56,846 bases of DNA from a virus. Location: IMG/VR virus record IMGVR_UViG_3300032046_003054, positions 1 through 56,846 of that record, one strand, 5' to 3'. Under the pieces are notes generated by a model. That model was not told the origin of the DNA. It did no database searches and was given only the letters and a program-made list of their open reading frames with translations. Below are positions 1-56,846 of this stretch, in pieces; the stretch's first letter is position 1, and each line of letters begins with the position of its first letter. The translations under genes were made by a program, and so were the position numbers.

Positions 1-360
1 GGTGAGTATCCCCGTCCATCTTAATCCCGTGGCGTTCCTCACCTAAAAGACCCTTATCAGTCACCGTGTTATAATAGACTGTGGCTATTAAAGGCAACGC
101 AAACGAGGGAATAGAAGTTGCCTGTGATAAAACCCCAGAAGCATTATAGTAAACCCAATTCATTCCCGTTGCGTCATCTATTGTAATTGAAGTGGTAGTC
201 TTGGAAGTCTTAACTCCATTGATATAAATATCATGATTGCCTGTAATGGTAAACACTCTTGTTGCATTTACAAAACTTAATGTTGCAGTTCTATCCACAA
301 ATCCAGATGGTTCAGTCATTGCGGTAAATACGGTAGGGATTACTACGGAGTTAAATGTCC
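1..360 (-). repeat. Left copy of fibre-domain duplication
   Basis: Direct repeat with 55806-56165 in the same orientation and reading frame. The first 120 or so bases are identical and mismatches then appear gradually (about 95% identity over 360 bases by eye). Because the copies differ, this is a gene-level domain duplication rather than an exact terminal redundancy. The right copy lies in the 845-residue protein. Confidence 0.9.
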
Positions 361-1012
361 CTATGCCTGTGGTGGTGAGGTCGCCTGTGAATAAACTATC
401 CCCTGTCGCATTGATGGCGTAAGTTCCGTCTAAAATACTAACTACATTAGTTCCATTATTAATATACAATGCAATTGTTCCATCTGCTAAATAAATATAA
501 TTTGTTAAATCTGTAAAAATTCCAGCAGAACTTCCTAAACCTTTATATGCAGTAATACCAGCTGTTGCATTTGCAAGATAAACTTGTGTTCCACCATCAG
601 TAAAATATCCTGCCCACGTTCCAATGTCATCCCCTAATACCGCCTGATAAGTTGTGCCGAATGTTCCTTTGGCTGTGGTGGTAATAGATCCTGAACCCAT
701 ATCAAGACCCCACGTTGAATCTACTGGATAAATTTTAACTCCATCACCATACCAATAAGAAGCTGAACCTATCCCACCAGAAATCCCTCCAAGCACAGTA
801 TCTGATAAATAAATAGTTTGACCAGGATATATAATATCTGGATTAATTATTTGAGAATTAAGATTCTTTAAATCAGTAAAACTTATCCCATTATTTTGAG
901 CAATATTATATAAATTATCTCCAGATTGCACCGTATAATTTCCATATACAAAATTGGCGAATGAAGATAATCCGATTAAGGCCAACGTAATAATGATTGT
1001 TTTTTTGTTCAT
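1..1012 (-). CDS. Secreted LysM plus tail-fibre-like protein (3' end off the window)
   Basis: Open frame from ATG at 1012 to the window edge, so the C-terminus is missing. The N-terminus MNKKTIIITLALIGLSSFAN reads as a signal peptide. It is followed by a LysM domain (about residues 27-72, beginning YTVQSGDNLYNIAQ and ending YPGQTIYL), then glycine/threonine-rich beta repeats of the phage-fibre type (KGTFGTTYQAVLGDD, DGTYAINATGDSLFTGD). The last 120 residues are nearly identical to part of the 54145-56682 protein. It starts just after the 1017-1886 structural gene. Likely a cell-wall-binding or adsorption-type surface protein. The signal peptide is odd for a virion fibre, so export to the host envelope is possible. 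Confidence 0.8.
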   Translation of the reverse strand, partial: MNKKTIIITLALIGLSSFANFVYGNYTVQSGDNLYNIAQNNGISFTDLKNLNSQIINPDIIYPGQTIYLSDTVLGGISGGIGSASYWYGDGVKIYPVDSTWGLDMGSGSITTTAKGTFGTTYQAVLGDDIGTWAGYFTDGGTQVYLANATAGITAYKGLGSSAGIFTDLTNYIYLADGTIALYINNGTNVVSILDGTYAINATGDSLFTGDLTTTGIGTFNSVVIPTVFTAMTEPSGFVDRTATLSFVNATRVFTITGNHDIYINGVKTSKTTTSITIDDATGMNWVYYNASGVLSQATSIPSFALPLIATVYYNTVTDKGLLGEERHGIKMDGDTH

Positions 1013-1016
1013 AATT

Positions 1017-1886
1017 TTATGTCCAGCATACTATCTCACAAACTTGATTTGCTGTTGGACTTTGAAAATAAATAGTTTTTCCAGTTAATTTTACCATATC
1101 TAAATGCATTGAAGCTCCGAATGGAATAGTTACATAATTACTACCGGATTCGTTAACCGTAAATGCCATTTTTAATAATGCATTAAGTGCTCTTAATTTT
1201 ACATCAATAATTCTTACATTATTTGGAAGTACCTGTGAATATTCTGTATCAGCCAAAGTCATTGAAACATTATAAATTGTTGGGGCTGATGCTAATTCCG
1301 TATTATCTTCTATTTCCTCCAGCTCATTCTCCGTTTTTGTTAAATCAATTCCAACTCCTCCTCCAAGATTAGTATTAAATTGTGCAGTATAAAAATATTT
1401 ACCATCTTTATCTACCAACCTTACTGGAATTGCTTCTGTGGTTTCTTTATTGCTCACAAAGGCGGAAATCGCCGCCTTTAATCTTGAAACAAGATTTTTT
1501 ATCGCTTCAACAATAATGGGCGAATCTGACTTAGGAAAATTCTTAACTTCTATCTTTTCTGGAAATTTCGGAATTTCAACTTTCGGAATTTCAATTTGGT
1601 TCTTAACAATTATTTCTTTGGTTTCACCCTCCTTTTTTATCAATTCATCTACCTTATTACATAATTCATCTATACTTTTTGCCTTTGAAACCTCCGTTAG
1701 ATATTTGCTTGTCAATATCTCATTTAAAGTTTTTCTTTCTTCTGAAAAAAATTTGGTCAGCTTTTCAATTGCCTCACCTATCTTTTTGTTTCCAATTTCT
1801 TCTGTCTTTTTTTCAGCATCCTTAACAACACCTCCAAGAATATCATCAAGACCTTTTTTTAATTTTTCTAAATCTTCTTTATTCAT
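1017..1886 (-). CDS. Phage structural protein with coiled-coil N-half and beta C-half
   Basis: 289 residues. Residues 1-130 are charged and helical (KKTEEIGNKKIGEAIEKL) and are followed by a proline/valine linker (IPKVEIPKFPEKIEV). The last 90 residues (from about YNVSMTLADTEYSQVLP to SPTANQVCEIVCWT) resemble a beta-sandwich domain recurrent in phage capsid-associated or tail-associated proteins. The start overlaps the portal stop by 8 bases, so the two are translationally coupled. A head-fibre or decoration role is an inference from that position. Confidence 0.75.
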   Translation of the reverse strand: MNKEDLEKLKKGLDDILGGVVKDAEKKTEEIGNKKIGEAIEKLTKFFSEERKTLNEILTSKYLTEVSKAKSIDELCNKVDELIKKEGETKEIIVKNQIEIPKVEIPKFPEKIEVKNFPKSDSPIIVEAIKNLVSRLKAAISAFVSNKETTEAIPVRLVDKDGKYFYTAQFNTNLGGGVGIDLTKTENELEEIEDNTELASAPTIYNVSMTLADTEYSQVLPNNVRIIDVKLRALNALLKMAFTVNESGSNYVTIPFGASMHLDMVKLTGKTIYFQSPTANQVCEIVCWT

Positions 1887-4113
1887 CTTTTTCAGAGATT
1901 AAACTCTCCACTTTTTCTCTGGTTTTTTTTAATTTTTGTATTTCTTCATCCATCTCCATTTTTTTATCATCAATTTCATTTTTAATGTTTCTCTGACCAA
2001 TGATAGGAATTATCGTGCACCTGCAATTAACGTGGAGCGGGGGATATTGAACATTACCGTGAACAACATTTTTGAAACTTTCATCTAAATCAACAATCTC
2101 TCCGTCCATTGCCGCACATTCTTCGCAAGTTGCCTCATCAAAAGCAGTAAGCCATTCTTCTGCTTCTACCACACCCGACTGCCTGTATCCCTCTTCTGTT
2201 GCGAAATTAGTAGCCCTTGAAGTCTCCGTTCTCGCTATCCTGAAAGACCTTATTCCTTCGCAGTTGTCAAATACCTCGTTTATCCTTCCAGCAATCTTCC
2301 CAATACCTTCACCTTCCCTTATCCCCACTTCAAGTGCTTCTCTAATAAGTTTATTAGTATGCTCATTCACCTGTTGGGCAAATATAATAGGTTTCTTTTT
2401 AAGAAAAGAAATAATCTGGGCGGTAGCCATATCAAGACTTCCATTAATTCCAACATAGGTCAATGCCAATTTTCCTTCCTCTTTAAGTATCTCTTTAATC
2501 AAAGGGGTAAGAGATATCACAAATGTCGTGCTCTCGCTTGCCTCGTCAAGCAGAATGCTTGAGATATTTATTGCCTTTTCTTCCAAATGTCTGATAACCG
2601 CCCTTCTCTGAACCTCAAAAAGTTTCTTTAATTCAGTCCTAAATCTTCCCTCAAACTTTTCAGAAATATAAATCTGCTGTCTCCAAAATTTCTCTTCTTT
2701 TGACATCTCAATCTTCTCTTTTTTCTCTCCGTTCTTTTTCCTCTTATCAACCAGATAATCTCTAACAATCTTCCCTATCCCATCTTTTATAATTTTCATC
2801 TCCTTCCCCCTTCCGTGAATCTTTTTTAAGATATTCTTTCCTTTGATTGTTTTGCCTTCCGCTGGAGTATTGGGTTCTCCCAATGGCATCAAACTGAAGG
2901 GAATGTAAATCTGGTCTCCGCCATCAACGGGCTCCAAGCCTCTCTCCTTCCTCACCTCATTCCTTGTCATCCACCCGCCCGCAAGGGCAGAATCGTAAAC
3001 TTTCAGTTTGCTCTCCACATTTTCTGGAACTGGGTCTTCAAAATCAAGCCACAGATTGTCCCCGAACAAAGGGACAAAAAATTCGTTCAGTTGTTCAACT
3101 ATCCTCTTCATCTTGGGTTTTATCGTCCATCTGGCAAAGGCGTATGCCCCCGTCTCTGCGTTCGCCAAATTGACATTATCAGTAATTGCAATCACGGATT
3201 TTGGAACCCTGAAAATGGAAAGGATTTTGTCCCTTGTAAATCTTTGCTGTTCCAAAAAGTCCATATCCTTCTGCGATATCTGCATCGCCTGATAACTCAA
3301 ACCCTTCTCCAGTATCGCCATCTTCCCAGATTTTTTCATCCCCTTGAATTTCTTGTTCCACAAATCTTCAAGGTATTTTCTCTGCTCTTTTGTTAAAACT
3401 TGTTCTGTTTTTAAAATAGCATCTGGTCTTGCGGAATTGTACATAAATCTGAGGTTCCACTCTTCCGAATACTTGTCCAGATTAACCGTCTGTTCGGCGG
3501 CTTCAAGAGTCCCCCTTCCCCTCAATGGCTTTACGGGGTTGGGATATTTAATCAAAATTATATCGTCCTTTTCAAAACGCTCTTCTGTTCCATCGTCTTT
3601 TCTATACATATAATAATTAATCAGTCTTTCTCTATCATACTCTATTTTCAACCTGTCTGGTCTCAGCAAATAAATGGAAATTATCTCATCTCCATTTCTT
3701 TCCAAAGCCCAAGGTGCCTCTCCAGAAAGTTCAAGGTATTCCTGCGTCAACCAGAAATGGTCAAACTTGGTGGTAAAATCATTTACCCTGTATAAAACAT
3801 CCAGCAAAGGATGCTCAAAAGTTTCCTTCATCTCTCCACCACCGCCTATCTCGTACAAGTGAAATTCAATTGAGGCAATCTCGTCGCAAATAGCAGACAC
3901 ACAAGAATATACCCAGCCCGTTGCCGACTTTAAATAGTCTATTGGCATCATTCCTTGAGGCAATGTTTCATAAATCCCCTCGTAATCATCTGGTATTTCT
4001 TCCCAAGATACTGACTTCTTTTTAGATAATTTTTCTACTAAAACAATTGGTGCTTTTGAATAACCTAATTTCTCTAAAACGAAATTGACTGGTTTTAAAA
4101 ATGGATTTTCCAT
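1879..4113 (-). CDS. Portal protein fused to a MuF/SPP1 gp7-type head morphogenesis domain
   Basis: 744 residues. Residues 60-420 match HK97-family portals: IDYLKSATGWVYSCVSAI near the start, a central stem/clip region, and LAGGWMTRNEVRKERGLEPV near the end. Residues 480-715 form a second domain with DEATCEECAAMDGEIVDL and the PPLHVNCRCTIIPI signature of MuF/SPP1 gp7 proteins. Separate genes are usual, so this is a natural fusion. The portal dodecamer is the DNA gate at the capsid vertex, and a fused MuF would place about 12 copies inside the head. It is the first gene after the promoter and attenuator-like leader at 4114-4229. Confidence 0.92.
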   Translation of the reverse strand: MENPFLKPVNFVLEKLGYSKAPIVLVEKLSKKKSVSWEEIPDDYEGIYETLPQGMMPIDYLKSATGWVYSCVSAICDEIASIEFHLYEIGGGGEMKETFEHPLLDVLYRVNDFTTKFDHFWLTQEYLELSGEAPWALERNGDEIISIYLLRPDRLKIEYDRERLINYYMYRKDDGTEERFEKDDIILIKYPNPVKPLRGRGTLEAAEQTVNLDKYSEEWNLRFMYNSARPDAILKTEQVLTKEQRKYLEDLWNKKFKGMKKSGKMAILEKGLSYQAMQISQKDMDFLEQQRFTRDKILSIFRVPKSVIAITDNVNLANAETGAYAFARWTIKPKMKRIVEQLNEFFVPLFGDNLWLDFEDPVPENVESKLKVYDSALAGGWMTRNEVRKERGLEPVDGGDQIYIPFSLMPLGEPNTPAEGKTIKGKNILKKIHGRGKEMKIIKDGIGKIVRDYLVDKRKKNGEKKEKIEMSKEEKFWRQQIYISEKFEGRFRTELKKLFEVQRRAVIRHLEEKAINISSILLDEASESTTFVISLTPLIKEILKEEGKLALTYVGINGSLDMATAQIISFLKKKPIIFAQQVNEHTNKLIREALEVGIREGEGIGKIAGRINEVFDNCEGIRSFRIARTETSRATNFATEEGYRQSGVVEAEEWLTAFDEATCEECAAMDGEIVDLDESFKNVVHGNVQYPPLHVNCRCTIIPIIGQRNIKNEIDDKKMEMDEEIQKLKKTREKVESLISEKDE

Positions 4114-4134
4114 AAAAAATTATTATATTTTTAT

Positions 4135-4175
4135 TTCTAAAAAACCACAGATAAGCAATTGCTCACCTGCGGTTT
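4135..4175 (-). terminator. Intrinsic terminator/attenuator in portal leader
   Basis: On the minus strand AACCGCAGGTGAGCAA pairs along all 16 positions (with G-U wobbles) with TTGCTTATCTGTGGTT, directly followed by a T run. It lies about 20 bases after the predicted start of transcription and ahead of the portal ATG, so transcripts would end before the gene unless antiterminated. The preceding CTTACGGAG is conserved in the homologous leader at 52963-53056. Confidence 0.85.
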
Positions 4176-4201
4176 CTCCGTAAGGCTTTGTATTATTTAA
4201 T

Positions 4202-4229
4202 ATTATAATTAATGAAGCGTGTGTGTCAA
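4202..4229 (-). promoter_or_regulatory. Sigma-70 promoter for the portal unit
   Basis: Minus strand TTGACA (4224-4229), a 16-base spacer, and TATAAT (4202-4207): both hexamers are perfect consensus. It drives a short leader that immediately meets the terminator hairpin at 4135-4175. Confidence 0.85.
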
Positions 4230-4235
4230 GCATTT

Positions 4236-4430
4236 TTAATCATTTGATAAACAAAAGGTTTCTTCAACTGTAATAATTTTTGGTTTTCCATTGTTGATTG
4301 TTATTTCCTTAACCTCTTTTTTATCAAAATAAATTTTGCCGAAGTTCATAACTTCAATCCTGTTAACAAGATTGTATAGTTCCCTATCGTACTTTTTTAA
4401 TATTATAATTTTCTCATTATCTTTTTCCAT
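4236..4430 (-). CDS. Hypothetical protein, 64 residues
   Basis: Charged small protein (DNEKIIILKKYDRELYNL) with no recognised domain. Its start overlaps the end of the glycosyltransferase at 4417-5271 by 14 bases, making it the last gene of the glycan island before the portal promoter. Confidence 0.6.
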   Translation of the reverse strand: MEKDNEKIIILKKYDRELYNLVNRIEVMNFGKIYFDKKEVKEITINNGKPKIITVEETFCLSND

Positions 4431-5271
4431 TTTTTATTTTTTCAATTAAATCTTGAAATTCTTTTATGCTCTGCTTGATATCCCATTTTTCTCTTACTTC
4501 TTTCAACCTCAACTCCGCCTCTTTTTTCCTTTCCTTTGGATTCAAAAATCTAATGACATCTTCTTTATTTCTGGCGACTGGCATCCCCAATGCCCAAGCG
4601 GTCAGGGTCTTGTTTGTTGATTTGAATTTTCCCCTCGGTCTGATGTCATCTGGCAACAAAACAAAATCGTGTTCAAGAATCACATCATTAAAACTCCACT
4701 CAGGATTTTCATACTCATATTTTACATTTACATCCGCCTTGATGTATGGCGGTCTGCAATCCGACAAAACCGTCAGTTCCAGATTAAGTTTCTTCAGCGT
4801 TGCAATCGTCGGGTCTAAAAGCTTGGCATTCTGCGAATAGCCAAACCATATTACTTTCTTCGCCTTTTCATCTGTGTGAACTTTCTGCTTGTTGTGGAAA
4901 CTCAAATCCTGCCTGTCTGGTATGAAAACAACGGGCTTGTCCGTGAACTGCTCTATCGCCTCTTTCAGCCCCTCGCTTGAAACTGTGACGGCATCGCAGT
5001 TGTCAATCACCTCTTTTATGGGAACTGTGTCCAGCCAATCTGCGTCACAAATATCCAGTATCTTTATCCCCTTGAATGCCTTAACATAATCCAACATATA
5101 CACCTTCTGAAAAATAATAGTTTCATATATAGCACCTTGCTGAAATAACTCCGCCTCCTCCCAGTTCCTGACATACCAATGACCCCTCAATCTTGAACTG
5201 CCTATTTCTTTACGATTATGAAATTGTTCAAATAAAAGTATCCCTATCGGTTTTTTGTTGTATATTGACAT
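4417..5271 (-). CDS. Glycosyltransferase-like protein (GT-B type)
   Basis: 284 residues. It has a Rossmann-like pattern: LDICDADWL, then DAVTVSSEGLKEAI, then KKVIWFGYSQNAKLL and DIRPRGKFKSTNKTLTAWAL, as in GT4-type enzymes where the second half binds the nucleotide sugar. It is shorter than usual (about 350 residues). ATG start, 2 bases after the preceding glycosyltransferase stop. Substrate unknown; the island context suggests a surface or virion glycan. Confidence 0.7.
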   Translation of the reverse strand: MSIYNKKPIGILLFEQFHNRKEIGSSRLRGHWYVRNWEEAELFQQGAIYETIIFQKVYMLDYVKAFKGIKILDICDADWLDTVPIKEVIDNCDAVTVSSEGLKEAIEQFTDKPVVFIPDRQDLSFHNKQKVHTDEKAKKVIWFGYSQNAKLLDPTIATLKKLNLELTVLSDCRPPYIKADVNVKYEYENPEWSFNDVILEHDFVLLPDDIRPRGKFKSTNKTLTAWALGMPVARNKEDVIRFLNPKERKKEAELRLKEVREKWDIKQSIKEFQDLIEKIKNGKR

Positions 5272-5273
5272 AA

Positions 5274-6346
5274 TTATATTTTCGTGTTTAATGCTTTTGA
5301 AATCAAATTTCGCCAGTCACTCTGGAAACGTTCCTTGCTAAATAATTTTAGAGCGGTCTCCTTTCCCCTCTGACCGATTTCCACCGCTTCCTTGTAATTG
5401 AATATGCACCACGCTATCTTTTTTGCGGCATCCTCTGGGTCATCCCTGCATATAAAACCATTGACCCCGTCTTCTATGAAAGTGTCGGCATCCTGATGCT
5501 TTGTTGAAACCACACAGCATCCGCTGAACATCGCCTCAGTCCTCGTCCTCGGCATTGGCGAGCCGATTGTCGGGTTGAAATACACCAGCGTCTTTGACAT
5601 AAAATCACGATACTCTTCAAAGGAAGCGAAGTTGGAGTCCTGTGCAATCCATATCATCTCTATCCCATATTTGTTTTTCAGAAGCTCTCTGGTTTCGTTA
5701 AAAAGGTTTCTCCCGTAATACTTCTCCCCGATACCTGCGGCAGAAATAAAGGTGGCACACCTCGGCTCCTTGACATTATCACGCCAGTCCTTCTCGTCCA
5801 GCCCGTGGATTATTGTCTGACCCCAGCCCCACTGCTCCCTCGCCTTGTGAGAATTGACCACCATCTCCCTGACATTCCTGTTGCTCTTGACAAGTTCCTC
5901 CATTTTCTTTTTAGCCCAGACCATTGAGTTCTCTTCTGTCGCCCCGTATCCGTCCAGAACACACATTTGCATAAACATTTCGGGGTAGACAGGCGTCCCG
6001 TGATTTATCACTATAATCGGGATATCATCTATCTGCTCCAAGAGTTGCCTGAAAAGTTTCGCCTTTCCCAGATGGAGAACAAGACACTGCTGGTCTGCGT
6101 GCAGAATTGCCAAGTCGTATTTCCCCTTCTCGTAATAAGGCGTCCACTTCAAGTGCGAAGGCATCATCCTCGCCCTGTTGTCCCACTTCCTTGTGTAGTT
6201 TATAAGATAAGTCCAGTCAATAAAGTCCATCTTCAAAAGTTCCGCCTGATGGGAAATATGCTTTTTCAGTGCCACGGAACTGAGAAGACCCTGATTTTTC
6301 GGGTTGGTAGTTCCGTGGCACTTTTTATATTATTATTTATTTCCAT
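5274..6346 (-). CDS. GT4-type glycosyltransferase, N-terminus interrupted by 11 nt
   Basis: The body (from about 6260) is a GT-B glycosyltransferase: WTYLINYTRKWD, IIVINHGTPVYPE, then SPMPRTRTEAMFSGCCVVST and DDPEDAAKKIAW. Its in-frame starts (GTG 6275, ATG 6230) cut away the conserved beginning. In another frame, ATG 6346 reads 26 residues ending RKIRVFSVPWH and stops at TGA (6266-6268); the body resumes at CAT ATT TCC CAT CAG (HISHQ). Removing 11 nt joins these as SVPWHISHQAELLK, as expected for the family, giving 353 residues. Either a frameshifting insertion or translational bypass; see findings. Confidence 0.75.
6268..6322. repeat. 14-bp inverted repeat at the interrupted glycosyltransferase start
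   Basis: AGTGCCACGGAACT (6268-6281) and AGTTCCGTGGCACT (6309-6322) are perfect inverted copies with a 27-base loop. In the mRNA the 3' arm contains the codons for V-P-W-H, the last His codon and the first base of the TGA. Possible takeoff stem-loop, or the footprint of an inverted duplication. Confidence 0.85.
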
Positions 6347-6391
6347 ATTGTTTTGTTTAAAAATAATTTTTCCAATAATCTCTACGACCTT

Positions 6392-7138
6392 TTATTTTTC
6401 CGCTTTTTTAATATCCTCCTCCTGCCTCAAAAAGTTGCAATGCCGACACAATTCAATCTTCTCCCGCTCGCCCTTTCTCAGCCACTCCCTAATCTGCCTG
6501 AACTTCGGGCAGTTCCAGAGCTTGAGCACATCCTCGTCCATAACATTTCCAGCCACGGTCGTGTAGTAGTAATCGGAACAGCACAGCACCATATCGCCCA
6601 GATAGTTTATCATAACCTGTTGCAGTCCCTTGGGGCAGGGTCTCCTAACCAGAACATCGGGACCGACATCTATGTTTCCCCCACGGTTCATAAAAACCTT
6701 ATTCCTGTCCTGCTCAAAAATCTTTAGCAACCTGACACTGACCCCATCCTCCATATCCTTGAACCTTTTATATGTCTCCTCACGGTAGCAAGTAATCAAA
6801 ATCTGGCTCAGCCCCTTCTCAAAAAGCATACGCACATAATCTTGGTCAATGGCGATTCCGTTGCTCCCAATCATAATGGGATTGTCTGGGAATAATGCCC
6901 TTGTCCGCCTAATCCAATCTGGCAGACGCTTATCCAATGTCGGCTCGTTAAAGTCGTATGGCGAAATCCTGCCCCTGAAATCCATCTTCTTCAAGTCGTC
7001 CATTATCTTAAAGTAAATACGCTCCTCCATCAGCTCCCCGTGCTTCTCAATCTTTGAGTTGGGGCAGGTCGGGCAGTTGAGGTTGCACCCGTGATAGGTC
7101 TCAATTTGAATTATCTTAAACTCATCTAATTTAGTCAT
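6392..7138 (-). CDS. Radical SAM/SPASM-type enzyme
   Basis: 248 residues. Cys18, Cys22 and Cys25 in YHGCNLNCPTCPNSK form the CxxxCxxC site for the 4Fe-4S cluster that cleaves S-adenosylmethionine. The C-terminal third has a SPASM-like cysteine set (RRPCPKGLQQVMINYLGD, LCCSDYYY, ELCRHCNF) for an auxiliary cluster. Such enzymes modify peptides or sugars (for example aminosugar dehydratases or epimerases). Within the glycan island a sugar or carrier substrate is likely but unproven. The start overlaps the upstream stop by 4 bases. Confidence 0.88.
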   Translation of the reverse strand: MTKLDEFKIIQIETYHGCNLNCPTCPNSKIEKHGELMEERIYFKIMDDLKKMDFRGRISPYDFNEPTLDKRLPDWIRRTRALFPDNPIMIGSNGIAIDQDYVRMLFEKGLSQILITCYREETYKRFKDMEDGVSVRLLKIFEQDRNKVFMNRGGNIDVGPDVLVRRPCPKGLQQVMINYLGDMVLCCSDYYYTTVAGNVMDEDVLKLWNCPKFRQIREWLRKGEREKIELCRHCNFLRQEEDIKKAEK

Positions 7139-8712
7139 AATGTTTTGTCCCCGAACAATTTATAGTTTAACAATTTCGCCCGAATCATATCCTTCCTCTT
7201 TTGGGGCGTCATCTTGCTTGACCTCATTTCAGTCGCCTTGGCACTGGGAAGATATTCCAACTTGAAATCCTGCTCCCTATAACGGGTTCTCAGTTCCTGC
7301 GAAGCCCCGCCCCAAACATCTATCCTCTCATTGAACATCCCCGCCATAATCAGATGCTTCCTGCGGATGGCACTAAAATTCTCAACAAAACTCTTCTTGC
7401 CCCCCCCTTTTTCCCCGAAGAACCAAATCTTTTTTTCATCAGCCATAATGGCATCAACAAAATTTTTGACAGCATTTTTATCTGGGCAGAACCTGCTGTC
7501 ACAGAAAACCAGAATGTCTCCAATCGCCTCAACCACTCCCAGATTGCGAGCCATCGCCAGATTGTATCCCTCCCTTTCGGTGTATATCTGCTTGACCGTT
7601 ATCTTTGCATCAAAAATAATCTCCCTTTTTTCCACCTCATCCCAGACCACAACCGCCTCAATGTTCTTGTGCGTCTGCTCGGACAGGGCGTCAATGATTT
7701 TTCTGACCAAATCTTCCCTGTCATAAGTTGCTGGTATAATAACACTAACACAGGACTGGTCAGGAAACATCACGGAATTATAAAGTTTCTCATATTCCTT
7801 TGCCAAATACTGGGGCGTGAATCTCTTGACCGCCTGCCAACCATTATTTCTCAGCTTCTTCCTCAGCTCCAAATCCTCCATTGCCCTTTTGATTTTCTCC
7901 TTCATCTGCTCATAGTTTCCATACTCAAATAAAAGAACATCCCTCTCATCCTCAACAATATCCGCCGCCATACCGTTTGGCGTGGTCACCACAGGAACTC
8001 CGCAGGCAAGTGCCTCCAAGAAAGGGAGAGTGCCTCCTTCGTGGTCAGGTTCGCTGTTGCCGACATACAGGGCTATGCTCTTAAAAAAGTTAAGCCTCTG
8101 CTCGTCTGGGCACTGGTAGAAATCATACCTCATATTGTCCTTGTGCTCTTTTGGAATGCCATTCCAGTAGTCCAATTTGTCCAACTTTCCCATAATATAA
8201 AGCGGATATCCGAGTTCATAGCAAGCCCGAGCAATCTCCTTCAAGCCCTTCCACGGCACAACCCTTCCAGCATAACCCACCGCCATTTCCTTTGGCGAGT
8301 AGTCCTCAATCCATTCAAAGTAATCAAAGTCGGGGACATTCTCAATCTTCCTGACCCTCAAAGGATAAAGTTGATTCAGGGTGTTGTAATAGGCATTGGT
8401 CTTGACCACCAGAGCGTCAAAATCCTTCCACTTGTCCATCTGCTTATTTGGCATCGTATGATAAGTCAAAATCTTTTTTTTATCTTTTAATTCTGGTATT
8501 TTCTCGCAAAGTTGCCAAGCCACATTCCAATACTGGAAATCAACAATATCAACATCCTTGATTGCCTGCCTGATTTCTTCCAAGTGGTCTTCAATATCCC
8601 GTGGTGGACAATAAATAAGCTTCCACTCAATCTGTGGATTATACTTGCGGATGTAATTACACAACTGACCGATGCTCCAAGGTAAATCAGGAATTTGTAA
8701 AATTCTTAACAT
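7135..8712 (-). CDS. Two-domain glycosyltransferase (GT4 + GT2)
   Basis: 525 residues. Residues 1-305 are a GT-B glycosyltransferase (MAVGYAGRVVPWKGLKEIA; EPDHEGGTLPFLEALACGVP; FTPQYLAKEYEKLY). Residues 315-525 are a GT-A/GT2 domain (CVSVIIPATYDREDLV, EAVVVWDE, ARNLGVVEAIGDILVFCDSRF, where the CDSRF replaces a classical DxD). Two fused transferases suggest successive sugar additions to one acceptor. The start ATG lies inside the end of the 8687-8923 gene. Confidence 0.88.
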   Translation of the reverse strand: MLRILQIPDLPWSIGQLCNYIRKYNPQIEWKLIYCPPRDIEDHLEEIRQAIKDVDIVDFQYWNVAWQLCEKIPELKDKKKILTYHTMPNKQMDKWKDFDALVVKTNAYYNTLNQLYPLRVRKIENVPDFDYFEWIEDYSPKEMAVGYAGRVVPWKGLKEIARACYELGYPLYIMGKLDKLDYWNGIPKEHKDNMRYDFYQCPDEQRLNFFKSIALYVGNSEPDHEGGTLPFLEALACGVPVVTTPNGMAADIVEDERDVLLFEYGNYEQMKEKIKRAMEDLELRKKLRNNGWQAVKRFTPQYLAKEYEKLYNSVMFPDQSCVSVIIPATYDREDLVRKIIDALSEQTHKNIEAVVVWDEVEKREIIFDAKITVKQIYTEREGYNLAMARNLGVVEAIGDILVFCDSRFCPDKNAVKNFVDAIMADEKKIWFFGEKGGGKKSFVENFSAIRRKHLIMAGMFNERIDVWGGASQELRTRYREQDFKLEYLPSAKATEMRSSKMTPQKRKDMIRAKLLNYKLFGDKTL

Positions 8713-8923
8713 ATTTTTTAATCTTAATCCAAACTTTTTGATACCATTTCAATTTAATGATTTCAGATTCTTTGATTGTTTCGCTGATTGGCGAAACTTC
8801 TGGTGGCTTGTAAAACTTTATATTCTTGATTTCTTTCCTAATAACTCCAATATTGCTATCACATATTGCATGCATTCGTCCAGGAGTAATTCTAATTATT
8901 CTATAAATATCTACTTTTCGCAT
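8687..8923 (-). CDS. Hypothetical basic protein, 78 residues
   Basis: No recognised domain; basic C-terminus (LKWYQKVWIKIKKYVKNF). It overlaps both neighbours (13 bases upstream, 26 downstream), as is typical of this tightly packed island. Its DNA contains GTTTCGC-TGATTG-GCGAAAC, one of the recurring short palindromes of this genome (8778-8797). Confidence 0.55.
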   Translation of the reverse strand: MRKVDIYRIIRITPGRMHAICDSNIGVIRKEIKNIKFYKPPEVSPISETIKESEIIKLKWYQKVWIKIKKYVKNFTNS

Positions 8924-9468
8924 TCTACAATTATCTTATAAATGTTATCTTTGAACTTTATGTTCTTGAAACCAACATTTTTCAATTCTTCCTCCATTAT
9001 CTCTCTGGTAAAAATGTTCCTATGGTGGTCATAAGGATTTTTTGAAGCACCCGTAAAGCTGAAAAGCCAACGCACGGAATTTATCACCGCCTTCCCCTGA
9101 CACTTCTGACACTTCGGGTTGGCGACAAAACCTTCCTGACTTTCCGCTTTATGCGGAACGCATTCGCATATCTGCTTGTTGACATAATACTCCATCGCCT
9201 TTCCGCAGTCAGGAACCTGTATGTAAAGTGTGCCCCCATAATCCAAAATGCGATACCATTCTTTCAAAACCTTCGGGGTGTCCCTAAAAGACAAATGCTC
9301 CAAGAACTCTATTGCCACTATTTTATCTGCCTCATTATCTTTGGCGAATGGATAAGGAACATCCGTCAAATCGTAGACTATATCAACATTCCCCGCAATG
9401 TTGAGCGTGTCCACATTGACATAACCGCTTATTGATTTACGACCGCACCCGAAATTAAATTTCTTCAT
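8911..9468 (-). CDS. SAM-dependent methyltransferase (class I)
   Basis: 185 residues. KKFNFGCGRKSISGYVNVD is a degenerate motif I, VDIVYDLTDVPYPF the acidic loop, IVAIEFLEHLSFRDTPKVL a type-11 methyltransferase core, and YGGTLYIQVPDCGKAMEYY the motif III region. It has an internal CxxC pair (NPKCQKCQG). Probably methylates a sugar or glycan in the island. The start overlaps the preceding mini-gene by 14 bases. Confidence 0.85.
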   Translation of the reverse strand: MKKFNFGCGRKSISGYVNVDTLNIAGNVDIVYDLTDVPYPFAKDNEADKIVAIEFLEHLSFRDTPKVLKEWYRILDYGGTLYIQVPDCGKAMEYYVNKQICECVPHKAESQEGFVANPKCQKCQGKAVINSVRWLFSFTGASKNPYDHHRNIFTREIMEEELKNVGFKNIKFKDNIYKIIVECEK

Positions 9469-9595
9469 CTTCTAAAATCTCTTTAATTTTTTTAGTTATA
9501 TTTTCAGCAACATATTCTGCTCCTTTATTCCCGATTAAAACAATTGCCATTCCTGCTATCAAAGAATAAATTTGTTCTTCTTGTTCTTTTGTCAT
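9455..9595 (-). CDS. Mini-protein, 46 residues
   Basis: ATG at 9595 overlaps the TGA of the upstream glycosyltransferase as ATGA, and its end overlaps the next start by 14 bases, so it is translationally coupled on both sides. Sequence begins MTKEQEEQIYSLIAGMAIVL with a short hydrophobic centre and an acidic tail (EILEDEEI). No known family. Confidence 0.6.
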   Translation of the reverse strand: MTKEQEEQIYSLIAGMAIVLIGNKGAEYVAENITKKIKEILEDEEI

Positions 9596-10269
9596 AATTC
9601 GCACAACATCTTCCAGCCGACTTTTCTCAATTCTTGAAAAGCCTGCTCTTTTTGCTGTTTGTATTTCTTATTTTCATTATCCCTATCTAGCAATAGCGTG
9701 CATCTCGGCTCTATTGAAATCAACCTGTATCCCCTCAATCTCGCCAAATAACTATGCCACAAATCATCAGCGTGATTATATCTTTGGTAAAAATTACTCT
9801 CAACCAACCTCGACTCAACCTCAAATAGACTGCGACCCCGCACGCTCCCGCCCCCGCCAATGTAATCAACCTCTGTTCCGTATGACAGTTTTATCGCCAG
9901 TTCCCCTCTATAACTTTTTGGATTCAGCAATTTTGAATACCAACCCAATACACATTTATCCCCAAACTTCAAATACTCCTTAAAATGATATTCAACGAAG
10001 TCAGGTGCCAAATCCTCATCGTCGTCAAAGCAAATAATAGGGTCTCCTTGCGTTTTATTTACCAAAGCCCACCTGTCCCCCGTCCCCACATTTTTTTCGC
10101 TGTTAAAGACCAATAAACGCTCTTTCGGGAAATCAATTTTTAATGCCTTTCCGCTATTATTCCAAATACTAACATTAAAATTGTCAATAGTTTGTTCCCT
10201 CAATTGCTTCATTATATCACCAATTCTGTCCCATCTTTTATAGATGGCGAAAATCACGTCAATTTCCAT
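9592..10269 (-). CDS. Glycosyltransferase family 2-like
   Basis: 225 residues with a GT-A fold: IDVIFAIYKRWDRIGDIM at the start, LLVFNSEKNVGTGDRWAL, then the metal-binding PIICFDDDEDLAPDFVEYH at about residue 80, and a late acceptor-site NHADDLWHSYLARLRGYR. Begins at ATG 10269, overlapping the FkbM gene by 11 bases. Confidence 0.85.
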   Translation of the reverse strand: MEIDVIFAIYKRWDRIGDIMKQLREQTIDNFNVSIWNNSGKALKIDFPKERLLVFNSEKNVGTGDRWALVNKTQGDPIICFDDDEDLAPDFVEYHFKEYLKFGDKCVLGWYSKLLNPKSYRGELAIKLSYGTEVDYIGGGGSVRGRSLFEVESRLVESNFYQRYNHADDLWHSYLARLRGYRLISIEPRCTLLLDRDNENKKYKQQKEQAFQELRKVGWKMLCEL

Positions 10270-10912
10270 TCCTTTTGTAAAAATAATGGTAAAGATGTTT
10301 GTAAATCTCCGACCTGTATTTATCTGCCAGAAACCTTTCTATCTTTTCCCCGTTCTCCTTTTTGTGTATCTCCATTGAAATCTGGCTTATCCTGTCAAAA
10401 ATCTCATTCGGACAATTAACCAATATCTCAAGTTCCGCATCCTCGCAGTCCATCTTTAAAAAATCGCACTTCTCTATCTTGTTATCAATGAAAATCTTTT
10501 CCAAAGAAATTATATTAACATATTCATATTCTTTCGGATTTTCTAAATATAAACTATGCCCCCCGTTGCAGTTTTCATCCTTAAAAAGTTGTGTCCTGTC
10601 AGAAGGCATTGAAGAAACCGCCAACTTAAAGCACTTTATTCTGTCTTCCAAATGGTTCAGCTTGATATTTTCAACCAGTATTTCATAGTTCTCTTTCTCT
10701 GGTTCAAAGGCATATATGGTCGCCCCTCTGCTGGCACACAAGATTGAAGTCCCCCCGATGTGGGCACCGATGTCAATTACGACTTTCGGCTCTTTCGGGA
10801 CTCTATATCTATCTAGTAATATCTCAACTCCACTCACAGTTTCCTTGTCAAAGATATCTCTGACTTTGAACTTTAACCCGTTGATTTCTATTTGCTCTGT
10901 TTGATTTCCCAT
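10259..10912 (-). CDS. FkbM family methyltransferase
   Basis: 217 residues. EPKVVIDIGAHIGGTSILCA is the FkbM SAM-binding motif I, ATIYAFEPEKENYEILVENI motif II, and CDFLKMDCEDAELEIL the conserved KMD(C/I)EG-like motif. FkbM enzymes O-methylate sugars or polyketides, so a glycan O-methyl cap is likely here. Overlaps both neighbours. Confidence 0.9.
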   Translation of the reverse strand: MGNQTEQIEINGLKFKVRDIFDKETVSGVEILLDRYRVPKEPKVVIDIGAHIGGTSILCASRGATIYAFEPEKENYEILVENIKLNHLEDRIKCFKLAVSSMPSDRTQLFKDENCNGGHSLYLENPKEYEYVNIISLEKIFIDNKIEKCDFLKMDCEDAELEILVNCPNEIFDRISQISMEIHKKENGEKIERFLADKYRSEIYKHLYHYFYKRNGN

Positions 10913-11496
10913 AAATATAACCCACCCTCTGGGTTGTCTATTATTTTATATTTCTCCATTATCAATTCCCTGAAATCCTTCTGCTGTTCTTTCGCCCCTT
11001 TCATATGCCCCGATTTGCTAAATCTTTCATCTCCAGTTTCATCATCTGGGATAAATGGATAACTCGTAGTCCACAAATACTTCACCTTCGCTTCTATGCA
11101 TTGTTTCAAGGTGTCAATGGGGCTTTCCAAATGGTCTAAAACCTCCCCGAAAATTATCAGGTCATAGTCAAAAGATTTTAACCCCTCTTCAATGCTGATA
11201 AAATTGCAATCAAGTTTATCCAATTCACACCTATATTTGACAAAATCAACATACATTTTGAAATCATAAAAAGTTGATTTAGCTCCGTTCTTAGCGAGCA
11301 GTATGCCGTAATCCCCGATACTGCAGCCGAAATCCAAAACCCTCAAGCCGAACATTTTATCTTTCAAGTTCTTCAAAACTATATTCGCTTCGTGATATCT
11401 GTCGTAGTCAATCATCATCCTCCTGATGTAGAAGTCCTTCTCCCCCTGATAGTTTTCACAGATATCCGTTCTTATTTTCTCTTCTTTTGGGGTCAT
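10888..11496 (-). CDS. SAM-dependent methyltransferase (class I)
   Basis: 202 residues: LRVLDFGCSIGDYGILLAKN is motif I, YDLIIFGEVLDHLESPIDTL the post-II core, and VKYLWTTSYPF motif III. Starts MTPKEEKIRTDICENYQGEK, overlapping the previous stop by 4 bases (ATGA coupling). Third methyltransferase of the island. Confidence 0.88.
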   Translation of the reverse strand: MTPKEEKIRTDICENYQGEKDFYIRRMMIDYDRYHEANIVLKNLKDKMFGLRVLDFGCSIGDYGILLAKNGAKSTFYDFKMYVDFVKYRCELDKLDCNFISIEEGLKSFDYDLIIFGEVLDHLESPIDTLKQCIEAKVKYLWTTSYPFIPDDETGDERFSKSGHMKGAKEQQKDFRELIMEKYKIIDNPEGGLYLWEIKQSK

Positions 11497-12215
11497 TTTT
11501 TTATTAAATTAGGATAAACCTTTTCCCTGTATTTATTAAAGTGGAACATCGCAATCTCCTTCTCTGGCTGACAGGACATACAGATTAAAGAACCGTCTTT
11601 TTCCATCTTTAACTTTGGAGAATAATGATTTTCCATTCCATTATGGCAATGCCAAGAATAGAACTCTGTCTTAATCATACCATCTTTCATCGCCTTTTTA
11701 ACTACTCCACTAAAACCACCTGTTTCGTAATTTCTTTTATCGTAGTCATACTCGTCAAAATTGTGGTAAACAACATCCGAAAAAATCTTTTCCCAACCGA
11801 CATACTTCCTAAAAAGATTATTGACATTCTTATTGTTTCTCATTATGGAGAACATCCCGTTCATTGCCTTATCGTCCCCAGAAATAATATCGCACCTGCC
11901 CAATAGAGTATCTGTTATGAACCTGTCCAACCTGCCATATACAAGGTCAAAATTCGTGTATCCCCAGAAATCATAACCCTTGATATAATCCTCAAAGATA
12001 ACCCCGAATGCTGGTGCGAAATCGCAGGGCTTTGAGGTATACCCAGACAAATCTGGCTTTACTTCCGTCTTTTTTTCAATAAGCTCTGCAAAAATCGCCT
12101 TATCCCTGAATATCAGCCACTCAAAGCCATATTGCTTCAAGCCATTTATATTTTCCATATATTGGTCTAACCACTTCATCTCCCCAAAAAATGGCAGAAT
12201 AAATAGTGTTCTCAT
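11493..12215 (-). CDS. DUF6625-like capsular-type glycosyltransferase
   Basis: Start placed at ATG 12215 (MRTLFILPFFGEMKWLDQY), which forms ATGA with the upstream stop; a longer frame from 12239 would overlap more. YDFWGYTNFDLVYGRLDRFI followed by GDDKAMNGMFSIMRN matches the DUF6625 group found in capsule and polysaccharide loci, where FDLVYGD-like residues stand for the metal site. 240 residues. Confidence 0.75.
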   Translation of the reverse strand: MRTLFILPFFGEMKWLDQYMENINGLKQYGFEWLIFRDKAIFAELIEKKTEVKPDLSGYTSKPCDFAPAFGVIFEDYIKGYDFWGYTNFDLVYGRLDRFITDTLLGRCDIISGDDKAMNGMFSIMRNNKNVNNLFRKYVGWEKIFSDVVYHNFDEYDYDKRNYETGGFSGVVKKAMKDGMIKTEFYSWHCHNGMENHYSPKLKMEKDGSLICMSCQPEKEIAMFHFNKYREKVYPNLIKK

Positions 12216-12796
12216 ATCTTTGTTGCCTTGACAAGGCATCCGATTTCATTATGTGCCTTGTATCCACTCATCGCCCTCATCTTATTTTTGCTGAAAAAAT
12301 CCATCAACATTTCCCCGTCCTCCGTTGTTCTCGGCTTCAACTCTTCTATCTTGAACCCAGCTTTTTCCATCAATTTTTCTACGCCCCATTTAGTCAACCT
12401 TATAAAATCCTGACCTTCGGGCTTGTGAACGGGATAGATAAAGTGTGTGGAAAAATATAAAATACCACCTTTTTTCAGCAACAGATTGATATTCTCCAAT
12501 GCCTGAACTATATTCCACAGGTATTCCGAAACTTCCAAACAGAATGCCACATCAAAATAATTCAAATAAGTTATGACATTGCTTTCACCCATTCCAACAT
12601 TCAAGTCGCAAACAATATCTGTCTTCTCGCCATTATGGGGGATTTCCAAATCCAATCCGACCAATTCTTTGACATTGAAACTTCTGGTTCTGTCTTTTAT
12701 GTTTTTTTTGTTTGAACCTGCATCCAAAACTTTGTCGCAATCCACATCAATTGTTTTCAACCACATTTCAAGTTGTTCTTTCGTTCCCAAAGACAT
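12212..12796 (-). CDS. SAM-dependent methyltransferase (class I)
   Basis: 194 residues: DCDKVLDAGSNKKNIKDRT at motif I, FDVAFCLEVSEYLWNIVQAL in the core, and GGILYFSTHFIYPVHKPEGQ downstream. Members like this act on sugars or lipids in surface-polysaccharide loci. ATG start at 12796, 11 bases after the GT2 stop. Confidence 0.85.
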   Translation of the reverse strand: MSLGTKEQLEMWLKTIDVDCDKVLDAGSNKKNIKDRTRSFNVKELVGLDLEIPHNGEKTDIVCDLNVGMGESNVITYLNYFDVAFCLEVSEYLWNIVQALENINLLLKKGGILYFSTHFIYPVHKPEGQDFIRLTKWGVEKLMEKAGFKIEELKPRTTEDGEMLMDFFSKNKMRAMSGYKAHNEIGCLVKATKI

Positions 12797-12807
12797 AATT
12801 TTATTTA

Positions 12808-13776
12808 TTAAAAATAACTTGCCTTTTTAATTCCGAATTTATCCTCTAACCAGCCGAACGCCCCATATCCTAACATATCTGGGGTCATCGCCTTTATCTT
12901 CTCCCTGATAATCTGCGGGTGCTTCTCCAACGGGACTGCCGTCTGCGGTCTTGCAAACTTCCCCAGTATCTCCTCCTTCAAAAAATCAGGAATGCCGTCC
13001 CTCTCAACATTTTCGCCAAGGTCTTTCATTTTTGATATTTTTATCCATTTATATTCCAAATTTTTCTGCTTTATGGTCGCCTTCAAGTTCCTATATCTCA
13101 ATTCCTTTACCGTCTCTATGTTTTGAAAGGTATAGTTATAGTTGTGTATGGTGGTAATGCTGTCATCAATCTCGCTCTTTGTGAACTTCTGCCCGAAGTT
13201 TATCCCGTTCTCAGTCAGTTTGTAAATTATCGGAATGTTCCCCCAACCGTGGCTGACCAAATCCACCCCCCACTTCACATTCAAACCCCTCTGCTTGCAG
13301 TTGTCCCTGAAAACAAGGAAAGGAGTCTGCTTTTTGATGTAATGCCTGTCCACTAAAATATAATTCAATCTGTTGTATTGCAAGATGCACTTCCCCCTTT
13401 TCGCCTTCAATTCGCAGTCCTCCCTGAAATTATACTTCTTGTTCACAATCCCCACACACTCTTCATCAAGAATGAAATCCACATCAAACTTGAAAACTGC
13501 GTCCCCCGTGCATTCCTCATACCCCCTGTTGAAGTTGTGGCTCATCCTTGAATAAAACCAGTCCTCCTCCCACTTTGTGTCCTCGTCGCAAACTATCCTG
13601 ATTTTGCTATCGCCTATGTCTTTAATCGCCTCTATAGTCCCATCCGTTGAGCCTCCGTCAATCACAACCAGTTCATCAACCACTGGAAGAAAACTCCTGA
13701 TGCTCTCAATGAAAGGATAGTTAAATTTCAGGGAATTGGTTGTAAGGCAAAAACCCGAGATTTTAAGACTACTCAT
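12808..13776 (-). CDS. Glycosyltransferase family 2
   Basis: 322 residues. VDELVVIDGGSTDGTIEAI is the classical GT2 nucleotide-binding motif and GDAVFKFDVDFILDEECV the metal-binding DxD region (about residues 90-110). The C-terminal part (HNYNYTFQNIETVKELRYRN) has the acceptor-side helices. Starts ATG, 4-base overlap with the preceding gene. Confidence 0.92.
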   Translation of the reverse strand: MSSLKISGFCLTTNSLKFNYPFIESIRSFLPVVDELVVIDGGSTDGTIEAIKDIGDSKIRIVCDEDTKWEEDWFYSRMSHNFNRGYEECTGDAVFKFDVDFILDEECVGIVNKKYNFREDCELKAKRGKCILQYNRLNYILVDRHYIKKQTPFLVFRDNCKQRGLNVKWGVDLVSHGWGNIPIIYKLTENGINFGQKFTKSEIDDSITTIHNYNYTFQNIETVKELRYRNLKATIKQKNLEYKWIKISKMKDLGENVERDGIPDFLKEEILGKFARPQTAVPLEKHPQIIREKIKAMTPDMLGYGAFGWLEDKFGIKKASYF

Positions 13777-14615
13777 AGTTTTTTGAATACCTCTAAATAA
13801 TTATCCCCCATCTCCTCCAAACTTATCACCCCTTTTTTTATCTGCTCTGGTATCCCACCGCCATCTTCTTCCCATAAAATCTCCGTCTCGCAGGCAAGTG
13901 CCTCGTTGACCACATTTGAGTTCGCTTCATTTGAAAAGGGACATAGAAGCACATCTGCCGACCTCATAATCTTTGCCAGTTCCCGCCTGTCCTCAACCAC
14001 GCCCCAGAACTTGTATCTCTTCTCCGCCCCGCCAAAAAGGTCAAAATTGTATTCAAGGTTCTCTGGGCTGAACTTCCCGACAATCCAAAGGTGTGCCTCT
14101 GGGTTGTGGAAGAATAACATCATAAAATCATACCACGCTTTCTCCCATCTCTTTGTCTCGTCCCTGCTTGAACGGACATATAGATATTGCGGATTTCCCT
14201 GTCTCAATATCGTTTCCCCCTCTGGCTTGAATATCTCGGTATCAACCCCGTTGAGAATCACCGCCCCGTCCCTCTTAACAAAGGGCATAATGAAACTCTT
14301 TGCCCACTCGGACTGGTAGACGATGGCGTCTGCTACCTGCGAAAAATCATATAATCTTGGAACTCCTGTGTTTCTATTGCGACTATTTCTCGGACAATTG
14401 TCAATACGAAGCACTACTTTCTTCCCCGCCTTTTTTGCCTCATAGACCTCATCCCTCTGAGCCATAGTAGGTCCCGTGATAAAATAAATATCGCAATCCT
14501 GCCACCTTTCTACAAAATCCACCTTGCCTTTCAGTGCCTTGATTATGTTTGAGGTGAACGACCAGCCCCCTCCAATAATTGAATCTTTGGCTTTTTGTGG
14601 AATAAAAATTCTCAT
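13773..14615 (-). CDS. Glycosyltransferase family 4
   Basis: Start placed at ATG 14615 (MRIFIPQKAKDSIIGGGWSF), the usual beginning of a GT-B enzyme; the in-frame TTG at 14630 would overlap the upstream gene. DAIVYQSEWAKSFI, VILNGVDTEIFKP and FSNEANSNVVNEALACETEI are the GT4 acceptor, hinge and E-x7-E regions. About 280 residues, shorter than typical because the N-terminal domain is compact. Confidence 0.9.
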   Translation of the reverse strand: MRIFIPQKAKDSIIGGGWSFTSNIIKALKGKVDFVERWQDCDIYFITGPTMAQRDEVYEAKKAGKKVVLRIDNCPRNSRNRNTGVPRLYDFSQVADAIVYQSEWAKSFIMPFVKRDGAVILNGVDTEIFKPEGETILRQGNPQYLYVRSSRDETKRWEKAWYDFMMLFFHNPEAHLWIVGKFSPENLEYNFDLFGGAEKRYKFWGVVEDRRELAKIMRSADVLLCPFSNEANSNVVNEALACETEILWEEDGGGIPEQIKKGVISLEEMGDNYLEVFKKL

Positions 14616-14616
14616 T

Positions 14617-14808
14617 TTATTCTGTTTCAAAATTCTCTTCTAATACTTCAAATTTACATTTATATGCTCCAACTTTAATAAATTGGTAATTCTCCCCAGT
14701 CATTAATCTTTTTTGTCTTATGTGTGCAACAAGCATAGAAAATGTCATTTCAAATTCCTGTTCTAATTCTTTAATTTCAATAAGTTTTATCTTTTCTAAA
14801 TCTTTCAT
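14617..14808 (-). CDS. Hypothetical protein, 63 residues
   Basis: Small charged protein starting MKDLEKIKLIEIKELEQEFE, with no recognised domain. It sits snugly between the deacetylase and the GT4 gene (spacing under 5 bases), which supports it being real. Confidence 0.55.
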   Translation of the reverse strand: MKDLEKIKLIEIKELEQEFEMTFSMLVAHIRQKRLMTGENYQFIKVGAYKCKFEVLEENFETE

Positions 14809-14812
14809 AACA

Positions 14813-15574
14813 TTATTTTATCTCGTAATAAGGAATATCCATCCTGCGAGGATATCCGATTTTTGTCATCTGTTCGTCCATATAAGCCAAGAAGTCCTCC
14901 AAGAACTCCCACTGGTGATACTTCTCCAATTCCCAGGAATGTGACCATGCTTCAAACCTCCCGCCCTCCTCAATCACCTCGTCAAACTTTGCCTTTGCAT
15001 ATTCCGTCCAAACAAGCAGGTTCGGCACCTTTTCATATTCTGTTATCTCACAACTGTTGACAATGTCGTATTTTCTAAATGGCATTATGTGAACAGTCGG
15101 TCTCGCCTCAAAAGGGTCTTTGGGAAAATCTATACAACCAGCCTTCACGGTTCTCGCCTCTAAAAAACCAGCCCTCTTGACCACTTCCTTGACCCTGTCG
15201 CTGAACCTGCCCCTCGGATAGCAGAACCTCCTGACCTCATAGTTCGGATTGATATTTGTCCTGATGACACTTTCCAGCATCTTCTTCCCCTCAACAATCT
15301 CGTATTCCAGCTCTTTGTCGGTAAGTTCGTTGAACTCCCTCGGGTGCGTGACGCTGTGTGCCCCAATCTCAAACAAGTCCTTCGTTATCTTGCACATCTC
15401 ACAGTTCGGCAGTGTGCCAGCCAACTGCCTGACCTGATGGTCTGACAAATCCCTCGCCTTAACTGGAATGTAGAATACCGCAGGTATCTTGTATTTAATC
15501 AGCATATCCGCAAGAGTGAGGTCAAGTTGGTCACCGTCGTCAAAACTCGCAAATATTTTTATTCTTTTTGACAT
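14813..15574 (-). CDS. Polysaccharide deacetylase-like (CE4/NodB fold)
   Basis: Start set at ATG 15574 (MSKRIKIFASFDDGDQLDLT); a TTG six codons earlier is less likely. FDDGD carries the catalytic and metal-binding aspartates, IGAHSVTHPREF the metal-binding HxxxH, and RRFCYPRGRFSDRV motif 3. These enzymes remove N-acetyl groups from surface glycans or peptidoglycan. 253 residues. The upstream HNH gene runs 16 bases into its start. Confidence 0.88.
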   Translation of the reverse strand: MSKRIKIFASFDDGDQLDLTLADMLIKYKIPAVFYIPVKARDLSDHQVRQLAGTLPNCEMCKITKDLFEIGAHSVTHPREFNELTDKELEYEIVEGKKMLESVIRTNINPNYEVRRFCYPRGRFSDRVKEVVKRAGFLEARTVKAGCIDFPKDPFEARPTVHIMPFRKYDIVNSCEITEYEKVPNLLVWTEYAKAKFDEVIEEGGRFEAWSHSWELEKYHQWEFLEDFLAYMDEQMTKIGYPRRMDIPYYEIK

Positions 15575-16065
15575 ATAAAATAATTTATCCAATAATTTCT
15601 ATTATGATTGGTTTTTAAATGACAATCATTACATAAAGTTATCAGATTATTCGGATTGCAATTCTTTTTATTATAATCTATATGATGAACGGTCAATTTT
15701 CTTCTTTCTTCTAATTCTGTTTTTCCACAAACTTTACATTTTCTTCTGTCCCTATTCCTGATGACTTCTTTCAAATCCTCATTAAACTCCAACCCGTATG
15801 GCTCAAAAGAGCTTCCATTATTCCAAAAGGGATGATTTTTTCCTTTCTTAAATTCTGATTTCGGATGATTTCCAATTTTAAATTCAGTTTTAGGAGAAGA
15901 ATGTTGACCTTTATGTGATTCTATCATTTTTTTTCTTGCTTCTTCTGTGGGTCTTCTTCCTATTGCTTTTTCTTTTATTTTATTTTTTGTTTCATCTGAA
16001 ACAATATGACCTTTTTGAAAGGTATAAGCGTTTTTGTATTTGGGATGTCCTTTTGGAAATGCCAT
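15559..16065 (-). CDS. HNH homing endonuclease (NUMOD3-type)
   Basis: 168 residues. The N-terminal half carries helical DNA-binding repeats (SDETKNKIKEKAIGRRP; EEARKKMIESHKGQ) and GxxHPFWNNG. The C-terminal half is the HNH site: two CxxC pairs around LTVHHIDYNKKNCNPNNL followed by ITLCNDCHLKTN. It belongs to a five-member family in this window (25177, 33616, 49905, 52453). It lies abutting the deacetylase and has its own promoter (16074-16102), as a freestanding mobile endonuclease would. Confidence 0.93.
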   Translation of the reverse strand: MAFPKGHPKYKNAYTFQKGHIVSDETKNKIKEKAIGRRPTEEARKKMIESHKGQHSSPKTEFKIGNHPKSEFKKGKNHPFWNNGSSFEPYGLEFNEDLKEVIRNRDRRKCKVCGKTELEERRKLTVHHIDYNKKNCNPNNLITLCNDCHLKTNHNRNYWINYFICQKE

Positions 16066-16073
16066 ATTACCTT

Positions 16074-16102
16074 ATTATAAACCAAAACAACACAAAAAGC
16101 AA
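16074..16102 (-). promoter_or_regulatory. Promoter of the HNH gene at 15559-16065
   Basis: Minus strand TTGCTT (16097-16102), 17-base spacer, TATAAT (16074-16079), followed by AAGGTAATATGG with the HNH start codon. The distance from -10 to ATG leaves almost no 5' leader. Confidence 0.6.
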
Positions 16103-16114
16103 AAAATGTCTATC

Positions 16115-16519
16115 TTAATTCTTTTTGGTTCCATAGATTTTCTTTGGCTCTCTTAATATTGCATCTATATCTTTAAGCATCTCTTCTTCGTTCAATGCCG
16201 AAGACAAACAATCATCTCTCTCCTTTTTCATAGAAACAACATCTGTTAAATCCTTTTCCTTCACTTTCAAACTGTTCTCCCATTGGACTATCAGTTCCCT
16301 GTCCTTATCCTTTCCTTTCAGTTTTTCGTTTGAGATGTCCTCCCTTATCTTAGTAATATCCTTTGTAAGAACTTCAATCGCCCCATCACCCCTAAATTCT
16401 ACAAATTTCTTGTTGAAGCGATAGGCGTCAAAATAGTGCCTTATGATATTGTCTATCCACTTTATCCTCGTTGCTTTTAATGCTCTTTTTATTTCTCTGT
16501 TGTTAAATTCTATTGGCAT
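16115..16519 (-). CDS. Hypothetical coiled-coil protein, 134 residues
   Basis: Begins MPIEFNNREIKRALKATRIK. Residues 50-110 are strongly helical and charged (REDISNEKLKGKDKDRELIV), suggesting a coiled coil. No known family. Overlaps the end of the epimerase by 10 bases, so it is probably translated with it. Confidence 0.65.
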   Translation of the reverse strand: MPIEFNNREIKRALKATRIKWIDNIIRHYFDAYRFNKKFVEFRGDGAIEVLTKDITKIREDISNEKLKGKDKDRELIVQWENSLKVKEKDLTDVVSMKKERDDCLSSALNEEEMLKDIDAILREPKKIYGTKKN

Positions 16520-17382
16520 AATTTTATAATTTCATTTTTAAATTTATGTCTGGGCTTCCAGCCGACCTTTTTGTCCGCCTTCCTGATATCCGCATAGCTG
16601 TATCGGACATCAACTTCGGGCATTGGAACCTCCCTCACTTTTAAATTCGGATATTTGCTCTTCACTATCTTTATCAATTTGTTCAATGTTATCACCTCCG
16701 AACCACCCAGATTGAAAGTCGCAAAATTATCCTTCGGCTCGTAGTCAATCAACTTAATTATTCCGTCCGCCAAATCATCAACGTGGGTATATCCCCTTGC
16801 CGACCTGCCGTCCCCGTATTTGACAAACTCCGTCCCTTTCCTGCCCGCCTCAATTAACTTTCTAACAACCATATCCTCCCTCCCGTTCTCCCCGTAAACG
16901 GTGAAAGGTCTGAAAACTATGACTGGAATCTTAGCACTGAACATCCTACAAACCATCTCTGCCCCCTTTTTACTAACAGCATAGGGCGACATCTGTGAAT
17001 TACATTCCATTGTTTCGCTTAAAGGCGAAACTTCATTGCCATAAACAGACGAGGAAGAGGCAAATAGGAACTTCTTTACCCCCGTCCTCAAAGCCCATTT
17101 CAAAAGCCAGTATGTCCCAGTTATATTAGTTTCAAAATACTGGTCTGGTATTTCAAGCGACTTCCTGACCCCCGCCAAAGCGGCAAGATGGATTACAATG
17201 TCTGGCTTGGCATTTTTCAAAACGCATTCAACATTATTTTCCTTTCTTATATCATCTAAAATGGCATCATTTTTTATATCCATTCCACAAACATCATACC
17301 CCAACTCCTTTAATCTTTTGAAAAGAACCCTACCGATAAACCCATCTGAACCTGTAATAATAATTTTATATTTTTCTGTCAT
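16510..17382 (-). CDS. NAD-dependent sugar epimerase/dehydratase (extended SDR)
   Basis: 290 residues. ITGSDGFIGRVLFKRLKELG is the GxxGxxG NAD-binding motif, and Tyr and Lys in MSPYAVSKKGAEM are the YxxxK catalytic pair with Ser-Ser-Ser upstream (FASSSSVYGNEV). Closest by pattern to UDP-glucose 4-epimerase/UDP-glucuronate epimerase. It would supply an activated sugar to the glycosyltransferases below. 4-base overlap with IF-1. Confidence 0.92.
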   Translation of the reverse strand: MTEKYKIIITGSDGFIGRVLFKRLKELGYDVCGMDIKNDAILDDIRKENNVECVLKNAKPDIVIHLAALAGVRKSLEIPDQYFETNITGTYWLLKWALRTGVKKFLFASSSSVYGNEVSPLSETMECNSQMSPYAVSKKGAEMVCRMFSAKIPVIVFRPFTVYGENGREDMVVRKLIEAGRKGTEFVKYGDGRSARGYTHVDDLADGIIKLIDYEPKDNFATFNLGGSEVITLNKLIKIVKSKYPNLKVREVPMPEVDVRYSYADIRKADKKVGWKPRHKFKNEIIKLCQ

Positions 17383-17579
17383 CTTAATTTCCTAAAAATT
17401 ATCCTGCCTATTTCCGACCTCTTAGGCAATTCAACTATTACCCTGTCCCCGACAATTATCTTTATCTTGTTTATCATCAGTTTGCCAGCAGTATAAACCC
17501 TTATCGTTATTCCACTATCTAACAGAACCTTGAATTGGGCATTTGGCAAACATTCTGAAATTGTTCCTTCAATTTTCAT
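17379..17579 (-). CDS. infA: Translation initiation factor IF-1 homologue
   Basis: 66 residues, one S1/OB fold. IEGTISECLPNAQFKVLLDS aligns with the bacterial IF-1 start, GKLMINKIKIIVGDRVIVEL with the conserved centre, and IGRIIFRKLR with the usual GRIxxR end. IF-1 binds the 30S A site with IF-2 and IF-3 during start-codon selection. It overlaps the upstream membrane mini-gene (ATGA) and the epimerase, so it belongs to the same transcript. A phage copy is unusual; see findings. Confidence 0.88.
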   Translation of the reverse strand: MKIEGTISECLPNAQFKVLLDSGITIRVYTAGKLMINKIKIIVGDRVIVELPKRSEIGRIIFRKLR

Positions 17580-17695
17580 TTCTTTGGTGGGTCATCACTT
17601 TCTAACTTTTTGTATTTCGGCTCTTTACCTATCTTGTTAATAATCCAAGCAATAAAGATAATGACAACCATTATTATAAAAATTATTACTATCAT
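17576..17695 (-). CDS. Single-pass membrane mini-protein, 39 residues
   Basis: Residues 1-19 (MIVIIFIIMVVIIFIAWII) form one membrane helix; the rest is a charged cytoplasmic tail (DDPPKK end). Its TGA overlaps the IF-1 ATG. Function unknown. Confidence 0.65.
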   Translation of the reverse strand: MIVIIFIIMVVIIFIAWIINKIGKEPKYKKLESDDPPKK

Positions 17696-17697
17696 AT

Positions 17698-18513
17698 TCA
17701 AATAAATGACTTAAATCCTTGTTTAGAAAGCAATTCATCGTTATACTTGTCTGTCGCTTTCAAGATTGGAAGATTAATACCCAAATTATCAGCAAAATCA
17801 ATTATTGCCTTTGTGTCTTTCGGCAAACACTTACCCCAGTATCCTCTCTTACCTTTGTGCATAATCGTCAGATGTGTTCTTCCAACTCGCCTATCTGCCG
17901 CCAATCCATCAACTACCTCTTCCCACTGCTCTTCTGTCAGACCAAACCCTTTAACCAAATCATACATCTCATTATTGTGTGCCACCTTTATTGAAAACCA
18001 GATATTTTTGACATACTTAATAAACTCTGCCACTTCGCTCGGAACTATCCTCTCGTGTGAAGCCAAAGGAAGTTGTTGTATGACATCCTTCGCCACATTT
18101 TTACTCTTATCCGTATAGCCAATTATCTGACTATCTGGAAAAGACATATCCTGGTCTGCTGTTTCTTCTGTCAAAAATTCGGGGTTGAATAAGATTTTAT
18201 GCTCTGGAAACTCGCTCTGCAACAATTGCGTTGTTCCTGGTGGAATTGTTGACTTAATGATAATTATCTTTCCATCATCCAATTCATAAATTACATCTCT
18301 CACAAGATTAACATTACAACCCTTCCCAATTTCATAGGGAGTCGGTAAGCAGATGTAGATATAGTCCGCCTTATTGACTTCCTCCATAGAGCCGATGCCC
18401 TTTTTGTCAAATAGGAATAAATTATAGTGCGTCTTCTTTTCAAAGTATCTTCGCAATGCACCCCCGACCATTCCAATTCCAATTATTCCAATCTTATACT
18501 TTTTTTCTGCCAT
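17698..18513 (-). CDS. UDP-glucose/GDP-mannose dehydrogenase family protein (short form)
   Basis: 271 residues. IGIIGIGMVGGALRRYF is the NAD motif, YIYICLPTPYEIGKG and IIIKSTIPPGTT are family signatures, LFNPEFLTEETA follows, and GYWGKCLPKDTKA contains the catalytic Cys. Family members have about 430 residues; this one ends after the central domain and lacks the C-terminal UDP-binding domain. The catalytic residues are kept, so activity on a different or unbound substrate is possible. Confidence 0.88.
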   Translation of the reverse strand: MAEKKYKIGIIGIGMVGGALRRYFEKKTHYNLFLFDKKGIGSMEEVNKADYIYICLPTPYEIGKGCNVNLVRDVIYELDDGKIIIIKSTIPPGTTQLLQSEFPEHKILFNPEFLTEETADQDMSFPDSQIIGYTDKSKNVAKDVIQQLPLASHERIVPSEVAEFIKYVKNIWFSIKVAHNNEMYDLVKGFGLTEEQWEEVVDGLAADRRVGRTHLTIMHKGKRGYWGKCLPKDTKAIIDFADNLGINLPILKATDKYNDELLSKQGFKSFI

Positions 18514-18655
18514 ATTTTTTTCTTTTTATTATTAAATTATTACAGTCAATTCCATAACTTTTAAGTTCTTTTTTTAATCTTTTAATGGCTTGTAATTTAG
18601 CCCGCTTTAACGCTTCCTGATATCGTTTATTATCCAATAAAATCGGCATCTTCAT
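18494..18655 (-). CDS. Basic mini-protein, 53 residues
   Basis: ATG at 18655 overlaps the epimerase TGA (ATGA) and the gene runs 20 bases into the dehydrogenase start, so it is coupled on both sides. Lys/Arg-rich helix (RYQEALKRAKLQAIKRLKKE). No known family. Confidence 0.6.
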   Translation of the reverse strand: MKMPILLDNKRYQEALKRAKLQAIKRLKKELKSYGIDCNNLIIKRKKYGRKKV

Positions 18656-19665
18656 ATAAGTTTATCTGTCCAACTTTTTGGAGTCAACTCATTTATTATC
18701 TCTATGGAAAGGTGATACTTGAACCTCTTTGTTCCCCTTGCTTTTATGTAGTCAATCATCTCTTTTAATCCATCTTTTAATTTCCATTCGGTTTTGTAGC
18801 CGAGCAACCTTCTCGCTTTATCTGCACAACAATTAGCCTCTTTAACTTCTTGCGGTCTGCCCTTTAAATAAATGGGCTTCAAATCAAATCCTATCTGAAA
18901 TGCTATTGCCTCGGCTAATTCTTTTATAGTAATAAATTCCTCATCGGGACCGATGTTTATTACCTCTCCTACCACATTATCTTGAAAAGCGAGTTTGACC
19001 AGAGACGTGATGTCGTCCTTGACATAACTGAAACATCTCTTCTGGCTTCCGTCCCCGTAAATTATCGGTTGCTGACCTTGGAGCATCTTGTTTATGAAAA
19101 TTGAAGCAACATTCCTGAAAGGGTCGTCATACTTCTGCCTCGGACCTATGATATTATGTGGAACTGCTATCACATATTCCATTCCGTGAACTTCTGCAAG
19201 ATTTCTTAAAAGCAATTCCGATGCGTATTTCCCTATCCCATATGGGTCTTGCGGTTGGCAAACCATATCTTCTGTGAACGGAACTGGGTTAGTCCCGTAG
19301 CGAGCCATAGAGGATAACATAATAAATCTTTTAACCTTGTTCTGTATTGCTGCTGAGATGACGGAAGAAGTAGCCAGATAGATATTCTCGGCAATCAGGT
19401 GCGGGCTGAAAACACTCAATCCCTCGTATGCGGTAGCGGCACAATGGTAAACCACATCTGCCCCTTTCATTATCTTAACCATCGTGTTGAGATATTTGCA
19501 GTCCGCCAAATGAAATTCTACCTTATCAGATACATTGTCCTGATAGCCACCTATCAAATTGTCGCAACCGATTACCCGATGACCCAACTTTAAAAATTCG
19601 TCGGCAAGGTGGCTCCCCAAAAATCCTGCACAGCCTGTTATAAAAATAGTTTTCTTTTCATTCAT
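18652..19665 (-). CDS. NAD-dependent sugar epimerase (GalE/UDP-sugar type)
   Basis: 337 residues. FITGCAGFLGSHLADEFLKL is the NAD site, GCDNLIGGYQDNV follows strand 2, and DPYGIGKYASELLLRN carries YxxxK. PHNIIGPRQKYDDPFRNV and FSYVKDDITSLVKLA are typical of UDP-glucose 4-epimerase-like enzymes. First sugar gene downstream of the packaging genes and the head of the glycan island. Confidence 0.92.
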   Translation of the reverse strand: MNEKKTIFITGCAGFLGSHLADEFLKLGHRVIGCDNLIGGYQDNVSDKVEFHLADCKYLNTMVKIMKGADVVYHCAATAYEGLSVFSPHLIAENIYLATSSVISAAIQNKVKRFIMLSSMARYGTNPVPFTEDMVCQPQDPYGIGKYASELLLRNLAEVHGMEYVIAVPHNIIGPRQKYDDPFRNVASIFINKMLQGQQPIIYGDGSQKRCFSYVKDDITSLVKLAFQDNVVGEVINIGPDEEFITIKELAEAIAFQIGFDLKPIYLKGRPQEVKEANCCADKARRLLGYKTEWKLKDGLKEMIDYIKARGTKRFKYHLSIEIINELTPKSWTDKLI

Positions 19666-19822
19666 TTTCTAAATCTTTTAATTTTAATTTTTCTAATTTA
19701 TTTTTCCACAATATTTTATGTGCGTAATGATGGATAGGCGGAGTCTTTCTTGTCCTATGATTGCGGTGCACTTTTCCCCATAAAACTTTGCTTCCTTTTG
19801 CTAATTTGAATTTTGTTTGCAT
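19658..19822 (-). CDS. Basic mini-protein, 54 residues
   Basis: Starts MQTKFKLAKGSKVLWGKVHR two bases after RusA and ends 8 bases inside the epimerase gene. Rich in His, Lys and Arg (NHRTRKTPPIHHYAHK), possibly nucleic-acid binding. No recognised family. Confidence 0.6.
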   Translation of the reverse strand: MQTKFKLAKGSKVLWGKVHRNHRTRKTPPIHHYAHKILWKNKLEKLKLKDLENE

Positions 19823-19824
19823 TT

Positions 19825-20151
19825 TTATATCTTTGTAATTTCTATTATAATATAATCAACTTTTGAAATAAACTTCCTCGCCTGTAAAATCCAAATCTTC
19901 CTGTCGTCCTCAATGTATCCCTTCTTGACAATAATATCAAGCAATAATTTTTCCAGATTGTCAACATCAATTCTCTTTGCATTCTTCAAATAAAACTCCA
20001 AATACACCGCAACCTCACCCTTTATTTTATCACACTTGGGAAGCAGAAGCAAAACCTCTTTTTCATAATCTTCATAATCTTTCGTCTTGAAACGCCTGCC
20101 TTTGAAAGCCCTGTTTATACTCAATGGCTTAATGTCAATTTGTATCCTCAT
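19825..20151 (-). CDS. rusA: RusA-like Holliday-junction resolvase
   Basis: 108 residues. SINRAFKGRRFKTKDYEDYE at the N-terminus, RIDVDNLEKLLLDIIVKK and GYIEDDRKIW carry the conserved RusA aspartates. RusA cleaves branched DNA before packaging, which fits its place directly behind TerL (4-base overlap). Confidence 0.88.
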   Translation of the reverse strand: MRIQIDIKPLSINRAFKGRRFKTKDYEDYEKEVLLLLPKCDKIKGEVAVYLEFYLKNAKRIDVDNLEKLLLDIIVKKGYIEDDRKIWILQARKFISKVDYIIIEITKI

Positions 20152-21320
20152 ACAATTGTTAGCAAAGGGCTCTCCTCCTCTAAGAAGGAATACTCCCCAT
20201 ATCTTCCAGCATCCATTGCGTGGTCATTCACCTTAACTGGTTCATCCTTAAAATCCTCACTAGTTATTTTTCCTTGTTTATCCTTCCACGAATACGATTT
20301 TATCTCTTTTAGTATGTTCACCGACCTTTTTGTTATGAACAACTTATGACTCTTGATATAGTCAATGCCCGCCTGCACCGCCTTGTCGGCAGGCACGATG
20401 TTGAACCCCGCGTCTTGTATCTCCTTTATTCTTGATGGGTCTGTGTCCGAAACTATCCTGTCGGACTCGGATATCTTCAAGTCCTTCAGCTTCCCTATCA
20501 GTTGCTGGTTCGTCAGGTGGCTCTGGTAGAGCATCTCATCCCAGTAGCAATCCTTGTCCTTCTCAACTATCCTCACAAGTGCCGATGGGTTGTTATACCC
20601 GAAGTCCAATCCATAAATTGCTCTATCATAACTTTCAGGTAATTCATCGCAATACTGCCAATGGGTATAGATGACATTCTCGGTTATGCCCCTCAACCCA
20701 AGCCCATAAATCCGCCAGTAGTTCTTGTCCATCTGCTGATAACCCTCAATCTCCCTGACCAATTCTTCCGCCAGAAAAGGATTGTCCTTATAGGTTGAAC
20801 GTATGACCGTGCAGTTCTTCTTTGTCTGGAGCTCGTCGTAAATCCAGTGAAACTGGTGCGAGGGGTTGTAGTCCATAAATATCTGCTTGTCCGTCCTCAT
20901 TGACATCTGCCTGTAATCCTCAAGGTTGAACTCATTCGCCTCATTCATCCACAGATAATTCCTTCTCCTGCTCCTGACCTTCATCGGCTCGTCAATTGAA
21001 ATAAAATCAACCTCGTTCGTCTTATATCTGAAAATGTGCTCCGACTTATTGTGCAAATCCTCCCTGTAAATACCCATATCCCTGACAATGCTGAAAAAGT
21101 CCTTCATAGCCGTAGCCCTCAATGCTGGAAAGGTCTTTCTGGCTATCGTCAACTGACAATTGTTTTCTTCCAGTAGTATTATCGCAAATAGTTGTGCTAA
21201 TGAATAAGTTTTACTACTCCCAGTGCCTCCCTCATTAATAACGATTCTATATTTTTTATCTCTAAACTCCTGCAGGTTCTTCTGGAATACTATTGTGCTC
21301 TTCAGGTTTATTTCCGTCAT
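20148..21320 (-). CDS. terL: Terminase large subunit (Terminase_3/PBSX type)
   Basis: 390 residues. NEGGTGSSKTYS (residues 29-40) is the Walker A of the packaging ATPase, YLWMNEANEFNLEDYRQ the Walker B with catalytic Glu, and IYGLDFGYNNPSALV starts the RNase H-like nuclease domain; IVSDTDPSRIKEI and VNDHAMDAGRYGEY give later nuclease acids. Drives DNA into the portal. Its start lies 59 bases inside TerS. Confidence 0.96.
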   Translation of the reverse strand: MTEINLKSTIVFQKNLQEFRDKKYRIVINEGGTGSSKTYSLAQLFAIILLEENNCQLTIARKTFPALRATAMKDFFSIVRDMGIYREDLHNKSEHIFRYKTNEVDFISIDEPMKVRSRRRNYLWMNEANEFNLEDYRQMSMRTDKQIFMDYNPSHQFHWIYDELQTKKNCTVIRSTYKDNPFLAEELVREIEGYQQMDKNYWRIYGLGLRGITENVIYTHWQYCDELPESYDRAIYGLDFGYNNPSALVRIVEKDKDCYWDEMLYQSHLTNQQLIGKLKDLKISESDRIVSDTDPSRIKEIQDAGFNIVPADKAVQAGIDYIKSHKLFITKRSVNILKEIKSYSWKDKQGKITSEDFKDEPVKVNDHAMDAGRYGEYSFLEEESPLLTIV

Positions 21321-21837
21321 TTTTTTGTATTATTTCTATCTTAATTTTATTTATATCCTCTTCCGCCCCGATGCCCAGCTTCTGGATGTTAATTGGTAGC
21401 CCCAATTCTATTTGTATTCGTTTGTATATTTCACTAATACTATCTGAATATTGTTTAAAAAAAGTATAATCATTTTTATTCAAAGGTTTTTCAGGATTTG
21501 GATTCACTATTCTTCCAAGTATTTCAAGATATTTTGAGTCTAAACCAAAAAGCAATTTTTTATTAATTAAAAGGTCTTGAAGGGATATTTTTAACTTTTC
21601 CATTAACTCTTTATCTGCTTGTTTTTGTATATTTTCTACTCTTTTTTGTTTCCAAACTTTTTTCTCTTCTGTCCAACCCTCAACTTTGCTTTTTATCCAT
21701 CCGCTGTGTTCCACCGTTTCCGCACCCAATTTTGACTTAATAAAAGTAAATGATTCTAATATATCAGAATTAAAAAATTCCTGCTTCAAAGCATCCCAGT
21801 CATATTTGGCTCTTCCTTCTTTTATTTCTTCTGTCAT
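21262..21837 (-). CDS. Putative terminase small subunit
   Basis: 191 residues, largely helical and charged. The assignment rests on position (directly upstream of and overlapping TerL) and on the pattern of an N-terminal helical region (DWDALKQEFFNSDILESFTF) followed by an oligomerisation helix (SISEIYKRIQIELGLPINIQ), common in phage TerS. No strong motif, so moderate confidence. Confidence 0.6.
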   Translation of the reverse strand: MTEEIKEGRAKYDWDALKQEFFNSDILESFTFIKSKLGAETVEHSGWIKSKVEGWTEEKKVWKQKRVENIQKQADKELMEKLKISLQDLLINKKLLFGLDSKYLEILGRIVNPNPEKPLNKNDYTFFKQYSDSISEIYKRIQIELGLPINIQKLGIGAEEDINKIKIEIIQKNDGNKPEEHNSIPEEPAGV

Positions 21838-23054
21838 AGTTTTGTTGCCTTTTGATTAGTAAATTTTTCAAAACGGTCAATAATAACTTGACAATACTTT
21901 TCATCTATTTCCATCATATAACATTTTCTATTTAATTGTTCGCAGGCGATTAGGGTGCTTCCTGAACCACCAAAGAGGTCTAATACTATTTGATTTCTTT
22001 CAGAATATCTTTCTAAAATTTCTTTCATCAAATTTAATTGTTTAGGACAACTATGTCCCCCCACATCTTTTTGTCTTATATTATTAATTTCAAAAATATC
22101 GCTATTCTCTACAATAAATCTTTTTGCTGTTTCTACATTTTTAATAACTTCTTCGTCTAAAATCTTTAAGTCTCCTGTTAAAATATCATTTGGAATTTTT
22201 CTTCTTTTAATTTTTTTAGCATAAATTAAAATCGGTTCCCAAATACTAAATAAACTAATCCTACTTCCACTTGTTTTATTTCTTGCTATCCAAATTGCTG
22301 TTCCTAATGGTCTTTCTATATTATACCACATCTTCAAATTCCATTTCCCAATAGTCAAAATAATAATAGGAACAAATTTTATAAGTTCTCTAAACCATAA
22401 TTCACACCATTCTCTGTATTCTTTGGTTTCTTTTTTATCCAAAAAATCCCAATAATCATAACCAATATTATATGGCGGGTCACAAAAAGAAATATCCGCC
22501 TTCTCTCCCCCCATCAGCTTTTCCACATCTTTCTTTTTTGTGCTATCCCCACATAATAATCTATGATTTCCAAGTTGGTATAAATCCCCCAATTTAACCA
22601 ATGGTTCTTTAATTTTTTCGTATTCCTCCTCTGCATCAAAATCATCTTCATTGGTTTTTAATCCAAAAATCTCATCTAATTCATCTGATTCAAATCCCAC
22701 ATCTTTTAACATATCTTCATTAAAATTTGCCAATTCTTCAAAATTCCATTCACCCAAATTTTTATTTGCTCTCAAAAGATATTCCCAATGTTCTTCTTCG
22801 GTTAATTGTCTATTCGGCACTCGGACATCTATTTCCTCTCCTTGTTTCCCGTCTAATTTCAAAAGAATTATTCTTTGATGCCCTGAGATTATCCTATTAT
22901 CCAAATTTATTGCGGGAATTTCTACCAAATTAAACTTCTTTAAAGATTTCTTCAAATCTTCCGCTTGCTTTTCGGTCATTTGTCTTGGATTCCCTTCTGT
23001 CGGGATTAACTCTCCAATTTTTCTCTTTTCGGTATGCCAAATTAATTTTTCCAT
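21834..23054 (-). CDS. ParB-like domain fused to DNA methyltransferase (DPPY type)
   Basis: 406 residues. Residues 10-110 are a ParB-like domain (LIPTEGNPRQMTEKQAEDLK; IISGHQRIILLKL). From 150 a class-beta methyltransferase: ADISFCDPPYNIGYDYWDF with catalytic DPPY at 192-195, and LDLFGGSGSTLIACEQ near 363 as the SAM site. DPPY enzymes methylate adenine N6 or cytosine N4. Common in phages as protection against host restriction. 4-base overlap with TerS. Confidence 0.94.
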   Translation of the reverse strand: MEKLIWHTEKRKIGELIPTEGNPRQMTEKQAEDLKKSLKKFNLVEIPAINLDNRIISGHQRIILLKLDGKQGEEIDVRVPNRQLTEEEHWEYLLRANKNLGEWNFEELANFNEDMLKDVGFESDELDEIFGLKTNEDDFDAEEEYEKIKEPLVKLGDLYQLGNHRLLCGDSTKKKDVEKLMGGEKADISFCDPPYNIGYDYWDFLDKKETKEYREWCELWFRELIKFVPIIILTIGKWNLKMWYNIERPLGTAIWIARNKTSGSRISLFSIWEPILIYAKKIKRRKIPNDILTGDLKILDEEVIKNVETAKRFIVENSDIFEINNIRQKDVGGHSCPKQLNLMKEILERYSERNQIVLDLFGGSGSTLIACEQLNRKCYMMEIDEKYCQVIIDRFEKFTNQKATKL

Positions 23055-23080
23055 TTTTATCTTATAAATTTATTAACCCA

Positions 23081-23129
23081 ACATTTCCCCGCCTTTTTTC
23101 TAAAAACGCTTCCTGCGGGCAATTAAGGC
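23081..23129 (-). repeat. Repeated intergenic element, copy 1
   Basis: On the minus strand it reads GCCTTAATTGCCCGCAGG, AAGCGTTTTTAGAAAAAAGG, then CGGGGAAATGT. It recurs with about 80% identity on the plus strand at 38885-38935. CCCGC and GCGGG can pair around the A/T-rich centre. It lies between the 23161 glycosyltransferase and the ParB-methyltransferase. Confidence 0.65.
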
Positions 23130-23131
23130 GT

Positions 23132-23170
23132 AAAGTTATAGGCTCAAATCTGCTGACACCCTATAACTTT
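23132..23170 (-). repeat. 11-bp inverted repeat spanning a stop codon
   Basis: AAAGTTATAGG (23132-23142) pairs perfectly with CCTATAACTTT (23160-23170) around a 17-base loop. The glycosyltransferase stop codon lies in one arm. It lacks a T run, so it is probably not a terminator; mRNA processing or stability is possible. Confidence 0.7.
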
Positions 23171-23931
23171 GCCGATAATCTCCTCTGGCCTTCCAAATAC
23201 AGCTTATTCCAAGAATAGTTCGGTTCAAACATTTTATGCTTATCATTCTTTATTATCTTACAATAATCTGGATATTTTTTCATTAAATAAATACAGTGTT
23301 CTTTAACAAGTTCTCCGTTCCTATAAAAAACTTCAAGCCCCCCTTTCTGTGTCGCCATTTTGTGAACAAACATATACTCATTCCAAGTAGCAGTTTTATA
23401 TCCATTCAAAAGAAGTCTTGCCGTTAATTCCCTATCATTAAACATTTTCAAGTTTTCATCATACCCTCCCGCTTTTTTCAACTTTTCAGCATCAATAAAA
23501 ACCAATCCCCAGCCTTGTGTAATCATTTTTATCGGTTTCTCATAATACCAATTATGTCCTATAAAACTAACGCTCAATTGTGCCAAGTCAAAATTCTTAA
23601 TTATAGCTTCACCCTCTTTCAAAAATATGTCAATCTCTTCTGGTTTAACAGTTTCCGACTTTTCTCTTGTTATTCTTTTTTTAAGCCCATAAATATCATC
23701 ATCACTAAATAGATAGTATTTCTCTTTATTTTTAAGCGTATAATCTATTAAAGCATTTGAAAAATATCCGAAGCCAGCATCATTTTTTTCCAGTTTAACT
23801 ATTTCTAAGTCTGGATTTTCTTTTTTATATTCATCATAAAACTGCGGTTCAACAAATAGAACTATTTTCTTGTCAAATATCTTTTTAAGGGAGAATTGTA
23901 GTCGTTGTCGGCTTCCAACTAATATCTTCAT
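23161..23931 (-). CDS. Glycosyltransferase, possibly DNA-modifying (TAGT-like)
   Basis: 256 residues with a GT-A layout: MKILVGSRQRLQFSLKKIFD, KYYLFSDDDIYGLKKR (DDD metal site, about residue 77), TQGWGLVFIDAEKLKKAGGY and FNDRELTARLLLNGYKTATW. This differs from the surface-glycan GT2s of the island and recalls the TET/JBP-associated glycosyltransferases that glucosylate modified bases in phages. The neighbours (ParB, radical SAM, DNA methyltransferase) support a DNA target, but this is inference. Confidence 0.7.
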   Translation of the reverse strand: MKILVGSRQRLQFSLKKIFDKKIVLFVEPQFYDEYKKENPDLEIVKLEKNDAGFGYFSNALIDYTLKNKEKYYLFSDDDIYGLKKRITREKSETVKPEEIDIFLKEGEAIIKNFDLAQLSVSFIGHNWYYEKPIKMITQGWGLVFIDAEKLKKAGGYDENLKMFNDRELTARLLLNGYKTATWNEYMFVHKMATQKGGLEVFYRNGELVKEHCIYLMKKYPDYCKIIKNDKHKMFEPNYSWNKLYLEGQRRLSAKL

Positions 23932-25190
23932 TGGTTTTGAAAGTTATCATTAACTTTATAAATTATATTTCCCTCTTGGTCAATTCCCATTGGCTTCAAA
24001 TATCCTGCAAAATACAGATAAGGGCAGTATCCTTGTTTCTTGGTTGTATTCCACAAAGACCTTACATATTCTTTCCCATTCTGTATCTTCCTTTTCCTTG
24101 AACACATTCTACTTCTCGCTATCCAAATCTCTCCACTCTTGAAAACCTGTGCCCAATCAATACTCGCTTCCACATCTTTCCAATAAACTATGCCTTTTTC
24201 CTTCGCAATTTTCAATGCCAAATTAAATGGCGAAGTCATAAAATTACAACTATCTGCTAATCCGCAACAACTTAGATTATCATTTAAAAATTTGAAATGC
24301 GGGTCTGAAATTGCAAAGCGTAATCCCAATTCGTGGCATAATTCTTTCATTCTATAAACATATTTCTCTTTTAGTTTTGGATTCAATCGCATATAAGAAA
24401 CTGCACCCGTGCTCAATTTCCTGTAATACTCAAAAATATCATATCCCAGCACTTTGCTTAATATCTCATATCTTTCCCGAACTTTTACCCCAGCCATTCT
24501 CTGAATGCAAAGCCATTCAACTGATATGGCTTCCGCCCCGCATTCGTGTGCCTTCCTTATCAAATCTTCATAACAATTACTCGTAATGCCTTGCAGGAAT
24601 GGTCTAATCCTAATTATCTGGGGAATGCCCATATCGTGATAAAACTTCATCGTGGCGAACCTTTCTGACGAACTGGGAGCGTTAACTTCTATCTGTCTAG
24701 CTTCTTCATCATCATCAGTTATAATCGTCCACATTATAACAAAGTTTTTTGACCCCCTAAATGCTTCAATGTATTCTGGCTTCATCAGGGTTCTCGCCCC
24801 TTTTGTGCAAATACGAATAGGATAATCTAATTCTCTAAAAAACTTTACCAATTTCAAACTCTCACCTTCTTTTTCTTCTATGGTATCAAATGGGTCTGTC
24901 AATCCGCCCCACTGCATCATCTTTTTGTTTTTAATGAAAATCTCATAAAACTTTTTTGATTGTTTATCTCCTGCTTTCCCACTAAAAATCTTTTTAATCC
25001 TTTCAATGTTCACTTTTGTAATCCAATCACCCTTCTCTTCTCTTGAATTACAAGCTGGATTATTAGCCCTTATCATCCAAGAAAAACAGTAAAGACATTG
25101 ATAACCACAGGTGCTATACGTGTCAAATGTTAATGGAACTGAACAATCCATCGTTTCGTACGATAAACGAGGAGAATTATAGGTCGCCTT
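23928..25190 (-). CDS. Radical SAM enzyme, SPL-like
   Basis: Start chosen at ATG 25190 (MKATYNSPRLSYETMDCSVP), because the longer frame overlaps the HNH gene. Cys29, Cys33 and Cys36 in TCGYQCLYCFSW form CxxxCxxC. MQWGGLTDPFDTIEEKEG and IRICTKGARTLM match spore-photoproduct-lyase-like radical SAM proteins that act on nucleic acids. Further cysteines near the end (SCCGLADSC, RMCSRKRKI). About 420 residues. Its ATGA overlap with the glycosyltransferase argues for a shared pathway. Confidence 0.85.
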   Translation of the reverse strand, partial: KATYNSPRLSYETMDCSVPLTFDTYSTCGYQCLYCFSWMIRANNPACNSREEKGDWITKVNIERIKKIFSGKAGDKQSKKFYEIFIKNKKMMQWGGLTDPFDTIEEKEGESLKLVKFFRELDYPIRICTKGARTLMKPEYIEAFRGSKNFVIMWTIITDDDEEARQIEVNAPSSSERFATMKFYHDMGIPQIIRIRPFLQGITSNCYEDLIRKAHECGAEAISVEWLCIQRMAGVKVRERYEILSKVLGYDIFEYYRKLSTGAVSYMRLNPKLKEKYVYRMKELCHELGLRFAISDPHFKFLNDNLSCCGLADSCNFMTSPFNLALKIAKEKGIVYWKDVEASIDWAQVFKSGEIWIARSRMCSRKRKIQNGKEYVRSLWNTTKKQGYCPYLYFAGYLKPMGIDQEGNIIYKVNDNFQNQ

Positions 25191-25743
25191 CATTTTGGAA
25201 ATAATTTGTCCACTTTTTTCTTCCATAATTTGTTTTACTATGACAACTATTACATAAAGAAATCAAATTTTTAGGGTCTGAATTTTTCTTATTATAATCT
25301 ATATGATGAACATACAAAACTTTAAATTTTTTCTTACACAATCTACAATGATATTTATCTCTTTTTCTAATAAGTATTTTTAATTCTTCATCAAAATTAA
25401 AGTCATATGGCTCTCTTGAAATTCCACCCCGCCAGTTTGAATTATCTTTTCCCTTATATTGTGGTGGTTTTATTCCTAATCTTAAATTAGCTTCTCTTTG
25501 TTTTTGTTTTGTTTCTTCTGAATGCTTTTTACCCGTAAAGCCCTTACTAAATAATGGATGTCCTTTTTTGAATCCACATTTTCCTTCTGCCACAGCATTT
25601 TTGATACTTTTTCTATGTTTTTCAGATAATTTCCTACCTATGTGAAATTTTCTAATTTTTTCCTTTGTTTCATCTGTATGATGTTTCCCAAGCCAACCAT
25701 TATTGCCTTTCAAAAATCTACCTTTTTTATCTCTTTTAATCAT
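25177..25743 (-). CDS. HNH homing endonuclease (NUMOD3-type)
   Basis: 188 residues, beginning MIKRDKKGRFLKGNNGWLGK. Repeats DETKEKIRKFHIGRKLSEKH and EETKQKQREANLRLG bind DNA; KDNSNWRGGIS and CRLCKKKF lead to VLYVHHIDYNKKNSDPKNL and LCNSCHSKTN, the HNH site. It overlaps the radical SAM start, the same placement as at 15559 (against the 5' end of a conserved gene). Confidence 0.93.
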   Translation of the reverse strand: MIKRDKKGRFLKGNNGWLGKHHTDETKEKIRKFHIGRKLSEKHRKSIKNAVAEGKCGFKKGHPLFSKGFTGKKHSEETKQKQREANLRLGIKPPQYKGKDNSNWRGGISREPYDFNFDEELKILIRKRDKYHCRLCKKKFKVLYVHHIDYNKKNSDPKNLISLCNSCHSKTNYGRKKWTNYFQNEGDL

Positions 25744-25760
25744 AACTTAATCTTGGACTA

Positions 25761-26531
25761 TTATAAGATGCTTTCATTTATAAGTTTCATTAGTTTTTCA
25801 CAATTTGGTTCCTTCTCTCCATCAGGCGTCTCAAAAAAATCGCACGCTTTTTTATAATCTTCTACATTTGGAAAAAAGAAAATAAGCAATGGTCTTTGTC
25901 CGAATTTCTTACCCTCAATATCTGACTTCTCTGTCGGCACATATTTTTTATAGGAATAAATATCAGCCATTGCTTCTGCTCTCTTTGAATCAATCCCATC
26001 ATCCATAAATTTTTTAATCAAAGCATTTCTTTCTGCCTGCACATTTTCGTTAGAATCTAGTTCCCCTAAATCCCTGTTTTCAGCAATACTCAAAATAAAA
26101 TCCAGACGACGGTTGTCCTCTGGAAGCAATTTAATAAGGCTTTCTCTTGGAACAGACAAGTCAATAATAGTTTTCAACAGCACTGCCCTTTTTGTCAAAT
26201 CCTGCGTTCCTTTCAATTCATTTAAAGTAGCCAGCAAGAGCATTTCCGTCTTATCATCCACATCCCAGACATCGCACTCCACCTCTTTATATTCAAGTTG
26301 CTTCAAAGCCCATAACCTGTTGTGCCCGTCAATAATACGATAACCCTCTGGCTTACCATCGGTGTTTTTAATATCAAATTCTGTCGGTGGCTCTGATATC
26401 CTCCTGACAATTATCCTCGGATATTTCCCGCCCTGCTCCTTGATGTTTGAAACCAGTTTTTCCCTGATTTCATCAAGCATCACATTAGCATTTAAAAGAT
26501 TATTTTTTATCTCTTGTATTTTTATTAGCAT
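25761..26531 (-). CDS. ParB/Srx-fold nuclease-like protein
   Basis: 256 residues. RIIVRRISEPPTEFDI and GYRIIDGHNRLWALKQLEYK carry the ParB-type (D)GHxR motif; VECDVWDVDDKTEMLLLATL follows. Unlike chromosomal ParB there is no clear HTH after it. ParB-fold phage proteins can act as CTP switches, nucleases or modification partners. Just upstream of the radical SAM and glycosyltransferase genes. Confidence 0.85.
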   Translation of the reverse strand: MLIKIQEIKNNLLNANVMLDEIREKLVSNIKEQGGKYPRIIVRRISEPPTEFDIKNTDGKPEGYRIIDGHNRLWALKQLEYKEVECDVWDVDDKTEMLLLATLNELKGTQDLTKRAVLLKTIIDLSVPRESLIKLLPEDNRRLDFILSIAENRDLGELDSNENVQAERNALIKKFMDDGIDSKRAEAMADIYSYKKYVPTEKSDIEGKKFGQRPLLIFFFPNVEDYKKACDFFETPDGEKEPNCEKLMKLINESIL

Positions 26532-26566
26532 AGTTGTAGTTCTTTCGCTGATTTGCGAAACAACTT
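26532..26566 (-). repeat. Intergenic TTTCGC palindrome
   Basis: Between the sigma-like and ParB genes, CTTTCGC-TGATTT-GCGAAAC forms a short hairpin. Related TTTCGC-N6-GCGAAA palindromes occur near 8777, 17013, 31268, 32385 and 38953, some inside genes. Confidence 0.6.
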
Positions 26567-26950
26567 TTATTTAATTTTATTTAGAAATTCATAAAAATCC
26601 CTCCACTCGTTTTTTATCTCCACGATGTCTCCGTTCGGATTTTTAACCTGCCTCCACTTTAAGAAGGCGTCTTCAACTTCCTCCTGCACAAACAAAACCT
26701 TGCCCAAACTTTCAGCCAAATCTTCAATTATCTTGTCCTGACATTCAATTTTCGCCTTCGCCTTTGCTTCAATCTGGCGAACACGCTCCCTCGTCAAGTA
26801 TAGTTTATCACCTATCTCCTGCAAGGAAAATCCCTGCTCCCTCAGACTCAGGACGGTCTTCTCGTTCTTTTTCAGTCCGGCAATAAAAGGATAGACAAGG
26901 TCTTTATCCTTTATTTCGGTTTCAAGTATAATTTTTATCTGATTTTTCAT
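26567..26950 (-). CDS. Sigma-70 region 4-like protein
   Basis: 127 residues. KTVLSLREQGFSLQEIGDKL followed by YLTRERVRQIEAKAKAKIEC (about residues 31-70) is the region 4 helix-turn-helix that reads -35 boxes, with the characteristic RERVRQIEAKA. There is no region 2, so it is not a full sigma factor; it may be a late-gene regulator or a DNA-binding co-activator. Confidence 0.85.
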   Translation of the reverse strand: MKNQIKIILETEIKDKDLVYPFIAGLKKNEKTVLSLREQGFSLQEIGDKLYLTRERVRQIEAKAKAKIECQDKIIEDLAESLGKVLFVQEEVEDAFLKWRQVKNPNGDIVEIKNEWRDFYEFLNKIK

Positions 26951-27008
26951 TGTCTATTGGTTTTGATTCAACCTTTTTTTGGGGCAGTCCGTATTGTCTA
27001 TTGGTTTA

Positions 27009-27173
27009 TTAATTATTTTTAAAATATTCTATCTGTTTTTCCCAAAACTTTCTATGAGGGCTACTCCTGTTCTCATTTATCAATTTAATATATTTTAAAA
27101 CCTTATTGGCGTGAGTTCTTTGTTTTTGATGAGATTTCTCTCCTGCTGATTTTAGTTTTTTTCTATTTGGCAT
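27009..27173 (-). CDS. Basic mini-protein, 54 residues
   Basis: MPNRKKLKSAGEKSHQKQRT then KVLKYIKLINENRSSPHRKF: Lys/Arg-rich and helical, with no known family. Flanked by copies of the leader AAACCAATA (also before 26950), suggesting shared translation signals. Confidence 0.6.
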   Translation of the reverse strand: MPNRKKLKSAGEKSHQKQRTHANKVLKYIKLINENRSSPHRKFWEKQIEYFKNN

Positions 27174-27197
27174 ATTGGTTTATTAATTTAATACCCT

Positions 27198-27395
27198 TCA
27201 TAGATATAATAACTCTTTTAATTTCTTAAATGCCTTTTTAAAGGTTGGTTCACAAAAACCCACTCCTGCCCCTGCAAAATTCTTGGTTTCAATACAATAA
27301 AGTTTGTCCTTATATTCGCAGTTGTTTTTAGTTCCTTTTCTTTCTCTTATTCTGCGAACCTTTATTGTTAGATATAATATTTCTTCGTCTTTCAT
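27198..27395 (-). CDS. Hypothetical protein, 65 residues
   Basis: No known domain; contains NCEYKDKLYCIETKNF and GVGFCEPTFKKAFKKLKELL. Its start overlaps the preceding gene by 4 bases, supporting real translation. Confidence 0.55.
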   Translation of the reverse strand: MKDEEILYLTIKVRRIRERKGTKNNCEYKDKLYCIETKNFAGAGVGFCEPTFKKAFKKLKELLYL

Positions 27396-27835
27396 TGGAT
27401 TAAGAGTTTAAGCAAATCTTCTGGTAAAACTGCACCATCTTTCCACTGCTTTCTACACCATTTTATCATCCTTTCTTTCTCACTCTTTACTCCTTCCTCA
27501 AAAGCCTTCTTCTCAAAGAATTTGTCGTATCCTCTTTTTTGCCCGACTTCTTTCCAAACACTCACACTATAGCAGGGGTCTTTTTGTCCTTCTTTGTAAG
27601 AGAGTTCTTTTTGGGCGGAAATAAAAAGGACAATTTCTTCATAATCCATACCTTCGTGCCATTTTTTGGAAAATTCTTCCTGCCAAGTTTGGGTTGGATA
27701 ACATATTTCACAATCTTTTCTCCCACAGGGTTCGTTATTCCAGTTCTTTTCTTTGGTGGGTGGGACTTTCTTTAATGGACTTCCATCTTTATTTCTTGTT
27801 TCTAACAAATCAATATTATTTCTTGTTTCTAACAT
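27392..27835 (-). CDS. Hypothetical cysteine-containing protein, 147 residues
   Basis: Begins with a tandem duplication (MLETRN then LLETRN, mirrored in DNA as TTAGAAACAAGAAATAA twice). CGRKDCEICYPT is a possible metal site; the C-half is helical and Lys-rich (EGVKSEKERMIKWCRKQWKD). No known family. Confidence 0.6.
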   Translation of the reverse strand: MLETRNNIDLLETRNKDGSPLKKVPPTKEKNWNNEPCGRKDCEICYPTQTWQEEFSKKWHEGMDYEEIVLFISAQKELSYKEGQKDPCYSVSVWKEVGQKRGYDKFFEKKAFEEGVKSEKERMIKWCRKQWKDGAVLPEDLLKLLIQ

Positions 27836-27869
27836 ATTATTTTGTTTAATTATTTATTGACTAACCTCT

Positions 27870-28016
27870 TCATTCTTTTTCCTCGTGTCTAATTGTTGCT
27901 TTGACATAACCTTCCTCTTTTGTAGCAGGTCTAAAAGTTTTTTTAACTACTCTCATACCGCATTTTTGGCAATACTCTCGGTTTTTATCTAAAATATGTT
28001 CACAATTATTTTTCAT
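27870..28016 (-). CDS. Zinc-knuckle mini-protein, 48 residues
   Basis: ATG 28016, MKNNCEHILDKNREYCQKCG. CxH and CxxC spacing suggests one zinc site. Basic tail. Part of the run of small metal-binding proteins in this region. Confidence 0.6.
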   Translation of the reverse strand: MKNNCEHILDKNREYCQKCGMRVVKKTFRPATKEEGYVKATIRHEEKE

Positions 28017-28045
28017 TTTCTTTCTCTTTAATAATATTCCTCAGA

Positions 28046-28196
28046 GAGAGTGGGCTGGGCGAGAGGTGCAAGCTCTGACCTTGCATTTCCCCGATGGTCG
28101 GGGAAGTTAGTTTTGCACTAACGATGGATATTCCCAGCTGGAATATTACCCACTCCTCTCTCACTCAACCCGCTCTCCCTACCTATGGGTGGGGGT
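28046..28196 (-). ncRNA. Structured multi-arm intergenic RNA, copy 1
   Basis: A closing helix (GAGAGTGGGCTGGG near 28046-28059 with CTCAACCCGCTCTC near 28162-28175) and an inner helix (28061-28066/28155-28160) enclose four hairpins: 28067-28085, 28087-28105 (8-bp stem, 3-base loop), 28106-28122 and 28128-28146. It is followed by the CCCTACC-GGGTGGG hairpin up to 28196. A second copy at 28752-28862 keeps the outer helices and changes the arms. It lies in the untranslated part between minus-strand genes, so it is transcribed with them. No known family recognised. Confidence 0.65.
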
Positions 28197-28478
28197 TGTT
28201 GTGTAATATATCGGCATTCCTAAATTCCTAACTTCAAATACTATCCTTTCACGCTCTTTTATATATGCACCGCAAAATATCATTAATGCCGACAATTCAT
28301 TTTCATCAAGTAAATTTGTCTGAGCTAAATTTCTACCAAAAATAAACATATCAGCTGGCCAATTTATATTACTTTTTTTAGATGTAATCGTAAATTGCGG
28401 GGTATTATCTTTATCTTTCCAAAATTGCATTGAAAATAAAGCATTTTTTATTAACTTGTAATCTCTACTTTTCTTCAT
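28179..28478 (-). CDS. Hypothetical protein, 99 residues
   Basis: MKKSRDYKLIKNALFSMQFW, with NWPADMFIFGRNLAQTNLLD centrally. No known family. Its stop codon (TAG) lies inside the repeated CCCACCCATAGGTAGGG hairpin, so the element overlaps the coding end. Leader GGAAAAAGAAAGTAAATAAA is shared with the next genes. Confidence 0.6.
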   Translation of the reverse strand: MKKSRDYKLIKNALFSMQFWKDKDNTPQFTITSKKSNINWPADMFIFGRNLAQTNLLDENELSALMIFCGAYIKERERIVFEVRNLGMPIYYTTTPTHR

Positions 28479-28502
28479 ATTTATTTTATTTACTTTCTTT
28501 TT

Positions 28503-28527
28503 CCTCTCCCTACCTATGGGAGGGGGT
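28503..28527 (-). repeat. Short copy of the CCCTACC-type hairpin
   Basis: CTCTCCCTACCTATGGGAGG matches the 3' hairpin of the elements at 28046 and 28752 but lacks the multi-arm part. The stop codon of the 28514-28720 gene is inside it. Confidence 0.7.
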
Positions 28528-28720
28528 TAAAGTATTTTTCTATTTCTTCAAATTGATTTTCTTCTAAGAATTTAATTTGATATTTTTTCTTTAACGCTCC
28601 CCATTCTTCTTTTTTTAATCCCATAGCTTTAACAAGACCTATAATGTCATCTCTATTGTGCACTCCGTGGCAAAAACCAAGTAATTGCTGTTCAGCTTTC
28701 ATTAGATTTATGTTGTTCAT
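28514..28720 (-). CDS. Hypothetical protein, 68 residues
   Basis: Start moved to ATG 28720 (MNNINLMKAEQQLLGFCHGV), which follows the same A/T-rich leader as its neighbours; the longer frame runs through that leader. Helical (DIIGLVKAMGLKKEEWGALK), resembling small wHTH-like modules, but not identified. Confidence 0.6.
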   Translation of the reverse strand: MNNINLMKAEQQLLGFCHGVHNRDDIIGLVKAMGLKKEEWGALKKKYQIKFLEENQFEEIEKYFNPLP

Positions 28721-28751
28721 ATTTATTTTATTTAATTTCTTTTTCCTAAAA

Positions 28752-28862
28752 GAGAGTGGGCTGGGCAAGGGATATGTGGAACCGCCCCACCTACTTTACT
28801 GCAGTAAGTAGCACTCATCTTTATCCCCTACTCAACCCGCTCTCCCTACCTATGGGTGGGGG
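28752..28862 (-). ncRNA. Structured multi-arm intergenic RNA, copy 2
   Basis: The same closing helix as copy 1 (GAGAGTGGGCTGGGC with CTCAACCCGCTCTC), an inner helix GGGATA (28769-28774) with TATCCC (28822-28827), and two arms: GTGG...CCAC (28776-28790) and a long stem CTACTT...AAGTAG (28791-28811). Ends with the identical CCCTACC hairpin. It follows directly after the stop of the 28863-29087 gene. Confidence 0.65.
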
Positions 28863-29087
28863 TTAACCATCGTGAATACATAACTCCCATTTACATTTAG
28901 GACATTTTATCGCTGTATAATAATCTCCAACTCCCACTATGAATTCTGTACCACCGCATTTCTTACACTTTACTTTTGAAGCAGGGACTTTGTCATAACA
29001 TTGACCTATTTCAAATTCATCATCATCTGTTTTTATGATTACGTCTTCATAATTTGGTTGTTCATAGTCTTCGTTAAATTTCTTCAT
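28863..29087 (-). CDS. Zinc-ribbon protein, 74 residues
   Basis: VKCKKCGGTEFIVGVGDYYT and IKCPKCKWELCIHDG give two CxxC knuckles of a rubredoxin-like zinc ribbon. Acidic N-half (DVIIKTDDDEFEIGQCYD). Common shape in small phage proteins; role unknown. Confidence 0.75.
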   Translation of the reverse strand: MKKFNEDYEQPNYEDVIIKTDDDEFEIGQCYDKVPASKVKCKKCGGTEFIVGVGDYYTAIKCPKCKWELCIHDG

Positions 29088-29124
29088 ATTTATTTTATTT
29101 TACTTTCTTTTTCCTTCTCGGGGG

Positions 29125-29376
29125 TTAAATCGCACTTCTCGCATACTTATCAAAAATCTTGTTTCTTTTAATCTTATCAGTTTCTACTTTGTATTTTTCA
29201 AAGTATTTATCCTCCATATAATAAGCCATCATATAAGCCCAAGGGTCTGAATCAAAAGTGGATTTACTTACTACCCCGCCACATAATGAACCGCCACGAT
29301 TCCTAAAAGTGCTTTCTCCCTTCTCTAAAATTTTAGGTTCTTCTCTTTTTTCTTTTGATATTGAGTTTGTGGGCAT
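29125..29376 (-). CDS. Hypothetical protein with MPTNSISKE start, 83 residues
   Basis: N-terminus MPTNSISKEKREEPKILEKG is shared with the genes at 29382 and 29980, but the rest (STFDSDPWAYMMAYYMEDKY) is unrelated to them. No known family. Confidence 0.6.
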   Translation of the reverse strand: MPTNSISKEKREEPKILEKGESTFRNRGGSLCGGVVSKSTFDSDPWAYMMAYYMEDKYFEKYKVETDKIKRNKIFDKYARSAI

Positions 29377-29381
29377 AGGAG

Positions 29382-29723
29382 TTAAGATTTTAATAATGAT
29401 TCGTTTTTACAATTTGAACATTCTGCTTTTTTCTCTAATGTTGTGATTGCAACATGAGTCCCCATTACCCTACCCAACGCTACAATTTGTTTAGCGTGTT
29501 TTTCACAGCAATCTACTGGTCCAGTCACCCAATGGACTGTGCAAGTCGCTGGATATTTTATTTCTTTTTCCTTCTCCTGCCACCAAGTTTTATATCCTTT
29601 TGCTTTTGGGCAACTTATTAAATGCCCTATTTCCTCTCCGGTTTCTTCTGTAAAAGGACAGATGCACTTTGCTTCGGCTTTACTTCTTTTTCTTTCTTCT
29701 TTTGATATTGAGTTTGTGGGCAT
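29382..29723 (-). CDS. Cysteine-rich protein with MPTNSISKE start, 113 residues
   Basis: MPTNSISKEERKRSKAEAKC, then CICPFTEETGEEIGHLISCP and a late CSNC pair; CCEKHAKQIVALGRVMGTHV resembles small phage proteins that carry a His/Cys metal site. Function unknown. Confidence 0.65.
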   Translation of the reverse strand: MPTNSISKEERKRSKAEAKCICPFTEETGEEIGHLISCPKAKGYKTWWQEKEKEIKYPATCTVHWVTGPVDCCEKHAKQIVALGRVMGTHVAITTLEKKAECSNCKNESLLKS

Positions 29724-29730
29724 AGGGGGT

Positions 29731-29922
29731 TTAGGTTGTTTTTTTAGATGAATTAAATTCTTCCGCCAATTTTTCTACATCTATGCCATTACTATCAACT
29801 TCTTTTCCACATTTAATACATTCATAATGTCCACCTATCGCTCCCCGAGGTTCTTCTCTTGCATATTCCATTACTCCTATGATTTTTGCTTTACAGCATT
29901 TAGATTTTATTTCTTTTTCCAT
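29731..29922 (-). CDS. Zinc-ribbon protein, 63 residues
   Basis: KSKCCKAKIIGVMEY and GGHYECIKCGKEVD form a four-cysteine zinc ribbon. Starts in the leader ACTAACCACTATGGAAAAAG shared with 30139 and 30303. Confidence 0.75.
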   Translation of the reverse strand: MEKEIKSKCCKAKIIGVMEYAREEPRGAIGGHYECIKCGKEVDSNGIDVEKLAEEFNSSKKTT

Positions 29923-29979
29923 AGTGGTTAGTTTATTTAATTTCTTTTTCCTTCTCGGCTTCTTTTGATATGTGGTTAG

Positions 29980-30132
29980 TTAATTTTCTTCTAATAATTT
30001 AATAATTCCCAATGTTATGGCTTTTAAATAGTAATTACTTATTCTCCAAACAGAATCGTCTTCTGTGGCTTTTTCTATCAACTTTTTCATTTCTTTAATT
30101 ATTTCTTCTTTTGATATTGAGTTTGTGGGCAT
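29980..30132 (-). CDS. Mini-protein with MPTNSISKE start, 50 residues
   Basis: ATG 30132: MPTNSISKEEIIKEMKKLIE, then WRISNYYLKAITLGIIKLLE. Third use of this N-terminus. Mostly helical; unknown role. Confidence 0.6.
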   Translation of the reverse strand: MPTNSISKEEIIKEMKKLIEKATEDDSVWRISNYYLKAITLGIIKLLEEN

Positions 30133-30138
30133 AGGTAA

Positions 30139-30297
30139 TTAATTAAGGGGAGCTGATAAAGCATATCCACAGAATGGACAAGTATGCAAATCACCATTAC
30201 TATAAATAAGTTTATCTTTTCTCGGCACTACCTCTTTTTTACAGCAAGCACAATATTCTTTTTTTGTTTCTTTTGTTTCTTTTATTTCTTTTTCCAT
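30139..30297 (-). CDS. Zinc-ribbon mini-protein, 52 residues
   Basis: ATG 30297. EYCACCKKEVVPRKD and HTCPFCGYAL give a CxxC...CxxC ribbon after a Lys/Glu/Thr-rich start (MEKEIKETKETKK). Same leader as 29731 and 30303. Confidence 0.65.
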   Translation of the reverse strand: MEKEIKETKETKKEYCACCKKEVVPRKDKLIYSNGDLHTCPFCGYALSAPLN

Positions 30298-30302
30298 AGT
30301 GG

Positions 30303-30506
30303 TTAGTAATTAAACATTTCATCTTCTCCTGAATACTTTCTTTCACGGTCATCTCCAAGTTTTGCTAAAACCTTTCCTTGTTTTGTTAGCAAATATCTGA
30401 CTCGTCTTATTGGGTCTTCTGGCGTTCCTTTTCCTTCATTGACTTCTACTTTTAATAATTCTACCATTTTTGCATCTCTAAAATTTGCGTATGTTTCTTT
30501 TTCCAT
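30303..30506 (-). CDS. Hypothetical phage protein, 67 residues
   Basis: MEKETYANFRDAKMVELLKV, then GKGTPEDPIRRVRYLLTKQG, a pattern seen in small early phage proteins of unknown function (GTGTPENPIR-like). Shares its leader with 29731 and 30139. Confidence 0.65.
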   Translation of the reverse strand: MEKETYANFRDAKMVELLKVEVNEGKGTPEDPIRRVRYLLTKQGKVLAKLGDDRERKYSGEDEMFNY

Positions 30507-30540
30507 AGTGGTTAGTTGGTTAGGTTAATAATACGGGGGA

Positions 30541-30720
30541 TTAATTTTCTTTTTTATAACGAATAATTATTATCGATTTATCTCCGTTTTGCTTAAATTC
30601 TTTAATATCAAAGTTTTCACTGTCAAAAAATCTTTTAATCGGAGTGTTATATGGGGCGTGGATGATAATTTCTGTTTCTTCAAATAATCCATTTTTAATT
30701 GTATTATCTTTTTCGGCCAT
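30541..30720 (-). CDS. Mini-protein, 59 residues
   Basis: ATG 30720: MAEKDNTIKNGLFEETEIII, then KRFFDSENFDIKEFKQNGDK and a basic end. Looks like a compact alpha/beta fold. No family recognised. Confidence 0.55.
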   Translation of the reverse strand: MAEKDNTIKNGLFEETEIIIHAPYNTPIKRFFDSENFDIKEFKQNGDKSIIIIRYKKEN

Positions 30721-30732
30721 AAAATTAAGTGT

Positions 30733-31041
30733 TTAATTTGTATTCTCTTGTTTTCTCAAAATACGACAAGGGATAATATAAACCTCCACATCACTTCCTT
30801 TTATTAATTCTATCGGATATTTTTGGATTTCGGTTGCTTTTATACATTTTATTTGTTCGTGTTTAAACCAGGTCAAATCAATTATTCCATCTAACTCCGC
30901 CCTGTAATCCACCAGTTTCTTATTAAGACCCAGATACCATTCCCCTTCTTTGCCTCCATACTTTTGCCAATAGTTAAAAAGTGGGGTTTGAATATGGATT
31001 CTTGTCGCATTTCTCTCTTTGTGTTTTTTTAAGTATTGCAT
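30733..31041 (-). CDS. Hypothetical protein, 102 residues
   Basis: MQYLKKHKERNATRIHIQTP, with FNYWQKYGGKEGEWYLGLNK and a beta-rich end (GSDVEVYIIPCRIL). Overlaps the initiator gene by 13 bases, so probably coupled to it. No known family. Confidence 0.6.
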   Translation of the reverse strand: MQYLKKHKERNATRIHIQTPLFNYWQKYGGKEGEWYLGLNKKLVDYRAELDGIIDLTWFKHEQIKCIKATEIQKYPIELIKGSDVEVYIIPCRILRKQENTN

Positions 31042-31775
31042 AGTTCCAAGTATTTTTTAACTGCTGTTTCAATTTTGAAATCCTCTCCACCCCACCCCTT
31101 AAGCCACGCATATGCTTTATCCAGCATCTCACAAGCCCTATCCGTCTGACCATCGCACAGTTCAAGGAGTTGTTTCGCCGCCCGCAAATGTCTTTTATAA
31201 TCATCTGGCTCTTGGTTGGTGATTTGCAGATAATAATCCACTACGATAGCTATTTTATTCATATTTGCAGGGCGAAACTTTAGTTTCGCATTATAATTAT
31301 TCTTATGTTTTTCTTTAATGTTATTCTTTGAGGTGTTTTGGGACCCACTTTCTGGTGCTATTAGACCCACTTTCGTTGTTTTAGGCTCCACTTTCAAGGT
31401 GGTCGTTTGAGCACCACTTTCTATTTTATTAGCCAAAACCCCATTTTCATATTCTTCTATATTTATCTTCCACAAATCAACCATTAAAAACTGTCTTACA
31501 CTTCCACCCCTTACTTTTACTGGCTCTGTTTCTTTTATCCACTTTCTTGCTAAAAGTTTTTTAATTGTATTTCCAACGGTTTGTTTATGAGCCCCCATTT
31601 TTTTTGATAAAGTGTTTATTGAGGCATAACAACTTCCCTTTTCTCCCGCAATTCTTTTCATTATCAAATATAAACTTTGCTCATAAGCAGTAGAATGATT
31701 CACCACCATATTAGGTATTTGGGTATAATATTTTCTGTCTCCGCTTTCATCTATGATTTGTATTTTTTCTTCCAT
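31029..31775 (-). CDS. Replication initiator-like protein (helix-turn-helix)
   Basis: 248 residues. YYTQIPNMVVNHSTAYEQSL and ASINTLSKKMGAHKQTVGNT with IKKLLARKWIKETEPVKVRG form the winged helix of HTH_36/DnaD-like phage replisome organisers. The C-terminal 90 residues are helical (VVDYYLQITNQEPDDYKRHL), as in helicase-loading domains. It is the first gene after a strong promoter (31794-31822) with an AAAGGA ribosome site. Confidence 0.8.
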   Translation of the reverse strand: MEEKIQIIDESGDRKYYTQIPNMVVNHSTAYEQSLYLIMKRIAGEKGSCYASINTLSKKMGAHKQTVGNTIKKLLARKWIKETEPVKVRGGSVRQFLMVDLWKINIEEYENGVLANKIESGAQTTTLKVEPKTTKVGLIAPESGSQNTSKNNIKEKHKNNYNAKLKFRPANMNKIAIVVDYYLQITNQEPDDYKRHLRAAKQLLELCDGQTDRACEMLDKAYAWLKGWGGEDFKIETAVKKYLELCNT

Positions 31776-31793
31776 AATTTTATCCTTTAACTC

Positions 31794-31822
31794 ATTATCT
31801 CTTTATCACAACCCGTTGTCAA
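31794..31822 (-). promoter_or_regulatory. Early promoter upstream of the initiator
   Basis: TTGACA (31817-31822), 17-base spacer, GATAAT (31794-31799). The upstream TAGGGGGCTTGACAACGGG is shared with the promoters at 35505 and 38764, suggesting a co-regulated early set. Confidence 0.8.
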
Positions 31823-31858
31823 GCCCCCTACAAGCACACCGCTAAAATGTCAATCTCT

Positions 31859-32203
31859 TCACCTGTAATTCTCCCTGTATTTTCTGATAAATTCCTTATC
31901 AATTTCTTCAAACACATAATTGTTTTTCAAGAGATATCTAAAAACTTTTACCAGCATCATCTTTTCGTTTTCTATTCGGTGAAGTTCGGGATTATACAAA
32001 TGGCAACCTTCGTTGTGAATTGGAAAGGAATTGCATACAGATTTATTGAATTCGCCAATCTTGTAATCGGAACTTGGACTTGATTTTATATGATGAAAAC
32101 AATCCGCCCCGCTTTCCTCACACAAAAAGCAACGGAAATTAAATGCCCACACCGAGTTCAATTTCTCTCTATCAAAACGATATTTAAGTCCTGTTCTTTT
32201 CAT
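31859..32203 (-). CDS. HNH/NinG-like nuclease-type protein
   Basis: About 114 residues; start at the second ATG (MKRTGLKYRFDREKLNSVWA). FRCFLCEESGADCFHHIKSS then NEGCHLYNPELH gives Cys-Cys, HH and CH elements of a compact HNH/NinG fold. NinG-type proteins act in phage recombination, consistent with neighbouring SSB and RecB-like genes. It is not one of the mobile HNH family (no NUMOD repeats). Confidence 0.7.
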   Translation of the reverse strand: MKRTGLKYRFDREKLNSVWAFNFRCFLCEESGADCFHHIKSSPSSDYKIGEFNKSVCNSFPIHNEGCHLYNPELHRIENEKMMLVKVFRYLLKNNYVFEEIDKEFIRKYRENYR

Positions 32204-32669
32204 CAAGTTTTTTTATCTCTGGTTTTTCCCTAAAAATTCTTTTACACATTCGGCATCCCCAAACTATCATTTCTTCCAAGTCGTGCTGGCATTCCTCAGC
32301 GGGATTGGTCGGTAGATATTTTTGTTTTATCTTTGACCAACTGATGTTTTTTCCTTCTTCAAAAACCGACCAAGATTCGCTATCTGGCGAAACAATCTTG
32401 AACTTCTCATAGAACTGGATAGCTCTTGCTAAGTCAGAATAATTGATTCCAATATCTATTGCTAACTTCCTTAAAAAACCAGCATTGCCCTTTCCATATT
32501 TATTATAAAGTTCGTCATTGAATATCCTTTCCCCCAATCTTCCATAAGTCAAGATTTTTTCCATACGGAAGTTGAAGACGCCCTCAACTATGATGCTTTG
32601 GCACTCTTCTACAAGGGCTGAATAAGAGTCATCATTTCTCAATTCCACTAAATTGTGCTCTTCTTCCAT
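32184..32669 (-). CDS. DUF1016-like N-terminal domain protein
   Basis: 161 residues. YSALVEECQSIIVEGVFNFR, then LGERIFNDELYNKYGKGNAG and FLRKLAIDIGINYSDLARAI resemble the helical N-domain of YhcG/DUF1016 nucleases and related winged-helix proteins. A CRMCKRIF pair near the end may bind zinc. Function unknown. Confidence 0.6.
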   Translation of the reverse strand: MEEEHNLVELRNDDSYSALVEECQSIIVEGVFNFRMEKILTYGRLGERIFNDELYNKYGKGNAGFLRKLAIDIGINYSDLARAIQFYEKFKIVSPDSESWSVFEEGKNISWSKIKQKYLPTNPAEECQHDLEEMIVWGCRMCKRIFREKPEIKKLDEKNRT

Positions 32670-32702
32670 ATTTTTAGTTTATTTAAGCGTTCTAATTGCC
32701 TC

Positions 32703-32981
32703 TTACAGAGGTTTTCGTGGCAGAACCGAACCGATGCCCGTCTCCACTGAAAACCCCTGTTTTTGAAGCCTTTTGGCGACTATCTGCTTATGTCGGCACG
32801 GTCTTTTGAAGACACCAGCTGGACAGTCGCAGACCAGATGCCCGTCCCTGAAATACTCAACAATGTGCCAGCTTCCTTTCTTGCTTTTGCTCGGAACTTT
32901 GAAAGCCTTGATTGCCAGCATTTCCCTTGAAGATGAAAAATCTTTGCAGGCTTTCATTTCAAAAAGGAATGTCTTTAACAT
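32703..32981 (-). CDS. SWIM zinc-finger protein
   Basis: 92 residues. HLVCDCPAGVFKRPCRHKQI (about residues 48-67) is a SWIM finger (CxCx(n)CxH), which binds DNA or proteins in recombination factors. Overlaps the SSB end by 23 bases, suggesting cooperation with it. Confidence 0.82.
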   Translation of the reverse strand: MLKTFLFEMKACKDFSSSREMLAIKAFKVPSKSKKGSWHIVEYFRDGHLVCDCPAGVFKRPCRHKQIVAKRLQKQGFSVETGIGSVLPRKPL

Positions 32982-33351
32982 CTATTCCCTCCTCATTATC
33001 TTCAATAACTGGGATTTCTTCTTCACTTTCACCATTAGCCTTCGGCTTTGAAACCACGAAGGAACTCCTATATCCTGCAGGGGTTTTGTTCCTTTTCATC
33101 TCAATCACAACAACATCATTCGGTTCGTAGTCAACCAATTGCGAGATGAGTGAGGCAGAAGAGGTAAAAATCTCCTTCTCCTCCCCGTCCTGCAAGACCT
33201 TTATCAGAATGCCCTCAACGTCCTTTCCTGCATCGTCTTGAATTGTTTTCTTTTCGTCTGAAATCAACTTTACCAAAACCTTCGGGGTTTTTTTGAAGGA
33301 TATCCTGTTGCCCCAACCTTTTTCTTTGCTAAATGTTTTCGCTGAATCCAT
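32959..33351 (-). CDS. Single-stranded DNA-binding-type protein
   Basis: 130 residues. A beta-rich core (KVLVKLISDEKKTI, GILIKVLQDGEEKEIFTSSA, VVVIEMKRNKTPAGYRSSFV) is followed by a disordered acidic tail ending DNEEGIDVKDIPF. The terminal DIPF with acidic residues is the classical SSB tip that recruits replication partners. The core is not a recognisable bacterial SSB, so this may be a phage-specific OB fold. Confidence 0.75.
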   Translation of the reverse strand: MDSAKTFSKEKGWGNRISFKKTPKVLVKLISDEKKTIQDDAGKDVEGILIKVLQDGEEKEIFTSSASLISQLVDYEPNDVVVIEMKRNKTPAGYRSSFVVSKPKANGESEEEIPVIEDNEEGIDVKDIPF

Positions 33352-33391
33352 AAATGTTTTTATTTATTTAATTTTATTATTCTCCGACCTT

Positions 33392-33619
33392 TTATTTTTT
33401 ACTTTTTTCCTCAACTAACTTTGATACTGCCTCATTTAACTCTTTGGCTTTCAATTCTTTGGTTTTTCCAATAATAGCATAAATTATTACTGCAAAAATA
33501 CCAAATAATAAGCCCATAAAGATAGCCAATCCCTTGCTCCTTCCATTTCTTTCGGCTATCCTATAACACCAATATGCTAAACCTGCTATGATTACAAATG
33601 GTATAATTATTTCTGTCAT
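33392..33619 (-). CDS. Small two-helix membrane protein
   Basis: 75 residues: IIIPFVIIAGLAYWCY and GLAIFMGLLFGIFAVIIYAI are two membrane helices; the tail is charged (KELNEAVSKLVEEKSKK). Function unknown. Overlaps the HNH end by 4 bases. Confidence 0.65.
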   Translation of the reverse strand: MTEIIIPFVIIAGLAYWCYRIAERNGRSKGLAIFMGLLFGIFAVIIYAIIGKTKELKAKELNEAVSKLVEEKSKK

Positions 33620-34092
33620 ATTTTTATTTTATTTAATTGTTTTTGTTTCCGACCTTTGTTTCTATAATTAGGAGTTAATTGATGACAATTTTTACAAAGA
33701 GTAATACCATTATCAATGATAAATCTTAATCGTGGATAGTTAATCCATTCTTTAATATGATGAGTTTCTAAATTGCCTCCAACTTTTTTGCAAACTTGAC
33801 ATCTATAACCATCTCTTGCAAGCACTGCTTTTCGCCAAAAATACATTTTTGAACTTGCTCTTTCTAATTGATTTTTTAAAGATACGCCACCTTTCCAATT
33901 TGGATTTTTATCACCTCTCATTTTTTGAGAACATTTTAAATTTCTTTTGCCCCACATTGGATTATTTTCTCCCATCATTCTCTTAGAGTGTTCTGGTCGT
34001 TTTTTTCCTAAATTCCATTTATTACCCAATTTTGCTTTGGCCATTTTATCTCTATGCTCTTTTGTAAATTTTGTTCCTTTTATTGTGGACAT
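33616..34092 (-). CDS. HNH homing endonuclease (NUMOD3-type)
   Basis: Start set at ATG 34092 (MSTIKGTKFTKEHRDKMAKA). Repeats EHRDKMAKAKLGNKW and GENNPMWGKRN precede GDKNPNWKGGVSLKNQLER. CQVCKKVGGNLETHHIKEWI and LCKNCHQLTP give the HNH site. About 158 residues. It overlaps the upstream gene by 13 bases. Confidence 0.92.
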   Translation of the reverse strand: MSTIKGTKFTKEHRDKMAKAKLGNKWNLGKKRPEHSKRMMGENNPMWGKRNLKCSQKMRGDKNPNWKGGVSLKNQLERASSKMYFWRKAVLARDGYRCQVCKKVGGNLETHHIKEWINYPRLRFIIDNGITLCKNCHQLTPNYRNKGRKQKQLNKIKI

Positions 34093-34271
34093 TTTTTTAT
34101 AAAACAAGAATTGCAAAAATGTTCGTGCTCTCTCTTTTCTTTCCCATTTATTTCGGCTATTGAATACTCAGGTATAATATATCCACAAAAATTACAGAGT
34201 GGCAACCCGCATTCGCAACAATAGTGATTTGCTTCTATTTTATTTTCTATATCGTAGGCACAGGTTTCCAT
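34080..34271 (-). CDS. Zinc-binding mini-protein, 63 residues
   Basis: ANHYCCECGLPLCNFCGY and EHEHFCNSCFIKKC give a dense Cys/His pattern for one or two zinc ions, as in B-box or RING-like mini-domains. Unknown role. Confidence 0.7.
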   Translation of the reverse strand: METCAYDIENKIEANHYCCECGLPLCNFCGYIIPEYSIAEINGKEKREHEHFCNSCFIKKCPQ

Positions 34272-34275
34272 TATA

Positions 34276-35271
34276 TTATTTTTGGCTTTTAATTATTTTT
34301 TCTTTCTCTTTTTCTTTCAGTTCGTCATTCATAGGCTTAATCATTTTATCCATTTTTTCTTCCCACTCCTCCTTTGACTTACACCCAGTTATTGTTGGCA
34401 AATACATACTCCAACCAATCTCCCAGTTTGGAACATACATACCCTTTGTTTTGTAAGATTTCTTATCCATCTGAAACTTAACCGACTTGCTTTCATCAAA
34501 AATTATCTCCTGCGGTTTTGGCGGCTCTTTCTTCTCTCTGATATATTTTGTCATCAGCATTACATCGTCTTCCCATAATTTATTCAACTTCGGGTCGTCT
34601 AATCTCAAAGGAAACTCGGCAGTTGTCAAATCATCTTTTGAGATATAAAGAATTCTTCCTTCTGGAAGTTTTGTCGCCTTCATTCCAGTAAACAACTGCA
34701 TTTTATGGTGGGGATATGCGTCTGAAAGATAATCTTTTTTAGCCCAGAAGACCATACTGTTCACCGACTTTATTTCATAAACCAAATCCTTCAAACCATC
34801 AGGATATTTTGCAGACAACTCATCAACCAAAGCCCTCGCTATTCTTTCAATAGTCGGCATCAAAACAAATAAAGGATTTGAATCAAGTTCTTTTTTAACT
34901 TTTGCCCAATCAGGTTTTCCCCCAGCAATGAAGTCTGGCTTAACGCTAATCCTCAAATGCTCGGTATCTGCTGGAATTTCATACCATTTATTATCATATT
35001 TCAACAGCCCAGAAACAATTAAGACATACCCTATTATTCTTTCAAAGAAATCCCCAGCGGCAAAAACCCTCAAAGTTCTCTCATCATAATCAAAGTCCAT
35101 TTTAACCCCCGTCATTTTCAAATACCTTTCATAGTGATTTTTCCCAATCTCCGAAGCCCAGATATGCTCCCTCGGCTCTAACTTTTTATCTTTCCTTTGA
35201 AGAGTAAGTTGGGTGTTCCAGATGCCCTGAACAGACCAACCCTCTGGCTCTACTTTTTTTAAGTTCTCCAT
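34276..35271 (-). CDS. RecB/Cas4-type PD-(D/E)XK nuclease
   Basis: 331 residues. HIWASEIGKNHYERYLKMTG at the N-terminus resembles the Cas4/RecB start; ISVKPDFIAGGKPDW supplies the Asp, DLVYEIKSVNSMVFW the ExK, and PHHKMQLFTGMKAT the QxxxY-like Gln. Likely an exonuclease for recombination or end processing, next to SSB. Highly charged C-terminal helix. Confidence 0.82.
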   Translation of the reverse strand: MENLKKVEPEGWSVQGIWNTQLTLQRKDKKLEPREHIWASEIGKNHYERYLKMTGVKMDFDYDERTLRVFAAGDFFERIIGYVLIVSGLLKYDNKWYEIPADTEHLRISVKPDFIAGGKPDWAKVKKELDSNPLFVLMPTIERIARALVDELSAKYPDGLKDLVYEIKSVNSMVFWAKKDYLSDAYPHHKMQLFTGMKATKLPEGRILYISKDDLTTAEFPLRLDDPKLNKLWEDDVMLMTKYIREKKEPPKPQEIIFDESKSVKFQMDKKSYKTKGMYVPNWEIGWSMYLPTITGCKSKEEWEEKMDKMIKPMNDELKEKEKEKIIKSQK

Positions 35272-35275
35272 TTTT

Positions 35276-35467
35276 TTATGATTTAATTATATTATCTTTC
35301 CCGACCTTTGCTTCTTCTTTGTTCGCCTCTCTCCAAAGATACTCATACTTCTGCAACAAATCAGCGACAGCTATATGGACTATCTTTGTCATCGGGCAAT
35401 TTAATTTTCTTGCGACTATCCTTATTTTTTTAATTTGGTCTTCTGCAAGACGTGGCGAATTTGACAT
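35276..35467 (-). CDS. Small DNA-binding-like protein (ribbon-helix-helix candidate)
   Basis: 63 residues: RLAEDQIKKIRIVARKLNCP then MTKIVHIAVADLLQKYEYLW is compatible with a short ribbon-helix-helix regulator. It is the first gene after the promoter at 35505-35533, a typical place for an early regulator. Tentative. Confidence 0.55.
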   Translation of the reverse strand: MSNSPRLAEDQIKKIRIVARKLNCPMTKIVHIAVADLLQKYEYLWREANKEEAKVGKDNIIKS

Positions 35468-35504
35468 ATCTTTTTTATTTTTAATAATAATACCTCATAC
35501 CTTA

Positions 35505-35533
35505 ATTATCTTCTTTTCCTGACCTGTTGTCAA
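35505..35533 (-). promoter_or_regulatory. Early promoter before the 35276-35467 gene
   Basis: TTGACA (35528-35533), 17-base spacer, GATAAT (35505-35510), with upstream TAGGGGGCTTGACAACAGG shared with 31794 and 38764. Confidence 0.8.
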
Positions 35534-35549
35534 GCCCCCTAAAAAATAA

Positions 35550-35870
35550 CTATCCAACTTTTAATGTTTTGATATTAAACTCACTTATTCTTTTTTCCCC
35601 GCAATGCAAATCTCTTTCAATTCCCAATCCACCTATACCCTTAAAACTTTCTAATTCCTGTAAGGAGAAAGAACCCCATTCATCATTGTGGTCTCCGAAT
35701 AAACTGACATATCCAAAAAAGATTTTATCTTCTGAGTCGTATTCGGTAGCCCACCAAGTTCCTATCCCTGTCGGATTAAAAAACTTGGCTACAACTATCG
35801 GGTCTTTTTCATTTTCCTGACTGCCAATCTCTGCAAACCTTTTTTCTAATTCTTTTGTTAATAGTTTCAT
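35550..35870 (-). CDS. DUF2958-like protein
   Basis: 106 residues. VVAKFFNPTGIGTWWATEYD, KIFFGYVSLFGDHNDEWGSF and GIGGLGIERDLHCGEKRISE match the DUF2958 layout (WYATEYDPE, FFGLV, LGYFSLxEL, IERDL). Widespread in phages and mobile elements, function unknown. Confidence 0.82.
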   Translation of the reverse strand: MKLLTKELEKRFAEIGSQENEKDPIVVAKFFNPTGIGTWWATEYDSEDKIFFGYVSLFGDHNDEWGSFSLQELESFKGIGGLGIERDLHCGEKRISEFNIKTLKVG

Positions 35871-35912
35871 ATTTGTCTTAAAATATCTTTTAGCCTCTTA
35901 ATTTTAAGTTCT

Positions 35913-35982
35913 AATTGCCAATCTAAGGGGTTTTTATTTGAAAGCCGAACATCTGCCCGCCCCTTTTCTTAAATTGGCAATT
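35913..35982 (-). ncRNA. Long intergenic hairpin before DUF2958 gene
   Basis: AATTGCCAATTTAAG pairs over 15 positions (one G-U) with CTTAGATTGGCAATT; inside, GGG pairs with CCC. It lies in the gap between 35989 and 35870. No T run, so a processing or stability element is more likely than a terminator. Confidence 0.65.
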
Positions 35983-35988
35983 TGGTTT

Positions 35989-36297
35989 TTATAGATATTT
36001 TTCAAACTTTTTATTATACGACCTTTGTATTTTATCCGCCTTCTTGTGCCAGTTATGTTTTACAATCTTATCGTTAAAATTATCCTCATCTAACAATTCC
36101 ACTTCTGTCGGATAGTCAATCTCAAAAGAATAGTAAGCCCCGAAGTCGTGAGGATTGAGGAACTTCCTAACCCCACCCCCAATTTTCCCGAATCTCCTTT
36201 TAAGAAAAGCATAGGCGTTTTCTTTTAACTTTCTATATTCTTCCGTTGTCAAATCTATTGAAACAGGGAAATCTATTGTTGTATAAGTTCCGTACAT
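35989..36297 (-). CDS. Hypothetical protein, 102 residues
   Basis: MYGTYTTIDFPVSIDLTTEE, RKFLNPHDFGAYYSFEIDYP, then a Lys-rich helical end. Not assigned to a family. The start is 1 base after the preceding mini-gene stop, suggesting coupling. Confidence 0.6.
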   Translation of the reverse strand: MYGTYTTIDFPVSIDLTTEEYRKLKENAYAFLKRRFGKIGGGVRKFLNPHDFGAYYSFEIDYPTEVELLDEDNFNDKIVKHNWHKKADKIQRSYNKKFEKYL

Positions 36298-36298
36298 C

Positions 36299-36436
36299 TT
36301 ATCTTGGAAAAGTGCAGTAGATAAGGAATGCCACGAAGGCCAGTAAACATAACACGAACTGGTCTATGAATTCCCTTCTCTCTTGCCACTTCTCTGTTTT
36401 AATTTTATTGAAATAGTTTTTTAATGCGTAGTTCAT
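36299..36436 (-). CDS. Single-pass membrane mini-protein, 45 residues
   Basis: ATG 36436: MNYALKNYFNKIKTEKWQER, then a C-terminal helix FVLCLLAFVAFLIYC. Basic N-half and one membrane span; possible early membrane effector, unproven. Confidence 0.6.
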   Translation of the reverse strand: MNYALKNYFNKIKTEKWQERREFIDQFVLCLLAFVAFLIYCTFPR

Positions 36437-36491
36437 TTTTTTTTGCTTTCTGGCTGAGGCGGGTTAAAGTGTTTCCGTCCTTTCCAGAAAA

Positions 36492-36593
36492 TTATTTAAT
36501 AATAAATTCGCTTAAAATCGTATCTCCTTTTCCTATATTGCAATCCCGACAAGATGTGATATAGTTTTCAACTTTGTTCAATCCACCCTTACT
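36492..36593 (-). pseudogene. Remnant of an HNH endonuclease
   Basis: SKGGLNKVENYITSCRDCNI then GKGDTILSEFIIK is the C-terminal end of a classical HNH endonuclease (PLSxGGxNxxxNLxxxCRxCN). The reading frame is closed by TAA just upstream, and no catalytic HH half remains. A different HNH subtype from the five intact genes. The rest of 36437-36718 holds no other convincing gene. Confidence 0.65.
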
Positions 36594-36624
36594 TTATAAA
36601 CATAATTTTTTAGCCATATTTTTT

Positions 36625-36667
36625 AGACGAGGAGAGAATTGATTGCTTCAAAACTCTCCCCTCGTCT
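36625..36667 (-). repeat. 16-bp inverted repeat
   Basis: AGACGAGGGGAGAGTT pairs with AATTCTCTCCTCGTCT along 16 positions (two G-U) with an 11-base loop, 52 bases after the GHKL gene stop. No T run follows on the minus strand. Possible factor-assisted terminator or RNA-protecting hairpin. Confidence 0.7.
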
Positions 36668-36718
36668 GCAATCAATTTTTATTTCTTTTCTGGTATTTCG
36701 CCAGAGAAACCCTTTTTT

Positions 36719-38116
36719 TTACTTAAAGAAATCGGGCTCTTTAAGTGCTATTACTATTAAGTCACCCGCAAGGCCAGTCAGGCATTCGTGGTATGACATC
36801 TCGGTATGGTTTCCTTTGCTGTGAGCCAATTCGTGGATTATCAAGCCGAGCATCTCGCCTTTCAAGCCGTCCCACCAGTCCGCAGGAATCTTGCTGACAT
36901 TGAAAGATAAAACATTGCCCCCGAAGTCTGCCATTTCCGTTGCCTCGCTCTTGAAGAAGCTCACTTTTATCTTTATCCCCAAAATTTGTTCGGCAATTTT
37001 TGCCACCAATAGTCCTATCTTTTCCTGTTTGGAATTTGGCTCAACGGTGGTTGCTCCCACCAAACTTTTCCCGAATAAATCAGTGGAAGAACTCATCAAG
37101 TCATCCTTTTTAATTTTATCCCACTCATCCTTAGAAAGCTCTGAACCATAAACCACATTGAACCCGTGAGAAATTGCCTCATCTATTGAGTTAGGGTCAA
37201 AAGGATTTGCCACAACAACTTTGTCCCCGAACCTTTTCTTAACTATTTCACTGACCGCCTCTTTCACTATCCTTCCATTGCCAGTTGCCTCTCTCACCCA
37301 AATATCTGAACTCTCGGACTTGTCTATTTCCTGATAGGTCATATTAAGAACTTCTGCAAAAATATTGCTTAGATATTTCTGCGAAACTGTTTCCCTATCA
37401 ATTCCCATAGGAACTTTTTGCTGGATGCTGATGTCATATTTACAGTCTATCTCACAGATAGGAAGCCCCATCTCATAGAGAATTGCCTTTTCAAAACTCT
37501 TTGCATAAACCCATATCTCTGTTTTCCTTTGCATTTTTTTCATTATTCCATTTTCCTCAATTTCCGTTTCAAGGCTTGTTGAAATTATCTGCTCGGGCGT
37601 ATGGTAGTGTCTTTCAATTCCGTTGACTATAAACTCAATCCCCTCCGGCACAAGATACTTTGAAATCTCATTAAGCATTTCATCGTATTCTTCCTTTTTC
37701 ATTTTAACCCATAAGACAACCTCGCTTCCCAGTTCTCTTTTTTGCATTACATTCCTTCTCCCTTCTTTTTCAAAAACTATGGTTCCTTTGGTTGTGGTTA
37801 TCTTTGCCCTTGTCGCCAATGCTATCGCTTGTTTCTCTCCCACATTAAACCTTCCCCTTTTCTGCGGGTCGGTTCTTTTAGAAGTGGACTTGAATAAAGT
37901 GAAGGCATCGGTCAAGTCTTTGAATCCCTCCGGGCTATCATCTATCACTTTTATCTGAGCTTCCTTTCCCTCATAAGACAATTCAACCTCACACTTTTTG
38001 ATATTCTCATCCCAAGCATTCTGAACCAACTCTCTTAAGATATAGTGTTTTGGCTTTCCTGCTTGTAAAGACTTAAGTCCCTCCTTTGATACTTCAAACC
38101 AATTTTTGCTTTTCAT
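36719..38116 (-). CDS. GHKL (Hsp90/MutL-type) ATPase with C-terminal HExxH motif
   Basis: 465 residues. RELVQNAWDEN (29-38) is the N box, VIDDSPEGF (57-65) the G1 box and GRFNVGEKQAIALA (88-101) the G2 box of a Bergerat ATP pocket. Residues 140-300 form a transducer-like region. Residues 370-465 end with GLIIHELAHSKGNH (HExxH at about 428-432) followed by a conserved Glu/His run, the signature of a zinc metalloprotease. It lies in the early block. ATP-driven proteolysis or a chaperone-like sensor are both possible. Confidence 0.82.
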   Translation of the reverse strand: MKSKNWFEVSKEGLKSLQAGKPKHYILRELVQNAWDENIKKCEVELSYEGKEAQIKVIDDSPEGFKDLTDAFTLFKSTSKRTDPQKRGRFNVGEKQAIALATRAKITTTKGTIVFEKEGRRNVMQKRELGSEVVLWVKMKKEEYDEMLNEISKYLVPEGIEFIVNGIERHYHTPEQIISTSLETEIEENGIMKKMQRKTEIWVYAKSFEKAILYEMGLPICEIDCKYDISIQQKVPMGIDRETVSQKYLSNIFAEVLNMTYQEIDKSESSDIWVREATGNGRIVKEAVSEIVKKRFGDKVVVANPFDPNSIDEAISHGFNVVYGSELSKDEWDKIKKDDLMSSSTDLFGKSLVGATTVEPNSKQEKIGLLVAKIAEQILGIKIKVSFFKSEATEMADFGGNVLSFNVSKIPADWWDGLKGEMLGLIIHELAHSKGNHTEMSYHECLTGLAGDLIVIALKEPDFFK

Positions 38117-38184
38117 TTTGTTAGGTTTTTTTTAATTATATTTTATTTTGGTTTTTACAACTTTTCCTTGTTGCGACCTTTTAT

Positions 38185-38424
38185 TTAAACCGACCAATTT
38201 CCTTCTTCGTCTTGCGTTGCTCCGTGGGCTTCTGCCCAATTTTCATTAAAATCTGTCGGACACTGGTTCGGCCTGTATTCATACAATCTTTCCTGCTCCT
38301 GCTCTTCCATCTCGTCCAACTTGCTTTCAAGGTAGTTCTCTTCCATCTCCCGCCAGTTTTTGGCGTCCAACATCAGTTGCAGTTTTCTGCCCGCCCTTGT
38401 TAGGTATCTTATTATGTTTTCCAT
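38185..38424 (-). CDS. Hypothetical acidic protein, 79 residues
   Basis: MENIIRYLTRAGRKLQLMLD, then a Glu-rich helix (ESKLDEMEEQEQERLYEYRP) and EAHGATQDEEGNWSV. ATG 38424 chosen over the preceding Met. No known family. Confidence 0.6.
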   Translation of the reverse strand: MENIIRYLTRAGRKLQLMLDAKNWREMEENYLESKLDEMEEQEQERLYEYRPNQCPTDFNENWAEAHGATQDEEGNWSV

Positions 38425-38438
38425 CATATTTTTTAATT

Positions 38439-38702
38439 TTATTTTATTAAACCTCTAATGACCTTTTTTGCTTTGAGAAGTTTTTTTGTCTCAGCAATGC
38501 TTAATTGCTTACCTACCTTCTCCATTTTTTTCAATTCCTTTAAATTCATCTTAACTCCGTGATTTTGCAACCTTACTTGTAAAACTTTTAGATTACAATT
38601 ATCGCAACATCTTCCGTCTTTTAAGGGTAAAGCGTTATTTCCAAAATGGGTATAATTACCTTTGCAGAGACAGCACTTTCCTTTTTCTTTATAGTTATTC
38701 AT
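38439..38702 (-). CDS. Cysteine-cluster phage protein, 87 residues
   Basis: KGKCCLCKGNYTHFGNNALP then GRCCDNCNLKVLQVRLQN matches a small zinc-binding family often seen in phages (CxxC...GNNAxP...GRCCxxCN). First gene of the early operon at 38764. Confidence 0.75.
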   Translation of the reverse strand: MNNYKEKGKCCLCKGNYTHFGNNALPLKDGRCCDNCNLKVLQVRLQNHGVKMNLKELKKMEKVGKQLSIAETKKLLKAKKVIRGLIK

Positions 38703-38763
38703 TTTATTATTTTATTGTTTTTATTTTTCCGACCTTTGTTTTGGAGTTATCCCCTCCATATTC

Positions 38764-38792
38764 ATTTTCGCTCTTTCCAACCCCGTTGTCAA
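38764..38792 (-). promoter_or_regulatory. Early promoter, weaker -10
   Basis: TTGACA (38787-38792), 17 bases, GAAAAT (38764-38769), preceded by GGGGGGGGCTTGACAACGGG like the promoters at 31794 and 35505. The -10 is poor, so the activity of this member is less certain. Confidence 0.6.
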
Positions 38793-38884
38793 GCCCCCCC
38801 CATAAAATAAAATGAAATAAAACCCTCTTTTATGGCTTTTACCTCTGTTTCCCCTATAAATGCCTAAATGCCCCCTGTAATTTT

Positions 38885-38935
38885 GCCTCTTAATTGCCCG
38901 TAGGAAGCGTTAGAAATAAAAAGGCGGGGAGATGT
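38885..38935 (+). repeat. Repeated intergenic element, copy 2 (opposite strand)
   Basis: GCCTCTTAATTGCCCGTAGG, AAGCGTTAGAAATAAAAAGG, CGGGGAGATGT on the plus strand matches 23081-23129 (minus). Followed by CCGCC, which can pair with GGCGG. It lies in the roughly 400-base gene-free stretch 38703-39102 together with a promoter pair and a terminator. Confidence 0.65.
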
Positions 38936-38984
38936 CCGCCCCTGTTTGTAGAGGAAAGTTGTTTCGCTATTTGGCGAATTAACT

Positions 38985-39020
38985 AAAAAGCCTCCTACAA
39001 AAGACAAGCTTATGGGAGGC
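38985..39020 (-). terminator. Intrinsic terminator after the lysis genes
   Basis: Minus strand GCCTCC...GGAGGC with a 19-base loop and a following TTTTT run. About 80 bases after the transglycosylase stop; closes the late transcript before the early operon. Confidence 0.82.
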
Positions 39021-39026
39021 ACAAAA

Positions 39027-39055
39027 TTGACAATTTTAGTTTCTGTTATTATAAT
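39027..39055 (+). promoter_or_regulatory. Plus-strand consensus promoter facing the lysis genes
   Basis: TTGACA (39027-39032), 17-base spacer, TATAAT (39050-39055): a perfect sigma-70 match, and the only strong promoter found on the plus strand. AAAATTGACAATTTT (39023-39037) is a perfect inverted repeat around one base and overlaps the -35, as an operator would. No convincing plus-strand gene follows, so an antisense RNA over the transglycosylase gene is the likely product. Confidence 0.75.
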
Positions 39056-39102
39056 GACGTTTAAAAGAGCGGTTTTATTACACTTTGTCAATTTCAAATC
39101 CT

Positions 39103-39605
39103 TCAAAAACCTCTCTTCTTACATTGTAAATTATCCCTATGTTCCATACACCAACAATCCCATAAATACATTTTGCCCTGCGAGAATAATTTAGCCGCAC
39201 AATTCAGGTTCTTATAGGCATCAAATCTATCATCTACATCACTACAACTCCTGAGCCAAGTTGAAAGCGTAAATTGACTCACGCCTTTTGATATTTTACC
39301 AACACCAACTGCATTCGGATTAAATCCCGACTCGCATTTTATAGTTTGGTAAAAATCATCAGATAGCCCATATTTGGCTTTTAAGAAACTTATAGCCTGT
39401 TTAATCTCTGCATCAGTGGTTAAAATCACTGTAGAAGCACCAGAATCGTCTGTGGCGTGTTTTACTGGTATAGTGGTGGTTTTGTATGTTGGCAATGCCA
39501 AGCCCCTTAAATAACCATTTTTGAGGTCTTGTTTAATCCCGTGAATAGCAGTTGTTGCAATCAACCCTGTGAGAATTATAAAGACACAAATTTTGGGTAG
39601 TTCAT
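39103..39605 (-). CDS. Lytic transglycosylase (SLT-like) needing a -1 shift for its signal anchor
   Basis: TIKCESGFNPNAVG holds the catalytic Glu and SKGVSQFTLSTWLRS the GxxQ region of SLT enzymes; LNCAAKLFSQGKMYLWDCWC lies near the end. It cleaves peptidoglycan. In frame, only a TTG at 39564 is available. ATG 39605, sitting at a strong promoter, reads MNYPK and then stops at 39576. A -1 shift at C-CCA-AAA (39591-39597) gives MNYPKICVFIILTGLIATTA, an export or anchor helix, and a 167-residue protein. Confidence 0.8.
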
Positions 39606-39611
39606 TACCTT

Positions 39612-39639
39612 ATTTTATCAAACCAAGAGGGGTTGTCAA
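39612..39639 (-). promoter_or_regulatory. Promoter of the transglycosylase
   Basis: TTGACA (39634-39639), 16 bases, TAAAAT (39612-39617), then AAGGTA and ATG 39605: little or no leader. Very like the promoter at 50562 (TTGACAACC, TAAAATAAGGT). Confidence 0.75.
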
Positions 39640-39640
39640 T

Positions 39641-39907
39641 CTATTTTCCACTCCCCAAGATACCTGTGGCAATTTCCTTCCCCTTGTCCAAGTTGTCGTA
39701 AATACCCGAAGTAAGGGCTCCTAAAAAAATTCCGTTCAAAACACTTGCCACTGTAAAACTCCAAGTCCCCAAGCATACCACAATAATACCGACGACCAAA
39801 CTTAGCAATGGAAGCCATTGTGTAGGAATTTTGGTAGTCTTGATAACGTAAATAAGAATACCAATTATCACTACCGCAGAAGTTCCACCAATTAATGTTA
39901 TATCCAT
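39641..39907 (-). CDS. Phage holin-like membrane protein
   Basis: 88 residues. AVVIIGILIYVIKTT, WLPLLSLVVGIIVVCLGTW and VASVLNGIFLGALTSGIYDN give two to three membrane spans with a short charged C-terminus, as in phage holins. Between the two lysins, completing a lysis cassette. Overlapping frames on the same DNA are shadows. Confidence 0.82.
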   Translation of the reverse strand: MDITLIGGTSAVVIIGILIYVIKTTKIPTQWLPLLSLVVGIIVVCLGTWSFTVASVLNGIFLGALTSGIYDNLDKGKEIATGILGSGK

Positions 39908-39944
39908 ATCTTTTCCGCAACCTTATTGATTCGGTTGGCGGATG

Positions 39945-40931
39945 TTAAATAAATAACGCATTTAATTTTGCCCGAGTAATTGGACCCACCCTTCCATTCT
40001 GGATAATCCCGTATCTTTGCTGAAAAACTTTTACCGCATCCAGCGTCACTGCTCCAAAATAGCCAGTGGATTTTTGCTCTGCCGACATACACCCGAGAAA
40101 TTTCATACAATCCTGTAAAATCTTAACCTCGTTATTATTTAGTCCCTGCCACAAATCATTGTTAAATTGATACTTCGGCTTGCTATTCGGGTCTGGCAAA
40201 AATTCATCTGGTCTGTCAACCGTCACCGCCCAAGCCTCAAAGGGCTGGTATGTCTGCAGAAAATAGAACAGCCCCTTGTCCCCCCACTGCTCTCCAAAGG
40301 AGTTCTGCCCGTTGACATACTGGACATCAAAGCCGATGCCCACTGTGGCGTGCCCGAAAGTTATCGGAGTGGTAAGTTTTATGTATGCCGTATTCCAGCC
40401 GTTCGGACTCCCTTTGAAGCCAAGCAGAATTGCACCGAATTCGTATATCGCCCTCTTGATTGAATCAAAATCGCAGTCCACTTGCACATACCCGCCTATC
40501 TTGTAGTTTGCCGCCTCCGCCTCCGTCCCGTTCAGCGGCTTGGCACCGTAATCCTTCAGCACCTTCAATCCAATCCTCAAATATGTCCCCTTGTAATCGG
40601 GAATGCCATCTATCTCCTTACACTTCCTGTAAATCCAGTCAGGGTCAAACTCTATGAAATTGCCCTCCCGCCTCTCCAAAAATTCCTTTATGGTGGAACA
40701 GGAATAGGCGACACATTCGGAGGTCGTTCCCTGATTTTTTATTGTCAGGACATAGGGTATCCTGTATTTCTCGGGCAAGGGCGTTATCTCCCTGCTTACC
40801 GCACCCAAGACATCCTCCATTTTTACATCACGGAAATCCAATGGGCTTGGCAAAGCCCCATTACGCCAGTCCTCCGATGCTTCCTCTTTCCTGACAAATA
40901 AATCTTTAACCCACTTTATTAAATTGAACAT
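39945..40931 (-). CDS. Papain-fold (C1A) endolysin with peptidoglycan-binding domain
   Basis: 328 residues. NQGTTSECVAYSCSTIKEFL is the papain active-site region with Cys73; GHATVGIGFDVQY supplies His194, and GQNSFGEQWGDKGLFYF Asn210. Residues 255-328 form a PG_binding_1 domain (NNEVKILQDCMKFLG... LDAVKVFQQRYGI... VGPITRAKLNAL). Papain-type folds are uncommon among phage lysins, which are usually amidases, lysozymes or CHAP enzymes. No signal peptide, so the holin would release it. Confidence 0.88.
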   Translation of the reverse strand: MFNLIKWVKDLFVRKEEASEDWRNGALPSPLDFRDVKMEDVLGAVSREITPLPEKYRIPYVLTIKNQGTTSECVAYSCSTIKEFLERREGNFIEFDPDWIYRKCKEIDGIPDYKGTYLRIGLKVLKDYGAKPLNGTEAEAANYKIGGYVQVDCDFDSIKRAIYEFGAILLGFKGSPNGWNTAYIKLTTPITFGHATVGIGFDVQYVNGQNSFGEQWGDKGLFYFLQTYQPFEAWAVTVDRPDEFLPDPNSKPKYQFNNDLWQGLNNNEVKILQDCMKFLGCMSAEQKSTGYFGAVTLDAVKVFQQRYGIIQNGRVGPITRAKLNALFI

Positions 40932-40994
40932 AAGTTTATCATATTTGTTTCTCTGCCATAATTCTTTAATTGTTTATTGGGCTTCCCATAATAT

Positions 40995-41789
40995 TTATTC
41001 TACTTCCCAAAGAATTTTTGCCGTATTAGCTATAGTTGAAGATAAATCAGCCCAAGTTAAAGTTATATTTGTTCCATCAACTGCAATAGTCGCTTTCTGT
41101 CCCACTTCTCCACCCGCATTTTTCCAAGCGACCCAAACTACATACGAATTACTATTACCACTCGTTGAATATGCACCCACAGAAGTTTGTACAGAGCCTC
41201 CATTATAAACACAACTAGTATTAGTTCCATCATAAGAACCTATTGAGGTCGCAAGTGTATGAAATGTTCCATCATCGGCTGTTGCCGATATTCTTACTTT
41301 TTTAGGTGTTCTACCTAATCCGTGTGCTGTGTTAACAGCTCCTGTCGCAGCGTCTAATGCTCTTGTTATGGTCCCATTTTTTCTTGTTGCTGGACTACCA
41401 TCCACATAAGTCTTAACTGCATTTTGAGAAGGGACTTTACCATCGGAAGACCCCAGTGCGACATTGGTATCTATGCCTATCCTTGAAAGCATCTGGAAGT
41501 ATGTGCCATCATAAACCACCGCCACAATTTGCCCCGCCAGAATATCATCAGTCGCCAAGTCCACATTAAGGTTTTTCTTAATCGTCAGAGCCCCGATGGC
41601 ATTTATGTTAAGCGTGCAGGCTCCTGTGTTTGCCACATCCGCCTTGAAGGCGTAAATCCTCCCCGCCTCGTAGGAAGTTCCGCACCCCCCGATTGTGATG
41701 GCGTAGGCATCGTCCCCGTGCGAGGACGCCGCATACCACTCAAAGTCCGCCGCCTTGACCTCTTTTGCTGTTGCTATTTTTTCTCCCAT
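40995..41789 (-). CDS. Tail fibre-like protein
   Basis: 264 residues. TLNINAIGALTIKKNLNVDL and GQIVAVVYDGTYFQMLS are a repeat unit typical of phage fibres, followed by SDGKVPSQNAVKTYVDGSPA and a C-terminal beta domain (WVAWKNAGGEVGQKATIAVD). Placed after the tail hub and probably carries receptor-binding functions. Confidence 0.85.
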   Translation of the reverse strand: MGEKIATAKEVKAADFEWYAASSHGDDAYAITIGGCGTSYEAGRIYAFKADVANTGACTLNINAIGALTIKKNLNVDLATDDILAGQIVAVVYDGTYFQMLSRIGIDTNVALGSSDGKVPSQNAVKTYVDGSPATRKNGTITRALDAATGAVNTAHGLGRTPKKVRISATADDGTFHTLATSIGSYDGTNTSCVYNGGSVQTSVGAYSTSGNSNSYVVWVAWKNAGGEVGQKATIAVDGTNITLTWADLSSTIANTAKILWEVE

Positions 41790-41825
41790 ATTTTTTTAAC
41801 TTATTGTTATTTTATAATCAATTGA

Positions 41826-42383
41826 CTATGAAATCGTAATTTTGTAGTCAATGGTAAGCGACTCTGTATTTGACTTTGTCAAGGGCAGTTCTGCTGTCTC
41901 TGGGTCTGCTATCCTTGAAAACAACTGCCCACTGTCCGCACCAACCCCCCCATCAATGAAATGCCCGACCTCCTTGTATGTCCCCGTTGTTTCTGTTGCC
42001 GTAAAAAAGGTTGAGATGTAAGCCACGTTAGCTGAATAGGTTTTTGAGCTTATGAGTTTCCTGAACACCTCCGTCCCGAGTTTTATATTGGCATTTGCCG
42101 AACCAGTCGGGTCTGTCCCCAAGGCACAATAGTTCAACACCCCAGTATAAGTAAGTGTATTAGATAGAATCATAGCAAACACCGTCCTGCCAACTGTCGG
42201 GATAAGGTTTGGGATTACCACTCTCCTCTTTAAGAACTTGCTGTGGAGTTCGTCAACAAGACTCCTGTATTCCTGCCCAAATGCTTTAGAAATTCTGCTC
42301 TGCAAATTTTGAGCTTCCAAACTGCTCATATCGCAAATACTCAAAATTGCCTCCCCTTTTATTTTTATATTTTCTTTGAACAT
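41826..42383 (-). CDS. Putative tail structural protein
   Basis: 185 residues. SSLEAQNLQSRISKAFGQEY then GRTVFAMILSNTLTYTGVLN and a C-terminal beta segment (NTESLTIDYKITIS). This shape, with ALGTDPTGSANANIKLGTEV, recurs in phage baseplate or fibre-adjacent proteins. Position between hub and fibre supports the role. Confidence 0.65.
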   Translation of the reverse strand: MFKENIKIKGEAILSICDMSSLEAQNLQSRISKAFGQEYRSLVDELHSKFLKRRVVIPNLIPTVGRTVFAMILSNTLTYTGVLNYCALGTDPTGSANANIKLGTEVFRKLISSKTYSANVAYISTFFTATETTGTYKEVGHFIDGGVGADSGQLFSRIADPETAELPLTKSNTESLTIDYKITIS

Positions 42384-42402
42384 AATTTTTTATTTTAATT
42401 TA

Positions 42403-43923
42403 TTAAACATAATTACAAGACCTGTCATAGAAGGCGGGGCGTTTTCGGTCAGCATCATTTACTGGGAAATAACCGCCATACACCCACAGAGGAGGGCTGT
42501 CCTTGATTATCCTTATCAATGTTTCCCCTATCGTCATCGTGTCAATGCTCATTAAATCCAGCTTGAAATCTGGGTCGTTCAATTTCAAGGTTTCCGAAAA
42601 GGTCATCGTGTCAATGCCCGTCAAGTCCATCAAAACATCAAGCACCTCGCCCTCCTGCCTCATCACCCCGATTTTCTTGTTTGTGTCGTCAATCTGCTTC
42701 TGCAAAAACTCTATAATCCCCATCACCCTTGCGGTAGAGGCACTGACCTCATATTCAAACCTGTCGGGCGTGATTGTCTTTGATACCACTTTTGTAATCG
42801 TGAAATCCTGATTCAGTGTCCTGATGTCTGACTGTATGTTTATTCTCTGCCCCGACCTCAACCCCGACCTGTTCGTCTTTAATGTAGCATTTTTTATCGG
42901 CAAAGCATAGTCTATGAACTCCGCCTGTGCCCTCTGCCTTGCCGCTTCCTTTGTTTTTATCAATTTGTCAACTATAACGAACTCATAATTCCCATAAACT
43001 GAAACAGATGCACTATTTTTTGCCTTGACAATAACCGTGACCAATGGCGTTCCTGTGACAAGTACATCCCCAGTTACTGGTGCGGTTGCAAACCTCAACA
43101 CCTTTTCCTGGTAGTTCCACAGACAGTCGTGGGTGGCTGGGTCATCCAAGAAATCAACACCGACATTCAGGGGGGCACCGCCACCGACCGTGACCGTTGG
43201 CATCACATCGTACCGATAGGGCAGTTTGAAAATCTTTGTCACGTTGTCCCCAGCCCCCACCTTGTCCGTCCTGCTGTCGCCGACATACTCCCCGCCCCTC
43301 ACGTAGACTATGTTCTTCAGCTGCTTTGTGTCGTCAACTATTTCCAAACTGTTGAAGACATAATTCCCGTTGGTATCTGTCAGGTCAAAGGGGGTGGTTT
43401 CCCCCACCGCCTTGCTGAAAAAATGGATGTCCTTGTTGTAATCAATGTAATAATCATATCCGATTAACTCCGCCAGCTCTTTTAAGCAATCAGAAGGTTT
43501 CTTATAATTAAATAAAATATACTCCAAGGTGATTCCCGTCGCCTCAACGTGATTGCCAGTGAAAGTCGGGGCATAATCTGCAATAATATGTGCCACAATA
43601 TCCTCAACTAAATGGTCATCGTAAGTATCAAATACCAATTTTCTGTCAAGCAAATATGTATAATCTATGCATTGGACATCATAATTTAACAACTTCCCTT
43701 CTATCGTTTCCTGAACTTTTACAATTATGCCACCGAATATCTTGTCCGCACCGTCATAGACAATTATTTCGCTATCAACAACTGGCTTCCAAATGCGACC
43801 CTGATAACTTATTGCCGTAAAATTCAAGGTGTCAACCTGTGATGTGATTATGTCCTCTTTTTTGAAAGATTTCCAATCTATGTAATCCCTTTTTTCTGAA
43901 CCGTTCACAAGAATGCTTATCAT
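42403..43923 (-). CDS. Tail hub/baseplate-type protein (gp27-like)
   Basis: 506 residues. Residues 1-400 (ISILVNGSEKRDYIDWKSFK; LDRKLVFDTYDDHLVEDIVA; KPSDCLKELAELIGYDYYID; NLKNIVYVRGG-like segment) match the hub fold that caps siphovirus tails. Residues 440-490 carry a tandem repeat (LTGIDTMTFSETL, MSIDTMTIGETL). It would connect the tape measure to the fibres. 4-base overlap with the tape measure. Confidence 0.8.
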   Translation of the reverse strand: MISILVNGSEKRDYIDWKSFKKEDIITSQVDTLNFTAISYQGRIWKPVVDSEIIVYDGADKIFGGIIVKVQETIEGKLLNYDVQCIDYTYLLDRKLVFDTYDDHLVEDIVAHIIADYAPTFTGNHVEATGITLEYILFNYKKPSDCLKELAELIGYDYYIDYNKDIHFFSKAVGETTPFDLTDTNGNYVFNSLEIVDDTKQLKNIVYVRGGEYVGDSRTDKVGAGDNVTKIFKLPYRYDVMPTVTVGGGAPLNVGVDFLDDPATHDCLWNYQEKVLRFATAPVTGDVLVTGTPLVTVIVKAKNSASVSVYGNYEFVIVDKLIKTKEAARQRAQAEFIDYALPIKNATLKTNRSGLRSGQRINIQSDIRTLNQDFTITKVVSKTITPDRFEYEVSASTARVMGIIEFLQKQIDDTNKKIGVMRQEGEVLDVLMDLTGIDTMTFSETLKLNDPDFKLDLMSIDTMTIGETLIRIIKDSPPLWVYGGYFPVNDADRKRPAFYDRSCNYV

Positions 43924-45647
43924 ATTCTTATGTTATTTTTAAGTGTTTCAATAATCAAATCCCCTATCTTCTGAGCCGCCTCCCTGTCAGACATAAAGGT
44001 ATTCCCAGTTATTGTGATGTTCATCCCACCGATTCCCGCACCGACCAGGGCACCAGTTTTCGGGACGACATACTCCCCCCGATGCAACAGATAGGGACCC
44101 GTCTGATAAATCGCACCTCCCTCCTGTTTTGAACTAAACAATCCAGTTACTCCTTTGGCTATACCACTTACTCCTGCCCCTATAAACTGTGCGGCTTTCT
44201 GTCCCCACTCATAGATTGCTTTGAAAGCATCAACTATAGCATTCAAACTAGTAACAAAAGTATTTATTGCACCAATCGCCACTTTTATTAAAAAATTTGT
44301 CAAATCAGTAATCACTGTTAAAACCTTAACAACAAAATCAATTAACTTTATTATAATATTTACCACAAGAACCAATGCACCATACAGTGCTGCACCCAAT
44401 ATAATCACCAATGGTTGTATCGCATTCCAAAATGCCAATAATGTGGGTAAAAGTTGGGTGGATATCGTTTTCCATAGATTCTGCAAAGCAGGCCACAGTC
44501 TGGTTGACAATGTATCCCATAATTTTTCAAAAGCAGGAGCAAGAAAGTCAACTGCCATACTCCATAAAGCTGTTAATACCGGCAGAATGTTAGTCGTGAA
44601 ATATCCGTAGAGTTCTCTGACAATCTCTATCAAATTCTGAATTTTTTCCCATACCCAACCCATTGCATCGCTTAAATCATTAAAGATATTTTTGGCTATC
44701 GTAATTGGGTTTATCTCCCTAATTTTTTCCAGTAATAAGCCCCAATTGATATGTAGTTGAGAAACATACCAAACCAATCCGCCAATAATTACTAAAACCA
44801 AGCCTACCGGACCTGCCAATGCTGAAAAGCCTCCGATAATAGCTGGTAAAATTAGACCGAGAGTTCCCACCACCGCCACAAGACCGCTGACTGCAAGACC
44901 AGCAAGAATGATATTCCTTGTCAATTCGGGGTTCTTCTCAGTCCATTCAAGTATTCTGTCTACTACTGGCTGAATTTTTGCAAGCAGTTCAATAAGTATT
45001 GGAAGAAAAGCATTGCCTATCGCCTCTTTCACATTGGTGATTTGAACATTCAGTATAGCCATTTTGCCAGCAAAAGTATCAGCGAATGCTAATGCCTGAC
45101 CTCCCACTTTCTGTTGCAGGATACTAAGTGCCTCCATCGGCGAAGCAGTATCTTTTATAATAATTCCATATTGTAAAAGAGCCTTGCCAGAACCAGACAA
45201 AGCCATATTGACCAATTTAGTTGCAGAATCCAGGTCAAGACTTTTAGCTCTCGCCAAGTCCAGCGTGACATTTAATAAAGTTTGAGCATCTTTGACATCG
45301 TTAGTTCTCTGATAAAATTTTGCCAAACTGTTTGCGGTATCCTCATCATCAAAACCCAATCTGACCATTGCTTTTGCGGTTTCCAAAAGTTGTTTTTTAG
45401 CTTCTTCTCCCGCTTTGCCCATAGTCGCCATCGTGGCATTAAACTTAGCCATTTCGGTTTGTGCTCTGGATGCCGCACTCACACTCATAACCAAACCAGC
45501 AGAAATCGCAGCAAAAGCGGCGGTACCAATTATCGCCATATCTTTGAATACTGGCTTCATATCCTCAATACTTCCCTGTATCTGCTTGGCTACCTTTGAA
45601 GCCTCGTCTAATATCCTTACTACAATACTAATGTCTTCAGTTGGCAT
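43920..45647 (-). CDS. Tape measure protein
   Basis: 575 residues. The N-half is helical (DISIVVRILDEASKVAKQIQ; KAMVRLGFDDEDTANSLAKF). The middle has membrane-like stretches (IILAGLAVSGLVAVVGTLGL; LVLVIIGGLVWYVS) that help DNA enter the host. The C-terminus is EGGAIYQTGPYLLHRGEYVV, usual for TMPs. This length predicts a short to medium tail. Confidence 0.9.
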   Translation of the reverse strand: MPTEDISIVVRILDEASKVAKQIQGSIEDMKPVFKDMAIIGTAAFAAISAGLVMSVSAASRAQTEMAKFNATMATMGKAGEEAKKQLLETAKAMVRLGFDDEDTANSLAKFYQRTNDVKDAQTLLNVTLDLARAKSLDLDSATKLVNMALSGSGKALLQYGIIIKDTASPMEALSILQQKVGGQALAFADTFAGKMAILNVQITNVKEAIGNAFLPILIELLAKIQPVVDRILEWTEKNPELTRNIILAGLAVSGLVAVVGTLGLILPAIIGGFSALAGPVGLVLVIIGGLVWYVSQLHINWGLLLEKIREINPITIAKNIFNDLSDAMGWVWEKIQNLIEIVRELYGYFTTNILPVLTALWSMAVDFLAPAFEKLWDTLSTRLWPALQNLWKTISTQLLPTLLAFWNAIQPLVIILGAALYGALVLVVNIIIKLIDFVVKVLTVITDLTNFLIKVAIGAINTFVTSLNAIVDAFKAIYEWGQKAAQFIGAGVSGIAKGVTGLFSSKQEGGAIYQTGPYLLHRGEYVVPKTGALVGAGIGGMNITITGNTFMSDREAAQKIGDLIIETLKNNIRI

Positions 45648-45655
45648 AATGCTTA

Positions 45656-45866
45656 TTATTTCCTTTGTTCTTTGTTCTGATACGAACTTTCTATATTCTT
45701 CGTTTCCAGAATCAGGTCAACAAACCACAAAGGTTGCTTGAGATATTGCTGGTAAGTCCAGTGCATCTCACGGCATAGCAAGACAATCTTTACCTCTTCC
45801 GAGACACTGCCTTTCCCTCTTTCCAAAACATCAAAATAATCACTTGCTATATCCCGTTTTTTTTTT
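45656..45866 (-). CDS. Tail assembly chaperone, frameshifted T part
   Basis: A -1 frame opened at the A10 run (45857-45866) continues after the slip as RDIASDYFDVLERGKGSVSE, then CREMHWTYQQYLKQPLWFVD and ends 9 bases before the tape-measure ATG. The PLWFVDLILE pattern is the T-domain signature. The G-T fusion would be 175 residues. Confidence 0.85.
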
Positions 45867-46182
45867 CGGTTATCCCCCCAGTTATTGCGGTAATCTCTTT
45901 CATAAGTTCCGCAAACTCATCCGCCTTAAAATCCAAAATTGTCTCAAGAATATTCTCGGTTTTTCCATCAATAGAAACAATCGCCATTTCTATATTTTTA
46001 TTTTCAATCTGGCTTATTACCTCTGGTGGGATACTATCAATTTTTGCCTCTCCCTCATCAAGTCCAAACTTAATACCTTTTAGAAGAACATCTCTTACCT
46101 CCCTGTTTTCCCTAACGGTTAGGTAAGTCTTCAGCACGATTTCGTGCCCAGCGATATTTATTTTTTTGGTTTCTCTTTCCAT
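45847..46182 (-). CDS. Tail assembly chaperone G
   Basis: Start at ATG 46182 (MERETKKINIAGHEIVLKTY); the longer frame overlaps the major tail gene. 111 residues ending TEKKNGI beyond the slippery A10. In siphoviruses G and its frameshifted GT form hold the tape measure while tail subunits assemble. Confidence 0.85.
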   Translation of the reverse strand: MERETKKINIAGHEIVLKTYLTVRENREVRDVLLKGIKFGLDEGEAKIDSIPPEVISQIENKNIEMAIVSIDGKTENILETILDFKADEFAELMKEITAITGGITEKKNGI

Positions 46183-46183
46183 A

Positions 46184-47152
46184 TTAGTAAGAAACAACAT
46201 TATTCGTAAGTGCAAAAGTGCTCCAAAGTCTCACTTGTGCCAAATCAAATAATATTTCAAATGTTAACTTCTGCGATGCGATGTCCTCCAACCCTTCTGC
46301 GTGCTCCCACTCCGAGAAGAAAACCTTCGGGAAAATCAGGTTCAGTGTCGGCTTCTGGGTGGCACCAATCAACTTGTTGTTCACAAGCTGTATCTGCATT
46401 GCCTTTACCGAGCCGTTGAGCATATAGTCCCTCCAAGTCCTGTCCTCGTAGTTCAACTCCAAATCGCCTGTAATCTTGAACCCTTTCAGCACTATGTCCT
46501 CGGGCTCAAGCGTCCCAAGCACGTCAATCTTCTCCACATTCTTCTCTATCTTGATTGTCAGTTTTTTCAGGCTGACTGCGGTGCCCAGATTATCAATGGT
46601 AGAACCAACTTTGAATACCAAGTCCTTTGAAGTGAACCTGTTGTCAATTGAATAGCTCGGCGTTGTTGCGGTAGAGTCCTGATGAACCTTTGAAATCCAG
46701 TTTGCCACATAGGTTACAATCTTGCCGAGTGCGATATCTATCGTAAGCGAGTTTATCATCGCCAACCTGAACCTCAAATCGTCAATGGAATCATGCACCA
46801 AAATTGACAAACTTGGATGTTGTACCTGATTATCTAAAGTGTAAACGTGGTTATACACTCCTGTTTCTGGATTTGCTGGCGTATCAGTCCCGCACAAAGC
46901 CAGAAGAATAAGACCGAAGGAGTTGACGTTAATCTCCCCCTCTATGTCGCCCTCAGCCCATTGGCTGGTCACGTATCCAGTCATAGCGGCATCCGAGATA
47001 TGCCCATAGCTCCCGCCCACCATTGACTTAGCGGCTTTGTCGTCAAAAGATATGGCGGTTTTTGGTATCCAATAGGTTGCGGAAGCACCAGTCCCTCTTG
47101 GTGATTCCTTACCGATTCCCACAGATACAAGCCGCCCCGTGAATTTTGCCAT
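46184..47152 (-). CDS. Major tail protein
   Basis: 322 residues, beta-rich: KFTGRLVSVGIGKESPRGTG; AEGDIEGEINVNSFGLILLA; VEKIDVLGTLEPEDIVLKGF; KLTFEILFDLAQVRLW. The N-terminal GKESxRGTxA and late IDV/EPEDI segments are typical of tail-tube proteins. Located between tail terminator and chaperone. Confidence 0.88.
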   Translation of the reverse strand: MAKFTGRLVSVGIGKESPRGTGASATYWIPKTAISFDDKAAKSMVGGSYGHISDAAMTGYVTSQWAEGDIEGEINVNSFGLILLALCGTDTPANPETGVYNHVYTLDNQVQHPSLSILVHDSIDDLRFRLAMINSLTIDIALGKIVTYVANWISKVHQDSTATTPSYSIDNRFTSKDLVFKVGSTIDNLGTAVSLKKLTIKIEKNVEKIDVLGTLEPEDIVLKGFKITGDLELNYEDRTWRDYMLNGSVKAMQIQLVNNKLIGATQKPTLNLIFPKVFFSEWEHAEGLEDIASQKLTFEILFDLAQVRLWSTFALTNNVVSY

Positions 47153-47213
47153 TTGCTTTTTTTGTTTTCTTTATTTTTTTCAGAAAACAATTTTTAATTT
47201 TTATTATTTTTAA

Positions 47214-47639
47214 TTATGTTATAGAAAATGATATCAAAATCTTAATCTCTAATTCTCCGACGATGTAAGGAGGTTCACTTCTAACCTCACCAAGCATCGG
47301 CGAACAGATTATCATCATCTCCTGTGCTGGTAGTGAAATCCCGCTCAACTGCTGGTCTTCGTCAAACGCCTCAATGATGTCGTCCACTACCCCGTCCACA
47401 ATGTTCCTCGCCTTCTGTTCGCCCATCTCCGCATCACACTTTTGAAGAACGAACACCTTGAAGACATAAGTCCTCTTGTTCTCCGTCGTGGTCTCAAACT
47501 CGCCCTCATTCCTTGCTGATGCAATCATCACCGCTGGGAAGCCCTGAAACTCCTCGTTCGGATAATCCGCCACCTCTTGTATGGAATTTATGGTTCCCAG
47601 TTTCTCCTTTATTTTCTGTTTGATAGTCGCAAAGCTCAT
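47214..47639 (-). CDS. Tail terminator/completion protein
   Basis: 141 residues. IQEVADYPNEEFQGFPAVMI and KRTYVFKVFVLQKCDAEMGE match the tail-terminator fold that caps the tail tube at the neck. Next to the gp10-like neck protein, with a 4-base overlap. Confidence 0.82.
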   Translation of the reverse strand: MSFATIKQKIKEKLGTINSIQEVADYPNEEFQGFPAVMIASARNEGEFETTTENKRTYVFKVFVLQKCDAEMGEQKARNIVDGVVDDIIEAFDEDQQLSGISLPAQEMMIICSPMLGEVRSEPPYIVGELEIKILISFSIT

Positions 47640-47971
47640 TTGTTTATCAAAATTTTAATTGCATTTCCAAATTCTTTTTTGATGGCATCAACTGCTTTTT
47701 CTGCTCCCCATTTCATAAAAGGTTTTCTTCTATGAACATAAATTGCATAATCCGTATGCGGTGCTATAATCGCCTGCAAAATATTGAATACAGAACTAAT
47801 ACTTGCCCTTAGTCTACCAGTAATAACTGGAGTAACTTTTTTTGCTTCTCCCTCCACAAGATATGCCGACCTTTTGATTGCTTTATCCATCTCACTGATA
47901 AAATCACTCGGCATATCCTTGAACTTCTTCACCACTTCATCCAGACCTTTTAATGTAATTGTGATTGGCAT
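47636..47971 (-). CDS. HK97 gp10-like neck protein
   Basis: 111 residues. LDEVVKKFKDMPSDFISEMD, YLVEGEAKKVTPVITGRLRA and APHTDYAIYVHRRKPFMKWG match the HK97 gp10 family (VxTGRLRxSI, YAxYVExG). Confidence 0.88.
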   Translation of the reverse strand: MPITITLKGLDEVVKKFKDMPSDFISEMDKAIKRSAYLVEGEAKKVTPVITGRLRASISSVFNILQAIIAPHTDYAIYVHRRKPFMKWGAEKAVDAIKKEFGNAIKILINK

Positions 47972-47973
47972 TT

Positions 47974-48309
47974 TTATACTATTGAAGATTTAATTTTTAC
48001 AACGATGCACTCTTTGTGCACGAAATTCCCCAATTGTGCAGGAATACTGACTGCGTTCACCCTATATTCATCATTGTTCTCATCAATCAATTTATCATCA
48101 ACCTGAATGTCCGCATCCTCCTCACAGAACATCCTGAAGGTCTTGCCTATCGCCCCGCCAATCATTGCCGTTTTTTCTTCCGCCAGCCTCTGTATGCTGA
48201 CATCTATCTCCGCAGTCACGGTGGAATAGTGCGTCTTGGTGGTACTCCCAGAAACCGCTACAAGCCGTGCCACTAAAATTTGATTCGTAAGTAAATTTGT
48301 AAATGTCAT
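47974..48309 (-). CDS. Head closure/head-tail connector protein
   Basis: 111 residues. LTNQILVARLVAVSGSTTKT, IGGAIGKTFRMFCEEDADIQ and NDEYRVNAVSIPAQLGNFVH fit the SH3-like head-closure proteins that seal the portal ring (short, beta-rich, with a D-x-V-x-D near residue 75). Confidence 0.72.
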   Translation of the reverse strand: MTFTNLLTNQILVARLVAVSGSTTKTHYSTVTAEIDVSIQRLAEEKTAMIGGAIGKTFRMFCEEDADIQVDDKLIDENNDEYRVNAVSIPAQLGNFVHKECIVVKIKSSIV

Positions 48310-48314
48310 TTTAT

Positions 48315-48911
48315 TTAAACAGACAAGATTCTGTGCATATCAAGTATATTTGTAATCCCCAATGCCTGTGCCTTGCTTGAGACATCTGAATAAGAAACTG
48401 AATATTCCCCCAGCCTTTCCTGCGTTACATCCCCGCTAGTTATATTGTAATCCTCCAAGATTTCTGCAACAAGTTTTGTCGCCGCCAATTCTATATCCGC
48501 AGGAACCGTTACCGAATTACCGAATGTGCCCGTAATCTTGACATTCTGATGTCCCGTCGGAAAAATGCCGATAGGTGCATTGTCCAGATTTATAATAATC
48601 TTCTGCTTTGGGGTCTCATTTGCTGGCTCAAGATAGTATTCATTTGCATTGTCCAAGGTGTAATCCACATTCCCGTCTTCATCCAGTATCTCTATTTTGC
48701 TTACCGTCAAAATATCATCAACAAGCAAAATTTTTGTCCCATCCCCATCATAAAGTTTTGATGTCGCACTTTCCTGCTCAAATTCCCTGCCACAATATGT
48801 ATTTATAAAATTCGTAACCGAAGATATGAAATCCGTGAGGGAAGTCAAGGGACTGGGCAGAGCCGACAATCCAAGATAAGCAAGAACCTTAGATTGGGTT
48901 GTATATGGCAT
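48315..48911 (-). CDS. Head-tail adaptor (gp6/gp15-like)
   Basis: 198 residues. PYTTQSKVLAYLGLSALPSP, FISSVTNFINTYCGREFEQE then SATSKLYDGDGTKILLVDDI is the usual sequence of phage connector proteins (helical bundle then LYDGDGTxxLxVDD). First connector after the capsid. Confidence 0.85.
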   Translation of the reverse strand: MPYTTQSKVLAYLGLSALPSPLTSLTDFISSVTNFINTYCGREFEQESATSKLYDGDGTKILLVDDILTVSKIEILDEDGNVDYTLDNANEYYLEPANETPKQKIIINLDNAPIGIFPTGHQNVKITGTFGNSVTVPADIELAATKLVAEILEDYNITSGDVTQERLGEYSVSYSDVSSKAQALGITNILDMHRILSV

Positions 48912-48913
48912 AA

Positions 48914-49126
48914 TTATAATTCTTTAATTTTATATTTTTTTCTACCAGTGGTTCTCATCATTTTGTCCGCAGGTGCTTTTTCAAAGTTCGTGTTCTGGTA
49001 GGTATTCTCGTTAAATAAAACTGCTGTCCCGCTGTCAATAAGACCGTGGACTATATTATTATCAAATACGTCAATGTCTCCAACATTCTTGTCCTTCCAA
49101 TTTTTTATAAAAATAACTTTTTTCAT
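48914..49126 (-). CDS. Small capsid-region protein, 70 residues
   Basis: MKKVIFIKNWKDKNVGDIDV, then HGLIDSGTAVLFNENTYQNT. Small proteins with this start are common between capsid and connector genes in siphoviruses. Function unknown. Confidence 0.65.
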   Translation of the reverse strand: MKKVIFIKNWKDKNVGDIDVFDNNIVHGLIDSGTAVLFNENTYQNTNFEKAPADKMMRTTGRKKYKIKEL

Positions 49127-49134
49127 CTTTGATT

Positions 49135-49244
49135 AACCCCCTAAAACGTTCATTTAACGCCCTAATTACTCGCTATGGGGGTTTTCTCTATTTTCGGGGG
49201 AAAAGGTGCGGTTGAAGACATCAGCCTCCCAAATCCCCCGAAAA
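49135..49244 (-). promoter_or_regulatory. Two inverted repeats between capsid and connector genes
   Basis: TTTTCGGGGGA/TCCCCCGAAAA (49191-49201/49234-49244) and AACCCCC/GGGGGTT (49135-49141/49177-49183). No T run follows either, so they may mark mRNA cleavage or lower the expression of downstream genes relative to the capsid. This fills the gene-free 49127-49252. Confidence 0.6.
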
Positions 49245-49252
49245 ATCAATCT

Positions 49253-51364
49253 TTACGGAATTGAACTCAATTTTCGCATAGCCGCTTCAAGTACACAAGT
49301 ACCACCAATACGTTCCACAACTCTGATTCCGACCTGGTCATACTCCCATGCCGTCCCCGCCTCCCCTGACACAGTAACAGTGATGGTCTTTCGGTCGCCA
49401 AGCCAGTATCCCAGCTTAAAGTCCCCGAAATAAATCTCGTCATCTCCAATCCAGTTATTTTCAATAACAGGATAGCCCTGAACCGTGGCTGGCTGTCCAG
49501 CGGACATAGGTTCTTGCCAGATGTATCTGTTATTACTATCCTTCACCTTTCTCAAATCTCTGATGTTAGAATTATTCGCCAGAATTATGGCATTCTTCCT
49601 GTATTTAGCAGGAAGTGCATAAATCAGGTCAATAACATCATCAAAATCAAGAAGTCCTGAACAGGTCACGGCTGTGATAGAACAATTAGCCAAACCAGTT
49701 GGTTGACCAGTGCCAGAACCTCGAGTGATAACCCTATCTTCTTCCTCTCTTAATGCTTCAGAAAACAAACCGATAATTAGTTGGGTGATATTGTAATCAT
49801 AAGCATCCTCAATCAATTCTTCTGCATTTATGTTATCGTAAGAGTTTTTTATCTCCTACTTCTCTATGTCTCCATAGAGGTCGGCATACATCATCTCCTG
49901 TTCTTTAAAAATTTATACACATTAGTTTAGAAAACTTTTCAATAAAGTATTTCCTGTTTTTTAAGGCATTTGATTTGTTGTGGCAAAGTGAACAAAGCGT
50001 AATTAGGTGGTTCGGTTCAATATCTTTCTTGTCATAAAAAATATGATGGACTGGGAAAGCCTTCTCTTCCTTTTTCCATTCCCTTTGGCAATTCCTGCAA
50101 GTATGATTATCTCTTTCTCTGATAAATTCCTTTAACCTTTCATCAAATCCGAAATTATATGGGAACTTTGAACTTCCCCCATTCCAATTTGGATTCTTCT
50201 CTTTCGCCAAGAATGGCTTATCTTTATTCCAAGGAATTCTACCGCTCATATTTTTTCTCGTCTCATCAGAAGCCTTTCTACCTATCGCCTTTATCCTTAT
50301 AATTTCCTTTGCTTTTGCAGAATGTTTTCTTCCCCACATAGGATTTTTCCTTCCAAATCTTGCACTTCCATACATTCCATTTTTAATCCCCAATTGAACC
50401 CCAAGTTTTGGATTTTCTTTTCTTCTCTTCACCATAGCATCGCTCAATTTCTTTCTTGTGTTTTCTGATATTGGTATTAACTTTCTAATTTTCCAAGCCT
50501 CTTTAAGCCTTCTTTTATGCTCTTCGGAGAATGTTTTTTTGGTTATCTTTTTCATAACCTTATTTTATACCTTTCCGAAGAGGTTGTCAATAATGTGTTT
50601 AAATTTTTAAAGAACAGAAGGACGGTTTTCGTGGGGATATTATTGTCCCATAAGGACTCAATCCCTATGCTCTACACCTTTCAAACCATTGCTGGTCTGA
50701 GTTGGCTCGGTATTGTCCATCTTGAAAGATGGGTGTCCACCGAATTTACCGCCTTTTTTATGCCCCAGATAATTAAGGCATACAATATCGCTGCCACCTT
50801 ATAAGCGGTCAGCGTCTTCTGATAGAATTCAGCGGAAGTTGTAGTCTTTTGCGTATTCTCAGCAGTCCAATAAACCTTCGGCTTTGCGGTTAATGAAGGG
50901 ATATTCATTGACACCCTCAACATCGGAACAACCCTAACCAGACTCCTCATCGTGTTCGGCTCTTCCAAATCACGGATAAGTTCCGCCCTAAACTCGGTGG
51001 GTACCAAGTAACCGCCATCGGCTGAAGTCCCCTCTGACAATGCTTTTAAGGCAACCCTATCTTTCTGGCAGAGTGCTGTGAAGAACCCTACAATCTTCTG
51101 CTCCTTCGTCAGGGCATTGACATCATCTTTGCTCACATCTTCCTTGCCAAAGATTTTTGTCATAAGGGTTGTGTCTTTCCTTGAAGTTTTCATCTGTTCA
51201 AGCATTGTCTTGATTTTATTCAAGCCCAAGCTTTTTTCAATCTTGGAAGTCAGTTTCTCAACTTCCTCGTCCAGTCCTTTTTCTGCATCAGGCTCTTTTT
51301 CTGGCTCTTTCTCTGGTTCTTTTTCAGGTTCTTTTTCTGGGTCTACTTTTTCTTCATCAATCAT
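49253..51364 (-). CDS. Major capsid protein (HK97 fold), split by an intron
   Basis: Exon 1 runs 51364-50776 and exon 2 49824-49253; joined they give 386 residues. The N-terminal 100 residues hold a Glu/Pro/Lys run (EKEPEKEPEKEP) and a helical scaffold-like delta region. Then GGYLVPTEFRAELIRDLEEP, KVAAILYASEELIEDAYDYN (junction inside the Ser), EALREEEDRVITRGSGTGQP and WEYDQVGIRVVERIGG follow the HK97 capsid pattern. Translated without splicing, each piece alone is defective. Confidence 0.92.
49905..50555 (-). CDS. Intron-encoded HNH homing endonuclease
   Basis: 216 residues, beginning MKKITKKTFSEEHKRRLKEA. NUMOD3-like repeats (SENTRKKLSDAMVKRRKENP; RFGRKNPMWGRKHSAKAKEI; DETRKNMSGRI) precede EKNPNWNGGSSKFPYNFGFD, CRNCQREWKKEEKAFPVHHI and LCSLCHNKSNALKNRKYFIE. 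Would cut intronless capsid genes to spread the intron. It lies between inverted-repeat arms 49898-49924 and 50591-50617, with its own promoter. Confidence 0.93.
   Translation of the reverse strand: MKKITKKTFSEEHKRRLKEAWKIRKLIPISENTRKKLSDAMVKRRKENPKLGVQLGIKNGMYGSARFGRKNPMWGRKHSAKAKEIIRIKAIGRKASDETRKNMSGRIPWNKDKPFLAKEKNPNWNGGSSKFPYNFGFDERLKEFIRERDNHTCRNCQREWKKEEKAFPVHHIFYDKKDIEPNHLITLCSLCHNKSNALKNRKYFIEKFSKLMCINF
50562..50590 (-). promoter_or_regulatory. Promoter of the intron endonuclease
   Basis: TTGACA (50585-50590), 17 bases, TAAAAT (50562-50567), then AAGGTT and ATG 50555: essentially leaderless. Same layout as the promoter at 39612. It allows endonuclease expression from inside the intron. 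Confidence 0.75.
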
Positions 51365-52437
51365 AAATTTTCTTTATTTTTCAATAAATCGTTAATAATT
51401 TTATCTACATTTTGTAGAGCCCGCACTGTAATTCGGTTCTTCCGTGATTTATGTGCCTCCTCCCTGCGACCTTGAAGCGATTTGCCTTCTCCGTTGTCCA
51501 AGGGCTTGTTTGCCAACTGGCGTAAGTCTCTTAAAACGGAAACCGCATTTTTCATTGAAGTAATAGCATCATCTATCGCTCCCAATGTTTTATCAGATAA
51601 AACTCTCCCTTCTTTTTCTATATCTTCTATCTTTTCATCTTTTTCAATTTCTTTTTGTTTCTCCGAAGCAGGTTCAAAGCTTCCATCGTGTGAACTGCAA
51701 TGGCTTTTCGCACTATCGGCTGTCCAGACATCTTTATCATATCTCATCGCCTGTATCTCCGCCTTGTCATCTTTTATCCCATAGATTACATCAATACATT
51801 TTCCATCGTGTTTGATTTCACAATTCTTTCTGGCAAACCTATCATATTTATCAGGACTATTTAATCTACAAGAATGTTCATTTGGGTATGGTTTAATATC
51901 CATTATTTCTTCCAAATCCTTATTGCATTCAGGACATTCTTTATTCATTTTATCAAGCCATTTGATAATCTCTTTTTCATTATCAGGGCTATAACTTTTA
52001 GCCGCTAACATTAAAGCTTCAGCATTTGCTGGAACAGGAACAGCTGAAATTTCAAGCAACTCCTGTTTCGCAATAATATGTCTATCCTGCTCATCAAACT
52101 GCAACGGAATAAATCCGACAGACCAAGCTTTCATAATTGGCGGTTCTGCCATAAACATCGCTTTTATCTCTCTGGCAAGTTGAGTGATTTCATGGAATAT
52201 CGGTTCAAAAACAAGTTGATTATTTTGAATTTTAATATTCTTGGCATAACCGATTGGAGGCTCATCATATTTGTGGGCAAACAAAAGAATGGGATTTTTC
52301 TTGAAATTTTTCAAATCCCAACCATCCACCTTGACAACATCGCCAACCCTGTCCTTGGTATCTGTTGAAGCAATAGCTAAAAGTTTTTCTCCAACCTTTT
52401 CTGTTAATGCCTCTATTTCCCTTTTTATATTTTCCAT
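51361..52437 (-). CDS. Prohead protease (U35/HK97 type)
   Basis: 358 residues. ILLFAHKYDEPPIG (His55), IMKAWSVGFIPLQF (Ser106) and AKQELLEISAVPVPANAEAL (Glu region) form the catalytic set that matures the capsid. Residues 150-260 add a domain with NEHSCRLNSPDKYDRFARKN and CIDVIYGIKDDKAEIQAMRY, seen in many phage protease or accessory proteins. The C-terminus is helical. Overlaps the capsid start by 4 bases. Confidence 0.92.
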   Translation of the reverse strand: MENIKREIEALTEKVGEKLLAIASTDTKDRVGDVVKVDGWDLKNFKKNPILLFAHKYDEPPIGYAKNIKIQNNQLVFEPIFHEITQLAREIKAMFMAEPPIMKAWSVGFIPLQFDEQDRHIIAKQELLEISAVPVPANAEALMLAAKSYSPDNEKEIIKWLDKMNKECPECNKDLEEIMDIKPYPNEHSCRLNSPDKYDRFARKNCEIKHDGKCIDVIYGIKDDKAEIQAMRYDKDVWTADSAKSHCSSHDGSFEPASEKQKEIEKDEKIEDIEKEGRVLSDKTLGAIDDAITSMKNAVSVLRDLRQLANKPLDNGEGKSLQGRREEAHKSRKNRITVRALQNVDKIINDLLKNKENL

Positions 52438-52452
52438 AAATTTTTCAAATCT

Positions 52453-52947
52453 TTATTTATTTAGATTTGATATCTTTAATAATTTTCTAAAATATTTAAT
52501 CCAGTAATTTCTATTACCATTTGTTTTTCCGTGACAAGAATGACATAAGGTTATCAAATTATCTTGATTACAATTTTTCTTATCATAATCTTTATGGTGT
52601 ACATAAACCGCTGGTTCTTTACCACAAACTTGGCAAGTATATTTATCTCGTTTTCTAATAGCTCGTTTCAAATCTATAGTCCAATCTATCGTATATGGCT
52701 CATAAGATAATCCACCTTTCCAATTAGGATTATTCTCACCACTTAATTGGAAACACTTTTTTCCTTTATGCCAAGGAATATTACCATTTTTAAACTCATT
52801 ATTTGGGTGAAATCCTTTTTGAAAACCTTGATTAGGTTTATTTTTTCTACCTTTTGCAAATTGATTTCCTTTCTTAAACTCATTTTTAGGATGATGCCCT
52901 TTCTTGAATAAACTACTATTTCCATTTTTAAATATTCCTCTTGGCAT
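52453..52947 (-). CDS. HNH homing endonuclease (NUMOD3-type)
   Basis: Start set at ATG 52947 (MPRGIFKNGNSSLFKKGHHP), since the longer frame runs through the terminator hairpin. GENNPNWKGGLSYEPYTIDW, CQVCGKEPAVYVHHKDYDKK and LITLCHSCHGKTN form the site. 164 residues. It sits between the late promoter/attenuator and the prohead protease, like the other HNH genes placed ahead of conserved genes. Confidence 0.93.
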   Translation of the reverse strand: MPRGIFKNGNSSLFKKGHHPKNEFKKGNQFAKGRKNKPNQGFQKGFHPNNEFKNGNIPWHKGKKCFQLSGENNPNWKGGLSYEPYTIDWTIDLKRAIRKRDKYTCQVCGKEPAVYVHHKDYDKKNCNQDNLITLCHSCHGKTNGNRNYWIKYFRKLLKISNLNK

Positions 52948-52962
52948 ATTATTTCTTTTTTT

Positions 52963-53002
52963 AAAAAAAACCCAAAGATAAGTAATCACTTACCTTCGGG
53001 TC
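52963..53002 (-). terminator. Intrinsic terminator/attenuator upstream of protease and capsid genes
   Basis: ACCCGAAGGTAAGT pairs fully (with G-U) with ACTTATCTTTGGGT and is followed by TTTTTTTT. Preceded by CTGACGGAGG, which matches CTTACGGAG in the leader at 4135. Both terminators lie within 35 bases of their promoters, ahead of structural genes. Confidence 0.85.
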
Positions 53003-53028
53003 CTCCGTCAGGTTTTAGATTAGTTTAT

Positions 53029-53056
53029 TTTATAATTTATTAAAGATGATTGTCAA
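53029..53056 (-). promoter_or_regulatory. Sigma-70 promoter for the capsid unit
   Basis: TTGACA (53051-53056), 16 bases, TATAAA (53029-53034). The architecture and leader are homologous to the portal promoter at 4202-4229. Confidence 0.82.
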
Positions 53057-53063
53057 TACCTTA

Positions 53064-53279
53064 TCATTTTTTCTGAATTAAAATTAAATCTTTATCTATT
53101 TGAATTTGCCCTGTTTGTTTTACAGATTGCACTATCTGATTTACTGCTATATTGAAACCTTGTTGCAACAATTTATTCTTAAGATTTAACCAGCCGAAAT
53201 AATATACATTCCCAATTACCGATGCCAAAACTGCTATGATTGCTATACTTATTAAAATATTGCGTATTATTTTATTCAT
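53064..53279 (-). CDS. Small membrane protein, 71 residues
   Basis: NIIR-like start MNKIIRNILISIAIIAVLAS with one membrane helix, then LLQQGFNIAVNQIVQSVKQT, a Gln-rich segment found in small phage membrane proteins near lysis or tail genes. Function unknown. Confidence 0.65.
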   Translation of the reverse strand: MNKIIRNILISIAIIAVLASVIGNVYYFGWLNLKNKLLQQGFNIAVNQIVQSVKQTGQIQIDKDLILIQKK

Positions 53280-53311
53280 ATTTTTATGTGTTAATTATTT
53301 TTAAAAATATA

Positions 53312-53357
53312 GGGGATTAGTCCTTTATGTTCTTGGTTTTATTTTTAACCAATCCCC
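53312..53357 (-). repeat. Intergenic hairpin
   Basis: GGGGATT and AATCCCC pair around a 32-base loop that holds a further GGTT/AACC pairing; a T-rich stretch follows on the minus strand (TATATTTTT). Possibly a weak terminator between 53368 and 53279. Confidence 0.5.
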
Positions 53358-53367
53358 CTTTTACAAC

Positions 53368-53583
53368 CTATTTTCTTACAGGGATAGTGATGCTTTCGTC
53401 TGGTTCTCCATCTACGGAAAACCATATCGGGTCCGACTTTGGTGGTCTCTGCGGATATTTTCCGCAAAGCACAAAGTTGTGCAAATAGCATCTTCCATAA
53501 TCTCCTCTCTCTTGGCAGATTTTATGGTCGCACAAGACCATTTGAAGGTCGTGCTTCATTCCATTTGTAATTTCCTTTTTCAT
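53368..53583 (-). CDS. Cysteine-containing protein, 71 residues
   Basis: MKHDLQMVLCDHKICQERGD, then YGRCYLHNFVLCGKYPQRPP. The Cys/His spacing hints at a metal site; otherwise unknown. Confidence 0.55.
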   Translation of the reverse strand: MKKEITNGMKHDLQMVLCDHKICQERGDYGRCYLHNFVLCGKYPQRPPKSDPIWFSVDGEPDESITIPVRK

Positions 53584-53603
53584 AGGTTGTCTCCTAAAAA
53601 GAA

Positions 53604-53888
53604 CTACTTTGATAATACTCCTTTTATTTCTCCAAGTTTTCCAGATAAATCTGTATGCATATCAGTAATTGCTTTTGTCATTTTATCATTTCCACAATTT
53701 ATTGCTTCCAAAATATCTCCCAAATGATTTTCCCCTATTGCTATTGTGGCGTCGTATTGTTTTTTTTCATAATTATTATCTGGCGGATTATATCTTTTTA
53801 AAACATACTTAAAAAGTTCGTATCCTTTTTCTATGATAAAAATTAAGGCTACGCCAGCAATTCCTAATTGGTATATTTCTAATTCCAT
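53604..53888 (-). CDS. Membrane protein with C-terminal coiled coil, 94 residues
   Basis: LGIAGVALIFIIEKGYELFK is one membrane helix near the N-terminus; the C-half is helical (DMHTDLSGKLGEIKGVL). Could be a holin or spanin-like partner, but the main lysis cassette is at 39-41 kb, so the role is open. Confidence 0.6.
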   Translation of the reverse strand: MELEIYQLGIAGVALIFIIEKGYELFKYVLKRYNPPDNNYEKKQYDATIAIGENHLGDILEAINCGNDKMTKAITDMHTDLSGKLGEIKGVLSK

Positions 53889-53908
53889 TTTAGTTTATTT
53901 TACTTGTT

Positions 53909-54112
53909 TTAGATTTTGCTTGTATCAACTCCTGCGTCTGTTATCTCTCTTAACTTGGCGTCTATGTCATCAATCTGGGCTTGTAATCTTACTTTATTCG
54001 CTTTTAGACCTTTAACATACATCTCTGTTGCCATAGTCCTTTTTGGCTGTTGTATCGGAGATGGCGTTATCTCTACTTTTGTATTGTCCTCACTTATTTT
54101 TATAATATCCAT
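53909..54112 (-). CDS. Hypothetical phage protein, 67 residues
   Basis: MDIIKISEDNTKVEITPSPI, then helical LQAQIDDIDAKLREITDAGV. This layout recurs in small proteins next to tail fibres of metagenomic phages. Unknown role. Confidence 0.6.
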   Translation of the reverse strand: MDIIKISEDNTKVEITPSPIQQPKRTMATEMYVKGLKANKVRLQAQIDDIDAKLREITDAGVDTSKI

Positions 54113-54144
54113 ATGTTTTTTATTTAATTATATTAATAATTTTA

Positions 54145-56682
54145 TTACGGAAGCAAACCCAGTAAATCAATTAAATTCTGTTCTGTTAATGTTGTCGAAC
54201 CGATTACAATACTTCCCGCTGATGTTGTTATGTTTCCCGTGACATCAACATTCCCTGTAAACAAACTATTTCCTACCGCATTTATGGCGTAAGTTCCGTC
54301 TGCTAAACCAACTGAATCACCGAAGCCTACAAAATATCCTGCTTTTGTATTTGCATCATCTCCTAATATTGCCTGATAAGTTGAACCAAATGTTCCTTTG
54401 CCTGTGGTAATTATATCTCCATTGCCATAAATCGTCAGAACATCAGTTGCCCAATTTCTCCACACAGCCAAAACTCCAGTAGTGCCTATACTACTTACTC
54501 CTGTTGTTCCATTCCATTTCCCGCCCCTGAATACCATTGTCGGTTGTGTCGCTCCGGGAGAAGCCGTTCCTATCACTCCCCCCATCAATAGTGGAACGGT
54601 AGTCGCTGTCGTATCGCTTCCTGTAAAACCTGTTATTTGCATCCCGCCTTTAGTTGCCCCCGTCGCAGTAACATCTATATAACCGACTGTATTAGTATCA
54701 ATAGTATTTACATTCCATACTCCTGTATAATTTGGTATCGTAGTCCCTATGTCCCGTCTTACGATTGACGACCTCGGAGAAGACAAGTTTCCGCTTATCT
54801 GAAGTGGATGAACCATACCTGTATTTGGAGTTGAGCCTATATATTCTGTGGGAACAACGATATTTCCTACAAAAGTCGCAAGACCCGCCTCATCAATCGT
54901 AAGTTGTAATGTAGGCGTTCCGCTGTTTGTAGTCCAGAACTTTAATCCGCTATCCGTATCCGCTTCGGTTGTGGCGTGAAACCAGTCGCTTACCTTATAT
55001 GCTGAAATCTTTGCGGCTTCGTGGAGTGATACTACCGAGTTGATACTTTGAGTGAGATTGAATACAAGGTCGGAGGTCTGTGCTACTTGTCCTGTTAATG
55101 GAGTGAAGTTATTATTAAGGTTTAGTAAGGTAAAAGCGGCATTGCTATTATTTCCTGCGAAAGTGGATACCCCTGCTCCGAGAGTGCCTGTGGTTGTATA
55201 ATTATCAGTTCTACCTGATACCCCAGATAACCAGTATTGTGAGTGGTCATCATCCGTAAGACCTGTCAATACCCCGTGGTCTGTGGCGACATAAGTTCCA
55301 GCAGGTAAGTTTGATACTGTTCTTAAATCTTGTACTTCCTCATAAGGCGTAGCGTCATTTCTTAAAATAACCCTATAAAGAAGTTTCATCTCTTGGTATG
55401 GCAGAGTTCCTAAAGTCAAACTTTCATACTTGTTATTTGTCCTTGCATCAGCGATTGCAGTGTCTTGTCTTTGTCCCATCAACGAAACAATTGGCGTAGT
55501 GGTATCATTAGTGGCGAATATCCAATAAGCAACATATTTATTAGAATCCATAGCGGTTAAGGTATTTCCATTATTATAGTAAAGATTTCCGCCAGAAGTA
55601 TAATAATAAACTGTCTGTCCCGCAAGCCATTTGAAATCCGCCGCACCGTCTTTATAGAGGATGTTGCAGGTTGTCTTTGCTGGGGTAATGGTGTGTTCTA
55701 AATCTTCATCATCTATAACGCCTAAAGCTATTGAGAAAGTAGTATCTCCGAAAGTTCCAGCCAAACCACTTTCGTATCTTGTGCCTACGGTATTATGTAA
55801 AAGATGGTGAGTATCCCCGTCCATCTTAATCCCGTGGCGTTCCTCACCTAAAAGACCCTTATCAGTCACCGTGTTATAATAGACTGTGGCTATTAAAGGC
55901 AACGCAAACGAGGGAATAGAAGTTGCCTGTGAAAGAACTCCAGAGGCATTATAGTAAACCCAATTCATTCCCGTTGCGTCATCTATTGTAATTGAAGTGG
56001 TAGTCTTGGAAGTCTTAACTCCATTGATATAAATATCATGATTGCCTGTGATGGTAAACACTCTTGTAGCGTCTACGAAACTTAATGTTGCAGTTCTATC
56101 CACAAATCCAGATGGTTCAGTCATTGCGGTAAAGACTGTAGGTATTACTACTGAGCCGAATGTCCCTGTGCCTGTGGTGAGAAAGTCAAACGTCCCTGTC
56201 TTGTTGCCTGTGATATCAATCTGGTCTTCATCAATAATCCAGTATGAACTTGACTCTGCTTCTAGCCATACACCTGACATGAACTCCCAAAGGATATAGT
56301 CTAATAAATCCCATAACATCCACCCTTCTTCTGGTGCTTCCTCTACCCATCCACCTTCACCTGTCCATTCATAAATATATCCGTCCGTCCATCCACTTCC
56401 CGACCCATCAGCTCCATATCTGTCTCCCACATCTGGGTCTGCTGGCAGTCCTGTAGATGGGTCATACCATTCTATTATGGGAGGTCTGAACCAATCACAC
56501 TCCAACTCGTCTAGAGTGTTTAATGATTTCTGAACGTTGTCATCAGCAGCACTTAGATTTTTATCAAAAGCAGACGTGTCTGTTCTAATACGTGCCGCTA
56601 AGGGGTCAGCAGCATATACATTCTGACCAAAAATGAGTAGAGAGCATAAAAGAACCGCTATTGCTTGATATATTCGCACCAT
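54145..56682 (-). CDS. Large secreted tail-fibre-like protein
   Basis: 845 residues. MVRIYQAIAVLLCSLLIFGQ then NVYAADPLAARIRTD reads as a signal peptide with a cleavage site after AYA-like residues. Long beta-helical repeat regions follow (FTITGNHDIYINGVKTS; VATDHGVLTGLTDDDHSQYW; KGTFGSTYQAILGDD). Residues 190-300 duplicate the 1-1012 protein. The C-terminus (TTLTEQNLIDLLGLLP) is like a chaperone or tip segment. Expected to bind the host surface. The signal peptide suggests export rather than packing into the virion, or a mispredicted start. Confidence 0.85.
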   Translation of the reverse strand: MVRIYQAIAVLLCSLLIFGQNVYAADPLAARIRTDTSAFDKNLSAADDNVQKSLNTLDELECDWFRPPIIEWYDPSTGLPADPDVGDRYGADGSGSGWTDGYIYEWTGEGGWVEEAPEEGWMLWDLLDYILWEFMSGVWLEAESSSYWIIDEDQIDITGNKTGTFDFLTTGTGTFGSVVIPTVFTAMTEPSGFVDRTATLSFVDATRVFTITGNHDIYINGVKTSKTTTSITIDDATGMNWVYYNASGVLSQATSIPSFALPLIATVYYNTVTDKGLLGEERHGIKMDGDTHHLLHNTVGTRYESGLAGTFGDTTFSIALGVIDDEDLEHTITPAKTTCNILYKDGAADFKWLAGQTVYYYTSGGNLYYNNGNTLTAMDSNKYVAYWIFATNDTTTPIVSLMGQRQDTAIADARTNNKYESLTLGTLPYQEMKLLYRVILRNDATPYEEVQDLRTVSNLPAGTYVATDHGVLTGLTDDDHSQYWLSGVSGRTDNYTTTGTLGAGVSTFAGNNSNAAFTLLNLNNNFTPLTGQVAQTSDLVFNLTQSINSVVSLHEAAKISAYKVSDWFHATTEADTDSGLKFWTTNSGTPTLQLTIDEAGLATFVGNIVVPTEYIGSTPNTGMVHPLQISGNLSSPRSSIVRRDIGTTIPNYTGVWNVNTIDTNTVGYIDVTATGATKGGMQITGFTGSDTTATTVPLLMGGVIGTASPGATQPTMVFRGGKWNGTTGVSSIGTTGVLAVWRNWATDVLTIYGNGDIITTGKGTFGSTYQAILGDDANTKAGYFVGFGDSVGLADGTYAINAVGNSLFTGNVDVTGNITTSAGSIVIGSTTLTEQNLIDLLGLLP
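55806..56165 (-). repeat. Right copy of fibre-domain duplication
   Basis: Partner of bases 1-360; identical over the first 120 or so and about 95% overall. The two copies encode the DGDTH-proximal beta segment in two different proteins. Confidence 0.9.
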
Positions 56683-56846
56683 ACCACCTCACCTGTTACT
56701 GGAGCAGACGTCATCGTGAACGTCCCCTCATCTTCATCTGTCTCCGTATAATCAACATCTGGCTGCATAGTCAGTTGGTCTCTATGCACCTTCAATGTTC
56801 CAGCCACATATGGACTTAAGGTAGTAAATATAACCAGAATTCCATT
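56658..56846 (-). CDS. Fibre-type protein, C-terminal end only
   Basis: The frame enters from the right edge and stops (TAG) at 56658, overlapping the start of the 845-residue gene by 25 bases. It reads ILVIFTTLSPYVAGTLKVHR, then LTMQPDVDYTETDEDEGTFT and PVTGEVVWCEYIKQ. This VAGTLxVxxDG...DYTE...GxFTxxxAPxxG pattern is a recurrent beta domain of phage fibres. N-terminus outside the window. Confidence 0.75.
   Translation of the reverse strand, partial: NGILVIFTTLSPYVAGTLKVHRDQLTMQPDVDYTETDEDEGTFTMTSAPVTGEVVWCEYIKQ

Follow-up and report, generated by a model that had tools for sequence, protein, structure and literature searches.

Folded intergenic elements in the small-gene zone of a tailed phage as candidate gene-junction modules

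Introduction

Two elements in the phage record IMGVR_UViG_3300032046_003054 have identical ends and unrelated interiors, and both lie between very small genes. The question is whether they act as folded RNA, as folded DNA or not at all, and what their position at gene junctions could mean. The window analyzed is the entire record (56,846 bases), which belongs to a tailed phage as judged by its portal, terminase, major head and tape-measure proteins, and the likely genes of this phage are carried by the minus strand. Junction repeats of the PeSL/ESAS type in phage small-gene zones are suspected gene-shuffling engines, the mechanism of which is little understood. Because bare, hairpin-only and full junctions are adjacent in this phage, and because shape is kept while sequence changes, the locus allows a direct test of folded RNA versus folded DNA.

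Results

A zone of small genes with repeated starts

Both elements are located in a 2.5-kb minus-strand zone of tiny genes. The small-gene cluster is flanked by a replication-initiation-like gene (31029-31775) and a sigma-region-4 gene (26567-26950). Three repeated start types, each present three times, serve about 10 small genes in the interval 27.9-30.6 kb, namely TAACCACTATGGAAAAAGAA, ATGCCCACAAACTCAATATCAAAAGAA and the leader AGGAAAAAGAAA...AAATAAAATAAATATG, and five gene ends within the zone are marked by TAA(N)CCCCC. On the minus strand at 29350-30132, the repeated gene starts are joined to unrelated bodies: the first 27 coding nucleotides (MPTNSISKE...) are common to three different small genes, and TAACCACTATGGAAAAAGAA spans the stop/leader and start in three others. 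Across the whole record, an SD-like motif was detected at 11 of the 68 examined starts and was absent at 57, and the leaders are A-rich. This combination of SD-less starts and A-rich leaders suggests, from the sequence, that the host is probably an SD-independent initiator such as Bacteroidota.

Architecture of the elements and of the junctions

In gene direction, both copies start with the same 35 nt, AACCCCCACCCATAGGTAGGGAGAGCGGGTTGAGT, and end with the same 16 nt, GCCCAGCCCACTCTCT. These outer parts form a hairpin and a 15-step closing helix, the 15-nt strands of which make 13 pairs and two C-A mismatches (Table 1). The two elements with a common closing helix and hairpin are present where the original prediction had put them. 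It had placed the hairpin on the 3' side; because the genes are encoded by the minus strand, the hairpin is instead 5' in the RNA, directly after the upstream gene. The interiors (103 nt in copy 1 and 64 nt in copy 2) are unlike in sequence, as had been claimed (local alignment against shuffles, p = 0.53). Four enclosed arms had been seen in one copy and two in the other. Copy 1 indeed folds into four inner hairpins on either strand; the two hairpins of copy 2 were recovered on the plus strand only, the best fold of the transcribed minus strand being one long interrupted arm.

Table 1. Features of the small-gene zone that are discussed in the text
Feature	Position	Strand	Remarks
Copy 1: four inner hairpins within the closing helix, preceded by the post-stop hairpin	28046..28197	minus	
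Copy 2: hairpin and closing helix as in copy 1, other interior	28752..28864	minus	
Closing helix, 5' strand, copy 1	28163..28177	minus	GAGAGCGGGTTGAGT
Closing helix, 3' strand, copy 1	28046..28060	minus	GCCCAGCCCACTCTC
Closing helix, 5' strand, copy 2	28830..28844	minus	same letters as copy 1
Closing helix, 3' strand, copy 2	28752..28766	minus	same letters as copy 1
Hairpin-only junction, AACCCCCTCCCATAGGTAGGGAGAG	28504..28528	minus	leads straight into leader GGAAAAAGAAA
Bare junction, no hairpin	29104..29127	minus	stop TAA, CCCCC, then leader GAGAAGGAAAAAGAAA
Repeated A-rich leader, AGGAAAAAGAAA(G/T)TAAATAAAATAAATATG	28715..28747	minus	other copies at ~28473-28505 and 29082-29115
Small gene 5' of copy 2	28863..29087	minus	74 aa, zinc-ribbon-like CxxC pairs
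Small gene from copy 2 to hairpin-only site	28514..28720	minus	68 aa, stop within hairpin
Small gene from hairpin-only site to copy 1	28179..28478	minus	99 aa, hairpin encodes last codons
Small open frame 3' of copy 1	27870..28016	minus	48 aa, CxxC pair; read from sequence

The junctions of the zone form a graded series: bare, hairpin only, and hairpin plus multi-arm body. At 29104-29127, the gene end TAACCCCC abuts the leader GAGAAGGAAAAAGAAA. The predicted third site with the hairpin alone lies at 28504-28528, where CCCCC and GAGA are separated by a short hairpin stretch. At 28752-28864 and 28046-28197, the hairpin is followed by the multi-arm body, and the closing helix and multi-hairpin interior are found at two of the four junctions in the series. 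Each module extends from the stop codon of one small gene to a point immediately before the A-rich leader of the following gene, with the repeated leader directly 3' of copy 2 and a diverged leader 3' of copy 1. The expectation that stop codons of adjacent genes would sit in the hairpin holds for two of the three genes (TAG at 28179-28181 and at 28514-28516), but not for the third, whose TAA (28863-28865) shares bases with the A's that open the module and sits just ahead of the C run. Where the TAA is present, the TAA-CCCCC-hairpin stretch contains a stop in all three frames within 21 nt, which explains why neighboring genes terminate within or at the hairpin in different frames. Such three-frame stops, a feature noticed post hoc, occur in 0.09% of the shuffles of the module and in 0.4% of the 21-mers of the record.

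Folding beyond chance and strand bias

As minus-strand RNA, copy 1 (28046-28174) and copy 2 (28752-28841) fold with z-scores of -5.8 and -4.5; the corresponding plus-strand values are -4.7 and -1.7. When the interiors alone were shuffled and the outer parts were held fixed, an equally stable minus-strand fold was obtained in 0 of 1000 cases for each copy, and an equally stable plus-strand fold in 1 of 1000 cases for copy 1 and in 53 of 1000 for copy 2. The minus-strand fold of the hairpin-only site is not significant (z = -0.8). In an inverted-repeat scan of the whole record (15-nt arms, at least 13 pairs with 7 G-C, spacing of 45-125 nt), more than two overlapping registers occurred nowhere except at the two elements, and among the 130-nt stretches of the window ranked by over-stability, copy 2 came first and copy 1 fifth. 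Another over-stable stretch, at 32701-32830, was discarded as RNA because it lies within a protein-like coding frame. The interior shuffles and the lack of a comparable inverted-repeat cluster elsewhere in the record demonstrate that the structures are not due to chance, in agreement with the original prediction, and, from two copies, that the sense RNA strand is favored.

Pairing is retained within the record despite changed sequence, as had also been proposed. Both interiors beat their shuffles and lengthen the closing helix (extension p values of 0.03 and 0.008). Five further pairs with partly different letters prolong the helix inward; two of them differ on both sides and one on a single side. 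With two sequences, this covariation count is weak on its own, being reached by 131 of 500 shuffles. The outer 15 steps of the closing helix are invariant and are therefore silent on selection for pairing, either way.

Searches for relatives

Exact scans of IMG/VR with 17-, 21- and 23-nt parts of the elements gave zero matches. The 17-nt pattern AGGGAGAGYGGGYTGAG was searched in viral and genome contigs, and among the matches listed, all appeared chance-like after a screen for the closing helix. Distant blastn searches against phage and plasmid collections yielded no relevant match. The covariance model R1 detected nothing in 396 genomes from the phylum of a Bacteroidales genome or in 380 from that of a Moraniibacteriota genome, both phyla being guesses at the host; in these phyla, a one-mismatch version of the hairpin pattern gave hits in 0 of 362 and 3 of 376, the latter in unrelated contexts and with about equal numbers of control hits. 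The covariance-model search for homologues that had been suggested at the outset recovered only the known sites when R1 was run on the window, on relatives and on other fetched contigs. No relatives emerged when one protein at a time, from a small gene, from the replication gene or the portal, was used as query. An alignment of the portal led to relatives that are 47-49% identical, and in the pieces of these that were examined, the small-gene zone has no counterpart. Overall, no relatives of the elements beyond chance were found in IMG/VR, the phage and plasmid collections or the guessed phyla, nor among the GTDB matches listed; near-identical records may have been omitted, and this absence is not proof. 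No homologue was seen in any relative, which counts in part against the original prediction. No match in the window reached the gathering threshold of Rfam 15, and scores near the elements were at chance level. ARAGORN found 0 tRNA or tmRNA genes in the window, and a tRNA reading of the elements was accordingly dropped.

Comparison with known systems

Among known systems, the elements come closest to ESAS (cluster K mycobacteriophages) and to PeSLs (T4-type phages), and they belong to neither. In cluster K mycobacteriophages, SAS and ESAS are short repeats at the starts of some non-structural genes, with ESAS spacers of mostly 4-13 bp (PMC3203893). Like ESAS, the elements are inverted repeats with a variable spacer (here, 15-nt imperfect arms and a 64- or 103-nt middle) just 5' of repeated starts; unlike ESAS, their long middle is itself folded and is preceded by a post-stop hairpin. 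The 13-bp SAS, GGGATAGGAGCCC, has no match in the record within two mismatches, and the few matches with three lie outside the small-gene zone. PeSLs (Arbiol 2010; Comeau 2014), as described in papers citing these studies, are stem-loop cassettes that recur between the small genes of a shuffled region, with a proposed role in gene exchange. The elements share with this description the repeated stem-loop cassettes among small genes and differ from it in their far larger, branched bodies and in lacking a sigma-70-type promoter or terminator tail on the gene strand. In a scan for sigma-70-type promoters only, no minus-strand promoter-like site was detected at 28040-28050, 28490-28530 or 28740-28870, and no U-tract follows the stem as would be expected of a PeSL terminator. 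Repetition amounts to two full copies, one hairpin-only site and one bare site, and no related phage with the zone was found. Despite the similar placement and repetition, we therefore do not file the elements under PeSL or ESAS, the sequence, promoter or terminator criteria of which fail here.

Integron attC sites have conserved ends and a variable palindromic middle and lie behind small genes; the folded site opens with RYYYAAC (5') and closes with GTTRRRY (3'). The elements are similar in all three respects, but their 5' strand contains GTTGAGT and their 3' strand GCCCAGC, the reverse of that order, and there are only two copies. The attC reading was dropped on account of this opposite order of the motif pair; no integron integrase was found among the scanned proteins of the record. 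Intergenic palindromes of the REP/MITE type are inverted repeats that are transcribed with the operon, and members of a family share their interior. The elements are likewise intergenic, presumably operon-transcribed inverted repeats, but they have unrelated interiors and only two copies. With no relative found in the searches, they look like private gene-junction modules of this phage.

Discussion

Proposed role and alternatives

We propose, at a probability of about one half, that the elements are gene-junction modules of a polycistronic minus-strand mRNA, working at the RNA level in a fast-changing small-gene zone. Their placement, strand bias and retained pairing are direct observations, and the minus-strand folds of both copies, the two compensatory double-sided differences, the three-frame stop, the exact stop-to-leader placement, the graded series of junctions, the repeated gene starts and the lack of a terminator-like site on the gene strand argue for such modules. 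The existence of only two full copies, the failure to find a homologue and the insignificant minus-strand fold of the hairpin-only site argue against them. Guessing from position and shape, a module would act in RNA through its shape rather than its sequence, as a rigid insulator between two frames that blocks translation running on past the upstream stop and leaves the next, unstructured leader accessible to ribosomes. It might also be a nuclease barrier, or a processing site for a double-strand RNase, and in this way determine how long each small-gene segment persists, and the identical outer parts could provide short homology for duplicating and exchanging genes and junctions. More speculatively, and improbably, the constant frame of post-stop hairpin and closing helix around swappable multi-hairpin inserts could represent a new class of phage RNA, in which the insert would set the partner or function and which would spread between small-gene junctions.

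Three alternatives each appear less probable than the junction modules. The elements could be recombinogenic or mobile DNA hairpins, non-autonomous and with conserved ends, that are inserted or exchanged at gene ends through pairing in single-stranded DNA, in a MITE-/REP-like or attC-like manner. The conserved ends with a variable palindromic middle, the bare and hairpin-only sites beside filled junctions, and the significance of the copy 1 fold on the plus strand and as DNA are all consistent with this possibility, which we nevertheless consider doubtful: the scanned proteins (part of the open frames) include no transposase, integrase or relaxase, no additional copy was found in the record or elsewhere, target duplication is not evident, and the fold of copy 2 is significant solely as minus-strand RNA. 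The same strand bias of copy 2 favors the functional RNA of the original prediction. The other option of that prediction, a mobile RNA element, is unsupported because the searches brought up neither an additional copy nor a homologue nor a mobility gene. Rather less likely, the palindromes could be functionless by-products of replication slippage or template switching that were copied by gene conversion. Identical outer parts are expected of a recent duplication or conversion, and two copies without detected homologues fit this origin as well, but the unrelated interiors are both structured and helix-extending, with 0 of 1000 shuffles matching the whole fold, and the elements are positioned exactly from stop to leader. 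Less likely again are trans-acting small RNAs excised from the mRNA, the interior of which would hit a host or phage target while the frame serves processing or protein binding. The enclosure of different interiors by the same frame and the very stable folds are compatible with such RNAs; against them, there is no minus-strand promoter-like site immediately 5' of either copy and no similarity to Rfam families, and targets are without support.

A role as intrinsic transcription terminators or attenuators between genes would agree with the intergenic position and with the clear hairpin-plus-U-tract terminators elsewhere in the record. However, the gene-strand tails, CUCUCUUUUAGG and CUCUCUCUGAGG, contain no U-tract, and a minus-strand scan of 26-33 kb revealed no terminator-like site. 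Given the lack of a gene-strand U-tract after the stem, the intrinsic-terminator reading was dropped, and the elements are very unlikely to terminate transcription on the gene strand.

Other features of the phage genome

Strong intergenic hairpin-plus-U-tract terminators on the minus strand (4061-4190, 6220-6390, 36600-36770 and 52880-53050) immediately precede A-rich, SD-less leaders. The record also contains five HNH/NUMOD3-type homing-endonuclease-like genes (15559-16065, 25177-25743, 33616-34116, 49905-50555 and 52453-52989), called by profile hits or by the similarity they share with these loci in relatives, and the head-protein region is broken up around two of these. At 21834-23054, 23161-23931 and 23928-25226, a DNA methylase adjoins a TET-associated glycosyltransferase-like and a radical-SAM-like protein, a group that is possibly a cluster for DNA-base hypermodification. 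In the 49%-identical relative L159, the portal match (3001-6195) covers about 3.2 kb for about 680 residues, which suggests an intein or intron insertion there.
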